Below the pieces are notes generated by a model. That model was not told the DNA's origin and did not search any database. It worked only from the letters and a program-made list of their open reading frames with translations. 64,000 bases of DNA, taken from positions 6,608,278-6,672,277 of the forward strand of contig NC_049982.1 of assembly GCF_000003815.2 (NCBI RefSeq). The letters run 5' to 3'. The stretch comes from Branchiostoma floridae. Lineage: Eukaryota; Chordata; Leptocardii; Amphioxiformes; Branchiostomatidae. Position numbers and translations under genes: made by a program. Positions 1-64,000 of this stretch are shown piece after piece (the first letter of the stretch is position 1; each line of letters begins with the position of its first letter).

Positions 1-273
1 TTAGCATTGTAGAGATGGATTTGTTAAAAAAATAGTTTACCTGGATGTCTAACCAAATTTAGAAATAACAAATTATACGCTTTTTTTATTCAGTGTTATT
101 TTCTTTTACCTTTCAATGACAGACAATATTCTCGGTGTGTGTAAGCTTTTTCTAATGTCAGGTATTAGAGGACAAAAGTAACTTGCACTGGTGCAAGTTT
201 GGTCTAAACTTACTTGCACCACACCAATTTTACTTGCACAAACTTGCATATGCATGTGGTATTTCGAGCCCTG
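1..273. mobile_element. Right part of the same TIR element
   Basis: Same as 6008-6280, ending GAGCCCTG then TGTCCAAAATACCC; the left part lies outside the window. Confidence 0.75.
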
Positions 274-545
274 TGTCCAAAATACCCACCACAGTTCACA
301 TTTGCAGGGAGTCACACTGATCAGACTCTTTGTCATGATAGTAAATGCCAATTGTGGGATTTAATTTTGCAGGAAGAGGGAAGTGAAGACTGTTTGCAGT
401 ACTGGTGTTTTGAGTTCCAGAAATAGGATTATAATAAATACATACTTTTTTAGCCAGAAAATAGGATAACAAAGAAATCCTTAGGCTGACATAAAAAGTA
501 GTTTCAGCATCTCGACCCAAACAAGTAAAATTGCAATCTACTCAC

Positions 546-599
546 CTGATGACAAGGGCGCTTCCTCCACATGTAATTGTGCAGCTGTCTCTGCCATAA
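546..599 (-). CDS. Linker exon, array 1
   Basis: MAETAAQLH-type linker following the 1267 PAN exon; its downstream partner lies off the left edge. Confidence 0.5.
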
Positions 600-1266
600 C
601 TGTTAAGTAACAAACATGAAGCTTAGACACACAGAAAGCTTAGACTGAACAACAATTTAAGTACATAACATTTTGTTCTTCTTAAATCATGAAACATTTG
701 GGTATATAACCTCCTTGCTGTACCTGAGCCTGTACTGCGCTACCCCTGCTCCATCATCTTTTTATTGCATTACTTATTATCAAAAGAATACTCAGGGTTC
801 TAGCTAGGATTTTATTTTTGCAAAGGGGTAATGGCTAGTTAGCAAAGTGACCAAAAAAATGTATGATTCAATGTATTCAAAGGAAACATTGCTAGATTAT
901 GGAATAGGGTGATATGAGAATTACTGGCTTATTGATACACAACATTGGTACAAAATAGTACAGTTTTTGGAACTTACATTTATCAAGTGGAACATGATTA
1001 TTAAGCAGGGCGCAAATTATGGGGCAAACTTAGATTTAGCTACAGTGCTGGCTAGAATTCTAAATTGGACATACATGTAGCTGTGACATTGTGATGGGGG
1101 TAAAAAGCCAATTACAAAGGTGCAACAAAAGATAATATAGATAATGTCTTGCAAATGAGTGACATGTCGGGAGGGGAGGAAAAAAGTTACGTGTACCCTA
1201 AAGAGTTTAAGAGCAAAAGAGAGCGGTAGACAGATCAAGATAGAGAACAAGGAGGAATACACTAAC

Positions 1267-1506
1267 ATGGCAATGCCTGTCGATCATACAAGTTGGTATT
1301 TGGTGAGCGAATTCTCTCGTCTGCAGGGCAGATCTTGTACTTCAAGACGCACTTTGACTGGGTGTTGTATGTAAATGACCGGCATGACCCGACTCTACAG
1401 CATTGGTCTGCACAGGCCTCGGCAGTAGTCTGCTGGTACGTGGCTATGTCATACCCGGGACAGTCAGACTGGGGCTGGAGGTAATAATCTGGTAATTCAC
1501 ACGTTC
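1267..1506 (-). CDS. PAN/apple-domain exon, array 1, type I
   Basis: Intact 240 nt with CELPDYY in place of CGLSDYY and a silent GGG in PGYD. Most 3' PAN exon seen in this window. Confidence 0.85.
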
Positions 1507-2003
1507 CTGAAATGCAAGAATGTGGGGGTTACTTACATTGTAGCACCGCCAAATAACCTACAAGAATATCTGAGATTTGTAGGATTTTGTGGGAAATGTT
1601 TTTGTTTTATCAAACATTGCAGGTTCATGAGGCCGATCCCTGGGTATTTTCCTGATTGAACAATCGACATGATAAGGGACAGCTACATGTACTTGTGGAC
1701 AATCCAAATCCACAAACCCAAATCGCTACTGTCCAAAATACCCACCACAGTTCACATTTGCAGGGAGTCACACCGATCAGTCTCTTTGTCATGATAGTAA
1801 ATGCCAATTGTGGGATTTAATTTTGCAGGAAGAGGGGAAGTCAAGACTGTTTGCAGTACTGGTGTTTTAAGTTCCAGAAAATAGGATTATAATAAATACA
1901 TACTTTTTAAGCCATAAAATAGGATAACAAAGAAATCCTTAGGCTGACATAAAAAGTAGTCTCAGGATCTCGACCCAAACAAGTAAAATTGCAATCTACT
2001 CAC

Positions 2004-2057
2004 CTGATGACAAGGGCGCTTCCTCCACACGTAATTGTGCAGCTGTCTCTGCCATAA
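2004..2057 (-). CDS. Linker exon, array 1
   Basis: Arginine at residue 9 (CGT), otherwise as the other linkers. Confidence 0.55.
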
Positions 2058-2730
2058 CTGTTAAGTAACAAACATGAAGCTTAGACACACAGAAAGCTTA
2101 GACTGAACAACAATTTAAGTACATAACATTTTGTTCTTCTTAAATCATGAAACATTTGGGTATATAACCTCCTTGCTGTACCTGAGCCTGTACTGCGCTA
2201 CCCCTGCTCCATCATCTTTTTATTGCATTACTTATTATCAAAAGAATACTCAGGGTTCTAGCTAGGATTTTATTTTTGCAAAGGGGTAATGGCTAGTTAG
2301 CAAAGTGACCACAAAAAATGTATGAATCAATGAATTCAAAGGAAATATTACTAGATTATGAAATAGGGTGATATGAGAATTACTGGCTTATTGATACACA
2401 ACATTGGTACAAAAAAGTACACCCATTTTTGGAACTTACATTTTATCAAGTGGAACATGATTATTAAGCAGGGTGCAAATTATGGGGCAAACTAGATTTA
2501 GCTATAGTGCTGGCAAGAATTCTTAACGGGACATACATGTAGCTGTGACATTGTGATGGGGGTAAAGCCAATTACAAAGGTGCAACAAAAGATAATATAG
2601 ATAATGTCTTGCAAATGAGTGACATGTCGGGAGGGGAGGAAAAAAGTTACACACGTGTACCCTAAAGACTTTAAGAGCAAAAGAGAGCGGTAGATAGATC
2701 AAGATAGAGAACAAGGAGGAATACACTAAC

Positions 2731-2970
2731 ATGGCAATGCCTGTCGATCATACAAGTTGGTATTTGGTGAGCGAATTCTCTCGTCTGCAGGGCAGATCTT
2801 GTACTTCAAGACGCACTTTGATTGGGTGTTGTATGTAAATGACCGGCATGACCCGACTCTACAGCATTGGTCTGCACAGGCCTCGACAGTAGTCTGCTGG
2901 TATGTAGCTATGTCATAACCGGGACAGTCAGACTGGGGCTGGAGGTGATAATCTGGTAATCCACACATTG
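2731..2970 (-). CDS. PAN/apple-domain exon, array 1, type I
   Basis: Intact; reads MCGLPDYHLQ and VEA, the most changed type I copy. It begins with CA instead of GA after the acceptor (join G+CA, Ala). Confidence 0.85.
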
Positions 2971-3465
2971 CTGAAATGCAAGAATGTGGGGGTTACTTAC
3001 ATTGTAGCACCGCCAAATAACCTACAAGAATATCTGAGATTTGTAGGATTTTGTGGGAAATGTTTTTGTTTTATCAAACATTGCAGGTGCATGAGGCCGA
3101 TCCCTGGGTATTTTCCTGATTGAACAATCGACATGATAAGGGACAGCTACATGTACATGTGGACAGTCCAAATCCACAAATCCAAGTCACTACTGTCCAA
3201 AATACCCACCACAGTTCACATTTGCAGGGAGTCACACTGATCAGACTCTTTGTCATGATAGTAAATGCCAATTGTGGGATTTAATTTTGCAGGAAGAGGG
3301 AAGTGAAGACTGTTTGCAGTACTGGTGTTTTGAGTTCCAGAAATAGGATTATAATAAATACATACTTTTTTAGCCAGAAAATAGGATAACAAAGAAATCC
3401 TTAGGCTGACATAAAAAGTAGTTTCAGCATCTCGACCCAAACAAGTAAAATTGCAATCTACTCAC

Positions 3466-3519
3466 CTGATGACAAGGGCGCTTCCTCCACATGTAATTGT
3501 GCAGCTGTCTCTGCCATAA
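3466..3519 (-). CDS. Linker exon, array 1
   Basis: MAETAAQLH-type linker between the 4.2 and 2.7 kb PAN exons. Confidence 0.55.
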
Positions 3520-4183
3520 CTGTTAAGTAACAAACATGAAGCTTAGACACACAGAAAGCTTAGACTGAACAACAATTTAAGCACATAACATTTTGTTCTT
3601 CTTAAATCATGAAACATTTGGGTATATAACCTCCTTGCTGTACCTGAGCCTGTACTGCGCTACCCCTGCTCCATCATCTTTTTATTGCATTACTTATTAT
3701 CAAAAGAATACTCAGGGTTCTAGCTAGGATTTTATTTTTGCAAAGGGGTAATGGCTAGTTAGCAAAGTGACCAAAAAAATGTATGATTCAATGTATTCAA
3801 AGGAAACATTGCTAGATTAGGGTGATATGAGAATTACTGGCTTATTGATACACAACATTGGTACAAAATAGTACAGTTTTTGGAACTTACATTTTATCAA
3901 GTGGAACATGATTATTAAGCAGGGTGCAAATTATGGGGCAAACTAGATTTAGCTACAGTGCTGGCTAGAATTCTAAATGGGACATACATGTAGCTGTGAC
4001 ATTGTGATGGGGGTAAAAAGCCAATTACAAAGGTGCAACAAAAGGTAATATAGATAATGTCTTGCAAATGAGTGACATGTCGGGAGGGGAGGAAAAAAGT
4101 TACACACGTGTACCCTAAAGAGTTTAAGAGCAAAAGAGAGCGGTAGACAGATCAAGATAGAGAACAAGGAGGAATACACTAAC

Positions 4184-4423
4184 ATGGCAATGCCTGTCGA
4201 TCATACAAGTTGGTATTTGGTGAGCGAATTCTCTCGTCTGCAGGGCAGATCTTGTACTTCAAGACGCACTTTGATTGGGTGTTGTATGTAAATGACCGGC
4301 ATGACCCGACTCTACAGCATTGGTCTGCACAGGCCTTGGCAGTAGTCTGCTGGTACGTGGCTATGTCGTAACCGGGACAGTCAGACTGGGGCTGGAGGTA
4401 ATAATCTGATAATCCACACGTTC
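4184..4423 (-). CDS. PAN/apple-domain exon, array 1, type I
   Basis: Intact 240 nt, AKA variant; GGT TAC GAC instead of GGT TAT GAC, a silent change, in the PGYD motif. Confidence 0.85.
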
Positions 4424-4489
4424 CTGAAATGCAAGAATGTGGGGGTTACTTACATTGTAGCACCGCCAAATAACCTACAAGAATATCTG

Positions 4490-4589
4490 NNNNNNNNNNN
4501 NNNNNNNNNNNNNNNNNNNNNNNNNNNNNNNNNNNNNNNNNNNNNNNNNNNNNNNNNNNNNNNNNNNNNNNNNNNNNNNNNNNNNNNNN
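4490..4589. other. Assembly gap (100 N)
   Basis: Sits exactly at the left border of the large duplication; a standard size, so true length unknown. Confidence 0.95.
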
Positions 4590-5054
4590 AGGAGTTGTGG
4601 GAAATGTTTTGTTTTATCAAACATTGTAGGTGCATGAGGCCGATCCCTGGGTATTTTCCTGATTGAACAAGCGACGTGATAAGGGACAGGTACATGTATG
4701 TGGACAGTCCAAATCCACAAAACCAAATCGCTACTGTCGAAAATACACACCACAGTTCACATTTGCAGGGAGTCACACCGATCAGTCTCTTTCTCATAGT
4801 AAATGCCAATCCGGAGAGGGCATATGGTAAGGTTATTTGCTCTGAAGGAATAATGAAGGAAGACCTTTATTGTACATACATACCCACTGGGTTCAGTGCA
4901 GGTCACAACAAATGATACAACATGATACAATAAATCTACACTACTCAAGAATCGTATTCTATTGCGTACATTCGGCTTCTTCTCGTTTCTTTGTGATAAT
5001 GAAGGAATAATGGAGATGAGAGATGGTGAGAACAAGAGCAAGGAATGTACCAAC

Positions 5055-5285
5055 CTTGCCGATTATACATGTTGCCAAATGGTGAGTGGGTCATATCATG
5101 TGCAGAGCAGAGCTTGTACTTCAAGAAGCAACTTCCAAAAAAGTTGTATTGAAATGACAGGCATGTCGGGTCTGCACAACAAGCAGCTGCACAACGCTGG
5201 GCAGAAGTCAAAAGATACCGGACTATGTCATAACCGGGACAGTCGCTTCGTGGGAAGTGAGTAAACTTCGATAGTCCACACTTTT
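5055..5285 (-). CDS. PAN/apple-domain exon, array 1, type III
   Basis: Twin of 11231-11461, differing at a few bases only. It ends in G, so it can join the next PAN exon at 4184 directly (G+GA, Gly) without a linker. Confidence 0.8.
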
Positions 5286-5509
5286 CTGAAACGCAAGAAT
5301 GTGAGAGTAATGAAGCACCACCGGATAACCTACAAGGGTATCTGGGATATGTAAACTTTGTCAGAAGTTTTTTTTATTTTATAAAACATTGCAGATGCAT
5401 GCAGAGGCCGATCCCTGGGTATTTTCCTGATTGAACAATTGACATGATAAGGGACAGCTACATGTACTTGTGGACAATCCAAATCCACAAACCCAAATCG
5501 CTACTGTCC

Positions 5510-6280
5510 CAGGGCTCGAAATACACTTTTCAGTCAACTTGCACCTGTGCAAGTTAAGCCAAAGGTAACTTGCACCAAAAGAAACTTACTTGCACAACCC
5601 AAAATAGTGAACTTTTAACCCCTTATCTCCTCTTCTGAAAATTTGCAAATGTACGTGTCTGAGTAAATGGGGATACATACCGGTAAAGACCACATGTTTC
5701 GATGTTTTTCCGTAGCGTATTTTATATTTGGTTTGAAATTGTACAAACTGTTTCATAAAAACTGTGAATTTAGCCTCAATTAAGACAATTCAATGTCTAC
5801 AACTCGATAAGATCCATAGATTTTTTCTGGACTCTTCGAGTGACATCCATCACAGTAACTAGTCTTAAGCATCTCCAGAATGAAGTGGTAGAACAACTCA
5901 ATACAATACATATAACTGGAAAAACCAGTTGAACATATTAAAGTCACTAATTAGTATGCAAATGTAACTCATATGCAAATCAAGGTAAGACAGCACCATA
6001 GGAATCATTAGCATTGTAGAGATGGATTTGTTTAAAAAAATAGTTTACCTGGATGTCTAACCAAATTTAGAAATAACAAATTTACGCTTTTTTTATTCAG
6101 TGTTATTTTCTTTTACCTTTCAATGACAGACAATATTCTCGGTGTGTGTAAGCTTTTTCTAATGTCAGGTATTAGAGGACAAAAGTAACTTGCACTGGTG
6201 CAAGTTTGGTCTAAACTTACTTGCACCACACCAATTTTACTTGCACAAACTTGCATATGCATGTGGTATTTCGAGCCCTG
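5510..6280. mobile_element. 771-bp TIR element (CAGGGCTCGAAATAC ends)
   Basis: Ends are inverted (CAGGGCTCGAAATAC ... GTATTTCGAGCCCTG) and flanked by TGTCC on both sides (5505-5509, 6281-6285). Other repeat units run CTGTCCAAAATACCC without it, which shows the empty site. Both subterminal regions carry palindromes of the form AACTTGCACC.GTGCAAGTT. There is no transposase reading frame, so it is non-autonomous. CAGGG ends recall hAT elements, but those usually make 8-bp target copies; only 5 bp match here. Confidence 0.75.
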
Positions 6281-6552
6281 TGTCCAAAATACCCACCACA
6301 GTTCACATTTGCAGGGAGTCACACTGATCAGACTCTTTGTCATGATAGTATTAATGCCAATTGCGGGATTTAATTTTGCAGGAAGAGGGAAGTGAAGACT
6401 GTTTGCAGTACTGGTGTTTGAGTTCCAGAAATAGGATTATAATAAATACATACTTTTTAGCCAGAAAATAGGATAACAAAGAAATCCTTAGGCTGACATA
6501 AAAAGTAGTTTCAGCATCTCGACCCAAACAAGTAAAATTGCAATCTACTCAC

Positions 6553-6606
6553 CTGATGACAAGGGCGCTTCCTCCACATGTAATTGTGCAGCTGTCTCTG
6601 CCATAA
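6553..6606 (-). CDS. Linker exon, array 1
   Basis: MAETAAQLH-type linker between the 7.3-kb type I and 5.1-kb type III PAN exons; the intron that follows carries the 771-bp TIR element. Confidence 0.55.
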
Positions 6607-7270
6607 CTGTTAAGTAACAAACATGAAGCTTAGACACACAGAAAGCTTAGACTGAACAACAATTTAAGTACATAACATTTTGTTCTTCTTAAATCATGAA
6701 ACATTTGGGTATATAACCTCCTTGCTGTACCTGAGCCTGTACTGCGCTACCCCTGCTCCATCATCTTTTTATTGCATTACTTATTATCAAAAGAATACTC
6801 AGGGTTCTAGCTAGGATTTTATTTTTGCAAAGGGGTAATGGCTAGTTAGCAAAGTGACCAAAAAAATGTATGATTCAATGTATTCAAAGGAAACATTGCT
6901 AGATTAGGGTGATATGAGAATTACTGGCTTATTGATACACAACATTGGTACAAAATAGTACAGTTTTTGGAACTTACATTTTATCAAGTGGAACATGATT
7001 ATTAAGCAGGGTGCAAATTATGGGGCAAACTAGATTTAGCTACAGTGCTGGCTAGAATTCTAAATGGGACATACATGTAGCTGTGACATTGTGATGGGGG
7101 TAAAAAGCCAATTACAAAGGTGCAACAAAAGGTAATATAGATAATGTCTTGCAAATGAGTGACATGTCGGGAGGGGAGGAAAAAAGTTACACACGTGTAC
7201 CCTAAAGAGTTTAAGAGCAAAAGAGAGCGGTAGACAGATCAAGATAGAGAACAAGGAGGAATACACTAAC

Positions 7271-7510
7271 ATGGCAATGCCTGTCGATCATACAAGTTGG
7301 TATTTGGTGAGCGAATTCTCTCGTCTGCAGGGCAGATCTTGTACTTCAAGACGCACTTTGATTGGGTGTTGTATGTAAATGACCGGCATGACCCGACTCT
7401 ACAGCATTGGTCTGCACAGGCCTTGGCAGTAGTCTGCTGGTACGTGGCTATGTCATAACCGGGACAGTCAGACTGGGGCTGGAGGTAATAATCTGATAAT
7501 CCACACGTTC
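7271..7510 (-). CDS. PAN/apple-domain exon, array 1, type I
   Basis: Intact 240 nt, AKA variant; appears to match the array 2 copies at 28.5-31.5 kb residue for residue. Confidence 0.85.
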
Positions 7511-8007
7511 CTGAAATGCAAGAATGTGGGGGTTACTTACATTGTAGCACCGCCAAATAACCTACAAGAATATCTGAGATTTGTAGGATTTTGTGGGAAA
7601 TGTTTTTGTTTTATCAAACATTGCAGGTGCATGAGGCCGATCCCTGGGTATTTTCCTGATTGAACAATCGACATGATAAGGGACAGCTACATGTACATGT
7701 GGACAGTCCAAATCCACAAATCCAAGTCACTACTGTCCAAAATACCCACCACAGTTCACATTTGCAGGGAGTCACACTGATCAGACTCTTTGTCATGATA
7801 GTATTAATGCCAATTGCGGGATTTAATTTTGCAGGAAGAGGGAAGTGAAGACTGTTTGCAGTACTGGTGTTTTGAGTTCCAGAAATAGGATTATAATAAA
7901 TACATACTTTTTTAGCCAGAAAATAGGATAACAAAGAAATCCTTAGGCTGACATAAAAAGTAGTTTCAGCATCTCGACCCAAACAAGTAAAATTGCAATC
8001 TACTCAC

Positions 8008-8061
8008 CTGATGACAAGGGCGCTTCCTCCACATGTAATTGTGCAGCTGTCTCTGCCATAA
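8008..8061 (-). CDS. Linker exon, array 1
   Basis: MAETAAQLH-type linker between the 8.7 and 7.3 kb PAN exons. Confidence 0.55.
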
Positions 8062-8729
8062 CTGTTAAGTAACAAACATGAAGCTTAGACACACAGAAAG
8101 CTTAGACTGAACAACAATTTAAGTACATAACATTTTGTTCTTCTTAAATCATGAAACATTTGGGTATATAACCTCCTTGCTGTACCTGAGCCTGTACTGC
8201 GCTACCCCTGCTCCATCATCTTTTTATTGCATTACTTATTATCAAAAGAATACTCAGGGTTCTAGCTAGGATTTTATTTTTGCAAAGGGGTAATGGCTAG
8301 TTAGCAAAGTGACCAAAAAAATGTATGATTCAATGTATTCAAAGGAAACATTGCTAGATTATGGAATAGGGTGATATGAGAATTACTGGCTTATTGATAC
8401 ACAACATTGGTACAAAAAAGTACACCCATTTTTGGAACTTACATTTATCAAGTGGAACATGGTTATTAACCAGGGTGCAAATTATGGGGCAAACTAGATT
8501 TAGCTACAGTGCTGGCTAGAATTCTAAATGGGACATACATGTAGCTGTGACATTGTGATGGGGGTAAAGCCAATTACAAAGGTGCAACAAAAGATAATAT
8601 AGATAATGTCTTGCAAATGAGTGACATGTCGGGAGGGGAGGAAAAAAGTTACACACGTGTACCCTAAAGACTTTAAGAGCAAAAGAGAGCGGTAGATAGA
8701 TCAAGATAGAGAACGAGGAATACACTAAC

Positions 8730-8969
8730 ATGGCAATGCCTGTCGATCATACAAGTTGGTATTTGGTGAGCGAATTCTCTCGTCTGCAGGGCAGATCTTG
8801 TACTTCAAGACGCACTTTGACTGGGTGTTGTATGTAAATGACCGGCATGACCCGACTCTACAGCATTGGTCTGCACAGGCCTCGGCAGTAGTCTGCTGGT
8901 ACGTGGCTATGTCATAACCGGGACAGTCAGACTGGGGCTGGAGGTAATAATCTGATAATCCACACGTTC
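8730..8969 (-). CDS. PAN/apple-domain exon, array 1, type I
   Basis: Intact 240 nt, AEA variant, eight cysteines. A 3-nt deletion lies in the intron just past the donor (GAACGAGG for GAACAAGGAGG on the plus strand). Confidence 0.85.
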
Positions 8970-9477
8970 CTGAAATGCAAGAATGTGGGGGTTACTTACA
9001 TTGTAGCACCGCCAAATAACCTACAAGAATATCTGAGATTTGTAGGATTTTGTGGGAAATGTTTTTGTTTTATCAAACATTGCAGGTGCATGAGGCCGAT
9101 CCCTGGGTATTTTCCTGATTGAACAATCGACATGATAAGGGACAGCTACATGTACATGTGGACAATCCAAATCCACAAACCCAAATCGCTACTGTCCAAA
9201 ATACCCACCACAGTTCACATTTGCAGGGAGTCACACCGATCAGTCTCTTTGTCATGATAGTAAATGTCAATTGTGGGATTTAATTTTGCAGGAAGAAGGA
9301 AGTGAAGACTGTTTAGACTGTTTGCAGTACTGGTGTTTTTTAAGTTCCAGAAAATAGGATTATCATAAATACATACTTTTTGTAGCCAGAAAATAGGATA
9401 ACAAAGAAATTCTTAGGCTGACATAAAAAGTAGTCTCAGGATCTAGACCCAAACAAGTGAAATTGCAATCTACTCAC

Positions 9478-9531
9478 CTGATGACAAGGGCGCTTCCTCC
9501 ACAAGTAATTGTGCAGCTGTCTCTGCCTTTG
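9478..9531 (-). CDS. Variant linker exon (KAETAAQLL type)
   Basis: Follows the type II PAN exon at 10457, as its twin at 15656 follows the one at 16706; same CA start. Confidence 0.55.
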
Positions 9532-10456
9532 CTGTTAAGTATCAAAAATAAAGCTTAGACACACATAACTGTAAAGCTTAGACTGAACAAAAGTACATAA
9601 CAATTTCAATTGTTGTTCTTAAATCATGGGACATTTACTTTACTAAGATGTAGAATGGGTTGATCAGATGATCATGGGGTTAATGTAGAATATAACACTG
9701 TGTGCTCAGTATCACCCGAGGTACCAGGACGACAGCGGGTAGGATCGCACAACGGCAAGATCCACGCACGGTAGGGCTGGGACCGAGGGTGATAAGGAAT
9801 ACACCATGTTGTATCTCATTCAAGTCATATCCCACCCTCTTGGAGAACATATGTTTCAATGCGAAATGCACCAGAAATTGAGAAAATTTGGTGTCCTAAT
9901 TTAAGAAAAAAGGTAACAACAGGAATTCCAAAATCCAAATCTGCTATTCAAATTAGAAACGCTTTTGACATAATAGCTGAAAATGCATTTGAATCATTCT
10001 ATGAAAGCCAGTGTGAGAACAGAAGAAGCCCGTGTGATACCGGTACAAGTTATCACCCGCTCCAGTACACCTGTATGGAACGTTATTGCGGCCCAGCTAT
10101 AAGTATAACATTATGATATTTCTATGATATTGGCAACACAAAAAACATTTTAACACCCATTTTTGGCTCAGATCAAGCAGAATGTCATATTTCTGGAATT
10201 GTAGGTCATTTCATATGGTCGTTACAGGAAATAGGGCGCAGATTATGGCGCATTACCTGGAAACTGGCTACAATGATGTCTATAATTCTAAATGGGACAT
10301 AGCTATGACATTGTGATGGGGGTGAAAGCTAATTACATGTGCAACACAGAGTGACGCTGCTTTCTCTTCCAAATCATGAGTGACATGTCGTTACATACGT
10401 GTACCCTAAAGAGACATTGAGCAAAAGAGAGAGACAACAAGGAGGAATGCACCTAC

Positions 10457-10594
10457 CTGGCACATACTGTCGATCATACAAGTTGGTATTTGGTGAGGGA
10501 ATTGTCTCAGCTACAGTGCAGACCTTGTACTTCAAGATGCACTGTGACTGGGTGTTGAATGTAAACGACTGGCATGTCGAGTCGAGACAGCATT
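10457..10594 (-). CDS. PAN exon, type II, cut by gap
   Basis: The C-terminal half of a type II PAN domain (LDSTCQSFTFN to DRQYVP) with intact donor; the N-terminal half lies in the N run at 10595-10761. Same as 16706 where visible. Confidence 0.8.
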
Positions 10595-10761
10595 NNNNNN
10601 NNNNNNNNNNNNNNNNNNNNNNNNNNNNNNNNNNNNNNNNNNNNNNNNNNNNNNNNNNNNNNNNNNNNNNNNNNNNNNNNNNNNNNNNNNNNNNNNNNNN
10701 NNNNNNNNNNNNNNNNNNNNNNNNNNNNNNNNNNNNNNNNNNNNNNNNNNNNNNNNNNNNN
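10595..10761. other. Assembly gap (167 N)
   Basis: Interrupts a type II PAN exon at the boundary between the two large duplicates. Confidence 0.95.
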
Positions 10762-11230
10762 GTAGGAGTTTGTGGGAAATGTTTTTGTTTTATCAAACAT
10801 TGTAGGTGCATGAGGCCCATCCCTGGGTATTTTCCTGATTGAACAAGCGACGTGATAAGGGACAGGTACATGTATGTGGACAGTCCAAATCCACAAAACC
10901 AAATCGCTACTGTCCAAAATACACACCACAGTTCACATTTGCAGGGAGTCACACCGATCAGTCTCTTTCTCATAGTAAATGCCAATCCGGAGAGGGCATA
11001 TGGTAAGGTTATTTGCTCTGAAGGAATAATGAATGAAGACCTTTATTGTACATACATACCCACTGGGTTCAGTGCAGGTCACAACAAATGATACAACATG
11101 ATACAATAAATCTACACTACTCAAGAATCGTATTCTATTGCGTACATTCGGCTTCTTCTCGTTTCTTTGTGATAATGAAGGAATAATGGAGATGAGAGAT
11201 GGTGAGAACAAGAACAAGGAATGTACCAAC

Positions 11231-11461
11231 CTTGCCGATTATACATGTTGCCAAATGGTGAGTGCGTCATATCATGTGCAGAGCAGAGCTTGTACTTCAA
11301 GAAGCAACTTCCAAAAAAGTTGTATTGAAATGACAGGCATGTCGGGTCTGCACAACAAGCAGCTGCACAACGCTGGGCAGAAGTCAAAAGATACCGGACT
11401 ATGTCATAACCGGGACAGTCGCTTCGTGGGAAGTGAGTAAACTTCGATAGTCCACACTTTT
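11231..11461 (-). CDS. PAN/apple-domain exon, array 1, type III
   Basis: Diverged domain of 77 residues: KCGLSKFTHFPRSDCPGYDI ... RCAAACCADPTCLSFQYN ... SCFLKYKLCSAHD ... MYNRQ. All eight cysteines are kept while most surface positions differ from types I and II. The donor is probably G|GTTGGT. A duplicate lies at 5055-5285 (offset 6176). No linker exon follows. Confidence 0.8.
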
Positions 11462-11685
11462 CTGAAACGCAAGAATGTGAGAGTAATGAAGCACCACCGG
11501 ATAACCTACAAGGGTATCTGGGATATGTAAACTTTGTCAGAAGTTTTTTTTATTTTATAAAACATTGCAGATGCATGCAGAGGCCGATCCCTGGGTATTT
11601 TCCTGATTGAACAATTGACATGATAAGGGACAGCTACATGTACTTGTGGACAATCCAAATCCACAAACCCAAATCGCTACTGTCC

Positions 11686-12302
11686 CAGGGCTCGAAATAC
11701 ACTTTTCAGTCAACTTGCACCTGTGCAAGTTAAGCCAAAGGTAACTTGCACCAAAAGAAACTTACTTGCACAACCCAAAATAGTGAACTTTTAACCCCTT
11801 ATCTCCTCTTCTGAAAATTTGCAAATGTACGTGTCTGAGTAAATGGGGATACATACCGGTAAAGACCACATGTTTCGATGTTTTTCCGTAGCGTATTTTA
11901 TATTTGGTTTGAAATTGTACAAACTGTTTCATAAAAACTGTGAATTTAGCCTCAATTAAGACAATTCAATGTCTACAACTCGATAAGATCCATAGATTTT
12001 TTCTGGACTCTTCGAGTGACATCCATCACAGTAACTAGTCTTAAGCATCTCCAGAATGAAGTGGTAGAACAACTCAATACAATACATATAACTGGAAAAA
12101 CCAGTTGAACATATTAAAGTCACTAATTAGTATGCAAATGTAACTCATATGCAAATCAAGGTAAGACAGCACCATAGGAATCATTAGCATTGTAGAGATG
12201 GATTTGTTTAAAAAAATAGTTTACCTGGATGTCTAACCAAATTTAGAAATAACAAATTTACGCTTTTTTTATTCAGTGTTATTTTCTTTTACCTTTCAAT
12301 GA
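11686..12302. mobile_element. Truncated TIR element fused to a repeat unit
   Basis: Matches 5510-6126 and then stops inside the element at CAATGA, continuing directly as GAGATTTGTAGG, the start of a standard unit's intron. The right inverted end is missing. Confidence 0.75.
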
Positions 12303-12732
12303 GAGATTTGTAGGATTTTGTGGGAAATGTTTTTGTTTTATCAAACATTGCAGGTGCATGAGGCCGATCCCTGGGTATTTTCCTGATTGAACAATCGACA
12401 TGATAAGGGACAGCTACATGTACATGTGGACAGTCCAAATCCACAAATCCAAGTCACTACTGTCCAAAATACCCACCACAGTTCACATTTGCAGGGAGTC
12501 ACACTGATCAGACTCTTTGTCATGATAGTAAATGCCAATTGTGGGATTTAATTTTGCAGGAAGAGGGAAGTGAAGACTGTTTGCAGTACTGGTGTTTTGA
12601 GTTCCAGAAATAGGATTATAATAAATACATACTTTTTTAGCCAGAAAATAGGATAACAAAGAAATCCTTAGGCTGACATAAAAAGTAGTTTCAGCATCTC
12701 GACCCAAACAAGTAAAATTGCAATCTACTCAC

Positions 12733-12786
12733 CTGATGACAAGGGCGCTTCCTCCACATGTAATTGTGCAGCTGTCTCTGCCATAA
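12733..12786 (-). CDS. Linker exon, array 1
   Basis: MAETAAQLH-type linker, followed downstream by the diverged type III PAN exon at 11231 (join G+AA, Glu). Confidence 0.55.
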
Positions 12787-13450
12787 CTGTTAAGTAACAA
12801 ACATGAAGCTTAGACACACAGAAAGCTTAGACTGAACAACAATTTAAGTACATAACATTTTGTTCTTCTTAAATCATGAAACATTTGGGTATATAACCTC
12901 CTTGCTGTACCTGAGCCTGTACTGCGCTACCCCTGCTCCATCATCTTTTTATTGCATTACTTATTATCAAAAGAATACTCAGGGTTCTAGCTAGGATTTT
13001 ATTTTTGCAAAGGGGTAATGGCTAGTTAGCAAAGTGACCAAAAAAATGTATGATTCAATGTATTCAAAGGAAACATTGCTAGATTAGGGTGATATGAGAA
13101 TTACTGGCTTATTGATACACAACATTGGTACAAAATAGTACAGTTTTTGGAACTTACATTTTATCAAGTGGAACATGATTATTAAGCAGGGTGCAAATTA
13201 TGGGGCAAACTAGATTTAGCTACAGTGCTGGCTAGAATTCTAAATGGGACATACATGTAGCTGTGACATTGTGATGGGGGTAAAAAGCCAATTACAAAGG
13301 TGCAACAAAAGGTAATATAGATAATGTCTTGCAAATGAGTGACATGTCGGGAGGGGAGGAAAAAAGTTACACACGTGTACCCTAAAGAGTTTAAGAGCAA
13401 AAGAGAGCGGTAGACAGATCAAGATAGAGAACAAGGAGGAATACACTAAC

Positions 13451-13681
13451 ATGGCAATGCCTGTCGATCATACAAGTTGGTATTTGGTGAGCGAATTCTC
13501 TCGTCTGCAGGGCAGATCTTGTACTTCAAGACGCACTTTGATTGGGTGTTGTATGTAAATGACCGGCATGACCCGACTCTACAGCATTGGTCTGCACAGG
13601 CCTTGGCAGTAGTCTGCTGGTACGTGGCTATGTCGTAACCGGGACAGTCAGACTGGGGCTGGAGGTAATAATCTGACGTTC
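13451..13681 (-). CDS. PAN exon lacking its first cysteine
   Basis: A 9-nt in-frame deletion removes Cys-Gly-Leu at the start, giving TSDYYLQPQSDC; the exon is 231 nt, still phase 1-1 and open. A 6-nt insertion lies just outside the acceptor. Losing cysteine 1 should leave its disulfide partner unpaired. Its duplicate at 7271 is intact. Confidence 0.8.
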
Positions 13682-14184
13682 CTGAAATGCAAGAATATTA
13701 ATGTGGGGGTTACTTACATTGTAGCACCACCAAATAACCTACAAGAATATCTGAGATTTGTAGGATTTTGTGGGAAATGTTTTTGTTTTATCAAACATTG
13801 CAGGTGCATGAGGCCGATCCCTGGGTATTTTCCTGATTGAACAATCGACATGATAAGGGACAGCTACATGTACATGTGGACAGTCCAAATCCACAAATCC
13901 AAGTCACTACTGTCCAAAATACCCACCACAGTTCACATTTGCAGGGAGTCACACTGATCAGACTCTTTGTCATGATAGTATTAATGCCAATTGCGGGATT
14001 TAATTTTGCAGGAAGAGGGAAGTGAAGACTGTTTGCAGTACTGGTGTTTTGAGTTCCAGAAATAGGATTATAATAAATACATACTTTTTTAGCCAGAAAA
14101 TAGGATAACAAAGAAATCCTTAGGCTGACATAAAAAGTAGTTTCAGCATCTCGACCCAAACAAGTAAAATTGCAATCTACTCAC

Positions 14185-14238
14185 CTGATGACAAGGGCGC
14201 TTCCTCCACATGTAATTGTGCAGCTGTCTCTGCCATAA
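14185..14238 (-). CDS. Linker exon, array 1
   Basis: MAETAAQLH-type linker between the 14.9 and 13.45 kb PAN exons. Confidence 0.55.
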
Positions 14239-14907
14239 CTGTTAAGTAACAAACATGAAGCTTAGACACACAGAAAGCTTAGACTGAACAACAATTTAAG
14301 CACATAACATTTTGTTCTTCTTAAATCATGAAACATTTGGGTATATAACCTCCTTGCTGTACCTGAGCCTGTACTGCGCTACCCCTGCTCCATCATCTTT
14401 TTATTGCATTACTTATTATCAAAAGAATACTCAGGGTTCTAGCTAGGATTTTATTTTTGCAAAGGGGTACTGGCTAGTTAGCAAAGTGACCAAAAAAATG
14501 TATGATTCAATGTATTCAAAGGAAACATTGCTAGATTATGGAATAGGGTGATATGAGAATTACTGGCTTATTGATACACAACATTGGTACAAAATAGTAC
14601 AGTTTTTGGAACTTACATTTTATCAAGTGGAACATGATTATTAAGCAGGGTGCAAATTATGGGGCAAACTAGATTTAGCTATAGTGCTGGCAAGAATTCT
14701 TAACGGGACATACATGTAGCTGTGACATTGTGATGGGGGTAAAGCCAATTACAAAGGTGCAACAAAAGATAATATAGATAATGTCTTGCAAATGAGTGAC
14801 ATGTCGGGAGGGGAGGAAAAAAGTTACACACGTGTACCCTAAAGACTTTAAGAGCAAAAGAGAGCGGTAGATAGATCAAGATAGAGAACAAGGAGGAATA
14901 CACTAAC

Positions 14908-15147
14908 ATGGCAATGCCTGTCGATCATACAAGTTGGTATTTGGTGAGCGAATTCTCTCGTCTGCAGGGCAGATCTTGTACTTCAAGACGCACTTTGACT
15001 GGGTGTTGTATGTAAATGACCGGCATGACCCGACTCTACAGCATTGGTCTGCACAGGCCTCGGCAGTAGTCTGCTGGTACGTGGCTATGTCATAACCGGG
15101 ACAGTCAGACTGGGGCTGGAGGTAATAATCTGATAATCCACACGTTC
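14908..15147 (-). CDS. PAN/apple-domain exon, array 1, type I
   Basis: Intact 240-nt exon with TCGLSDYY start and AEA variant. Counterpart of the exon at 8730 in the large duplication. Confidence 0.85.
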
Positions 15148-15655
15148 CTGAAATGCAAGAATGTGGGGGTTACTTACATTGTAGCACCGCCAAATAACCT
15201 ACAAGAATATCTGAGATTTGTAGGATTTTGTGGGAAATGTTTTTGTTTTATCAAACATTGCAGGTGCATGAGGCCGATCCCTGGGTATTTTCCTGATTGA
15301 ACAATCGACATGATAAGGGACAGCTACATGTACATGTGGACAATCCAAATCCACAAACCCAAATCGCTACTGTCCAAAATACCCACCACAGTTCACATTT
15401 GCAGGGAGTCACACCGATCAGTCTCTTTGTCATGATAGTAAATGTCAATTGTGGGATTTAATTTTGCAGGAAGAGGGAAGTGAAGACTGTTTAGACTGTT
15501 TGCAGTACTGGTGTTTTTTAAGTTCCAGAAAATAGGATTATTATAAATACATACTTTTTGTAGCCAGAAAATAGGATAACAAAGAAATTCTTAGGCTGAC
15601 ATAAAAAGTAGTCTCAGGATCTAGACCCAAACAAGTGAAATTGCAATCTACTCAC

Positions 15656-15709
15656 CTGATGACAAGGGCGCTTCCTCCACAAGTAATTGTGCAGCTGTCT
15701 CTGCCTTTG
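15656..15709 (-). CDS. Variant linker exon (KAETAAQLLVEEAPLSS)
   Basis: Phase 1-1, 54 nt, begins CA AAG instead of TT ATG and has leucine at residue 9. It always follows a type II PAN exon. Donor CAG|GTGAGT. Confidence 0.55.
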
Positions 15710-16437
15710 CTGTTAAGTATCAAAAATAAAGCTTAGACACACATAACTGTAAAGCTTAGACTGAACAAAAGTACATAACAATTTCAATTGTTGTTCTTAA
15801 ATCATGGGACATTTACTTTACTAAGATGTAGAATGGGTTGATCAGATGATCATGGGGTTAATGTAGAATATAACACTGTGTGCTCAGTATCACCCGAGGT
15901 ACCAGGACGACAGCGGGTAGGATCGCACAACGGCAAGATCCACGCACGGTAGGGCTGGGACCGAGGGTGATAAGGAATACACCATGTTGTATCTCATTCA
16001 AGTCATATCCCACCCTCTTGGAGAACATATGTTTCAATGCGAAATGCACCAGAAATTGAGAAAATTTGGTGTCCTAATTTAAGAAAAAAGGTAACAACAG
16101 GAATTCCAAAATCCAAATCTGCTATTCAAATTAGAAACGCTTTTGACATAATAGCTGAAAATGCATTTGAATCATTCTATGAAAGCCAGTGTGAGAACAA
16201 GTACAAGTTATCACCCGCTCCAGTACACCTGTATGGAACGTTATTGCGGCCCAGCTATAAGTATAACATTATGATATTTCTATGATATTGGCAACACAAA
16301 AACATTTTAACACCCATTTTTGGCTCAGATCAAGCAGAATGTCATATTTCTGGAATTGTAGGTCATTTCATATGGTCGTTACAGGAAATAGGGCGCAGAT
16401 TACAGCGCATTACCTGGAAACTGGCTACAATGATGTC

Positions 16438-16537
16438 NNNNNNNNNNNNNNNNNNNNNNNNNNNNNNNNNNNNNNNNNNNNNNNNNNNNNNNNNNNNNNN
16501 NNNNNNNNNNNNNNNNNNNNNNNNNNNNNNNNNNNNN
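16438..16537. other. Assembly gap (100 N)
   Basis: In the intron downstream of the 16706 PAN exon. Confidence 0.95.
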
Positions 16538-16705
16538 TAAATGGGACATAGCTATGACATTGTGATGGGGTTGAAAGCTAATGACATGTGCAACACAGAG
16601 TGACGCTGCTTTCTCTTCCGAATCATGAGTGACATGTCGTTACATACGTGTACCCTAAAGAGACATTGAGCAAAAGAGAGAGACAACAAGGAGGAATGCA
16701 CCTAC

Positions 16706-16945
16706 CTGGCACATACTGTCGATCATACAAGTTGGTATTTGGTGAGGGAATTGTCTCAGCTACAGTGCAGACCTTGTACTTCAAGATGCACTGTGACTGG
16801 GTGTTGAATGTAAACGACTGGCATGTCGAGTCGAGACAGCATTGGTCTGCACAGGCCTGGGCAGTAGACTTCGGGTACGTGTGTATGGTATAACCGGGAC
16901 AGTCAGTTCGGGGGTGGAAGCGAAACTCTCGTAATCCACACGTTT
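16706..16945 (-). CDS. PAN/apple-domain exon, array 1, type II
   Basis: Type II copy like that at 17909, only 1203 bp away. Intact, eight cysteines. It ends in G and is followed by the variant linker at 15656-15709 that begins with CA (join GCA, Ala). Confidence 0.8.
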
Positions 16946-16997
16946 CTGAAACGCAAGAATGTGGGGGTTACTTAGCACCGACAGATAACCTACAAGA

Positions 16998-17072
16998 CTC
17001 ACTCACTCACTCACTATCCATGGTTAGATTATACTGCTGCTAGGCTCCCTGATGCAGGGGTAGGCAGCAGTA
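16998..17072. repeat. Short insertion with (CTCA)n and inverted TGCTGC motifs
   Basis: ACTCACTCACTCACTCACTA is followed by TACTGCTGC ... GGCAGCAGTA, an imperfect hairpin, in the intron between the two type II PAN exons. Confidence 0.5.
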
Positions 17073-17908
17073 AGAATATCTGAGATTTGTAGGATTTTGT
17101 GGGAAATGTTTTTGTTTTATCAAACATTGCAGGTGCATGAGGCCGATCACTGAGTATTTTCCTGATCGAACAAGGTACCAGCCCAACCGCGGGTAGGATC
17201 GCACAACGGCCAGACCCAAGGTAGGGCTGGGACCGTGGGTGATAAGGAATACACCATACACCATCTCATTCATGTCATAAAAAAAAAATTCCCACCCTCT
17301 TCGAGAACATAGTTTCAATGCGATATGCACCAAAAATTGAGAGAATTTTTAAAAGAAAAAAGGTAACAGGAATTCCAAAATCCAAATCTTCTATTCAAAT
17401 TAACAACACCAACGCTTTTGACTTACTGAAAGAGTGCATTTGAATCGTTCTATGAAAGCCAGTGTCATAACAGAAGAAGCCCGCGTGATACAAGTTATCA
17501 CCTGCTCTGGTACACTTGTATCAAACGTAATTGCAGCCCAGCTATAAAAAAAATGATATTTCTATGATATTCAATGGTACCACAAAAAATATTTTAACAC
17601 CCATTTTTGGGCACCGATCAAGTAGAATGTCATATTTCTGGAATTGTTGGTCATTTCATATGGTCGTTACAGGAAATAGGGCGCAGACTACGGGCCATAA
17701 CGTGGAAACTGGTTACAATGATGGCTAGAATTCTAAATGGGACAAAGCTATGACATTGTGATGGGGGTGAAAGCTAATTATAGGGTGCAACACAGGGTCA
17801 CGCTGCTTTCCCTTCCAAATCATGAGTGACATGTCGTTACATACGTGTACCCCAAAGAGATACATGTATTGAGCAAAAGAGAGAGACAACAAGGAGGAAT
17901 GCACCTAC

Positions 17909-18148
17909 CTGGCACATACTGTCGATCATACAAGTTGGTATTTGGTGAGGGAATTGTCTCAGCTACAGTGCAGACCTTGTACTTCAAGATGCACTGTGAC
18001 TGGGTGTTGAATGTAAACGACTGGCATGTCGAGTCGAGACAGCATTGGTCTGCACAGGCCTGGGCAGTAGACTTCGGGTACGTGTGTATGGTATAACCGG
18101 GACAGTCAGTTCGGGGGTGGAAGCGAAACTCTCGTAATCCACACGTTT
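17909..18148 (-). CDS. PAN/apple-domain exon, array 1, type II
   Basis: Most 5' PAN exon of array 1. It is 240 nt, phase 1-1, and reads TCGLREFRFHPRTDCPGYTI ... CADQCCLDSTCQSFTFN ... QCILKYKVCTVAE ... NLYDRQYVP with all eight cysteines. The donor is CCAG|GTAGGT. No linker exon lies between it and the next PAN exon; a direct join gives GAA (Glu), which is sense. Confidence 0.8.
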
Positions 18149-18635
18149 CTGAAACGCAAGAATGTGGGGGTTACTTAGCACCGACAGATAACCTACAAGA
18201 ATATCTGAGATTTGTAGGATTTTGTGGGAAATGTTTTTGTTTTATCAAACATCGCAGCTGCATGAGGCCGATCCCTGATTGAACAAGTGAACTGATCAGG
18301 GACAGCTACATATGTATGTAAACAGTCCAAATCCACAAATCCAAGTCACTACTGTCCAAAATACCCACCACAGTTCACATTTGCAGGGAGTCACACCGAT
18401 CAGTCCCTACTGTATAGGACGTGTAGTTCCCGAGGAAAATTTTGTTTGGAAATACGGCGTCGTTGAAAATAGTCTCTTAACTATACGTTTCAATGGGGGC
18501 GAGAAACTAAATGTTCCATTTTCAAGCAGGGGTTATTTGGGACAGTTAAACCTTGCATGGGAAAAGATATGGCTGAAATATGCTGTATTTACTCCTAAGC
18601 AAATGTCGGCCTTTCTAGTTATTCTCAGCTTTTGT

Positions 18636-18735
18636 NNNNNNNNNNNNNNNNNNNNNNNNNNNNNNNNNNNNNNNNNNNNNNNNNNNNNNNNNNNNNNNNN
18701 NNNNNNNNNNNNNNNNNNNNNNNNNNNNNNNNNNN
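18636..18735. other. Assembly gap (100 N)
   Basis: Right end of array 1; the sequence beyond it does not continue as it does beside array 2 (35135 onward). Confidence 0.95.
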
Positions 18736-21151
18736 ATAGAATGTGACGCATTGTCCCTGAGACAAATCTTAATTTGGAAAATCTAAACAAACATTTTTGA
18801 TGGAATGAGTTTTTGATGGTTTACAAGTAGCCTCTAAGATGCAATGGTTCACATGAAGATCTTATAAGTGAAAGTTAATATATAAGTCAAGGTATAAGTC
18901 AAGGTACATAGCATAAGGTGAGGATTAATGTTTGAAGATATTTGTACAAACTTAGGTCCTGAGTTCCATAGTTAGCATTACATTAATAACAAGAGAAGGG
19001 AGACTTCATACCTACGTGAGATATTTAGGGTAAATTTCTTGTCTCATATTGTCTTTTCGATTATACAAGCAAGGTAATAAGCATAACATATCTAAATTGG
19101 CATTCTTCTTTATCTAAATTACAAAAAACTGTATGTGTGAAGACTCAAATGAAACAAATCATGAATACCCTTCACGAGGTGACTCTCCATCTCGTAGGAA
19201 CTCCCGCACTATCATGCATAGTGATGTACACTCTAACTAAGACATGTCACATAATTTACCATATGGAAATTAGAATACGTGAAGTTATACTCCTGTTTGA
19301 TTTACAAAATTTCCTTATTAGGTATGCAAATTAGATCCTCATTGTTTGCCAAATACACATTACGACGATCTGTATCTGTATCTATATAGCCGGTATAACC
19401 GCCCTTCAGCGTAAGACACCAGCTTGGCAGGCACGCGGTGCGGCAGCAGCTGGTTATATTACACTGAACGATCCGTCACACCTAACTTTTGCACATCTAT
19501 CTGCAAGCGTTCTTTAAAACTATCCAGAGAAGATGCCCCTACTGTGCTTGGTGATAACAAATCCCACCTGTTTACCCCTTCTTGAGTTATTCTGTTTCAA
19601 ATTCTGTCACATAATCAGCCGCTGCAATTTCAAACAAGTCGCTATGGGGCAAATCTCCCAAGAGCTATCCACCACTGAAAAAGGTACGGCCAAAGCACTT
19701 CCAAATTATCATACCTCAAACTTTGACTTTCAGCTCCCATGCCATAAAATCCCATTTTCCCATTGTCCTTCGTTTTCTCGGCACCTACTAACCTATCAAG
19801 CATCACTAAGATCCACCCACAGCTTCTTAAGTTATGCTGATAACATACAAACAAACACAAATACAGACGGGCAGACAGACATACACAGCCTGATGTTGTA
19901 CCGCAGGAGGCCGCCAAAAAACTAGAGTTTTACGACCTCATACCTTCGCCAAATGGTTTGAAACTCTCCGAGTTAAGTATCTACAAATTGTAGATTATGC
20001 ATAATTTGTCTCTGTTGATCATCCTGTCTATCCAAGAGGCACAAGCCCAAAGTATGAAAGTCTTCTCGCAGCAGAGAAGGTCATTTTAGTGTTTCCTTAT
20101 TATTCATGAAAATATTACACTAATTTGCATGAATTATGTCTAATAATGGTCACCGTCGCTAAGCTTCATAATGGTGTAAGTATGAAATGCCCATTATTTA
20201 CCACTATGGAATTACAATATTTTCTCATTAATCATGCAAATTAACTGTTTATTTGCATAACTAATATCTCATTATGTAATTCACCACTTAGGCAATTTAC
20301 ATACAAAATATCGATCCGTCAACAAGTACTCGAGTTATTCTCGTCCAAGGAAATCGGCGCCTGCAGTTCCACAAACGGCGGTATGGGTCCAAACTTACAA
20401 CACTTACTCTCTTCCCCTAGGGCTAATTACCACTCAAAAATGACCACAGCATGTCCAGAACACGAGATATCAAAGATGGAATTTCCGATACAGTACCTTG
20501 ACGAGTCGCCAGGGGGCCCATTATCGAACTTGACTTCGTTTTCATGACCCCTACCCACGTAGAAAATATAATCGAGATAGATCCAAGGCTTCTTGAGTTA
20601 TACTGTTAACACACACACAGACAGACAGACAAACACGCTCAAAGGTAGGCGTTCTGGCGAAGGTAAACACATGCGACTGCACTAGCTCACTGCCCTACAG
20701 CAAAACCGCAAAACTAAAAGGAACCCTCTGAACAAGTTGCGAGGGGGGGGGGGGGGCTTCTTTTCGTCAGCCCAGTAGCATGTCTAGAACATGAAATACC
20801 AAAGCCGGAAGGTCTGCTGCTGTATTATAGACAGACGCCACGCCAGGGAGCCCATAGGCGATATTGCCCTCCGTTTTACTGACACCAACCAACATACCAA
20901 AAATAAAAATAAAGATCATCTATAGTTTCTCTGGTTACATGGACGCTGTCCTCAAACAAACACACAAGCGGCACCAAATATACGATTGTTGACGAATATA
21001 AGAACATCTTTATACCGCTACTTCAAAAACAAGACACAAGACTTTGATTTATCATTATTGAACTGGATCTACGCTTGGCTGAACCACGTCATATATACAT
21101 ATATAATAAGTGAACGAAGCACGTGATTAGGCTGATACGCATCGTTATCTA

Positions 21152-21349
21152 CTGTAAATGCATTCAAGTTCGCGGAGATTTGATTTCGCGGTAGCGGGAA
21201 AATGACTTTTCGCGGTGGTTTTAAGCTCGCTGTAGCCCATGCACTGTCGTCTCTTACTGCCAAGGAAAAATGTTCGCTGTGGTTTTTAAATTCGCGGTGA
21301 AGTGGCCACCCCGAAAATTAAACCACCGTGAACATTTCTGCATTTACAG
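21152..21349. mobile_element. 198-bp MITE, TA target duplication
   Basis: Inverted ends CTGTAAATGCA ... TGCATTTACAG between TA dinucleotides (21150-21151, 21350-21351). The paralogous site at 61162-61163 is empty. The interior is rich in TTCGCGGT-like motifs in both orientations. A TA target and short inverted ends fit a Tc1/mariner-type non-autonomous element. Confidence 0.8.
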
Positions 21350-21524
21350 TACTATTAAGGAATGCTTTGCTTTATGCTCAGTGGCCTGTATCAAGCGACA
21401 TATATACCTATACCTGGTGGCCGGGTCATTAAGCCGAACTGTTCCACCCTCAGGCTTAACACTACTCAAGATGCGCGTGCACTTGGCTGACTCTGTCATG
21501 ATTGGGTGATAAATACTTGATTGG

Positions 21525-21860
21525 GTGAAGCACGTGTTAGGCTGATACAAACTATTTTTCATTGCCTTTCCTCAGATGACTGGTGTAGCTGGCTAGAATT
21601 TACTCCTATCGAGGGTCTACTTACACCTCTTATAGTTCAAACGTCATTAAGTTCTCAGCTCTCCGCATGACATGGCCATGAACCCGAACAGTTCCGCCCT
21701 CAGGCACGATGCGCTTGGCTGACTCTGTCATGATTGGGTGAAGCACGCGCTAGGCTCAGCCAAAATGTTTTTCATTGCCTTTTCTCAGATGACTGGTGTA
21801 GCGGGCTAGAATTTACTCTTGCCGAGGGTCTACTTAAACCTCTTATAATTCAAACGTCTC
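21525..21860. repeat. Local tandem duplication of about 215 bp
   Basis: Two copies of the segment starting GAAGCACG..TTAGGCT and containing TTTTTCATTGCCTTT, CAGATGACTGGTGTAGC and GAGGGTCTACTTA; only one copy exists at 61370-61480. Confidence 0.65.
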
Positions 21861-22984
21861 AGCTCTTCGCATGACATGGACATGAACCCGAAAGGTTCGT
21901 CTCTGAAGCTGACTCTGGACTTGTTCTCACGTACAGGTTACCACGTGATCATTCACTAAACTGTACTGAAATTCACTAAACTGTACTGACTGTACAAATT
22001 GTAACATGATGAATTCGGCAAGATAGGTCTAGACGTCGACCTATCGATGCTAATAACCGCCCGGAATGTCCTGACCGCAAGTATGCCATACTTCATGCCT
22101 GTAACCGTCGCCACCTAGCCTCCAGGCAAGGGGTTGAATTTTGAATGGCTGTCTCTACTACAGTCGCCAGCCCAGAAATTCACTCTGATTTGAAAAAAAA
22201 ATGGTTCCGTCTTGTTTTGGTACAGAATAGCCATAACTGGCCTATATGTTCGAATAGTCAATCTAAACGTAACGTTAATGACTACTCACTGGGCAGCTAT
22301 TCTCCGCATTTCGAAGTAGGTTAGCCTTCTTAGCAGGATTTTGGGCCTGGCTCGGTTTATTCATTCATTCATTCATTTATTCTTACCATGAGTTGGTTTC
22401 TTTAACAGGTTGGTGTCCGCTAGAAGTTGGGAACTTAAATGATTTTCAGTAAGCCTCTAAATGAAGTCCATAAACCATTGAGGAGGAATGGACTACAATA
22501 TCAGCATACCGTTTCCAACATGTAACGTTAGAAACATCTGATCACATCTCTGTGAATAAGATAAAATCAACGTTACTGACCTGAGTGGTACAAAATGAAG
22601 TTGTAGGTGATGCATATTCAACTCGTGAACGCACGTGGTTGCAGGTGTGTTCTACAGGTGGGACGCCACAAGGAAACGGCACGCCTTTCAAACCACAGAA
22701 GACCCACGTTTAATACACTAGCACACGGGCACACTCATAGCGTGCAGTCATAGTTCACGTTAACTCTTGAATCTGGGTAAAATAAGGCACTAGTGCAGAC
22801 GTCTTGACAGTACAGAAGTTCACGGAAATTTGAACTTCGGGATTGCGAGTCCTGCGCATGACTGGTGACCCCCTTGTACCCAACTTCTTTTCCCTGAGGA
22901 TAACTTTGAATCACGGATATAATTAGCATGGGTGTAAATGTAATTATCCAGTCTAACCTTCATCAACTGTTTGTCTGTGAATTA

Positions 22985-23037
22985 TATAGCTGGAGAAGTC
23001 CAGAATGGATTTTTACATGATATTTGGTAAGTGAAGA
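22985..23037 (+). other. Possible small first exon, conserved in both duplicates
   Basis: TATATAG, then ATGGATTTTTACATGATATTTG followed by GTAAGTG (a strong donor), reading MDFYMIF. The same arrangement is found near 62594-62645. I see no downstream exon that would continue it. Confidence 0.15.
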
Positions 23038-23879
23038 GGTCTTCACATATCAATTAAATAATAAGATTCTGAACCCCTAGCGCCTCTTTGTGGTACTGCC
23101 CCAGGACATCAGGGTTTGACATATTACTTAGATTTAGATGCAAGGCGTGTCAAAAGTGGTATTCTGTCAAGACCTAACATGGAAAGGGAGTCTAGTTTGC
23201 ACAGGATTTCAGTCTGATATTGAAGTATGCATTTGCACATACATGTATGATAACGTTATGCATTGGTACATATCATCAAGACATTTAATCAAAGACAAAC
23301 TGTGTGACAGTCATAAAGGTATGATCAAGACACACTTTTCAGTAGAATTTTATAATAGCAAGGCATCATGGAGAGGGGTGTTATATCATTATACAGCTTG
23401 CACAGGTCAATTTGATTTTGTAATATACGTATTTGAATATTATTTTCTTCATTTCTCACTTTCTGCAGAATTCACATTTTCCTCTAGGGCCACACCAATT
23501 CAATTTGTTGTTTGTCAGATTTTTTCCGCTCCATCAATTTCTTAGATAACAAATTCTTTACGTTTTGCGTGTTACTGTCTTATTAAATCAGACTTTTGCA
23601 TTATATTCCAGTTCTAAATTCAAGGGACACATCTTAGTTCCTCAGCGATCACTGTCTAATCGAAAGAGGTATCTGTAGGGTAGGGGTGATTAACAGGATG
23701 TGTGTATGAATGCTTTACTTTGATGGACGAATGCTGTCGTTTTTGTTCTTCTTTCTTGAGTGTTGGGGGGGGGGGGGTAACCTGATTTCCGTTTCCTTCT
23801 AAGTTACTAATAGATACCACCCTCCCTCGCCTGTCTAACTCCCCTCCCTGATACCACAAGTCTCACAACTTTAGGCTCC

Positions 23880-24050
23880 TCACTCACTCTCACTCTCACT
23901 CATGGCAGGATATTGTCGCTCTCTCTCTCTGAGGAACCCCTCCCTTCAGGAACTACATTCACTCAATCACACATACTCTCACTCACTCACTCACTCACTC
24001 ACACATTCACTCACTCACACATACTCTCACTCACCCACTCACTCACTTAC
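23880..24050. repeat. (CACT)n / (CTCACT)n microsatellite
   Basis: Interrupted runs of CACTCACTCACT on the plus strand; the apparent His/Ser/Leu/Thr reading frame is a product of the repeat. Confidence 0.85.
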
Positions 24051-24124
24051 ATGCAGCCCTCTCCACTATCCTAATTTCCAATAAAAGATATCTCACAAGC
24101 TGGAGTTGAAGCCACATGTTGTAC

Positions 24125-24130
24125 TTTATT
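24125..24130 (-). terminator. Candidate polyadenylation signal AATAAA
   Basis: AATAAA on the minus strand followed by GTACAACATGTGGC and a TTGTGAG-containing stretch, a plausible cleavage region. It is the first canonical signal I noticed downstream of the membrane exon stop. Confidence 0.35.
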
Positions 24131-25198
24131 CTGGGAGGTTCAAAAGACAATACACATCTGAAAACACATTGATGGCATGATGCTCCTGGCATCTTACAAA
24201 GGAGCATTGATTTCCTGTAATTGACAATATATTTAAAGAATGGAATAGATGGTTATTGTAGAAAACTGACAGATGTGATAAAAAAAACTGTCAATGGAAA
24301 CATTTTTCACAGAAGTTAAAAGTTGTTGATTTTCCTCCTTCAGATGATACAGGAGGATTCTATGAGTACATACATGTAGATGTTACAGCTTCATTCTAGT
24401 TTACCTACATACTACTTCAATATAAGAGCGCTAATAATGATATTGTTGCTTACATCATGGCGATCTGCATTTGACATCTCGGGGTGACAATTTGGGGGGA
24501 TGAAAGGTGTTGCTTTGCTCAGCAAAATTGTAGACAACAAGTCTTCTCTCAAACTTTACTGTGAACAAGTTTTGATGTTGAAATAACACCTGCAGATGCA
24601 GGATAGTACAGGTAGAATTGTACTGACAAAAAAGATGTTTGCTTCTGAAGTTGCCTTACACAGTTCACGTTCTAAATTCTGCTGTACAACACACTTAAGA
24701 TGATTTAAAACACCTTAACAACATTGTTCTTGATATGCTTGACTCAGGTGCCCCCTCTGTACTAAAAATACTGATCGCCAGGTGCCTACTTAATCTAAAA
24801 CAAGCCGCATACAGTATTAGAAAAAAATTCTTAGTACATACTCAAAGAGCTGTTGTGATGAGAACCATTCCGATGGAATCCGAACATTCTTTGCCTTTGT
24901 AACTGACAACAATCCGGTGTTTAACACGTTCACCCCATCATATTGTAATTCTCTTGTCTGCAGTACCCTAACGTTGCTAACAAAATTGAATAATATGAAG
25001 AAGAAAAAAAACTAAAGACAGTCTGTGATAAACCAATCTGACTTCTGACTGACACAATCACACATTTTGTCTTGCCTTTTGAGACAACAGATATTATACA
25101 CTTTTAATACAAATCACAGAGCTGTCCCTTACCTGGTGAATATATATGATAATACATTCCGTATAATAGCGAGCATAAGCATTAAAAAAGTTGAAAAC

Positions 25199-26600
25199 TT
25201 AATCTTTGTGATGGTACAATTTCTATGCATTTGGAGATGACATACCAATGCTAGACAATATAAGATGTTGAACATTCACTGTCGATTCTCTCATCACAAG
25301 GTCCTAATTTGTTCCTTACCGTATATGTGCTTATCGTTTCCTCGTAGCAAATGCACAACTTGAAAAAAAAAGCAAAAAGCAACTTTCATCTTTGTGATTT
25401 CTATAAAATGCATTGGAGGTGACATATCAATGCTAAACAATGTGTAGATGTTAAACAATTGTTTTCTCATCACAAGGTCCTAATTTGTTCCTTACTATAT
25501 GCTTATCGTTTCCTAGTAGCTAATGCAGTTAAAGAAAAATGAAATAAAAACTTAATCATTGTGATGGTACAGTTTCTATGCCATTGGAGATGACAAACCA
25601 ATGCCAAACAATATGCAGATGTCAAACATTCACTGTCAATTCTCTCATCACAAGGTCTAATCTTGTTCCTTACTTATCGTTTCCTAATAACAAATGCACA
25701 CCTTAAAAAGCAAATTTCCTCTTTGTGATGGTACGATTAAAAAACAAACGCATTGGAGATGAGATATCAATGCTAAACAATATGTAGATCTTAAGCAATT
25801 GTTTCCTCATCACATTGACATTACTTGTTCCTGGCTATATGCTTATCATTTCCTAATAGCAGATGCACACCTTAAAGAAAATTAAAACTTAATCATTGTG
25901 ACGGTAAAATTTCTATGCCATTGGAGATGACATACCAATGCTAAACAATATGCAGATGTTAAACAATTTTCTCAATCCATCACAAAGTCCTAACTTGTCC
26001 TTCAGACAATAAATATGCTTACCGATCTTCTGTGATAGCACAATGTCAATTATGGATGCATTGGAGATGATATATATATTACCAATGCCAAACAATATGC
26101 AGATGTTAATAGACTCCATTTCAATCACATGGACCAAACCTCCAAAGAGTCAAGGGTTACCTGAACACACCCCTAGGATCTCAATTGCGTCATTTAAAAA
26201 TGATGCTCGAAAGTTACTACATGAGGGTTGGAAATCCATCCCAAAACACCAAAAAGGCAATGGAGGAATGTTAGAATCAATATTGCTAAAAATGTATGAG
26301 ATGTTAAACAATTGCTTTGTCATCGCAAGGTCCTGATAAGGTTCCTCAGACTATGCGCTTATGGTGTGTGATAGCACAATTTCAATAAAGGCATTGGAGA
26401 TGATATACCAATCCTAAAAAATATGCAGATGTTGAAAGACTCTTTTCCCATCACATGGTCCAAACCTACAAAGAGTCAGGGGTTACCTGAACACACCCCT
26501 AGGATCTCCAGAGGGTCATTTAAAAATGATGCTTGAAATTTACTACATAAGGGTTGGAAATACACCAAAAATGCAATGGATGAAAGTTAGAATCAATGTT
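25199..26600. repeat. Tandem repeat, unit about 170 bp, 7 or more copies
   Basis: Units share the landmark CATTGGAGATGACATACCAATG followed by a CTAAACAATATGCAGATGTTAA-like stretch and TCATCACAAGGTCCTAA. Landmarks fall near 25229, 25413, 25583, 25750, 25919, 26061 and 26392, i.e. mostly 167-184 bp apart. The last two units are longer and share a further segment (CACACCCCTAGGATCTC). Each landmark contains a short inverted repeat (CATTGG...CCAATG). Confidence 0.8.
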
Positions 26601-26949
26601 ACTAACAATTTGAAAGAAAGATTCAAGCAAAAGCAGCCAATAAGTCTTCATCCAACCATAGGAAAGGCAGCTAACCAAAAGTAAAAGCAAAAAAAAAAAA
26701 CCCCAAATGCCTGCAGGCTTGACACAAAATCCCATAAAATCCATTCATGCCCTAGTTACTGCATGTATGATAGCATGGGTACCCTTCCTAGTGAACAGGC
26801 TCCAAATTCCAATACCCCAATGGTGAGGAGGTAGTATGGGAGCCCATGAAATGAACCAGGATGGTACCCAGACTACTATGACTATCCATAAAGAATTTGC
26901 AGTTTTAAAGTTTAAGCTGTTCAAGCACATGGATGCCAAGACACTTCTA

Positions 26950-27187
26950 TCAGGTTATGGCCCTGTGTCCAACTGACCATGGAAATCTACATCTACCACA
27001 TATAGCTGTTCTAGCCATAAACATACAGATGCTGATGAAAATGATGGCGAGGCCCATAAAGATAAAGATGCTGATGAAAGGGATGAGGAGTTGATGATAC
27101 CTACAGCTGAAGAATGGCGTTGACGTGGTTTCGCTCAACGTTATGGGCGGCGAATCCGTGGCTAGACTCACAGCTCTCCCCTCACAG
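26950..27187 (-). CDS. Terminal exon: transmembrane helix and short tail
   Basis: It follows a good acceptor (pyrimidine-rich, ending CCACGCAG). In phase 2 it reads CEGRAVSLATDSPPITLSET then TSTPFFSCR, a Ser/Thr/Pro-rich stem. A hydrophobic segment of about 25 residues comes next (LLIPFISIFIFMGLAIIFIS then ICMFMA), followed by a basic, cysteine-bearing tail (RTAICGRCRFPWSVGHRAIT) and TGA. This is the layout of a type I membrane-protein C-terminus, and it lies directly downstream of the last PAN unit. No PAN exon lies between it and the start of array 2, and it is on the same strand. Whether it belongs to this gene needs cDNA. Confidence 0.5.
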
Positions 27188-27577
27188 CTGCGTGGAGTGT
27201 TGAGGAAAATAGCTTTTAAAAGTCAAGAATATGACTTAGATCATAAAACCCCATCATAATAGTGACATGTAACATTTGGGTCACTCAAATGAAGACGAAA
27301 ATGGACTTAAAACCAAAGCTTTTATCCCAGATTTTGTGACAACTGTTCCCAAGGAGGTATATAACCTCATTAATTGCTGTACCTGAGTCTATACTTTGCC
27401 ACGTATATCTGAGATTTGTAGGATTTTGTGGGAAATGTTTTATCAAACATTGCAGGTGCATGAGGCCGATCCCTGGGTATTGAACAATCGACGTGATAAG
27501 GGACAGCTACATGTATGTGGACAGTCCAAATCCACAAATCCAAGTCACTACTGTCCAAAATACCCACCACAGTTCAC

Positions 27578-27668
27578 ATTTGCAGGGAGTCACACCGATC
27601 AGTCTCTTTGTCATGATAGTAAATGCCAATTGTGGAATTTAATTTTGCAGGAAGACGGGAAGTGAAGA
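27578..27668 (-). CDS. Candidate juxtamembrane stem exon
   Basis: A 91-nt open segment, phase 1 in and phase 2 out. It reads FTSRLPAKLNST then IGIYYHDKETDRCDSLQ, between an AACAG acceptor and an AT|GTGAAC donor. Related sequence lies in every repeat unit, but most internal copies checked are one base shorter, or carry a 2-nt insertion, and do not fit the phase. This last-unit copy has one extra base that makes it a perfect bridge from the phase-1 linker to the phase-2 membrane exon. The acceptor has a weak pyrimidine tract and the donor is not strong. It may instead be an unspliced relic, with the membrane exon using a phase-1 acceptor a few bases further in. Confidence 0.35.
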
Positions 27669-27830
27669 CTGTTCGCAGTACTAAGTCTGGTGTTTTAAGT
27701 TCCAGAAATAGGATTATAATAAATACACAATTTTTTAGCCAGAAAATGGGATAACAAAGAAATCCTTAGGCTGACATAAAAAGTAGTCTCAGCATCTCGA
27801 CCTAAACAAGTAAAATTGCAATCTACTCAC

Positions 27831-27884
27831 CTGATGACAAGGGCGCTTCCTCCACACGTAATTGTGCAGCTGTCTCTGCCATAA
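27831..27884 (-). CDS. Linker exon, array 2 copy 5
   Basis: Last linker, with arginine instead of histidine at residue 9 (CGT for CAT). It ends in G (phase 1) and can join the stem exon at 27578-27668 (G+TC, Val) in frame. Confidence 0.55.
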
Positions 27885-28548
27885 CTGTTAAGTAACAAAC
27901 ATGAAGCTTAGACACACAGAAAGCTTAGACTGAACAACAATTTAAGTACATAACATTTTGTTCTTCTTAAATCATGAAACATTTGGGTATATAACCTCCT
28001 TGCTGTACCTGAGCCTGTACTGCGCTACCCCTGCTCCATCATCTTTTTATTGCATTACTTATTATCAAAAGAATACTCAGGGTTCTAGCTAGGATTTTAT
28101 TTTTGCAAAGGGGTAATGGCTAGTTAGCAAAGTGACCAAAAAAATGTATGATTCAATGTATTCAAAGGAAACATTGCTAGATTAGGGTGATATGAGAATT
28201 ACTGGCTTATTGATACACAACATTGGTACAAAATAGTACAGTTTTTGGAACTTACATTTTATCAAGTGGAACATGATTATTAAGCAGGGTGCAAATTATG
28301 GGGCAAACTAGATTTAGCTACAGTGCTGGCTAGAATTCTAAATGGGACATACATGTAGCTGTGACATTGTGATGGGGGTAAAAAGCCAATTACAAAGGTG
28401 CAACAAAAGGTAATATAGATAATGTCTTGCAAATGAGTGACATGTCGGGAGGGGAGGAAAAAAGTTACACACGTGTACCCTAAAGAGTTTAAGAGCAAAA
28501 GAGAGCGGTAGACAGATCAAGATAGAGAACAAGGAGGAATACACTAAC

Positions 28549-28788
28549 ATGGCAATGCCTGTCGATCATACAAGTTGGTATTTGGTGAGCGAATTCTCTC
28601 GTCTGCAGGGCAGATCTTGTACTTCAAGACGCACTTTGATTGGGTGTTGTATGTAAATGACCGGCATGACCCGACTCTACAGCATTGGTCTGCACAGGCC
28701 TTGGCAGTAGTCTGCTGGTACGTGGCTATGTCATAACCGGGACAGTCAGACTGGGGCTGGAGGTAATAATCTGATAATCCACACGTTC
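28549..28788 (-). CDS. PAN/apple-domain exon, array 2 copy 5 (last)
   Basis: Last PAN exon before the membrane exon. It is intact, 240 nt, phase 1-1 and carries the AKA variant. It ends with CCA T|GTTAGT, so the next exon must not begin with GA (this would make TGA); the linker at 27831-27884 begins with TT. Confidence 0.85.
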
Positions 28789-29283
28789 CTGAAATGCAAG
28801 AATGTGGGGGTTACTTACATTGTAGCACCGCCAAATAACCTACAAGAATATCTGAGATTTGTAGGATTTTGTGGGAAATGTTTTTGTTTTATCAAACATT
28901 GCAGGTGCATGAGGCCGATCCCTGGGTATTTTCCTGATTGAACAATCGACATGATAAGGGACAGCTACATGTACATGTGGACAGTCCAAATCCACAAATC
29001 CAAGTCACTACTGTCCAAAATACCCACCACAGTTCACATTTGCAGGGAGTCACACTGATCAGACTCTTTGTCATGATAGTAAATGCCAATTGTGGGATTT
29101 AATTTTGCAGGAAGAGGGAAGTGAAGACTGTTTGCAGTACTGGTGTTTTGAGTTCCAGAAATAGGATTATAATAAATACATACTTTTTTAGCCAGAAAAT
29201 AGGATAACAAAGAAATCCTTAGGCTGACATAAAAAGTAGTTTCAGCATCTCGACCCAAACAAGTAAAATTGCAATCTACTCAC

Positions 29284-29337
29284 CTGATGACAAGGGCGCT
29301 TCCTCCACATGTAATTGTGCAGCTGTCTCTGCCATAA
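29284..29337 (-). CDS. Linker exon, array 2 copy 4
   Basis: Between the 30.0 and 28.5 kb PAN exons; identical to the copy at 33672, with histidine at residue 9 of the linker. Confidence 0.6.
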
Positions 29338-30001
29338 CTGTTAAGTAACAAACATGAAGCTTAGACACACAGAAAGCTTAGACTGAACAACAATTTAAGT
29401 ACATAACATTTTGTTCTTCTTAAATCATGAAACATTTGGGTATATAACCTCCTTGCTGTACCTGAGCCTGTACTGCGCTACCCCTGCTCCATCATCTTTT
29501 TATTGCATTACTTATTATCAAAAGAATACTCAGGGTTCTAGCTAGGATTTTATTTTTGCAAAGGGGTAATGGCTAGTTAGCAAAGTGACCAAAAAAATGT
29601 ATGATTCAATGTATTCAAAGGAAACATTGCTAGATTAGGGTGATATGAGAATTACTGGCTTATTGATACACAACATTGGTACAAAATAGTACAGTTTTTG
29701 GAACTTACATTTTATCAAGTGGAACATGATTATTAAGCAGGGTGCAAATTATGGGGCAAACTAGATTTAGCTACAGTGCTGGCTAGAATTCTAAATGGGA
29801 CATACATGTAGCTGTGACATTGTGATGGGGGTAAAAAGCCAATTACAAAGGTGCAACAAAAGGTAATATAGATAATGTCTTGCAAATGAGTGACATGTCG
29901 GGAGGGGAGGAAAAAAGTTACACACGTGTACCCTAAAGAGTTTAAGAGCAAAAGAGAGCGGTAGACAGATCAAGATAGAGAACAAGGAGGAATACACTAA
30001 C

Positions 30002-30241
30002 ATGGCAATGCCTGTCGATCATACAAGTTGGTATTTGGTGAGCGAATTCTCTCGTCTGCAGGGCAGATCTTGTACTTCAAGACGCACTTTGATTGGGTGT
30101 TGTATGTAAATGACCGGCATGACCCGACTCTACAGCATTGGTCTGCACAGGCCTTGGCAGTAGTCTGCTGGTACGTGGCTATGTCATAACCGGGACAGTC
30201 AGACTGGGGCTGGAGGTAATAATCTGATAATCCACACGTTC
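30002..30241 (-). CDS. PAN/apple-domain exon, array 2 copy 4
   Basis: Intact 240-nt phase 1-1 exon, AKA variant, eight cysteines. The unit start is 1453 bp from the next copy and 1455 bp from the previous one, showing how regular this part of the array is. Confidence 0.85.
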
Positions 30242-30738
30242 CTGAAATGCAAGAATGTGGGGGTTACTTACATTGTAGCACCGCCAAATAACCTACAAGA
30301 ATATCTGAGATTTGTAGGATTTTGTGGGAAATGTTTTTGTTTTATCAAACATTGCAGGTGCATGAGGCCGATCCCTGGGTATTTTCCTGATTGAACAATC
30401 GACATGATAAGGGACAGCTACATGTACATGTGGACAGTCCAAATCCACAAATCCAAGTCACTACTGTCCAAAATACCCACCACAGTTCACATTTGCAGGG
30501 AGTCACACTGATCAGACTCTTTGTCATGATAGTATTAATGCCAATTGCGGGATTTAATTTTGCAGGAAGAGGGAAGTGAAGACTGTTTGCAGTACTGGTG
30601 TTTTGAGTTCCAGAAATAGGATTATAATAAATACATACTTTTTTAGCCAGAAAATAGGATAACAAAGAAATCCTTAGGCTGACATAAAAAGTAGTTTCAG
30701 CATCTCGACCCAAACAAGTAAAATTGCAATCTACTCAC

Positions 30739-30792
30739 CTGATGACAAGGGCGCTTCCTCCACATGTAATTGTGCAGCTGTCTCTGCCATAA
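30739..30792 (-). CDS. Linker exon, array 2 copy 3
   Basis: A 54-nt phase 1-1 exon between the 31.5 and 30.0 kb PAN exons, same reading as at 33672. The intron just downstream carries the 2-nt insertion variant (GTATTAATG instead of GTAAATG on the plus strand, about 30531) that breaks any reading of the stem-exon relative located there. Confidence 0.6.
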
Positions 30793-31456
30793 CTGTTAAG
30801 TAACAAACATGAAGCTTAGACACACAGAAAGCTTAGACTGAACAACAATTTAAGTACATAACATTTTGTTCTTCTTAAATCATGAAACATTTGGGTATAT
30901 AACCTCCTTGCTGTACCTGAGCCTGTACTGCGCTACCCCTGCTCCATCATCTTTTTATTGCATTACTTATTATCAAAAGAATACTCAGGGTTCTAGCTAG
31001 GATTTTATTTTTGCAAAGGGGTAATGGCTAGTTAGCAAAGTGACCAAAAAAATGTATGATTCAATGTATTCAAAGGAAACATTGCTAGATTAGGGTGATA
31101 TGAGAATTACTGGCTTATTGATACACAACATTGGTACAAAATAGTACAGTTTTTGGAACTTACATTTTATCAAGTGGAACATGATTATTAAGCAGGGTGC
31201 AAATTATGGGGCAAACTAGATTTAGCTACAGTGCTGGCTAGAATTCTAAATGGGACATACATGTAGCTGTGACATTGTGATGGGGGTAAAAAGCCAATTA
31301 CAAAGGTGCAACAAAAGGTAATATAGATAATGTCTTGCAAATGAGTGACATGTCGGGAGGGGAGGAAAAAAGTTACACACGTGTACCCTAAAGAGTTTAA
31401 GAGCAAAAGAGAGCGGTAGACAGATCAAGATAGAGAACAAGGAGGAATACACTAAC

Positions 31457-31696
31457 ATGGCAATGCCTGTCGATCATACAAGTTGGTATTTGGTGAGCGA
31501 ATTCTCTCGTCTGCAGGGCAGATCTTGTACTTCAAGACGCACTTTGATTGGGTGTTGTATGTAAATGACCGGCATGACCCGACTCTACAGCATTGGTCTG
31601 CACAGGCCTTGGCAGTAGTCTGCTGGTACGTGGCTATGTCATAACCGGGACAGTCAGACTGGGGCTGGAGGTAATAATCTGATAATCCACACGTTC
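31457..31696 (-). CDS. PAN/apple-domain exon, array 2 copy 3
   Basis: Intact 240-nt phase 1-1 exon with eight cysteines and the AKA variant before the third cysteine. It appears identical to the next two copies at 30.0 and 28.5 kb, so the last three units look recently amplified or homogenised. Confidence 0.85.
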
Positions 31697-32191
31697 CTGA
31701 AATGCAAGAATGTGGGGGTTACTTACATTGTAGCACCGCCAAATAACCTACAAGAATATCTGAGATTTGTAGGATTTTGTGGGAAATGTTTTTGTTTTAT
31801 CAAACATTGCAGGTGCATGAGGCCGATCCCTGGGTATTTTCCTGATTGAACAATCGACATGATAAGGGACAGCTACATGTACATGTGGACAGTCCAAATC
31901 CACAAATCCAAGTCACTACTGTCCAAAATACCCACCACAGTTCACATTTGCAGGGAGTCACACTGATCAGACTCTTTGTCATGATAGTAAATGCCAATTG
32001 TGGGATTTAATTTTGCAGGAAGAGGGAAGTGAAGACTGTTTGCAGTACTGGTGTTTTGAGTTCCAGAAATAGGATTATAATAAATACATACTTTTTTAGC
32101 CAGAAAATAGGATAACAAAGAAATCCTTAGGCTGACATAAAAAGTAGTTTCAGCATCTCGACCCAAACAAGTAAAATTGCAATCTACTCAC

Positions 32192-32245
32192 CTGATGACA
32201 AGGGCGCTTCCTCCACATGTAATTGTGCAGCTGTCTCTGCCATAA
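32192..32245 (-). CDS. Linker exon, array 2 copy 2
   Basis: Follows the frameshifted PAN exon and precedes the 31.5-kb one. Sequence and splice sites are identical to the copy at 33672. If the broken PAN exon is skipped, the previous linker can join this one in frame (G+TT gives Val). Confidence 0.55.
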
Positions 32246-32920
32246 CTGTTAAGTAACAAACATGAAGCTTAGACACACAGAAAGCTTAGACTGAACAACA
32301 ATTTAAGTACATAACATTTTGTTCTTCTTAAATCATGAAACATTTGGGTATATAACCTCCTTGCTGTACCTGAGCCTGTACTGCGCTACCCCTGCTCCAT
32401 CATCTTTTTATTGCATTACTTATTATCAAAAGAATACTCAGGGTTCTAGCTAGGATTTTATTTTTGCAAAGGGGTAATGGCTAGTTAGCAAAGTGACCAC
32501 AAAAAATGTATGAATCAATGTATTTAAAGGAAATATTACTAGATTATGAAATAGGGTGATATGAGAATTACTGGCTTATTGATACACAACATTGGTACAA
32601 AAAAGTACACCCATTTTTGGAACTTACATTTATCAAGTGGAACATGGTTATTAACCAGGGTGCAAATTATGGGGCAAACTAGATTTAGCTACAGTGCTGG
32701 CAAGAATTCTTAACGGGACATACATGTAGCTGTGACATTGTGATGGGGGTAAAGCCAATTACAAAGGTGCAACAAAAGGTGATACAGCATGTCTTGCAAA
32801 TGAGTGACATGTCGGGAGGGGAGGAAAAAAGTTACACACGTGTACCCTTAGCTAAAGACTTTAAGAGCAAAAGAGAGCGGTAGATAGATCAAGATAGAGA
32901 ACAAGGAGGAATACACTAAC

Positions 32921-33170
32921 ATGGCAATGCCTGTCGATCATACAAGTTGGTATTTGGTGAGCGAATTCTCTCGTCTGCAGGGCAGATCTTGTACTTCAAG
33001 ACGCACTTTGATTGGGTGTTGTATGTAAATGACCGGCATGACCCGACTCTACAGCATTGGTCTGCACAGGCCTCGACAGTAGTCTGCTGGTATGTGGCTA
33101 TGTCATAACCGGGACAGTCAGACTGGGTCAGACTGGGGCTGGAGGTAATAATCTGATAATCCACACGTTC
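32921..33170 (-). pseudogene. Frameshifted PAN exon, array 2 copy 2
   Basis: Same splice borders as its neighbours but 250 nt long: the stretch CTGACCCAGT is duplicated in tandem near the 5' end of the exon (around 33118-33140), shifting the frame. Reading from the acceptor, the domain runs into TGA right after the PQSDPV region. The downstream DCPGYD...RQALP part is intact in another frame. Because flanking exons are all phase 1, skipping this exon would keep the message in frame. It could also be an assembly or sequencing error. Confidence 0.75.
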
Positions 33171-33671
33171 CTGAAATGCAAGAATGTGGGGGTTACTTAC
33201 ATTGTAGCACCGCCAAATAACCTACAAGAATATCTGAGATTTGTAGGATTTTGTGGGAAATGTTTTTGTTTTATCAAACATTGCAGGTGCATGAGGCCGA
33301 TCCCTGGGTATTTTCCTGATTGAACAATCGACATGATAAGGGACAGCTACATGTACATGTGGACAGTCCAAATCCACAAATCCAAGTCACTACTGTCCAA
33401 AATACCCACCACAGTTCACATTTGCAGGGAGTCACACTGATCAGACTCTTTGTCATGATAGTAAATGCCAATTGTGGGATTTAATTTTGCAGGAAGAGGG
33501 AAGTGAAGACTGTTTGCAGTACTGGTGTTTTGAGTTCCAGAAATAGGATTATAATAAATACATACTTTTTTAGCCAGAAAATACTATTAGGATAACAAAG
33601 AAATCCTTAGGCTGACATAAAAAGTAGTTTCAGCATCTCGACCCAAACAAGTAAAATTGCAATCTACTCAC

Positions 33672-33725
33672 CTGATGACAAGGGCGCTTCCTCCACATGT
33701 AATTGTGCAGCTGTCTCTGCCATAA
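33672..33725 (-). CDS. Linker exon, array 2 copy 1
   Basis: A 54-nt exon between the 34.4-kb and 32.9-kb PAN exons. The acceptor is TACTTAACAG and the donor a near-perfect CAG|GTGAGT. In phase 1 it reads (F)MAETAAQLHVEEAPLSS(G), a flexible acidic linker. The first split codon (T+TT) and the last (G+GA) are both sense. Another frame (GRDSCTITCGG) is also open but does not match the phase of the neighbours. Confidence 0.6.
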
Positions 33726-34400
33726 CTGTTAAGTAACAAACATGAAGCTTAGACACACAGAAAGCTTAGACTGAACAACAATTTAAGTACATAACATTTT
33801 GTTCTTCTTAAATCATGAAACATTTGGGTATATAACCTCCTTGCTGTACCTGAGCCTGTACTGCGCTACCCCTGCTCCATCATCTTTTTATTGCATTACT
33901 TATTATCAAAAGAATACTCAGGGTTCTAGCTAGGATTTTATTTTTGCAAAGGGGTAATGGCTAGTTAGCAAAGTGACCACAAAAAATGTATGAATCAATG
34001 TATTTAAAGGAAATATTACTAGATTATGAAATAGGGTGATATGAGAATTACTGGCTTATTGATACACAACATTGGTACAAAAAAGTACACCCATTTTTGG
34101 AACTTACATTTATCAAGTGGAACATGGTTATTAACCAGGGTGCAAATTATGGGGCAAACTAGATTTAGCTACAGTGCTGGCAAGAATTCTTAACGGGACA
34201 TACATGTAGCTGTGACATTGTGATGGGGGTAAAGCCAATTACAAAGGTGCAACAAAAGGTGATACAGCATGTCTTGCAAATGAGTGACATGTCGGGAGGG
34301 GAGGAAAAAAGTTACACACGTGTACCCTTAGCTAAAGACTTTAAGAGCAAAAGAGAGCGGTAGATAGATCAAGATAGAGAACAAGGAGGAATACACTAAC

Positions 34401-34640
34401 ATGGCAATGCCTGTCGATCATACAAGTTGGTATTTGGTGAGCGAATTCTCTCGTCTGCAGGGCAGATCTTGTACTTCAAGACGCACTTTGACTGGGTGTT
34501 GTATGTAAATGACCGGCATGACCCGACTCTACAGCATTGGTCTGCACAGGCCTCGGCAGTAGTCTGCTGGTACGTGGCTATGTCATAACCGGGACAGTCA
34601 GACTGGGGCTGGAGGTAATAATCTGATAATCCACACGTTC
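34401..34640 (-). CDS. PAN/apple-domain exon, array 2 copy 1
   Basis: First PAN exon after the signal exon. It has a TTGCATTTCAG acceptor and a T|GTTAGT donor; 240 nt, phase 1 at both ends, open throughout. The domain runs from TCGLSDYY through DCPGYDIATYQQTT, ACADQCC, SCRSFTYN, KCVLKYKICP to NTNLYDRQALP, with eight cysteines in the order seen in PAN_AP/apple domains (C...C-x3-CC...C...C...C). This copy reads AEA before the third cysteine, where its neighbours read AKA or VEA. Confidence 0.85.
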
Positions 34641-37600
34641 CTGAAATGCAAGAATGTGGGGGTTACTTACATTGTAGCACCGCCAAATAACCTACAAGAA
34701 TATCTGAGATTTGTAGGATTTTGTGGGAAATGTTTTTGTTTTATCAAACATCGCAGCTGCATGAGGCCGATCCCTGATTGAACAAGTGAACTGATCAGGG
34801 ACAGCTACATATGTATGTAAACAGTCCAAATCCACAAATCCAAGTCACTACTGTCCAAAATACCCACCACAGTTCACATTTGCAGGGAGTCACACCGATC
34901 AGTCCCTACTGTATAGGACGTGTAGTTCCCGAGGAAAATTTTGTTTGGAAATACGGCGTCGTTGAAAATAGTCTCTTAACTATACGTTTCAATGGGGGCG
35001 AGAAACTAAATGTTCCATTTTCAAGCAGGGGTTATTTGGGACAGTTAAATGTTGCATGGGAAAAGATATGGCTGAAATATGCTGTATTTACTCCTAAGCA
35101 AATGTCGGCCTTTCTAGTTATTCTCAGCTTTTGTCACACGCTATCAACACACCTAGACTACAAACCATTCAGCAACAGTTCTTGAGTTATCTTGTTGACA
35201 CACACGTTTACAGGCATACAATTCAAAATATAACAACCATGAATATTTCATGGTCTAATAAAGCTACTATGTCCATAATTATGTAAACAACGCGTATCAT
35301 AGCATGAACAGGAACATGAACATACATTTTGTACTACTATTTGACAAACTTTTTTTGTGACAATGCAAGTGAGAAAAATGGCATAATTTTGTGCTTGTAG
35401 AATTGATGCTTTACTTCGTGAAGAGGATTTAGTGGTTCAGTTATCTATTTCTTACTTATTGCTTCGCGGGTGTTGTGGGGAAGGGTGAGGGGGAAGGGGG
35501 CGAAAGACAAATGATTTGTTAATGGTTATGATAAGTTCGCACTACAGATGTCACCGTGAGCCAGGCTTTTAGTTTTAGGCAAACATTTTTGGTCACAGTC
35601 TTCTACAGTAACTGTGACTTCTCTGACAGTAATTTTGGCCCTCAGGATACCTTAGAATGCACCATTTCAACTTAAAATTCTTGAAAACTCTGCACCATGG
35701 AAGGTGGATGCCCCTAGACCCCCCTACAATAGTCACACCAATATCACTTACCATGACCCACAGAAATTTGGTTCCCCACAAACCCACGAACGCTACCAAA
35801 AACATAACCTTCTTGGCAAAGATAACAATAAAATTATGTACACTGTTGTGATACTTTCCAGCGCAACTTTCATAGTGCTTTGTTAAAATCATGTAGCCTC
35901 TATGTATACCAGACCCCAGCCTGGATGAATAGTAAATGATGATAGGGGCTTTGGCCAAGTAAGGAATAAAAGCCTAGTAGGGGTTAACGGGTTGGCTCTG
36001 GCTCTGGGGCTTTGGCCAAGTAAAGAATAAAAGCCTAGTAGGGGTTAACTGGCCTAGGAATAAACTGACCGGTTGGCTCTGGATAGACTGCAAAAGACTG
36101 ACTGAAATCCCATGGCAACTTATTTGGCCAAAATCTTTTTTCATCTAGCTGACACGTCTGCTTGGAGACTAAAAATTATGACCACTTCTTCATTTTTTTG
36201 AAAAATAAACAGCACACCCACTGCATTATGTTTGTTTTCCTGACCTACTTTGACCAACGAAAATAATGTCCTACTGGTGTTTTAAAAAGTTGAGTTACAG
36301 GCCCTTTACTAAAAATATCAGAAAATGTATGCCCTGTTTTGGGGATGAACGCCTTTGGTAAGCCCTAATTTTCCGCCGGAAACTTCGCTCAAACTTCAAA
36401 ATTCACCGATTTCGGCCTTCATGAAGCCGCCATTTTTAATCTACCTTCAAGTTTCGCGCAATCTCGCACTAACTCACATCTCGCAAATCCTGAGAGTCAC
36501 ACCCCATTGGCCATTTTGCAGTGTTCTCGCCAGGCCTTTTCAGCATAGCGGGCCGATACGCTGTGGGCTGGAAAAATGACGCTGTAAAAAGCCCGCTACG
36601 CTGTATTTTCACCCAGCGTAACGGCAAAAAATGGGGGAAAACTGGAAAAAATACCGTAGTAAAAATGCGAAAGCACGTGCCAAGCACGTGCCTCCGCTGT
36701 TTCAGGAAGTTTCAGCTCAAAGGTAGGTGTTTTGTAGCACCCCGCGTACCGCTATCTCGCAGCCCCCACCCAGGACCGCCCCTTGCGCGGCGTGCGTTCT
36801 GTACTGTAAACAGAGAACCGGCACAAAACTTGTAAAAAGTTTCGGTTCAAGTCCAGTTAAAATCGGAACGGCAAGAAACGCTTCTTGGACTTGCACAAAA
36901 ATAGCACTTGTATACATTCCCTTTTATGTTGCAGTATACTTGTAAATCATCTAAAACCTTCCAAAGATCGAGAAATTTGCGTTGAGAAATGACGAAAAAC
37001 ATCGTGCGTGCATGCATACAAGCAGCTAGCGGTAATGGCGGCGATAACATCGTAAAATCTCGCAAAAGATTCTCGCGAGATCTGATGCGTCTCTGTGAAG
37101 TCTCTGCGCCTGGGTGTTGCTATTGGTGGAATATCTGATGCCCACACCGCTGTGTTCGCGGGAAAAATACCGCAGAAAAGCATGAAACTTTGACAATGTT
37201 ACGAAAACTATTTTTTGCTTGTTTGGGACATACTGTCGTGCAATGTGGGAAAAACAACAGCTAGCGTGGCAATGACTATACCAGGGGAGGGGGCGCAGTC
37301 GGCACTGAATTCGTATAAAATGTTAAACGGCGGTCCCAATTTTTCACGGTTCTTTGAGATATTACTTTTGTTGCAGTTGCTAATTTGGAGAAAGTAACAA
37401 CTTAGAAGTGGCGCAACCTGAAATGCCGATGGCGCAAGTTGGTTTTTGATTCAGGTTGCCGCCTGCGCAACCAGGCTGAAAAAAGTATTTTGAGCACTGA
37501 AACAGGTGTACAAAGTATGTGCAAAAGGTTGTTTTATTCACATTGGAGGTATATTTGCATGTGTACCATGCAAATATACCCAGGGATTTTTTAAAACAAG

Positions 37601-37849
37601 GGAACAGGGGCGGCAGCAGAACCTCTGGCAAGCATATGTAAAATGCTGATTGACCAGGGATCACATGTGGCCACAGTCTCCAACTCTGACCTGTCTGATA
37701 GTAATTTGGGCCCCAAGGAAGCCATAGAATTCTCCATTTTAACTTGAAATTATCAAAAACTCCACACCCTGGTAGGGAGAACCCTACATGTATCTCCCCC
37801 ACTTGGTGGCGCTCAACTGCAGTGCTCCCTCTTGCAATTTTTTTCTAGA

Positions 37850-37945
37850 AAAACCCGTGGTACAGGTAACATTTCTCTGGTGCAGGTAATTTCAAAAGTT
37901 ACCTGCACCAGTGCAGGTAGATAGACAGACAAAAATATTTCGAGC
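37850..37945. mobile_element. Relative of the CAGGGCTCGAAATA element end
   Basis: Palindrome TTACCTGCACCAGTGCAGGTA followed by ATATTTCGAGCCTCC, resembling the right end of the 5510-6280 element (palindromic GTGCAAG then TATTTCGAGCCCTG). Confidence 0.45.
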
Positions 37946-38095
37946 CTCCTATAAATTAATTCACCATAAAGGGGATATGGATTCTCCCACCCAATATACC
38001 TTTACCTAATTAGGCTCCACTCAGAATAATCAGTACTTTGTTGTGCTCATCGCTAATCAGCCCACATGAAGGGATAAACAAGTCCACTAGCCTTA

Positions 38096-38402
38096 TAGTC
38101 CTGGGCAAGTGAAAATGCCAATCGGGCAAGTGCATGTCCTTCCCCACTTGCCCGATCGGACAAGTTAGCTTTTCTCCATTGAGTGAGATTTTGATGTACT
38201 TGCTACTTTTCAAAGTCATGACATCAAGCATTGATTAACACAGAAAATAGAGCCAATAACAAAAATTCCATTGAAGGCCATGAATATACATAGAAAAATG
38301 TCATTTAGATTTCGGGCAAGTGAAAAGTTGGTTCGGGCAAGTAAATTTTTTAAGTACTTGCCCGATAGGACAAGTCAATTTTAGAAAACTTGTCCAACCC
38401 TG
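38096..38402. mobile_element. Short non-autonomous element with palindromic ACTTGCCCGA motifs
   Basis: Several copies of ACTTGCCCGAT(C/A)GGACAAGT and of its reverse TCGGGCAAGT occur in both orientations. The element starts at CTGGGCAAGTG and ends CTTGTCCAACCCTG. Ends are imperfectly inverted (CAGGGTTGGACAAG on the minus strand). Confidence 0.45.
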
Positions 38403-38529
38403 ACATGGCAAAAAAAAAATCTTAACTTATACCATGTGAAAGAGGTGTTCAAATATGCGGGCAAACCAGAAAACACACAACAAAATCAGTACATTTCCCT
38501 GGGAGGGAAATAAAAATAATGCCACAAAC

Positions 38530-38611
38530 CTTCTTGTCCAGCAGCCAGACGAACAGACGTCACCAGGACCACGCCTAGCAACGCCATGACTACAGACAGG
38601 AGGCACCTCAT
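38530..38611 (-). CDS. Signal-peptide first coding exon
   Basis: Reads M-R-C-L-L-S-V-V-M-A-L-L-G-V-V-L-V-T-S-V and then RLAAGQE, a classic signal peptide: a short charged start, a hydrophobic core of about 15 residues and a likely cleavage site after LAAG or nearby. The start codon has A at -3. The exon ends E-G|GTTTGT, leaving one base (phase 1), which matches the phase of the PAN exons; joining to the 34.4-kb PAN exon gives GGA (Gly) followed by TCGLSDYY. An acceptor (pyrimidine-rich, ending CGACAG) just upstream at 38637-38638 suggests the 5' untranslated region is split, with this exon starting at 38636. No other gene on this strand is nearer than the PAN array, so assignment to it is likely but not proven. 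Confidence 0.65.
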
Positions 38612-38999
38612 GGTTTCCCTTGGGCTTGTAGACAGCCTGTCGAGGAATAAACAGAATTCAAAAGTTTCTTAATTTCCCGTCTGAAATAGAACTGTATATC
38701 TTCGTCCAGATAGGCAGTGAAGAGGTAGATTTCTTCTTAACTCTATGAAAAAGGAGGTGTTGTTTTCAGTGTGCATTATCTGTTTGTCCATTTTCCCCAT
38801 TTATTTTGGACAGCAATATAATCAAAATTACATGTTACATACAAAACTACAGTTCAGACTATTAAAGAAAAAAAAGAACACAAAGGATAGAATTTGCAAT
38901 GCCTGCCCTTGATAACACCAGTGCCAAAACTTAAAGCACTCACATATAGTTTGTTATTACCTGCATCAAGAAGGTTATATTTTCGGTTATGGCATGATG

Positions 39000-39320
39000 C
39001 TGTCATGTCTCTATATGTAGGTCAACAGCAAATAACTCGAGAAGCTGTGTATGGATTTTAACGATATTTGGTATTTGAGTAGCGGTTGCGGAAAGGAAGG
39101 TGGAGTTCGAAAATGGTTGGCGTAGCCTTCTTCCGTCAGGACGATAGCAGGCCGAATGTGTGCGTCCGTTTGTGGACCGCATAACTCGAGAAGCCTTGAA
39201 TGGATCCTGACAACATTTAGTAGGTGGGTAGGGGTCAGGAAAACAAAGGTCAAGTTTGATAATGGGCCCCCTAGCGGCTCCCTAAGGTACTGCAGCAAAA
39301 CTTCGGCCTTCAAGCCTTCA
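39000..39320. repeat. Dispersed repeat family (AACTCGAGAAGC)
   Basis: Two side-by-side copies (39028 and 39182) of AATAACTCGAGAAG-like sequence followed by TGGAT and a GGTA..GGTCA stretch. Inverted relatives (AGTTAT.CTG.TAACA) occur at about 19570-19850, 20590, 35175, 58390 and 60315-60510. Confidence 0.55.
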
Positions 39321-39505
39321 AGCCTTGGAACTGAAAGTCATTTCACGTACAAGTTATATGTTGTTGAAATTCACTGTTCAAATTTATTGAATGTACTGAA
39401 TAAAGGATGTATGTTTTATAAAGGAATTTGTGGCTTACTTTGGGTAGGCTATATGATAATAGCGCCTGTTCCTCGGTATATATGGTCAGGAGTGCCTAAG
39501 CATTT

Positions 39506-39690
39506 GCACGAACCCTATGAAATTCGTACGAATATTATGTGATACACACGAATCACTATGCGAAAACGCAGGAATATTATGAAATCCGCACAAATCACTA
39601 TGCAAAAACGCACGAATATTATGAAATTCGCACGAATCACTATGTGATTCACACGAACCTTATGAGATTTTCACGATCCTTATGCAAAAA
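39506..39690. repeat. Degenerate minisatellite of CACGAA / TATGAAAT blocks
   Basis: Alternating short blocks of the type CGCACGAATATTATGAAATT and CGCACGAATCACTATGCAAA, about 40 bp per pair, four or so pairs. Confidence 0.6.
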
Positions 39691-41284
39691 CGGCGGCCGG
39701 GAGGAGGCATGATTTTGAGCATTCCTACCCGTGATATTTATATTTCAAGGCATGGAATGGACATTTTATTTTGCCGTCGCAAAGATGTATTTGATAGCCT
39801 GTGAGCTACTGCTTTGCTTCATTTCGGCGTGATACATCGTATTTTCCGTCGCCGCCGATCGAAGCCGCCATCTTGAAAATCCCGCTCCGTCTGTCACATG
39901 ACCCCGGCTGTGGTTTTATTTGGTGGTTATAGCAAAGGACCAGGCGTTATGACACCATATACACCTTGGGGCGGGTCATTAACCCTTAATTAAACAACAT
40001 TTTTTATCTTATGGCTATGCACAAAAACAACAACTTATAGTGTGACACAATGGCATACAAAACTTAACCGGTAAAAGACGATCGGCTATGGTCCTGGCTT
40101 TCCGGAAAAAGACGATTGGACACGGTTGTGCCACTTTGGGGCTCTCTCGGGTCAACTTCGATTTTATCCGCTAATTCTCGGTAATCTCCGGGGAATCCCC
40201 GGCATACTACAGGGTAACAGCCTCGTTTTCACGTATACAGTTGGAAGACATTTTTCTAGATGGCTATCAGCGATTTCTTTGTGACTTTTGCAGCCGAAAT
40301 TTAGTGCGCTATGTCCGCGCTACCATGAAGGCGCTGCCAGAGACGATAGTTGAATGATCATTTCACAATCGACGTGGACTTTGATGAGTGTAACTACGAT
40401 GAAAGCTACATGTACAATCTAGCCATGTTTTGGCCTCGTATTTACAAGTGTATGTAACAATGTAAGGCATGGGAACAGGTCTGTACAAGTTTTCTGAAAA
40501 ATATTTGACGTGATTTGGTCTTGTAAGATGATCGAGGTTGTGTTGACTTTCCGGACAGAGTATTTCCATGTATCATTGCTGGAAATTCATATGTTAGACA
40601 CAAAAAAATCTTGTCTTTGATTTATTTGTATTTTACATGATTTCAGCTTTTAAAAAATGTTTATATCTAGCACTTTTGTGGAGCAAGTACAAGCCAGAAA
40701 ACATTACGGAGGTCGTTGTGCTAATATCCATGTAGTTTACCTACGTATACTGTCCAGAAGAACCCTGAATTTTGTCTCGTCCTCAACGGGTTAACAAAGA
40801 TTATCTGTCATTGTTACTTCTGTGCATCATATAAAAAATTCTACTGGTAGGCTTTGAGACTGAACATTTAGCCTTAGGGCATGATTTGCAAATAAAACAT
40901 TTATTTCTAAAAATATACATAGTTCTACATAGGATTTGAAAAATGCCATCTCTGCTTTACTGTTGTGCACTGTAAAATATGTGTAAAGTTATAACATTGT
41001 GTAGTAAAGTCATGTTGATGTTGACACCCCTCGAGGCCTCGCAGTCATTCTATTCTACATAAACCATGATTTAAAGAGACCAGCTCCCAAAATAAATGTT
41101 GCACACTTATCATTTTAAGAAAACCTTTCAAAGCCTTTGTAATGTATTGCCACCATTTAACAACCAGAAATTGATGGACAATGCGTGCAATTCTCTCCCC
41201 CTCATTTCCCACCAGAGAAGTGTTGATTAGGGACCTGACGTTATTTACTGGGGGGAGGGGGCTGGTGCAAAATAGGTCTGGTAA

Positions 41285-41385
41285 AAAATTTTTCAATGGC
41301 CCCCCCCCTGCCCCCAAAAATTTTTCAATGGCCCCCCCCTCGCCCCAAAAAATTTTTCAATGGCCCCCCCCCTCCAATTTTTCCT
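41285..41385. repeat. AAATTTTTCAATGGCCCCCC minisatellite, left
   Basis: Three units inside the left end of the TIR element. Confidence 0.75.
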
Positions 41386-42844
41386 TACCTTTTCTATTAC
41401 ACACAGTCTGTCATTAAATAATATAGCAATAACAATAGCGGTAGCGTTGTTTGAACGTGACGACGATCGGCCCGGGGTGTCAAGACCCGCGCGTCAACAA
41501 ATTACGCACGTTGGAGTCCTGCTGGGGCATATGTTATCTCCCAAAGTTTTACAACAGCCGAGTTTTCATGTAGCACTTGATGTTGTTACACTCACGCTGC
41601 AACGGTTATAAGACTTACCTTGTCTGATATCACTTCTCCAATCTACGTGAAAAAAAGTCTCTGGTAACGTTTAATACGCAAGATCACGAAACTGAACGTT
41701 TCCGCCAGACCGACGGCTAGCTGTTAAAGGCCGTCCAGGGATCGGAGGGCCGAAGGCCCGACCGGTCTCGGGGGTTAGGGGCATGCTACCCGGGAAATTT
41801 TGCTATTTTTGACCCTCTAAAACGAAATTTCCCGCATTCTGTGAGGCAAAAAAATTTGGATTTTGTGCGTCCACATCAACAAAGAGAAAAGCGGGCGGGG
41901 AGGGGCGGGGCGGTAATCCAACTTCGGCGATCTTTTCCACCACACATGTACGAAATTTACACAAAAGAAAACAAATTAATGTTGTAGATGGAAGAGACTT
42001 GGGTACATTTTAGCGATATCGTTTCGAAAACCGCTTCAAGACTGCTTCAATCTTTCCAAAACGGGAGTTATTTCGGCCAATTGCAACCTACAAACTTGCC
42101 AAAAAAATTCGCGCCACCATGACGTCATATGCAGCAGAGAGCCCGCTGTCACGAAAGTAAACATCGTAATGTTTTATCCCGTTGCCGTCCGTGAACCATT
42201 CTGTATACAAAGAACAGATGCACGCAGGATTGATATTTATACCAATTTTAGTTTCTATTTTCTTAAACTTCGTGCGAACATGGAATCACACGACAGAGGC
42301 GGCTGCAGAAAATTTCTCAGTATGGGGAGGGCGAACTATATCAACGTAATCCTTGGGGGTCCGGGGGCATGCTCCACCGGGAAAATTTGGAAATCTTGAC
42401 TATCTGAAACGGTCTTTCCTAAATCTTGATGGGCAAAATTTGCTGGCAGACTAAGCTTTAAGTTTAATAGCCTTTCTATTAGAACTTCACATGGTTTTGA
42501 GGGCGACGACGCCCCCAACGTATTTCCACAATTTCGAGCGCCGGGCATGGCACGAGCCGTCGCAAGGTAGGTCTGGAGAAATGTCATTCAAATGATGAAG
42601 TTTGGACCCTCTGAGACACGATTTTCTGCATTTTGAGGGATAAACTTCGCTGGTAGACTATGCTAAATGTAATGACAATTTTCTGTCAGAGGAAGAGATT
42701 TTTGATGGCGACGAGCGCCGAAGTGTTGTGTGCGCCAGAGGCGCAAGCCGTCGCAAGGGACGTCCAGAGAAAAATTGAAATCTTGACCATCTGAAACTTG
42801 ATTTCCTGCATTTCAGGGGCACATTTTGGTAGTATTTATCAAGG

Positions 42845-42950
42845 CCCCTCAGGCAATTTTTTTTCAATGGCCCCCCCTCGGCTCAAAAAATTTTTCAATG
42901 GCCCCCCCCTCGGCTCAAAAAATTTTTCATTGGCCCCCCCCACCTATGCA
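42845..42950. repeat. AAATTTTTCAATGGCCCCCC minisatellite, right
   Basis: Three units in the same orientation as the left set, although the element's ends are inverted. Confidence 0.75.
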
Positions 42951-43524
42951 CCAGCCCTCCCCCCCCGATAAATATCGTCAGGTCCCTTAGTTCTTTGCAA
43001 ATTTGACAGAACTGACGTATGCATATTACACCTTTGGGTCACTCATTTATGCTGCCGATTCTATAGTAATGTGCATCAATTTAGCGTAAGTCTGCATAAG
43101 TTATAATTTGCCACGAACCCCCATGCACACCTTCTTTTCAGACTGGACAGGGTTTTCGGCCCAATTTCCATGTCTGGACTGGACAGTGTTTTCCGAAAAC
43201 CCATTTTGGACTGGATCCCTTTGCAATAGATTATTTTACAAAAATTTTAGGCAGAGGTTTATTTGGAATAACGTTATTTCAACTGTGACTTTTGAGTCCC
43301 ATTTAATAGATGGGATGGAGAAATTATGGGGTGCTGCGTTTGATTGCAAAAAATTGCCTTTCTCGTAACGTTACATTTATATTTATATTCCACAGACCTA
43401 CAAATTAGTACAACTAGACTGATCTACAAGTTACAACATAGGTTCAACTTGATAGAATTCATAACATGCTCAGGAGTATGTATTTTTGAACAAGTATATT
43501 TGAGACCGCCTGCTACCTGCGCTC

Positions 43525-43755
43525 TTGGCTGTCCCGCGGTCTGCTTATTATCCAAGGCTGAAATCAAGGAGCTTGCATCGTGGTCGCTGGGATTATGTGG
43601 GGCGTCGTGGCAAAGTTCAGCCCTTTCTGCAGTACACGGGTCAGCTGGTCGCTCAGTCCGCGCTTGGAGATGTTCAAACCCCATTTTCAACTGTGTACCG
43701 GAGGAGGACTGGACAAGTCGGTGTTCAGCCTGTTGCTGATGCAGGAAAACTTTGA
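43525..43755 (+). CDS. Unrecognised open segment, doubtful
   Basis: 76 codons, reading RWDYVGRRGKVQPFLQYTGQ and onward to a stop. Composition is protein-like (few rare residues), but there is no recognised motif, the opposite strand is also open here, and no clear splice partners were found. It could be a fragment of a mobile-element protein. Confidence 0.12.
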   Translation: MAVPRSAYYPRLKSRSLHRGRWDYVGRRGKVQPFLQYTGQLVAQSALGDVQTPFSTVYRRRTGQVGVQPVADAGKL

Positions 43756-44622
43756 GCAGATGAAACTTGTCATTTCAAGATGGCGGATATCTCTGTGGAA
43801 TCTCGTTCCCAGGTTCTGGGATCGAACCGACGGAGTCTCTGTCCCCGGATAACTCGGTTGTAGCTCGTACGCGATTGGTTGTTGATCTTTCGTCTTTCTC
43901 CTGGAGCTAGTGTGAGAATTTTGTTGTCTCTAAAACGATTCGATCAGCTGACAAGAGCCTTCTATGACTTTTGAATGATATTAGAATTAGCTTAAGTTCT
44001 GAGATCAGAACACGAATTTTGGCCTATGGACTGCCTCCATTTAACGCGGTTGCAGTAATGGTAGGGTGCACTAGAGAATTGATATGTTTGATTTTGTGTC
44101 AAAATCTACAAAACGATTGAAAAAAAAAATTGTGGTTTTATTGAGGTCCTCTTCTAAATGGCGTCCAGCGACCTAGCGGTGGTCAACGGAACTGCAGCCG
44201 ACTCACGCGACAGACAGGCAGGAAATTCATGCGCATTTAGAACTACGCCACACCTAGCTAGGCAAACTCCACATTCCAATTTATAAAATCTGAAAGCCTG
44301 CTTTCTTGTCTATTATGCTAGTACAGTTTCTGCCTCACCGACGTTCGCGATACAATTTCAACGAAGTGCTCAATATTTTGGTCATAGATAATGAATACTA
44401 GGCTTGGCGACATGAAGTTGCCGGGTCCCTGTAATTCAACGGTAAAGCATCGCGAAGCCAAATTGGTTGCTTTAATTCTGCGTAGCATCTATTTTGTTAT
44501 CCTGAATTTTACATATATTATTGACAAATTATCCGTATCGAACACCAGTGTGCTTATATTTATACCCCAGTCACATGAAGATCGACAGAACGTCGCGAGT
44601 ATCAAGTATTCGCCTGAAAAGC

Positions 44623-44715
44623 TAGCCTCTACTAGGCTCCCCAGGTCGCTGGAAAAATAGAAATTGGCCAATTTCTACTATTTTTCCAGCGACCTGGGGA
44701 TTCTGGTAGAGGCTA
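44623..44715. repeat. 93-bp near-perfect hairpin
   Basis: Arms TAGCCTCTAC... and ...GTAGAGGCTA enclose CCCCAGGTCGCTGGAAAAAT and its inverse ATTTTTCCAGCGACCTGGGG, meeting at AATTGGCCAATT. Arms are about 46 bp with a few mismatches. Also flanked by CTGAAAAGC on both sides (44614-44622, 44716-44724), possibly a target duplication, 9 bp and directly repeated. Confidence 0.75.
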
Positions 44716-44724
44716 CTGAAAAGC

Positions 44725-47700
44725 GTCCCTACTCCCTGTCACATTTGAGCGAGGCTCGGGTAATCGCCTGAGAATACATTATGATAAATGAGCCTCCCAT
44801 GACATGGCGCCACCTCTTGCACGCGGACAAGATAAGACAAAACGTTCCAAACAAAAGGGCAATCGTTCAATCAATTTTGATGTCTTAGTTGTGGGAATCT
44901 TTTGAACCATTAAATGGGCCTCAAGGACAGAATAAAAATGATCACAGATAAACCCAGCCCGAATACTACCTCAGGAGCCACAAGGTCAGAACTACTCGCT
45001 AGGTTAAAGAAGGCTACATTTACCAGCAATAGGGAATCGGGCGAAACTCGTCCGATTAGCAATCGGTATTCACTAAGTCGGTCTCCACTCGCCAGACATC
45101 TCAAAGATCTGCGACCTCGGTGCACAGCCAGCATCGGACGACTTCTAAAAATCGCCGAAGATCACTAAAAATCGCGGACTGATCGAGAAAACACAGGACG
45201 TATTATTACTGTCGAAAGTGTCATGTAGAGCTCGGAAACTCGTCACAAATGTGACGGGTTATTGAATGGCAGCGGAGTGCCCGGTTGTGTCCGCGTTCGC
45301 CGCTTTAATAGTTTTACCAAGTTTTACCAAGGAGGTAAAAAAAGGAACCTCATTGGTTTCACTATCACCAGGTCAATACAGTGGCATAATTCATGAACTC
45401 TAAAACTGCTCGCAAGAACAAGCCCATTTACCATTAGGTCCTTTCTTCCTAGCTTTATAATTATTATTAAGCCTTGTTGGGATCCCCCTATTCAGGTCCT
45501 CCTTACAGACTCACTAACGCCACCTAACAGTAAACACACCCTCGCCGCAGTGCCAAAGTCATTTGCCCTGAAGGAATACCTGAGCGCGATCGCCAGCCGG
45601 AGGTGTGTCCGAGCTAACGCAGGCCGCCAGGGGGTTTCAGGCTTCCATGGCTCAAGGATCCTCAAGGCATTATGCCCGCCGTTCTAGCGCTCTGGGTTGT
45701 AGTAGGCCCATATGGATAAGGGTAACTTCCCCAGAGCGCTAATTTATTGGCGGGCACACTGCCAACAGCCGTCGAAGAAATCGGAGCGTCCGTCCCGCGT
45801 TATGCTACGGTCACATTTCAAAACCGGCAGCTTTCGGAAACGGAAAGTACAGTATAAAAGATTCCCTGGGAGCCAGACAGGACCGGATAGCTAGCGAGTT
45901 TTGTTCGGGGACCCAAGGCAGTTAGCCCGCAGATCTTACATTAGTGCTATGGGGGAGTTTAAGTCCGAAGGAGTTATCGCTACCCTTTCCGGACGGGAGA
46001 AGGGCAGATGAACCTAATCGGGCTTAAACTCCCAGGGTGCTAATATAGGAGATCGGCGGGCCTGACTGTCTTGGGCTACCGAATAAACTGTCCTAGCTGC
46101 CCGATCCCGGCTGGCTCCCAGGGTATATAAAAGACAACAAAACACACAGAATGTAACGAAATTTTGAGGTTGGAGTATGGTATCCAGGCTATCCTTGGAC
46201 CTAATCGGGCTTATACTCCCCGGGGCGCTAATAGGAGCTCGGCGGGCCTGACTGTCTTGGGCTACCGATATAAATGTCCAAGCTGCCCGCCCCCGGATGG
46301 CTCCCAGGGTATGCATTCAGGGAAGGTGCGGCATGAAGATGGCGGCTGGCTAGACTCGACTTCAGGGTCAGCGGCACAATGCGAAATACAGGAGAATCAT
46401 AAAGCCTGTATCACAATTCAAGCGAACGCCGACTGAATTTGATCATGATCTTCTAGTGCTCGCCGAATTTCCACATAGCCCGAGCACCGGCTGTATTTTT
46501 CGCTGAAAATCTCAGGCCCCTTCACAAATTGGACGGGGCTCGGGCGACGTCTGTCCAACACTAATGATTATAAATTCGCCGTGAGATACTTTGGACATGG
46601 ACGAAGTGAGAATCGACTAACCCGGTAAAAAGCGAATACTTAGACCAACTTTAATTTCTAAGTTGTGGGAAATATGAAGGGCATGAATAAAAAAGTAATA
46701 ACATTACCAGGGAATTGCGATAGATCAATCCAAAATCTCATAAAAAGCTCAAAAATCGTCGCCGATGCCTCACTGAATTTAAAAGCAGCTTTCAGGGACC
46801 CGCGAACGTCGGCCAAACTGCTAAAAAATCGCCCTAGGCCAGCGTAATAATCGCCAGGACGCCAGTCTTTCTTCGGCCGAAAATGCCCATTTCGAGCTCA
46901 CCAACACGTCGGCCGAGCTCAATTCTTGATTTGTGACTGGTGGCCGCCCCATTATGTTGCATGAGCAGTCAAGAAATGGCAGAGGTAGAATAGCAGCGTG
47001 TAGGCTGACCACCTCTCCATGTACTGTACCTAGTGCAGCCAAGAAGTTACCGGTTATGTGTCTGGTGTAAGGTTGAAAACCCACTCTACTAGACTCTAGA
47101 CCTCTGGACCTATATATGCCTGTTGTAGTCGAGGCATTAACTTTGCGATGTGCAGCAAGGCGGATAAATACGTATACGCGCTTCTGGCGCGAGGCCCCGC
47201 CCCCCTAGCCACGGACAGCGGTATTTGCGTCAAGCAGACTAGATGTACATCTAGTGACTATATGGCCGACGATTGGACTCGGATGGATGGTTCGACCAGG
47301 CCCGAGTGCAGTCTTGACATTACTGGTCAGATGAAGTCCCACAGGTTCCTGGCGTCGTCAAGAAAATGGAAAATATGTGGGTGTGACGGCCCCTTATCGA
47401 CCCGGCCTGTTGCTTGCTTCCCCCCAAAAATACCGGTACAAGTACGATATTCATTCTATGGTTGGCGACGTCTGACTTGACCCGACTTGTGCCTGTAGCG
47501 GGCGAGATCCGGCCACGTCAATAGGATGTGCGGTGTGATCGAGGATGACGACTGGCTCGGCCGAGACCCACGTGCGGCCAAGAAAGCTTTGAATTTTGCG
47601 GCAGATTTTATATGTCGACGGCCAACACGCCCAGATCTGTTGCCAGTACGTACTTGCGGTGGGGAATGCATGACATAAAGTTAGCAGCGACTCAACCCAG

Positions 47701-49447
47701 TGTTGTTGGTTCGCGCCTCTGCCGAGAAATCAAGAAAGCACGGGTTGGATGTACAGTATATACCAGTAATGGCGGAATACTCGGCCCGATCTGTGCCTGG
47801 CGCATGGCGCGGATAAGATATGTCCTCTTTTAGACCACCTACGCTGTCAATAGGGAGAAGGTTTGCCAGGGGAATTTGGCCAGCACAGGGTAATGCATTT
47901 GCCCACGAAACTGCTCTCCTGACCAATTTTTCCCCATATCTTACCGAAGTCCACTATTCATACCTCCTTCGGAAAACCTGGTGGAGGCTAGCCAAGAATT
48001 CGCGGGAGTGATGTGCAACATACGCAACATGTGTCTTGTGTTGTCAAGAAATGGCAGGGACGGTGTTCGGTATGGGGTTCGTTTGTCAAATGTCTGTTAA
48101 ACCGTGATTTCGCAAAAAAAAAGTTGGGTAGGTGGTTTGGACGACGCGACCTCGACTACTGTTGGCATTGTCGCAGCCCAAACGAGGCAACCCATGAATT
48201 GTGCGACAAAAACTCAATGAAAGATTGACTGCCTATTCATTAACTTAAAACACGCGTACGTGCGATCGCTGTGACGGCATGCAGTGTTATAGATGGCGTG
48301 ATATTTATGTTCGCAAAATGTAAATCAACTTTGACGTCGGGGTATCGATATTGCGTTCTATGATCGTACCGACAGCTGCTCTTTTACACTTCGGGGACAG
48401 GTCGAATGCAACATGGAAAAACAAGAAAAATTGGCCGTAATAGGCGCTTTTATATTACAGCAGCTCGATAATGTACACTAAATGTCTAGGTAGAAATTTA
48501 AGACGAATAAAATGTTCACACCTTGTCCTACAGGGAAGACGTTTCGCCTCTCACGGTTGTCTTGATTTCTCGGGGCGCCTGACGATCGGATGGACTCGAT
48601 GTATCAACAGGTGTTCCTTCTCTTCTCTCCACCGGAACAGCCTGCACACGGCCGGTAGCGTCCCCTTTTTATAACATATCAGAAGAGTTGCGGTCAAAAT
48701 GGGCGGAGCAACTGAACGCCTAAAGACGTGTGTTTCTCTGATTGGCTTCGGCAAAAACTTTCTTTCTACTGCAAATGTATCTTTAGGTGTGCCTTTGGTG
48801 CATCCACCAATGTAGTTGCCGGTGAGTCAGAGGTATTCAAAGGCAATGATCCGTATACAGCCAAGGATAATAGTAGCTAAGGTGTGACGCTAGCTGGAGG
48901 AATTGCATCATCCTGATCAAATTATACCACCAGGCACACCTGTGCCGAAACTTCTAGAATCATCTTTGACAAAACTTAAGACCATTGTCGGGAAATTGTG
49001 AAGGAAAGGTGGTGTTGAGAAACTCTATCGATCATTTGTGAACTCAAAACATACATTTGTTAGACTCGTAGCAAAATTGTCGCTTCCTTACATCTTTAAT
49101 CGTACATGCAGAAAAAGGAAGAAAATTACTTACTGTATATTATCAATATTTACGAATCATAGATACCACCGTGTTCTAAGAATTTCCTTCAAATATTCAT
49201 CATCTTGAATAAAAGACTTCCCATAGTTTGTCACCATGGATCATACATATAAAGAAGTTTATTTGCAAGTTCGTGGCCGAGGGCTAATTGTAAGTACATG
49301 ATATACACATAGTGACAATGGACAGTCATAAACAATATTCTAATCTGATACTAGTGTTGGCTATTTCTAAACAGGTTGGGTTTGACTTCTTTTTTGGAAG
49401 CAGAGGGAGACGAAAGGCCCCACATATGCACACACTTACTTGCGCTC
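44725..49447. other. No gene recognised
   Basis: Apart from the 46-kb duplication I see only short unsupported frames on both strands; the stretch is moderately GC-rich with scattered GGCCGA motifs and no exon set with matching splice sites. Confidence 0.4.
46014..46316. repeat. Tandem duplication, unit about 185 bp
   Basis: Two copies of CCTAATCGGGCTTA-ACTCCC ... GGCGGGCCTGACTGTCTTGGGCTACCGA ... GGCTCCCAGGGTAT, at about 46013 and 46198. Confidence 0.7.
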
Positions 49448-50170
49448 ACGCCCCTTATACACGTACATTTCACTACTGACGCTGTAAACACCTATTGTAC
49501 CTTTGTTTCTTTGTTCCCTTAATGTCACAGACAGGATGGCGCGATTCATACTCCATTACGTCCAATTACTGATAAAATTACAGTTCATCACTTTTCTATT
49601 GTCAGGTCATCTCTATGCATATCTTTACCACTTCGGTGCTATCAAGCTCAGGAGGTGTCATGTGAAATGACCCTGGAAAGACCTGGAATACCTTTGTTAA
49701 TCTAGTACTGAATTTAAATCAATATTAACTATTAACATGATTCTGTTTGGATGAAAATGGTCAACACAAACCAATGTCAGGAGGAAGCAGCCAGTAGGTC
49801 GTTAACTTTGACAAAGAAATCAAGCAAATGTTCACATCTTGATACTTCGAAAGCCTAGCTTTGGTATTTTAGCCTTCAGGCCTTCACCCACGTACTGCAC
49901 GAAAATCCGACAACAATCTATCATTGATGTGTCTGAAATGTCACTGACATGTGGATGTTGAACTTTTATCTGAAGCTGTCCTCGCTTCCCTGTGACAAAA
50001 GCTTCCCCAAAACTCTGACAAGATAGTGACGACTCTGAATGACGGCTCAGGATTATACCCATCTTTGCAAGGGCAAAGTCTCGTAACATTCCAATTCAAA
50101 TATCCTGCGTATATCTTGAGCAGCAAAGCGTCCGTAAATATGCTAAAATTCTGACCAGCCTGTAACTGAT
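49448..50170. repeat. Diverged duplicate, copy 1
   Basis: Shares ACGCCCCTTATA, GACGC.GTAAACACCTATTG, a GACAGGATGGCGCGATTCAT stretch, the TCAGGAGGAAGCAG region and GCTAAAATTCTGA with 50994-51794. Confidence 0.7.
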
Positions 50171-50993
50171 TCATCATTGCCTGGCCCGCAACTAAATCTG
50201 TTTATTCATTATTTGCTTACTTATTCACTTTTGTTTTATTTAGCCAGGAAGGCCCATCTCAGTGAAAGCGGTGTAAGGTTGGCCCCAATAGCAGCATGCC
50301 CTGGAACTGCAGGGGCATCTTGGTCACATTTTCCCCACCAACATCTGCTTGGTTAGTATTTCTCATGCCCGGCAAGGTTCTATTGCCGATCACCGATACA
50401 TCATTTCACAATTTATCTATGTAATCTTACGATGTTAGGGACGAGTCAACCCAGACGCCGAAATGTCTAACAGGCTGAAGACAACTTTCAAACATGTGAC
50501 AGAAATAGTTGCTGTCAGTTTATTTTCCTGCACGCAGCATGTTCCTAGTGCTAGCCAAAAATCATGGTCTTACACTTGTTCACAGTTTTATAAAATGTTT
50601 ATTTGATTCCAGACATATTTCGACGATCAATATAATCCTGGAAGATGTCAACAAACCACACGACCTCGCTATAATATCAGACATCGCGACGCACAAGAGG
50701 TAACAGAAAGGCTTGATATGATGTCAGGGACCACCGGTCTCATACTGAAAAAAATTAATAGACTCAACCACCACGGGAGAATAACACAAACAACAACCTA
50801 ACCATATGATAAATAGGAACCACTGACGTTCTAGTTAAGCTACCCTCCTGAAAGTATAACTTTCTCGTTCTCTTATTTGTGTGTCTAGAAAGCAACCATA
50901 CGTTGGGAATTTTCATATTTCATCGTAAGTCATAAACATTACCAAAACATGAATATGTTTGAAATTTGGTTTCTACCAAAGTTCCCTACCTAT

Positions 50994-51794
50994 CACGCCC
51001 CTTATAATTAACATTTGTCACGTAGTTTTCACCGGTGACGCCGTAAACACCTATTGTAGAGATACTCCTTTTGTTCTTAATGTCACAGACAGGATGGCGC
51101 GATTCATACCTCATTACGTCCAATTACTGATAAAAATCACAGTTCATCACTTTTCTATCACCAGGTCATCTCCATTTAACTCTTCACGATTTCTGTGCTA
51201 GCAAGTTTAGGATCTTGTCAAGCGAAATGACCTTTGAATGATTTGGAATACCTCTGTTTGAATATAGACCAATATCAATTATCATCATGGTTCTGTATGA
51301 GAGGGATCTACACAAACCAATGTCAGGAGGAAGCAGTTGGTTGTTAGCTTTCACAACGCAACAAAGTAGATGTTTACATCTTGATACTCGGAACATCAAA
51401 GCCTTCACTTTGGTATTTCAGCCTTCAGGCCATAACCCGCATACTACCCGAGAATCCGACAACAATTCATCATTGATGTCAGTAAAACGTGCGAACATGT
51501 GGAGGTTAATTTATCATCTGAGTTTCATCTGAAGCTGTTTTTACTTCTTCTTTAGCTTCTGCGACCACGTATTCCTGTAGCCCGATTCTCAAGAGATAGT
51601 GGTTACATTAGGCACGACGTTCATCCGTCCATCTTTAGACAAGGGCCTTCTGAATTGCAGCCCAAGATTATACCCACATTTGCAAGGGCAAAACCTTGCA
51701 TTGTCCGAATTAAACTATCCTACGTAAGCGTAACTGACCTTAGGCAGCGAAACGCGGGTAAATGTGCTAAAATTCTGAACAATTTGTAACCGCA
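50994..51794. repeat. Diverged duplicate, copy 2
   Basis: Second copy, roughly 1.55-1.62 kb downstream of the first; no conserved reading frame across the pair. Confidence 0.7.
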
Positions 51795-52329
51795 GCTTCC
51801 TTAATGCTCTACCAGAAAGTAGAGGTAACTAATGATAAAAAACATTCCAATTGTTGAGCGCTATGCTATAATGATGAATTGAATGCCAATCTTGCATACT
51901 TAGAGACATAAGTAGCCTATTACAAGGGGTAAATGGATGAATGAATGTATGAGTGAATGAGTGAGTGAATTTAGGGCCTTTGTTGGAGCCTTTGCGGCTA
52001 TGCATAGAACACGTAGGGCTATTAACTATTGCAGAAATGTTTTTGTGCTCTTATCTTCGTTTTTGTGCTCAGAACAAGTTCTAGTGCCTGAATCGTACTG
52101 TTCTGTCACGTCCAAGACTGTAATGTTCATGATTTCGTTTACCGAACGCAGTAGTTATTGTTGCTTGATTCGTCAGAAACATACCTATGAACATTATTGA
52201 TGATCTCCCTCGAAGTGGTCCACTGCGCATATCACATCTGGTCATGGTCGGTTCTTGATTCCGTTGCCATTGCAGGTGCTTGATTTCGAATGCACACCTC
52301 CAGACCTGGAAAAAATGGCAGACTGTTTG

Positions 52330-52560
52330 TTTATTGCCGCTTGGATACAGACCTCGTTTATCTTTGGTGTAGACTGTTACCATCTGATAACGTCTCGACC
52401 TGGTAAGAAACGAAGACATTACAATTGTCATCTGACTTTCTCCATCTTACTATAGATGGATGAATAGCGTTGCCGTTGGAATACATTCCTCGTTCATCTT
52501 TGGTGTAAACTGTTGCCATTTGATGTCGTCTCGACCTGAGAACAAAGGAAACAGACAATG
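52330..52560. repeat. Short tandem duplication
   Basis: Two copies of CCTCGTT.ATCTTTGGTGTA.ACTGTT.CCAT.TGAT with CGTCTCGACCTG, about 125 bp apart. Confidence 0.55.
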
Positions 52561-53246
52561 TCAGTTATTTCATCAGTAAATAAATAAGTGTGACATCTTA
52601 TCACAGCCAGACGGACGTGATTGAGGTGATGGTATCAGCTGTATCCCAAACTTACAACTCTCAGAGATGGTGGTGGTGAAAGACGTTTGCCCAGCATAGT
52701 TTAAGGCATATATTTGTTAGACCAGTACCAAATGATGACGTTCTTGTTATTTTCAAACGTACCTTAAGACAGTAGATATAATAACATAAAATTTGAATAT
52801 GATATCCAACACCATGATCATCGGCCTCAGAATGAACGTGGGAATTTGAAGTACTTCGGGAGAATAAAACAAACAACAAACCCATCATTATAAATAGTAA
52901 ACCACAGTAACCACGAGCGTTCCAGCTCACCGTTCCGAAAAAGGATTTCAACCTCTTGTTTTGTGGCATAAGTTCAACTTTAGGATGGATTAATATAGAT
53001 TATACGCCATATCGTAAGTCATAAACGTAAATAGTAACAATAACGGTAACTGACTAGATGAACGTTTCTCGTCACCCAGGCCAGGTTTTCAGATTCAGCT
53101 TTATTATTGCTTACTTAAAAACAGCATACGGCATGGAAAACCTCGTACCATAGCAATTTTGAATTCCGCTCAGCAATATGTAAATTACGAATTAGTTCGT
53201 AACCCGTCAGTAATAGAGAAAGGAAGATATCAAAAGCCATCTGCCC

Positions 53247-53429
53247 ATGAAAGAATTTGTAAGCATACACAACGAATGCAATGGAAAATTAAACACATTT
53301 CATCTCAGTGAATGTCCCCGCCGATTTGATGCTGAAAGAAACACACTATTCGAAACAGTGTCCGAAATCATACCAAACTTTTCATTGTTAAAAACACACA
53401 CGCAAAAGACACACTTTCTGCTAAGATAA
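53247..53429 (+). pseudogene. LINE reverse-transcriptase C-terminal fragment, damaged
   Basis: Reads ... FHLSECPRRFDAERNTLFET and VSEIIPNFSLL, the H-x-L-x-x-C / F-D-A-E-R pattern of the cysteine-histidine end of non-LTR retrotransposon ORF2. Upstream cysteines and the polymerase domain are absent. Confidence 0.5.
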
Positions 53430-53525
53430 CATGACAACACAAAGCTTTAAAACACTTAACTGTTATACCAAGATCAAGATGTTAACACGCGTACGGCAAA
53501 AGTAACAATCATTACTGACTGAATT

Positions 53526-53822
53526 TCTAAAGAACTTCACCGCCCATCACATTACAATATAGCCCCTGACCAAAGGTTCTGCCCTTTCTGTCCAAAGCAT
53601 ATTGAAGATGAATTTCACTTCTTAATGGAATGTTCTAGATACGCTATTTTACGTAATGAATTATTCACATTTCTCGAATCCAGTACAGCAGATTTCAAGA
53701 GACTCGATGTTACAGACAGATTTGTATATATCTTTAGATGCCACAAATCCCATAATGCAAAGATAGGCAAATATATCAAAGACTGCTTTGCTATTAGAAA
53801 AAATAATGAAAAAAATGATTAG
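53526..53822 (+). pseudogene. LINE ORF2 C-terminal fragment
   Basis: Reads KELHRPSHYNIAPDQRFCPF then CPKHIEDEFHFLMECSRYAI and LRNELF..., ending NNEKND and TAG. The C-x2-C ... H-x4-C knuckle with EDEFHFLMEC is typical of the C-terminal end of CR1/L2/RTE-like ORF2 proteins. A TGA lies just upstream in frame, so only the last 97 or so codons remain. Confidence 0.7.
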
Positions 53823-53988
53823 CCCAACTCCATTGTTATCTTATATCAAAGACTTGTGTTAGCCCTCATTATGTTGTTTAGGATGTTAAGACTTATTCTT
53901 TATACCTATCTTTGTACTTTGTGTAATATTCGTTGCCATACTTTGTACCATGTGCAAATGTCGTGCAATAAAAAAAGTTCATTCATTA
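53823..53988 (+). mobile_element. LINE 3' tail
   Basis: Follows the ORF2 stop and ends CGTGCAATAAAAAAAGTTCATTCATT, i.e. a polyadenylation-like signal and a short ATTC-type tail as in CR1/L2 relatives. Confidence 0.6.
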
Positions 53989-54389
53989 CTGGAGGAATCA
54001 AAATGTAAAAAAATGAACCATCAGTTCGCAGACATTGCTATAGACCAGTGTCAGAATCCAAGGTGTAAATCAAGTCTGGAAAGTGCTTCGGGAGGTTGAG
54101 TTAAGCTGTACCTTTTTTTTTTTTTTTTATTTACTAAAGTTTGGTTTATGAGTAGGTGCATGAGTGCACGATGTTACTATACAATGTATAGGATTTAATC
54201 CTCAAATGCTAAAAATTACAGTGCAACTTTGATCCAGAATGAAATCTACCAACACAGATGAGATTTGAAGTTAATGATTTTTTGTACTCTCAGTTACCAC
54301 ACGGGCGTTGAAGTATTTTTTATGATGACGTCATGGAAAAATACTGGTTTTACACAGCCGGAGGGTTTGCTTGGCGCCACGCCTCCACC

Positions 54390-54515
54390 ACGAATGAATG
54401 AATGAATGAATGAATGGGTGGGTGGGTGAAAAAATACATAAATGAATGACTGAATGAATGAATGAGTGATCAAAAGAATGAAGGAACAAACGAATGAACG
54501 AATGAATGAACTAGA
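54390..54515. repeat. (GAAT)n microsatellite
   Basis: Runs of GAATGAATGAATGAATG with GGGTGGGTGG interruptions. Confidence 0.85.
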
Positions 54516-55187
54516 AAGGTAACATTTGCAAGCAAATACAGAATGTTTACCTTCACATGGTCTAGCCTAACATTTCTACTTGGATTGGAAATTGGGGAGA
54601 GAGCCATGGACAAAATTGGTTTCCTTCAACGATATGTAATCAAATGTTTAAAAAAAGCTTTGAAATCTATCAGGCCACAGCAAGTAAATTTTATGGATGA
54701 CATCCTCTGCAGATTGCAAAAATAGTGCGATAGGACGAAAAAAAACAAGATGGGTGAAAAAAAAGTTGGCTACATTTTCAAAAATAGGCACCATAAAGTT
54801 GTGATGACTGTTGTAAAAAGAAATAAAGGGACAAAACATGGTATCAGAGCCAAGAAGGCATTCATTCCTGTATTTAAGACATGTACTGGTGTAGTAAAAG
54901 TGACACTAGTGTGGTAGACTGGCATCACCAACAAAGTTGGTAGCCACACTCATAGCTTCCATATTGGTTTCACTTTTACAACTATCCAATAAGTTTCATT
55001 TCTACAACTACAGTCTCGGGTACCTTGGAAGTGTCCCTTCTACAAGTACAACTATAAGGCTACAACACATTTGCTCTTCTTGGTATTTTATCGTCATGTT
55101 GACCATCCCTGCAGAAGGAAAAAATTCTTTTTTTCCTTAAATCAGGCGAAAATTAATGCGCACGCTGATGTCATCCATAAAATGTAC

Positions 55188-56113
55188 NNNNNNNNNNNNN
55201 NNNNNNNNNNNNNNNNNNNNNNNNNNNNNNNNNNNNNNNNNNNNNNNNNNNNNNNNNNNNNNNNNNNNNNNNNNNNNNNNNNNNNNNNNNNNNNNNNNNN
55301 NNNNNNNNNNNNNNNNNNNNNNNNNNNNNNNNNNNNNNNNNNNNNNNNNNNNNNNNNNNNNNNNNNNNNNNNNNNNNNNNNNNNNNNNNNNNNNNNNNNN
55401 NNNNNNNNNNNNNNNNNNNNNNNNNNNNNNNNNNNNNNNNNNNNNNNNNNNNNNNNNNNNNNNNNNNNNNNNNNNNNNNNNNNNNNNNNNNNNNNNNNNN
55501 NNNNNNNNNNNNNNNNNNNNNNNNNNNNNNNNNNNNNNNNNNNNNNNNNNNNNNNNNNNNNNNNNNNNNNNNNNNNNNNNNNNNNNNNNNNNNNNNNNNN
55601 NNNNNNNNNNNNNNNNNNNNNNNNNNNNNNNNNNNNNNNNNNNNNNNNNNNNNNNNNNNNNNNNNNNNNNNNNNNNNNNNNNNNNNNNNNNNNNNNNNNN
55701 NNNNNNNNNNNNNNNNNNNNNNNNNNNNNNNNNNNNNNNNNNNNNNNNNNNNNNNNNNNNNNNNNNNNNNNNNNNNNNNNNNNNNNNNNNNNNNNNNNNN
55801 NNNNNNNNNNNNNNNNNNNNNNNNNNNNNNNNNNNNNNNNNNNNNNNNNNNNNNNNNNNNNNNNNNNNNNNNNNNNNNNNNNNNNNNNNNNNNNNNNNNN
55901 NNNNNNNNNNNNNNNNNNNNNNNNNNNNNNNNNNNNNNNNNNNNNNNNNNNNNNNNNNNNNNNNNNNNNNNNNNNNNNNNNNNNNNNNNNNNNNNNNNNN
56001 NNNNNNNNNNNNNNNNNNNNNNNNNNNNNNNNNNNNNNNNNNNNNNNNNNNNNNNNNNNNNNNNNNNNNNNNNNNNNNNNNNNNNNNNNNNNNNNNNNNN
56101 NNNNNNNNNNNNN
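55188..56113. other. Assembly gap (926 N)
   Basis: Unresolved sequence; apparent open frames across it are meaningless. Confidence 0.95.
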
Positions 56114-56758
56114 AAACATGTCTGTATGAAACCTTAGATTCCCAGGACGTTCGCAACTTGATTGACAGGCAGCGGTTCGATCTGAGAATATGTAAATCAC
56201 TGAATGCATCATAACACGAACATCATTGAAAGTAATTTCTCCTTGCCTGTCCAAAACAAACCGGGTAAAACACTAGCAACTTAAGCGGAGTAAAAAAACA
56301 AATATGGTTCAAAGTATATCATGACTTTGCACTGAACTGACTGGAATAACAAGGCATTTGCCGCGTACTTTGAGATCAAATGCGGTGCCGATCAGACGGC
56401 AAAGGTCATCATATTTAGTTTCCGGTGTTGCCATGGGCGGGAATTTTGTTCGTTGTTGTGACAAAGATGTAGAATTTTGCGCGTTCATACTCCGGAGCCT
56501 TTGGCATGAAATGAAGTTTTTACTGTCATTGAGGTACGAAGTAACAGATCGTGAACGTTGGCATGGCTTCACCGACCTTGGAATGCAACAAGCGGCGTAA
56601 ACAGTCCCATTTTGTGCTTGTGCTGTGAAAGGCCACGAACTTGTAAACTCTCCCGACGCGTATAAAGCTGTATGTAGGTGAAATGTACTTAACCGTGACT
56701 CCGTTTCGTGCTTCACTTGTGAATCGGGATCAACCCAGCGCTGTGGTAACGTTACTGC

Positions 56759-56843
56759 ATGATGAACATGGTGAACGGAAATCATGACGACGTACGATGG
56801 GGATGGAGGGCGTTCCACGTTGCGGTTTATCTTGCTTGTTCAG
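56759..56843 (+). CDS. Possible first coding exon
   Basis: ATG-ATG-AAC-ATG-GTG start, reading MMNMVNGNHDDVRWGWRAFH then VAVYLACS, ending G|GTCAGT (phase 1). The C-terminal half is mildly hydrophobic and could be a weak signal peptide. No partner exon was found before 58 kb. The other strand also has a long open frame here (56309-56818), which I could not support. Confidence 0.2.
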
Positions 56844-57315
56844 GTCAGTTTATTTGCGAAATAAAATCCTCAAGTCCCTCGTTTGTGTTTTGCATACCTA
56901 ATATGTCTCAAATGTAAATCTGTCAGTTTGGATGACGATCTTCGTGCGTAAAAGCCGCCAATACGCAGTGACCTTGCGTGTAACGCAGAGCATGTTTTTG
57001 TGCACAATTTTTCTTGTTTACTCAAAATTTGGTTAACTATACACCAGTCCGTATTCTCTCTGTCGACGGTATGCGTTTGTTTACAAATTAGTGCGTGAGC
57101 ATGCAACCTTGTAAAAACAGTTGAATCAAAAGACTAGTGCTGGCATACAATGTATGAAACCGTGCGTGTTGTCGACTTGACGTAACTCGATCGAATACAA
57201 CATAGAATCATATCAATGTTTGGATAGCTTAGAGATAAGGTACAACTGGCTCGTTCAGGTTACTGAACTTAAACAAAATCAAAAATAATATTCCCAACAG
57301 ACACTTAATCTTGAC

Positions 57316-57678
57316 TTGATATATATTCATACAATTAGTGACCTACCTCTCCACACATTTCGATACTTTTGGGGTATTATATTTCCTTCTGCTGGCGCGG
57401 CGGCTTGTTCGATAGCTGCGGCGGTCGTTGACCTCGTTTCGAACAACGTTCCAAGATTCCAGAGGTGTTCTAAAGTTCGATTTTGTGTTAAAATTGCTAT
57501 TTTTTTCACCCTTTTTTGCTCCATAAAATCATTATTTTGGGTCTATGTGGGCCCGAATGACCACGGTGCAGTGCCTTATGTACAGGCCTACCAGATGACT
57601 GTAGCTTTCAAGTTAATCGAAGCTCTACTTTCGGAGATATTCAGGTTTTTGAGGTGTGCGGAAAAAAAGAACGTCTGA
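57316..57678 (+). CDS. Unrecognised 120-codon frame, doubtful
   Basis: A hydrophobic open frame (IIFPSAGAAACSIAAAVVDL, later IAIFFTLFCSIKSLFWVYVG). There is no known family motif and no conserved splice context; it may be chance or part of an unrecognised repeat. Confidence 0.1.
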   Translation: MIYIHTISDLPLHTFRYFWGIIFPSAGAAACSIAAAVVDLVSNNVPRFQRCSKVRFCVKIAIFFTLFCSIKSLFWVYVGPNDHGAVPYVQAYQMTVAFKLIEALLSEIFRFLRCAEKKNV

Positions 57679-57784
57679 GCAAAAACAATATGTGTACCTT
57701 CTGTGAAGGTAAACATAATTAATTAATTAATGAATTAATGAACGTGAATGCATAAATACCGTGAATGCATTTATCTAAGCTAAA

Positions 57785-57815
57785 TAGCCATATATATATG
57801 TATATATATATCTAT
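57785..57815. repeat. (TA)n microsatellite
   Basis: TATATATATGTATATATATA. Confidence 0.85.
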
Positions 57816-58599
57816 TGTATTCAAGTCAGCGCACAGGAAAGTTCGCGGTCTGTCTCCTCCATAATTAACCTAACATTTAGACGGTTCACACGGTACAGTC
57901 ATATAAGAGCTTCGATACTAGTTACACCTGGAGTTAGATATGCAGCGCTCACTCCTACATCTCGTGACTAATACTTTGATAGTCAAATGCAAACACATGC
58001 GGAATATGTTATTGCTTGATTGAAGCAGCAAATGCCAAACGCAAACGACCCTGGGCGCACCTGGCATCTATCACCTTGATTAATTAGACCCTATTCTTCG
58101 CACAGTGACACCTCTTTTCGACAACACGCCCACCGTCACCTTTCCACCTTGCAGACTTAAGTCAGTCTTTTGTCTGTGTGCACTAGACAGAAGCGATCGG
58201 CTAATCATGGTTGGTAGAAAAGTGCCGTAGTCAAAGATGTCACATCAAATCAACTCATATGATTCTATCTCTGTTCAAACGATTCAAAACCTCACGTTCT
58301 GCTGCAGTACCAAGGCAAGCCGACTGAAGGCCTATAATCGACCTTGACCTCTCTCCTATCGGTACCCACATACATTCATTAAAATTCACCCAGACTTTCT
58401 CAAGTTATGTTTGTTACAAATATGACTACAAATATCCGAAAGCACAAACACCCACACGCACCGCGTGCGCCAAAAAAAAAAAACCATGAAGATCAATACA
58501 TTATATATAGATTATACAATTTTTATTGCACAGTTTGTATCTAAATTTAGATTTGCTACAAAATAAATCTAAGTCACTTGAAAGTTGGAAGATCTGAAG

Positions 58600-61500
58600 A
58601 AAAAACATTTTTTGATGATTTACAAGTGGCCTCAAAAATGCAATGGCTCACATGAGGATCTTATAATTGAAGGTGTGTAGCATATGGTAAAGATTCATGT
58701 TTGAAAATATCTGTTAAAACTTAGGTCCTGAGTTCCATAGTCAGTATTTGATTGATAACAAAAGATGGTAGACCCCAAACCTATTTAGGGCTTTTGGAAA
58801 TTTCTTGTCTCATCTTGTCTCCCCAATTAAGCAAACAAAGTAGTAATTCGACGGTATTTAACGTTATGAGCAAAACTACGAAAGCTTCACCCTCCTTTTT
58901 CAGCACTGGAAACCAGTGCTGAAGATGGCTTCAGCACTGGAAACCTAGTGCTGAATGTTCAGACATTGTAGAGAGCAGTTTGACATGTCATTTACTTTGT
59001 TTTATGGAAAATAACCGCTACAAAATCTAGAATTGTGTAAGATGCGTGCGCCGCATCTGACATGGTGTGGGAGGGGGGCGTATTCGGAAATTTCTTACTC
59101 TAAGAAATTTCAGGCTATTTTCGTGTAACAAACTTCTTTCAGCAAAATAGTAGCCCTCGGATGCGTTGAAAATAGAATTACCCACATTTAATTTATAATT
59201 TCGAAAGAGAAGATTCTGACCGAGCTCGACGGAGTGAGTCTGACGCGTGACGTCACGACTCCGTCAAGTAAAAGCATAATTGCGTTACTAAAAGAAACGA
59301 AACGTTCCATTAAACATACCACAGACCTGTTTTAGTTTAAAATATCTACCTTTCACATGATCTTGCCATTAAAAAAAATATTTCCATTACTACATATATG
59401 CCATGTTAATATTTTATGTTGTTTATGGTGACAATACTTTGTTTGTTCTTTCAGAAATTCAGGACACATCTACTGATAAATTTGATTACTACAGTGCACT
59501 TTGATAAAACCCTGTTGTACTGTAACAGAGCCGTTCTTAACAGCGAAACAATCCGAATAAAGTTAACATCATTCATACAGTTGTGTTATTATACAGTTCA
59601 AGTAAAATATACTCTGTGAGAACCACTGCCTTACTAAACAGTTATATAACCTAGCACTTGACCAAACTGTGCCAGAGCTGCCAACGTTGCAGACTTGGCA
59701 CCCACGCTTGACCAAACTATGCCAAACAATTTTACCTACACAATATAAGTAAGCGAAAGACCAGCTTTTTTCACAAGCTCTTGTTATCCATCTATTTATT
59801 TATACATTAATTGACATTCTTCTATATCTAGATTGCAAAAAAATCTGTATGAGTTTTATGCTTTGGCAAAGTTCCATTTAAACATTTCATCATTGATAAT
59901 GCAAAAAGAGGCCGTAGGACACAATTCCCCGTGAAGAATTATCATAATGGTGTTTGTGGTGTGGCTAAGGTGTTTGATACCTCTTTAACTACTGATACGC
60001 TAAATGTCAGATGTCTCCATCAAAAGAATCTTGATTATAGGTGCGAGGGCTCAAGATAAAACAAATTCTGATTACCCTTTCAGGGGATGGCCCTCCTTCT
60101 CGTAGTGACTCCCGCACTATCATGCATAGTGATGTACATTAGACATGTCGCATCATTTACCACATGGGAATTATTTTTAATGTTATTTTCGCATTAAATA
60201 TGAAAGCTAGGCTCTTGTTTCGTTTACAAAATTTCCTCGTTAGTCATGCAAATTATATCCTTATTTCTTGCCAAATACGAGTACCTATTACGACGATTTG
60301 TCTACCCCTTCGTGAGTTATTCTGTTTCAAATTCCGTCACATAATCGGCCGCTGCGGTCCCAAATAAGCCGCTATGGGGCAAAACTCCTAAAAATCCACC
60401 ACTCAAAAAGTAACGGCATTAGCACCTTTAGAACGTTAGAACATTTTCGGCTCCTATCCAACTATCAAACATCACTAAGATCCACCCACAGCTTCTCTAG
60501 TTATGCTGATAACATACACATTGTACATACAAACACGCGCCATGACACATACATACATACAGACAGACATACACAGCCCACTGCAGTACCGTGAGAGGCC
60601 GCCAGGAGGCCAATAATCGAATTTGACCTTGAAGTTGTTTACATTGCAGAAACACATGCGACTGCACTACAGCAAACCCGTAAAAGGAACCCTCTGGCGA
60701 AGTTGAAAAAACACAGAACAAGCTACCGGAGTGGGAGGGTGCTTTTTCACTTCTTTTCGTCAGCCCACGGGATACTACACCGCTTAGAATCACGACTGTA
60801 GCATGTCTAAAACAGGAAATACCATCAAAACCGGAAGGTGTACTGCCATATCATGGAAAGTCGCCAGGGCCAAGAGGCAAGATTGTCCTCCGTTTTGCTG
60901 ACACCTACCAACATATCAAAAATCAAAATAAAGATCCACAGTTTCTCCAGTTACATGTGCCTTGTCCTCAAACAAACAAATCTGCAAACGGCACGTACCG
61001 AAAATATATGATTCTTGGCGAATATAAGAATATCCTTAACGTTATACGGATACTTCAAAACAAGGCACCTTGCAAGTGTGCTGGATCTATGGTAGGCTGA
61101 ACCACGTCATATATATGATAAGTGAACGGAGCTCGTGATTAGGCTAATACACATCATTATCTACTATATAATTAAAGATCTGTTTGTCTATTGCTTCTTG
61201 CTCAGTGGCCTGTATCAGGCATTTTATATACCTCTATCTGATAATCGGGCCGAGTCTTACTGTTCTTCGCCCGACAACTTCGGGCAAGGTTATGAGCCCT
61301 CAGACTTAACACTACTCAAGGTGCACGTGCGCTTGGACGAGTCCGTCATAAAAAAATTAGGGTGAAGCACATGCTAGGCTGATACAAACTGTTTTTCATT
61401 GCCTTTTCTCAGATGACTGGTGTAGCGGGCTAGATTTTACTCCTGTCGAGGGTCTACTTACACCTCTTATAGTTCAAATGTCTCAGCTCTTCGCAATTGG

Positions 61501-63008
61501 CGTGGCCATGTAGCCTCCCTGAACCTGACTCTGAACTTGTTCTCACTTAAAGGTTACCCCGTGATCATGTCTAAAATTCGCTAAACTGTACTGTAAAAAT
61601 TATAACATGATGAATTCGGCAAGATAGGTCTAAACCTGTCGATGCTAATAACCGCCCGGAATGTCCTGACCGCAACTATGCCGTACTTCATGCCTGTAGC
61701 TGTAACCGTCGCCACCTAGCCTCCAGGCAAGGGGTTGAATTTTGAATGGCTGTCTCTACTACAGTCGCTAGTTCAGAAATTTACTCTGATTTGAAAAAAA
61801 ATGTTTCCGTCTTGTTTGGTACAGAATAACCATAACTGGCCTATATGTTCGAATAGTCAATCTAAACGTAACGTTAATAACCACTCACTGGGCAGCTATT
61901 CTCCGCATTTCGAAGTAGGTTAGCCTTCTTAGCAGGATTTTGGGCCTGGCTCGGTTTATTCATTTATTCTTACCATGAGCTGGTTTCTTTAACAGGTTGG
62001 TGTTCGCTAGAAGTTGGGAACTTAAATGATTTTCAGTAAGCCTCTAAATGAAGTCCATAAACCATTGAGGAGGAATGGCCTACCATATCAGCACACGTTC
62101 CAACATGTAACGTAAGAAACATTTGATCACATTTCTGTGAATAAGATAAAATGAACGTAACTGACCTGAGTGGTACAAAATACAGTTGTAGGTGATGCAT
62201 ATTCAACTCGTGAACGCACGTGGTTGCAGGTGTGTTCTACAGGTGGGATATATATCCATAAGGAAACGGCACGCCTTTCAAACCACAGAAGACCCACGTT
62301 AGGGCTACACTAGTGAACGGGCACACTCATAGCGCGCAGTCATAGTTCACGTTAACTCTTGAATCTGGGTGACATAAGGCGCTAGTGCACACGTATTGAC
62401 AGTACAGAGGTTCATGGAACTTTGAGAGACAGTCTTGATTGCGAGTCCTGCGCATGACTCGTGACCCCCCATTGTAACCAACTTCTTTTCCCTGAGGATA
62501 ACTTTGAATCACGGATATAATTAGCGTGGGTATAATTATTCACCTTCACCTTCACCAGTCTAACCTTCACCAACTGTTTGTCTGTAAATCATATATAGCT
62601 GGAGAAGTCCAGAATGGATTTTTACATGATATTTGGTAAGTGAAGAGGTCTTGACATATCAATTAAATAGTAAGATTCTGAACCCCTAGCGCCTCTTTGT
62701 GGTACTGCCCCAGGACATCAGGGTTTGACATATTACTTAGATTTAGATGCAAGGCGTGTCAAAAGTGGTATTCTGTCAAGACCTAACATGGAAAGGGAGT
62801 CTAGTTTGCACAGGATTTCAGTCTGATATTGAAGTATGCATTTGCACATACATGTATGATAACGTTATGCATTGGTACATATCATCAAGACATTCATTCA
62901 AAGACAAATTGTTTGACAGTCATAAAGGATGCATGAAGACACACATTTCAGTAGGATTGTATAATCGCAAGGCATCATGGAGAGGGATATTATATCATTA
63001 TACAGCTT
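58600..63008. repeat. Segmental duplication, copy B
   Basis: Partner of 18790-23400. It is shorter because it lacks the MITE and the extra copy of the roughly 215-bp CACGTGTTAGGCTGATACAA segment. The right breakpoint follows TATCATTATACAGCTT in both copies. Confidence 0.8.
58901..58954. repeat. Two adjacent small hairpins
   Basis: CAGCACTGGAAACCAGTGCTG followed 10 bp later by CAGCACTGGAAACCTAGTGCTG, each a 9-bp stem with a short loop. Confidence 0.7.
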
Positions 63009-63255
63009 CCTAGTATAAACGTGGGTACTTTGGACCAAAAATCATTATTCTATATATATCGCGAGCCATACCATATCAAGGTACGAACAAAAGTACTTCC
63101 ATCAAGTCAAACCCTTATCTTAAGTTTAATTTGATACAACCAATGTCAGCGTGAAGACAAAAACAACACGAAATCAAACCAATCCACACGTATTGATATA
63201 GGTAATTTCAAAAGACGGAAAATATTTTCCCATTTTTTTGTCAAGAACAGCACAA

Positions 63256-63465
63256 TCATGGTTCATTGCTGTGCCTAAACTCGTACAGATGAAACATGTC
63301 TGTGTCCTCTCTGTACACGGGATGGTTCAGCACGGCGTGGTAAACTGCGTTCTGCTCCAGCGACAGCTCCCTGCTGTCCAAACGGTACTTCAGTGCTGTC
63401 CGAAAAAGCAGCTTGTCCGCCTTCGGGTTTCTCCTGCTGTACAGCATCAGGAACCACGACGTCGG
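63256..63465 (-). CDS. Family-16-like methyltransferase, last exon
   Basis: Starts after TTTGCGTAG in phase 0 and reads PTSWFLMLYSRRNPKADKLL then FRTALKYRLDSRELSLEQNA, ending DTDMFHLYEFRHSNEP and stop. FLMLYSRR followed by LLF fits the strand and helix near the C-terminus of this family (compare the family's LLCY-x-x-R), and the final MFHLYEF resembles the closing beta strand. Joined to the previous exon the frame is continuous. A frame in another register starting MLHLTIIFAF overlaps it but is only a shadow. A possible ATTAAA polyadenylation signal lies at 63125-63130. Confidence 0.75.
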   Translation of the reverse strand, partial: PTSWFLMLYSRRNPKADKLLFRTALKYRLDSRELSLEQNAVYHAVLNHPVYREDTDMFHLYEFRHSNEP

Positions 63466-63723
63466 CTACGCAAACAATGAAAGCAAAGATAATAGTAAGA
63501 TGAAGCATTGTTACTATTGCCAGATTGGCTAAGGTTATGTTTTAGGCTTGTGCGTCCGTTTGCCCCTCTGTCTTTTTAAATGCCTTTGGACAGACAAGGG
63601 CAATCTGGTACTTTACTCACGTTAATAACTTATTTCAACAGCGCCACATACACAAAACAACAAGCTTGATAAAGGTAAAGATAGTCCTTGAAAAGTTTGT
63701 GGAAGTTATGTTAAGGGCCTTAC

Positions 63724-63881
63724 TTTATTTGATAAGAGAGCCTTCACTGTGCGAATCAAGGGTTCGATCAACACCGGCCAATAAACAACGTCAGAACCGA
63801 TGATGACGTCAAACGTCCCATGATGCTCCTGAAGAACTGACGGGTCGTCATCCCAATCCATGATGGCGGCCTGCGGTCGAT
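63724..63881 (-). CDS. Family-16-like methyltransferase, penultimate exon
   Basis: A 158-nt exon: acceptor TCCTTTCACAG, donor AAA|GTAAGG. It begins with two bases of a split codon (G+AT would give Asp) and reads (D)RPQAAIMDWDDDPSVLQEHH then GTFDVIIGSDVVYWPVLIEP and LIRTVKALLSNK. The TD-x-P start and the FDVI-x-(G/A)-SDVVY motif match SAM-dependent methyltransferases of the METTL21/family 16 group (PF10294), which mostly methylate lysines on proteins. The D-V-V-Y stretch follows the SAM-binding sheet. The N-terminal SAM-binding part lies off the right edge; a GTAACGG at the very end of the window may be the donor of the preceding exon. The substrate cannot be told. Confidence 0.75.
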
Positions 63882-64000
63882 CTGTGAAAGGACAATTCCA
63901 CAGGGGCAAAATTATTGCTGTATATGGATCATTTAGACATTTTGGAATACCAGTTCTTCAACCTGTACTAAAAAAAAGAAGTACATCATCATTCCGTTAC

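Follow-up and report, generated by a model that had tools for sequence, protein, structure and literature searches.

A predicted type I surface protein with tandem PAN domains and a putative local gene family with shared end exons in Branchiostoma floridae

The 64,000-nucleotide stretch of Branchiostoma floridae DNA analysed here (the window) carries two arrays of PAN exons on its minus strand. Array 1 lies between a signal-peptide exon and a membrane exon in a predicted gene, here called gene A, and array 2 lies between assembly gaps (Table 1). An initial annotation had read signal-peptide, PAN, linker and membrane exons in order on one strand with compatible phases, and the phase-1 joins bear this out: the signal-peptide exon is followed by a phase-1 donor after 38530 (sites read by eye), and the AG/GT borders of the array-1 PAN and linker exons that were inspected are in phase 1. 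The extent it assigned, 26950..38636, does hold the exons of gene A, but the array as a whole is larger, with 12 further PAN and 9 further linker exons at 18.1-0.5 kb; the mixture of PAN types in this second part, the gaps around it and the end exons shared with other genes are additions to that reading. A 3' splice site just before 38636 indicates that the signal-peptide exon is probably not the first and that a 5' UTR exon probably precedes it. Over 19 residues, hydropathy peaks at 2.34 in the leader and 2.89 in the membrane exon, and the predicted exons of gene A comprise an N-terminal signal peptide and one C-terminal hydrophobic helix, as in type I single-pass proteins. No tyrosine motif was seen in the tail of about 20 residues. 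Downstream of the stop codon on the same strand, the nearest AATAAA lies about 2.8 kb away and the nearest ATTAAA about 1.8 kb.

Table 1. Position, strand and properties of the features described in the window.
Feature	Position	Strand	Properties
Signal-peptide exon, gene A	38530..38636	-	ATG at 38611; encodes MRCLLSVVMALLGVVLVTSVRLAAGQE; paralogues at 4 other places
PAN exon 1, array 1	34401..34640	-	240 nt, phase 1-1; PF00024 28.8 bits
Linker exon 1	33672..33725	-	54 nt, phase 1-1
PAN exon 2	32921..33170	-	250 nt; 10-base duplication near 33126, out of frame
Linker exon 2	32192..32245	-	54 nt
PAN exon 3	31457..31696	-	240 nt
Linker exon 3	30739..30792	-	54 nt
PAN exon 4	30002..30241	-	240 nt
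Linker exon 4	29284..29337	-	54 nt
PAN exon 5	28549..28788	-	240 nt; PF00024 27.4 bits for its amino-acid sequence
Linker exon 5	27831..27884	-	54 nt
Membrane exon, gene A	~27161-26950	-	S/T-rich stalk, hydrophobic helix, short Cys/Arg tail; stop 26952-26950
Array 1	27405..35134	-	tandem units of ~1453-1480 bases: PAN exon + linker exon + introns
3' flank of gene A	23211..27319	.	duplicate downstream of gene C
5' flank of gene A	43432..58258	.	mostly collinear with 5' flank of gene C
Array 2	274..18635	-	12 PAN exons of three types + 9 linker exons

The assignment of these exons to the PAN/apple family, which the initial annotation had proposed to check by profile search, was confirmed with Pfam. 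All five PAN exons or fragments submitted exceed the curated PF00024 cut-off of 21.4 bits (27.4, 28.8, 28.0, 25.5 and 27.8 bits), among them sequences of the PAN1, PAN2 and PAN3 types. The three array-1 sequences score 27.4, 28.8 and 27.8 bits, the last being the fragment of PAN exon 2 past its frameshift. The second profile named, PF14295 (PAN_4, cut-off 27 bits), agreed in one case of five, the PAN3 type of array 2 (28.1 bits); the others fell below it at 25.0, 26.8, 23.8 and 26.8 bits. Seven cysteine columns are invariant in all seven PAN exons aligned and an eighth is present in six of them; the invariant seven extend over three PAN types that share 51-62% identity. Tandem PAN exons are present at other places in the B. 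floridae genome too.

Within the window, 15 of 17 PAN exons are complete with an open frame, although in one of them an in-frame 9-base deletion has removed the first cysteine; of the other two, one carries a frameshift and a gap truncates the other. Acceptor AG and phase are retained in all 16 PAN exons whose start lies in the sequence. The frameshifted exon is PAN exon 2 of gene A, in which the 10-base duplication leaves the gene with four intact PAN domains; the initial annotation had counted four or five. Averaged over 12 units, copies differ by 1.35% in the PAN exon, 0.56% in the linker and 1.18% in the intron. Since PAN exons and introns are equally similar, near-identity reflects recent duplication and not constraint, in keeping with the recent expansion suggested at the outset; purifying selection as the source of the near-identity of the PAN exons is ruled out by the same comparison. 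Gene A may be in decay, since one of its five PAN exons is broken and the introns are as well conserved as the PAN exons. These two properties would also suit a degenerate or non-coding tandem repeat lying by accident in an intron of a leader-membrane gene whose other exons went undetected, but we regard this as very unlikely given the preponderance of open exons, the preserved acceptors and phases, and the cysteines conserved across divergent types.

For one pair of PAN types, replacement differences (34/175.8) exceed pooled synonymous and intron differences (55/489; Fisher p = 0.0095, post hoc). Set against synonymous sites only, the replacement rate of the same pair gives p = 0.20, and against the downstream intron only, 0.89 (also post hoc). 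In the leader exons, 15 of 16 variable codons are changed by replacement.

Misassembly of so nearly identical a tandem repeat could account for both the frameshift and the number of units in array 1. In its favour, one intron base in 757 separates A3 from A5, and likewise A4 from A5, and N gaps interrupt the neighbouring array 2. Array 1 itself is free of N, however, and its units divide into two intron types (A1-A2 and A3-A5), so that we consider an artefact unlikely.

Array 2 is harder to place. Its PAN3 exons lie at 18.1, 16.9 and 10.6 kb, its PAN2 exons at 11.4 and 5.3 kb and its PAN1 exons at 15.1, 13.7, 9.0, 7.5, 4.4, 3.0 and 1.5 kb; blocks of 6 kb recur inside the array at 98-99.5%. N gaps flank it on both sides (100 N at 18636-18735; 5454 N to the left of position 1), and genome searches with the leader and membrane exons found neither end exon in it. 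The two arrays share an intron stretch: the gap-side intron of array 2 (18404-18635) is 99.1% identical to 34903-35134 in array 1, far more than is seen in the duplication between genes A and C described below. This identity, the enclosure of an array without detected ends between gaps, and the confinement to this window, among the genome matches listed, of PAN1-type exons (at least 94%) would fit an origin of array 2 from the second haplotype of gene A, or from a fragment out of place, that the assembler set in tandem. So would the route of the B. floridae assembly described in PMC7269912, presumably the one used here, which derives from one diploid animal whose haplotypes were assembled separately and later merged. 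The locus would then be a single gene in which PAN number and types vary between alleles, a reading that we take seriously while placing it somewhat short of even odds: a simple allele would not need two extra PAN types and internal 6-kb repeats, and an independent gene with its ends inside the gaps fits equally. Such a gene B, recently duplicated from gene A and with leader and membrane exons in the two flanking gaps, is a tentative and somewhat doubtful alternative. Array 2 lies between the 3' flank of A and the 5' flank of C, where a tandem gene would be expected, and its first unit carries the same 5' intron stretch as the first unit of A; yet none of the places returned by the leader and membrane searches falls at gene B, and a leader exon with about 20 kb of 5' flank would have to fit a gap of 100 N. 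A gene D to the right of the window was considered because 58.6-63 kb resembles the 3' flank of A, but no end exon was found in the next 40 kb, which contain N gaps.

The layout of gene A is also supported by its ends. Two neighbouring genes, C (60 kb from gene A) and E, contain both a leader and a membrane exon, with order and relative strand preserved. Between A and C, the leader exon is 81% identical over 21 residues and the membrane exon shows 89% amino-acid identity; between A and E the values are 67% and 81%. The whole genome yielded three copies of the membrane exon, each preceded on its strand by a leader exon, and five places for the leader exon, namely A, C, E and, on the same contig, C4:6444662 and C4:6395279, where no membrane exon was detected (2 of 5 leader places). 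Genes A, C and E thus have homologous leader and membrane exons in order with phase-1 joins possible; in gene C, read by eye, the leader retains its phase-1 donor despite indels that alter the exon end. The surrounding DNA is duplicated as well. The 3' flank of A matches the region downstream of C at 87% along 3.1 kb, with 86% in the vicinity of the membrane exon, and the 5' flanks match in pieces of 69-89% identity, some repeated and one inverted. Paralogous end exons in two neighbouring genes place the layout of gene A beyond chance and, together with the phases and Pfam matches, support the prediction of a membrane protein of tandem PAN domains.

The coding status of the membrane exon deserves separate consideration. 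In every one of the three copies its reading frame is uninterrupted, and none of the other five frames is free of stops in any copy. With two paralogues that share this pattern, an accidental hydrophobic reading opposite an acidic repeat was rejected as its origin. Between A and C, 198 of 212 bases are identical (93.4%), against 82.1% in the flanks; dN is 0.065 and dS 0.083, and a dN/dS of about 0.75-0.9 with so few changes does not prove coding constraint. The phase-1 AG before 27161 is pyrimidine-poor (3/14, counted in the copy of gene C), and further AGs lie upstream; one of these is a better acceptor, but reading on from it in phase 1 soon meets a stop in all three genes. A weak acceptor combined with such an upstream AG means that the membrane form is possibly one product among several, or none.

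Between the same end exons, genes C and E carry wholly different modules: TIL, chitin-binding (CBM14), C-type lectin, F5/8C-like and Kunitz in gene C, and one C-type lectin exon, which by eye would require a GC donor, in gene E. Above Pfam cut-offs, gene C contains TIL (48.5 bits, one of two), CBM_14 (63.4, one of six), Kunitz (69.5), Lectin_C (75.9 and 34.5) and F5_F8_type_C_2 (31.0 and 34.4). Two of the nine ORFs submitted, including what is presumably the 5' half of the second lectin, had no Pfam match; tblastn located the second TIL (74%) and the remaining CBM14 copies (96-100%). Phase-1 AG and phase-1 GT are available at the outer borders of all 12 modules, as are sites in other phases. 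Inside the F5/8C and second C-lectin modules the introns are compatible with phase 2. At any single join, phases would agree by chance one time in three. The six CBM14 exons differ by 2-8%, against 12-56% in their flanks, which argues that gene C is constrained or exon-converted and is not debris. No PAN exon was found in gene C by tblastn or by an HMM of the genome's PAN exons with filters off; hidden PAN exons were rejected on a best HMM score on its strand of 8.5 bits (E 0.6). An inverted match at -26007..-25231, considered as array debris in gene C, covers one intron stretch with sharp borders and looks rather like a repeat insertion. Over its 34 kb, gene C could contain more than one gene, and the fusion of tandem genes is one error charged against lancelet gene models (PMC4967905).

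Taken together, these observations make it reasonably probable (roughly 0.58) that gene A encodes a type I surface PAN protein of a local family in which a constant leader and anchor enclose exchanged and amplified phase-1 cassettes. Spliced into a single transcript, its exons would specify a signal peptide that is cleaved off, then four (or five) PAN/apple domains joined by 18-residue linkers, and finally a membrane helix with a tail some 20 residues long. Genes A, C and E would have in common the leader exon and the stalk-membrane-tail exon, and everything inside would be exchanged as phase-1 cassettes: PAN in A, the five module kinds above in C and the lectin in E. Cassettes would enter through phase-1 introns, and unequal crossing-over may then amplify them in tandem and homogenise them. 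Multivalent surface display is the most likely function predicted for the family, with binding modules presented on an epithelial or blood-cell surface, repeat number setting avidity and cassette type setting specificity. The lectin and chitin-binding modules of genes C and E would be compatible with a putative role in surface recognition. The binding, self/non-self or adhesion roles suggested in the initial annotation are likewise conjectural. A more far-reaching version, a hypervariable recognition locus with constant leader and anchor in which neighbours swap whole ectodomains as phase-1 cassettes and haplotypes differ in PAN number and type, might draw on the replacement differences among PAN types and leader exons given above but strikes us as quite unlikely; were it true, an invertebrate chordate would make variable surface receptors by exon-cassette exchange.

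Among known systems, PAN/apple proteins (PF00024, PF14295) resemble gene A, which likewise scores with PF00024 and has tandem PAN exons, whereas gene A is set apart by 7-8 cysteines per domain, by a distinct exon for the 18-residue linker and by a membrane exon that belongs to its own family. Coagulation factor XI and plasma prekallikrein carry several tandem apple domains and a C-terminal trypsin-like protease. Like the product predicted for gene A, they are secreted or surface proteins with apple domains in tandem, but gene A has a predicted membrane helix, and no trypsin-like protease was noticed by eye among ORFs of at least 62 aa at 18.7-27.4 and 35.1-64 kb. Apicomplexan adhesins of the MIC4 type use tandem apple domains for carbohydrate or surface binding. 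One such protein is the best PDB sequence match (4a5v, E 0.0045), a weak and local match and one of two PDB sequences at E ≤1; the organisms are unrelated. Searches of the literature on PAN/apple domains in amphioxus or lancelets found no account of gene A.

Exon shuffling in lancelets is already known, though disputed in print. Parts of Huang et al. 2014 (PMC4284660) report the fastest exon shuffling in metazoans for these animals, with 1-1 phase exons of promiscuous extracellular domains entering new combinations, while lancelet differences have also been attributed to gene-prediction errors (PMC4967905). The words 'PAN' and 'apple' do not occur in the main text of PMC4284660, whose evidence, in those parts, is a genome-wide statistic, whereas here a single locus keeps both ends constant while the inside changes. 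The FrLRR of Branchiostoma belcheri has been proposed, in parts of PMC10199209, as a receptor made from exons shuffled into an existing gene. As described there, a single fusion joined a folate-receptor-like part to an LRR part, whereas the family of gene A would combine constant ends with several exchanged insides. The present locus is a DNA-level test case for such shuffling: homologous end exons and flanks around wholly different modules constitute evidence of ectodomain replacement that does not depend on gene-model comparison alone, and, should array 2 prove to be an allele, polymorphism in receptor length and type would be shown as well.

On the minus strand, gene A runs from a leader (signal-peptide) exon through alternating PAN and linker exons to a membrane exon (see table). 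The initial annotation had read the repeated units of this gene as PAN/apple domains, and profile searching bears this out, with PAN_1 (PF00024) scoring above its curated cut-off in all five exons or fragments submitted to Pfam (27.4, 28.8, 28.0, 25.5 and 27.8 bits). Four of the five PAN exons in array 1 are intact, the one starting at 33170 being out of frame through a 10-base duplication; as an unshifted PAN exon is symmetrical, its skipping would preserve the reading frame. A 3' splice site, read by eye, precedes the leader exon and recurs in the related genes C and E, which makes it probable that the gene has a 5' UTR exon beyond it.

Coordinates of the gene family and of the assembly gaps around array 2, the second PAN array (plain numbers, positions in the window, C4:6608278-6672277; negative numbers, positions to its left; add 6608277 to obtain the position on contig C4; L, fetched genome loci)
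Feature	Position	Strand	Remarks
Gene A, leader exon	38636-38530	minus	
Gene A, PAN exons of array 1 (starts)	34640, 33170, 31696, 30241, 28788	minus	240 nt; borders shown are phase 1
Gene A, linker exons	one after each PAN exon	minus	54 nt each
Gene A, membrane exon	about 27161-26950	minus	
Gene C, span	-21090 to -55230	minus	L011-L014
Gene C, leader exon	-21090	minus	81% over 21 residues
Gene C, membrane exon	-55021..-55230	minus	89% to gene A
Gene E, span	-83725 to -71746	plus	L039, L040; inverted relative to A and C
Gene E, leader exon	-83725	plus	67%
Gene E, membrane exon	-71934..-71746	plus	81-82% to gene A
Further leader copy	C4:6444662-6444823		77%
Further leader copy	C4:6395279-6395366		76%
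Array 2, N runs (right edge and interior)	18636-18735, 16438-16537, 10595-10761, 4490-4589		
Array 2, N gap (left edge)	left of position 1		5454 N

Searching the whole assembly (513.4 Mb, 431 contigs) located three copies of the membrane exon, belonging to genes A, C and E, and each of the three has a leader exon upstream on the same strand; the same search placed no membrane exon near the two further leader copies on contig C4. Genes A and C also share their surroundings, with 87% identity over 3.1 kb of 3' flank and, on the 5' side, pieces of 69-89% that are mostly collinear, some repeated and one inverted. Among the leader copies of A, C, E and C4:6444662 (n=4, with 21 codons for C), 16 of 27 codons vary, 15 of them with replacements and one silently only, numbers that are small. 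A direct repeat (21704-23399 and 61323-63008) is 89% identical over 1.7 kb, and the stretch at 58.6-63 kb looks like another copy of part of the gene A 3' flank, as though a further family member is or was present to the right.

The frame of the membrane exon is open in all three genes, each of the other five frames holding at least one stop in every copy, and A and C are 93.4% identical in this exon (198/212) versus 82.1% in its flanks. The exon has weak points at its borders. In gene C its phase-1 AG is preceded by only 3 pyrimidines in 14 positions, and some 50 bases before it the same gene has a further phase-1 AG whose frame is open. All three genes have a better AG about 26 bases upstream (27187-27162 in gene A) that leads in phase 1 to a short tail and a stop; its use could yield a soluble product. 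Downstream of the gene A stop, on the same strand, the nearest ATTAAA and AATAAA are about 1.8 kb and 2.8 kb away.

Between these shared ends the interiors differ by gene, that of A, made of PAN exons and linkers, being unlike those of C and E. Gene C holds two TIL, six CBM14, two C-type lectin, one F5/8C-like and one Kunitz module, and of the repeated kinds a single TIL, a single CBM14 and portions of each lectin were submitted to Pfam; PAN was searched for in this gene and not found. All 12 modules offer phase-1 AG and GT sites at their outer borders. The six CBM14 exons (-27371 to -51433) differ by 2-8% and their flanks by 12-56%, a pattern unlike that of the gene A array; it would point to purifying selection or exon-limited gene conversion. 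Of the modules searched for, gene E has only one C-type lectin exon (77.2 bits), in an interval that contains a 100-N gap. By eye, this exon would use a GC donor, and the long intron of gene E carries a reverse-transcriptase-like ORF (-75060..-73810).

Array 2 adds 12 PAN exons and 9 linkers at 18.1-0.5 kb. Overall, 15 of the 17 PAN exons in the window are full-length and open, one being frameshifted and one truncated by an N gap; they fall into three types, PAN2 and PAN3 being 51% and 62% identical to PAN1, and seven cysteines are invariant across the types in seven aligned exons. Genome-wide searches placed neither a leader exon (five places, 5/5 candidates scored) nor a membrane exon (three places, five candidates scored) at array 2. 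It may be an allele, a misplaced piece or a gene with both ends hidden in gaps. Its gap-side intron is 99.1% identical to the first intron of array 1 over 232 bases, blocks of 6 kb are repeated within it at 98-99.5%, and N gaps interrupt it close to the block edges, which suggests that repeats or haplotypes caused trouble in assembling it. The 19-chromosome assembly of B. floridae is described as built from the Sanger reads of a single diploid individual, whose haplotypes were assembled separately before being merged (PMC7269912). Two array 2 introns (5510-6283 and 11686-12306) share a sharply bordered stretch of about 770 bases, probably a mobile insert, with an inverted 96% copy in gene C (-26007..-25231).

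Among 12 PAN1 units of the 17 PAN exons (PAN2 and PAN3 exons, including the gap-cut one, set aside), PAN exons differ pairwise by 1.35% on average, linkers by 0.56% and introns by 1.18%. Since introns are about as similar as PAN exons, this near-identity means recent duplication or homogenisation. PAN1 and PAN3 differ at 45/242 exon, 16/255 upstream-intron and 34/185 downstream-intron sites (dN 0.224, dS 0.109). Their nonsynonymous sites show no significant difference from synonymous sites alone (Fisher p = 0.20); post hoc, p = 0.0095 against synonymous plus intron sites, 5e-5 against the upstream intron alone and 0.89 against the downstream intron alone. A recombination border could imitate such a nonsynonymous excess.

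Across the genome, scoring 150 of 201 candidates gave at least 110 PF00024 matches, and scoring 112/112 candidates for PAN1 gave 91 matches. In a tree of 28 PAN exons, comprising the three window types and 25 PAN1-matching exons from fetched loci (loci L001-L008 had no match at the threshold used), PAN1-PAN3 group together (support 0.91-0.99) within a widely scattered family. A tandem array on contig C3 has five exons with unit-length matches of 84-99%. Given these many matches and the C3 array, a PAN array by itself is ordinary in this genome. Tandem arrays with similar units were seen at L031 (C3:3369000-3378000) and L032 (C3:3996900-4001400), whose longest mutual matches are 87-94% identical and in opposite orientation. 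The combination of constant ends and exchanged interiors was looked for in the A/C/E leader-membrane family only.

Most likely, an ancestral leader-module-membrane gene would have undergone tandem duplication, after which inner cassettes would have been replaced via phase-1 introns and the cassette that each gene happens to hold amplified in tandem. Such genes would encode type I surface proteins that have a short tail and present multivalent binding modules; both surface display and binding are inferred.

Literature searches on PAN or apple domains in amphioxus and lancelets returned no description of gene A. The family bears on a published dispute. Huang et al. (2014; PMC4284660) report that exons are shuffled faster in lancelets than in other metazoans, with a preference for 1-1 phase exons; in the view of Banyai and Patthy (2016; PMC4967905) the differences stem from gene-prediction errors, and they cite a C-lectin/fn2 fusion contradicted by ESTs. 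Gene C could be open to the same error, as a false fusion. Prediction error would account less easily for the comparison of A, C and E, which rests on DNA homology of the end exons and their flanks.
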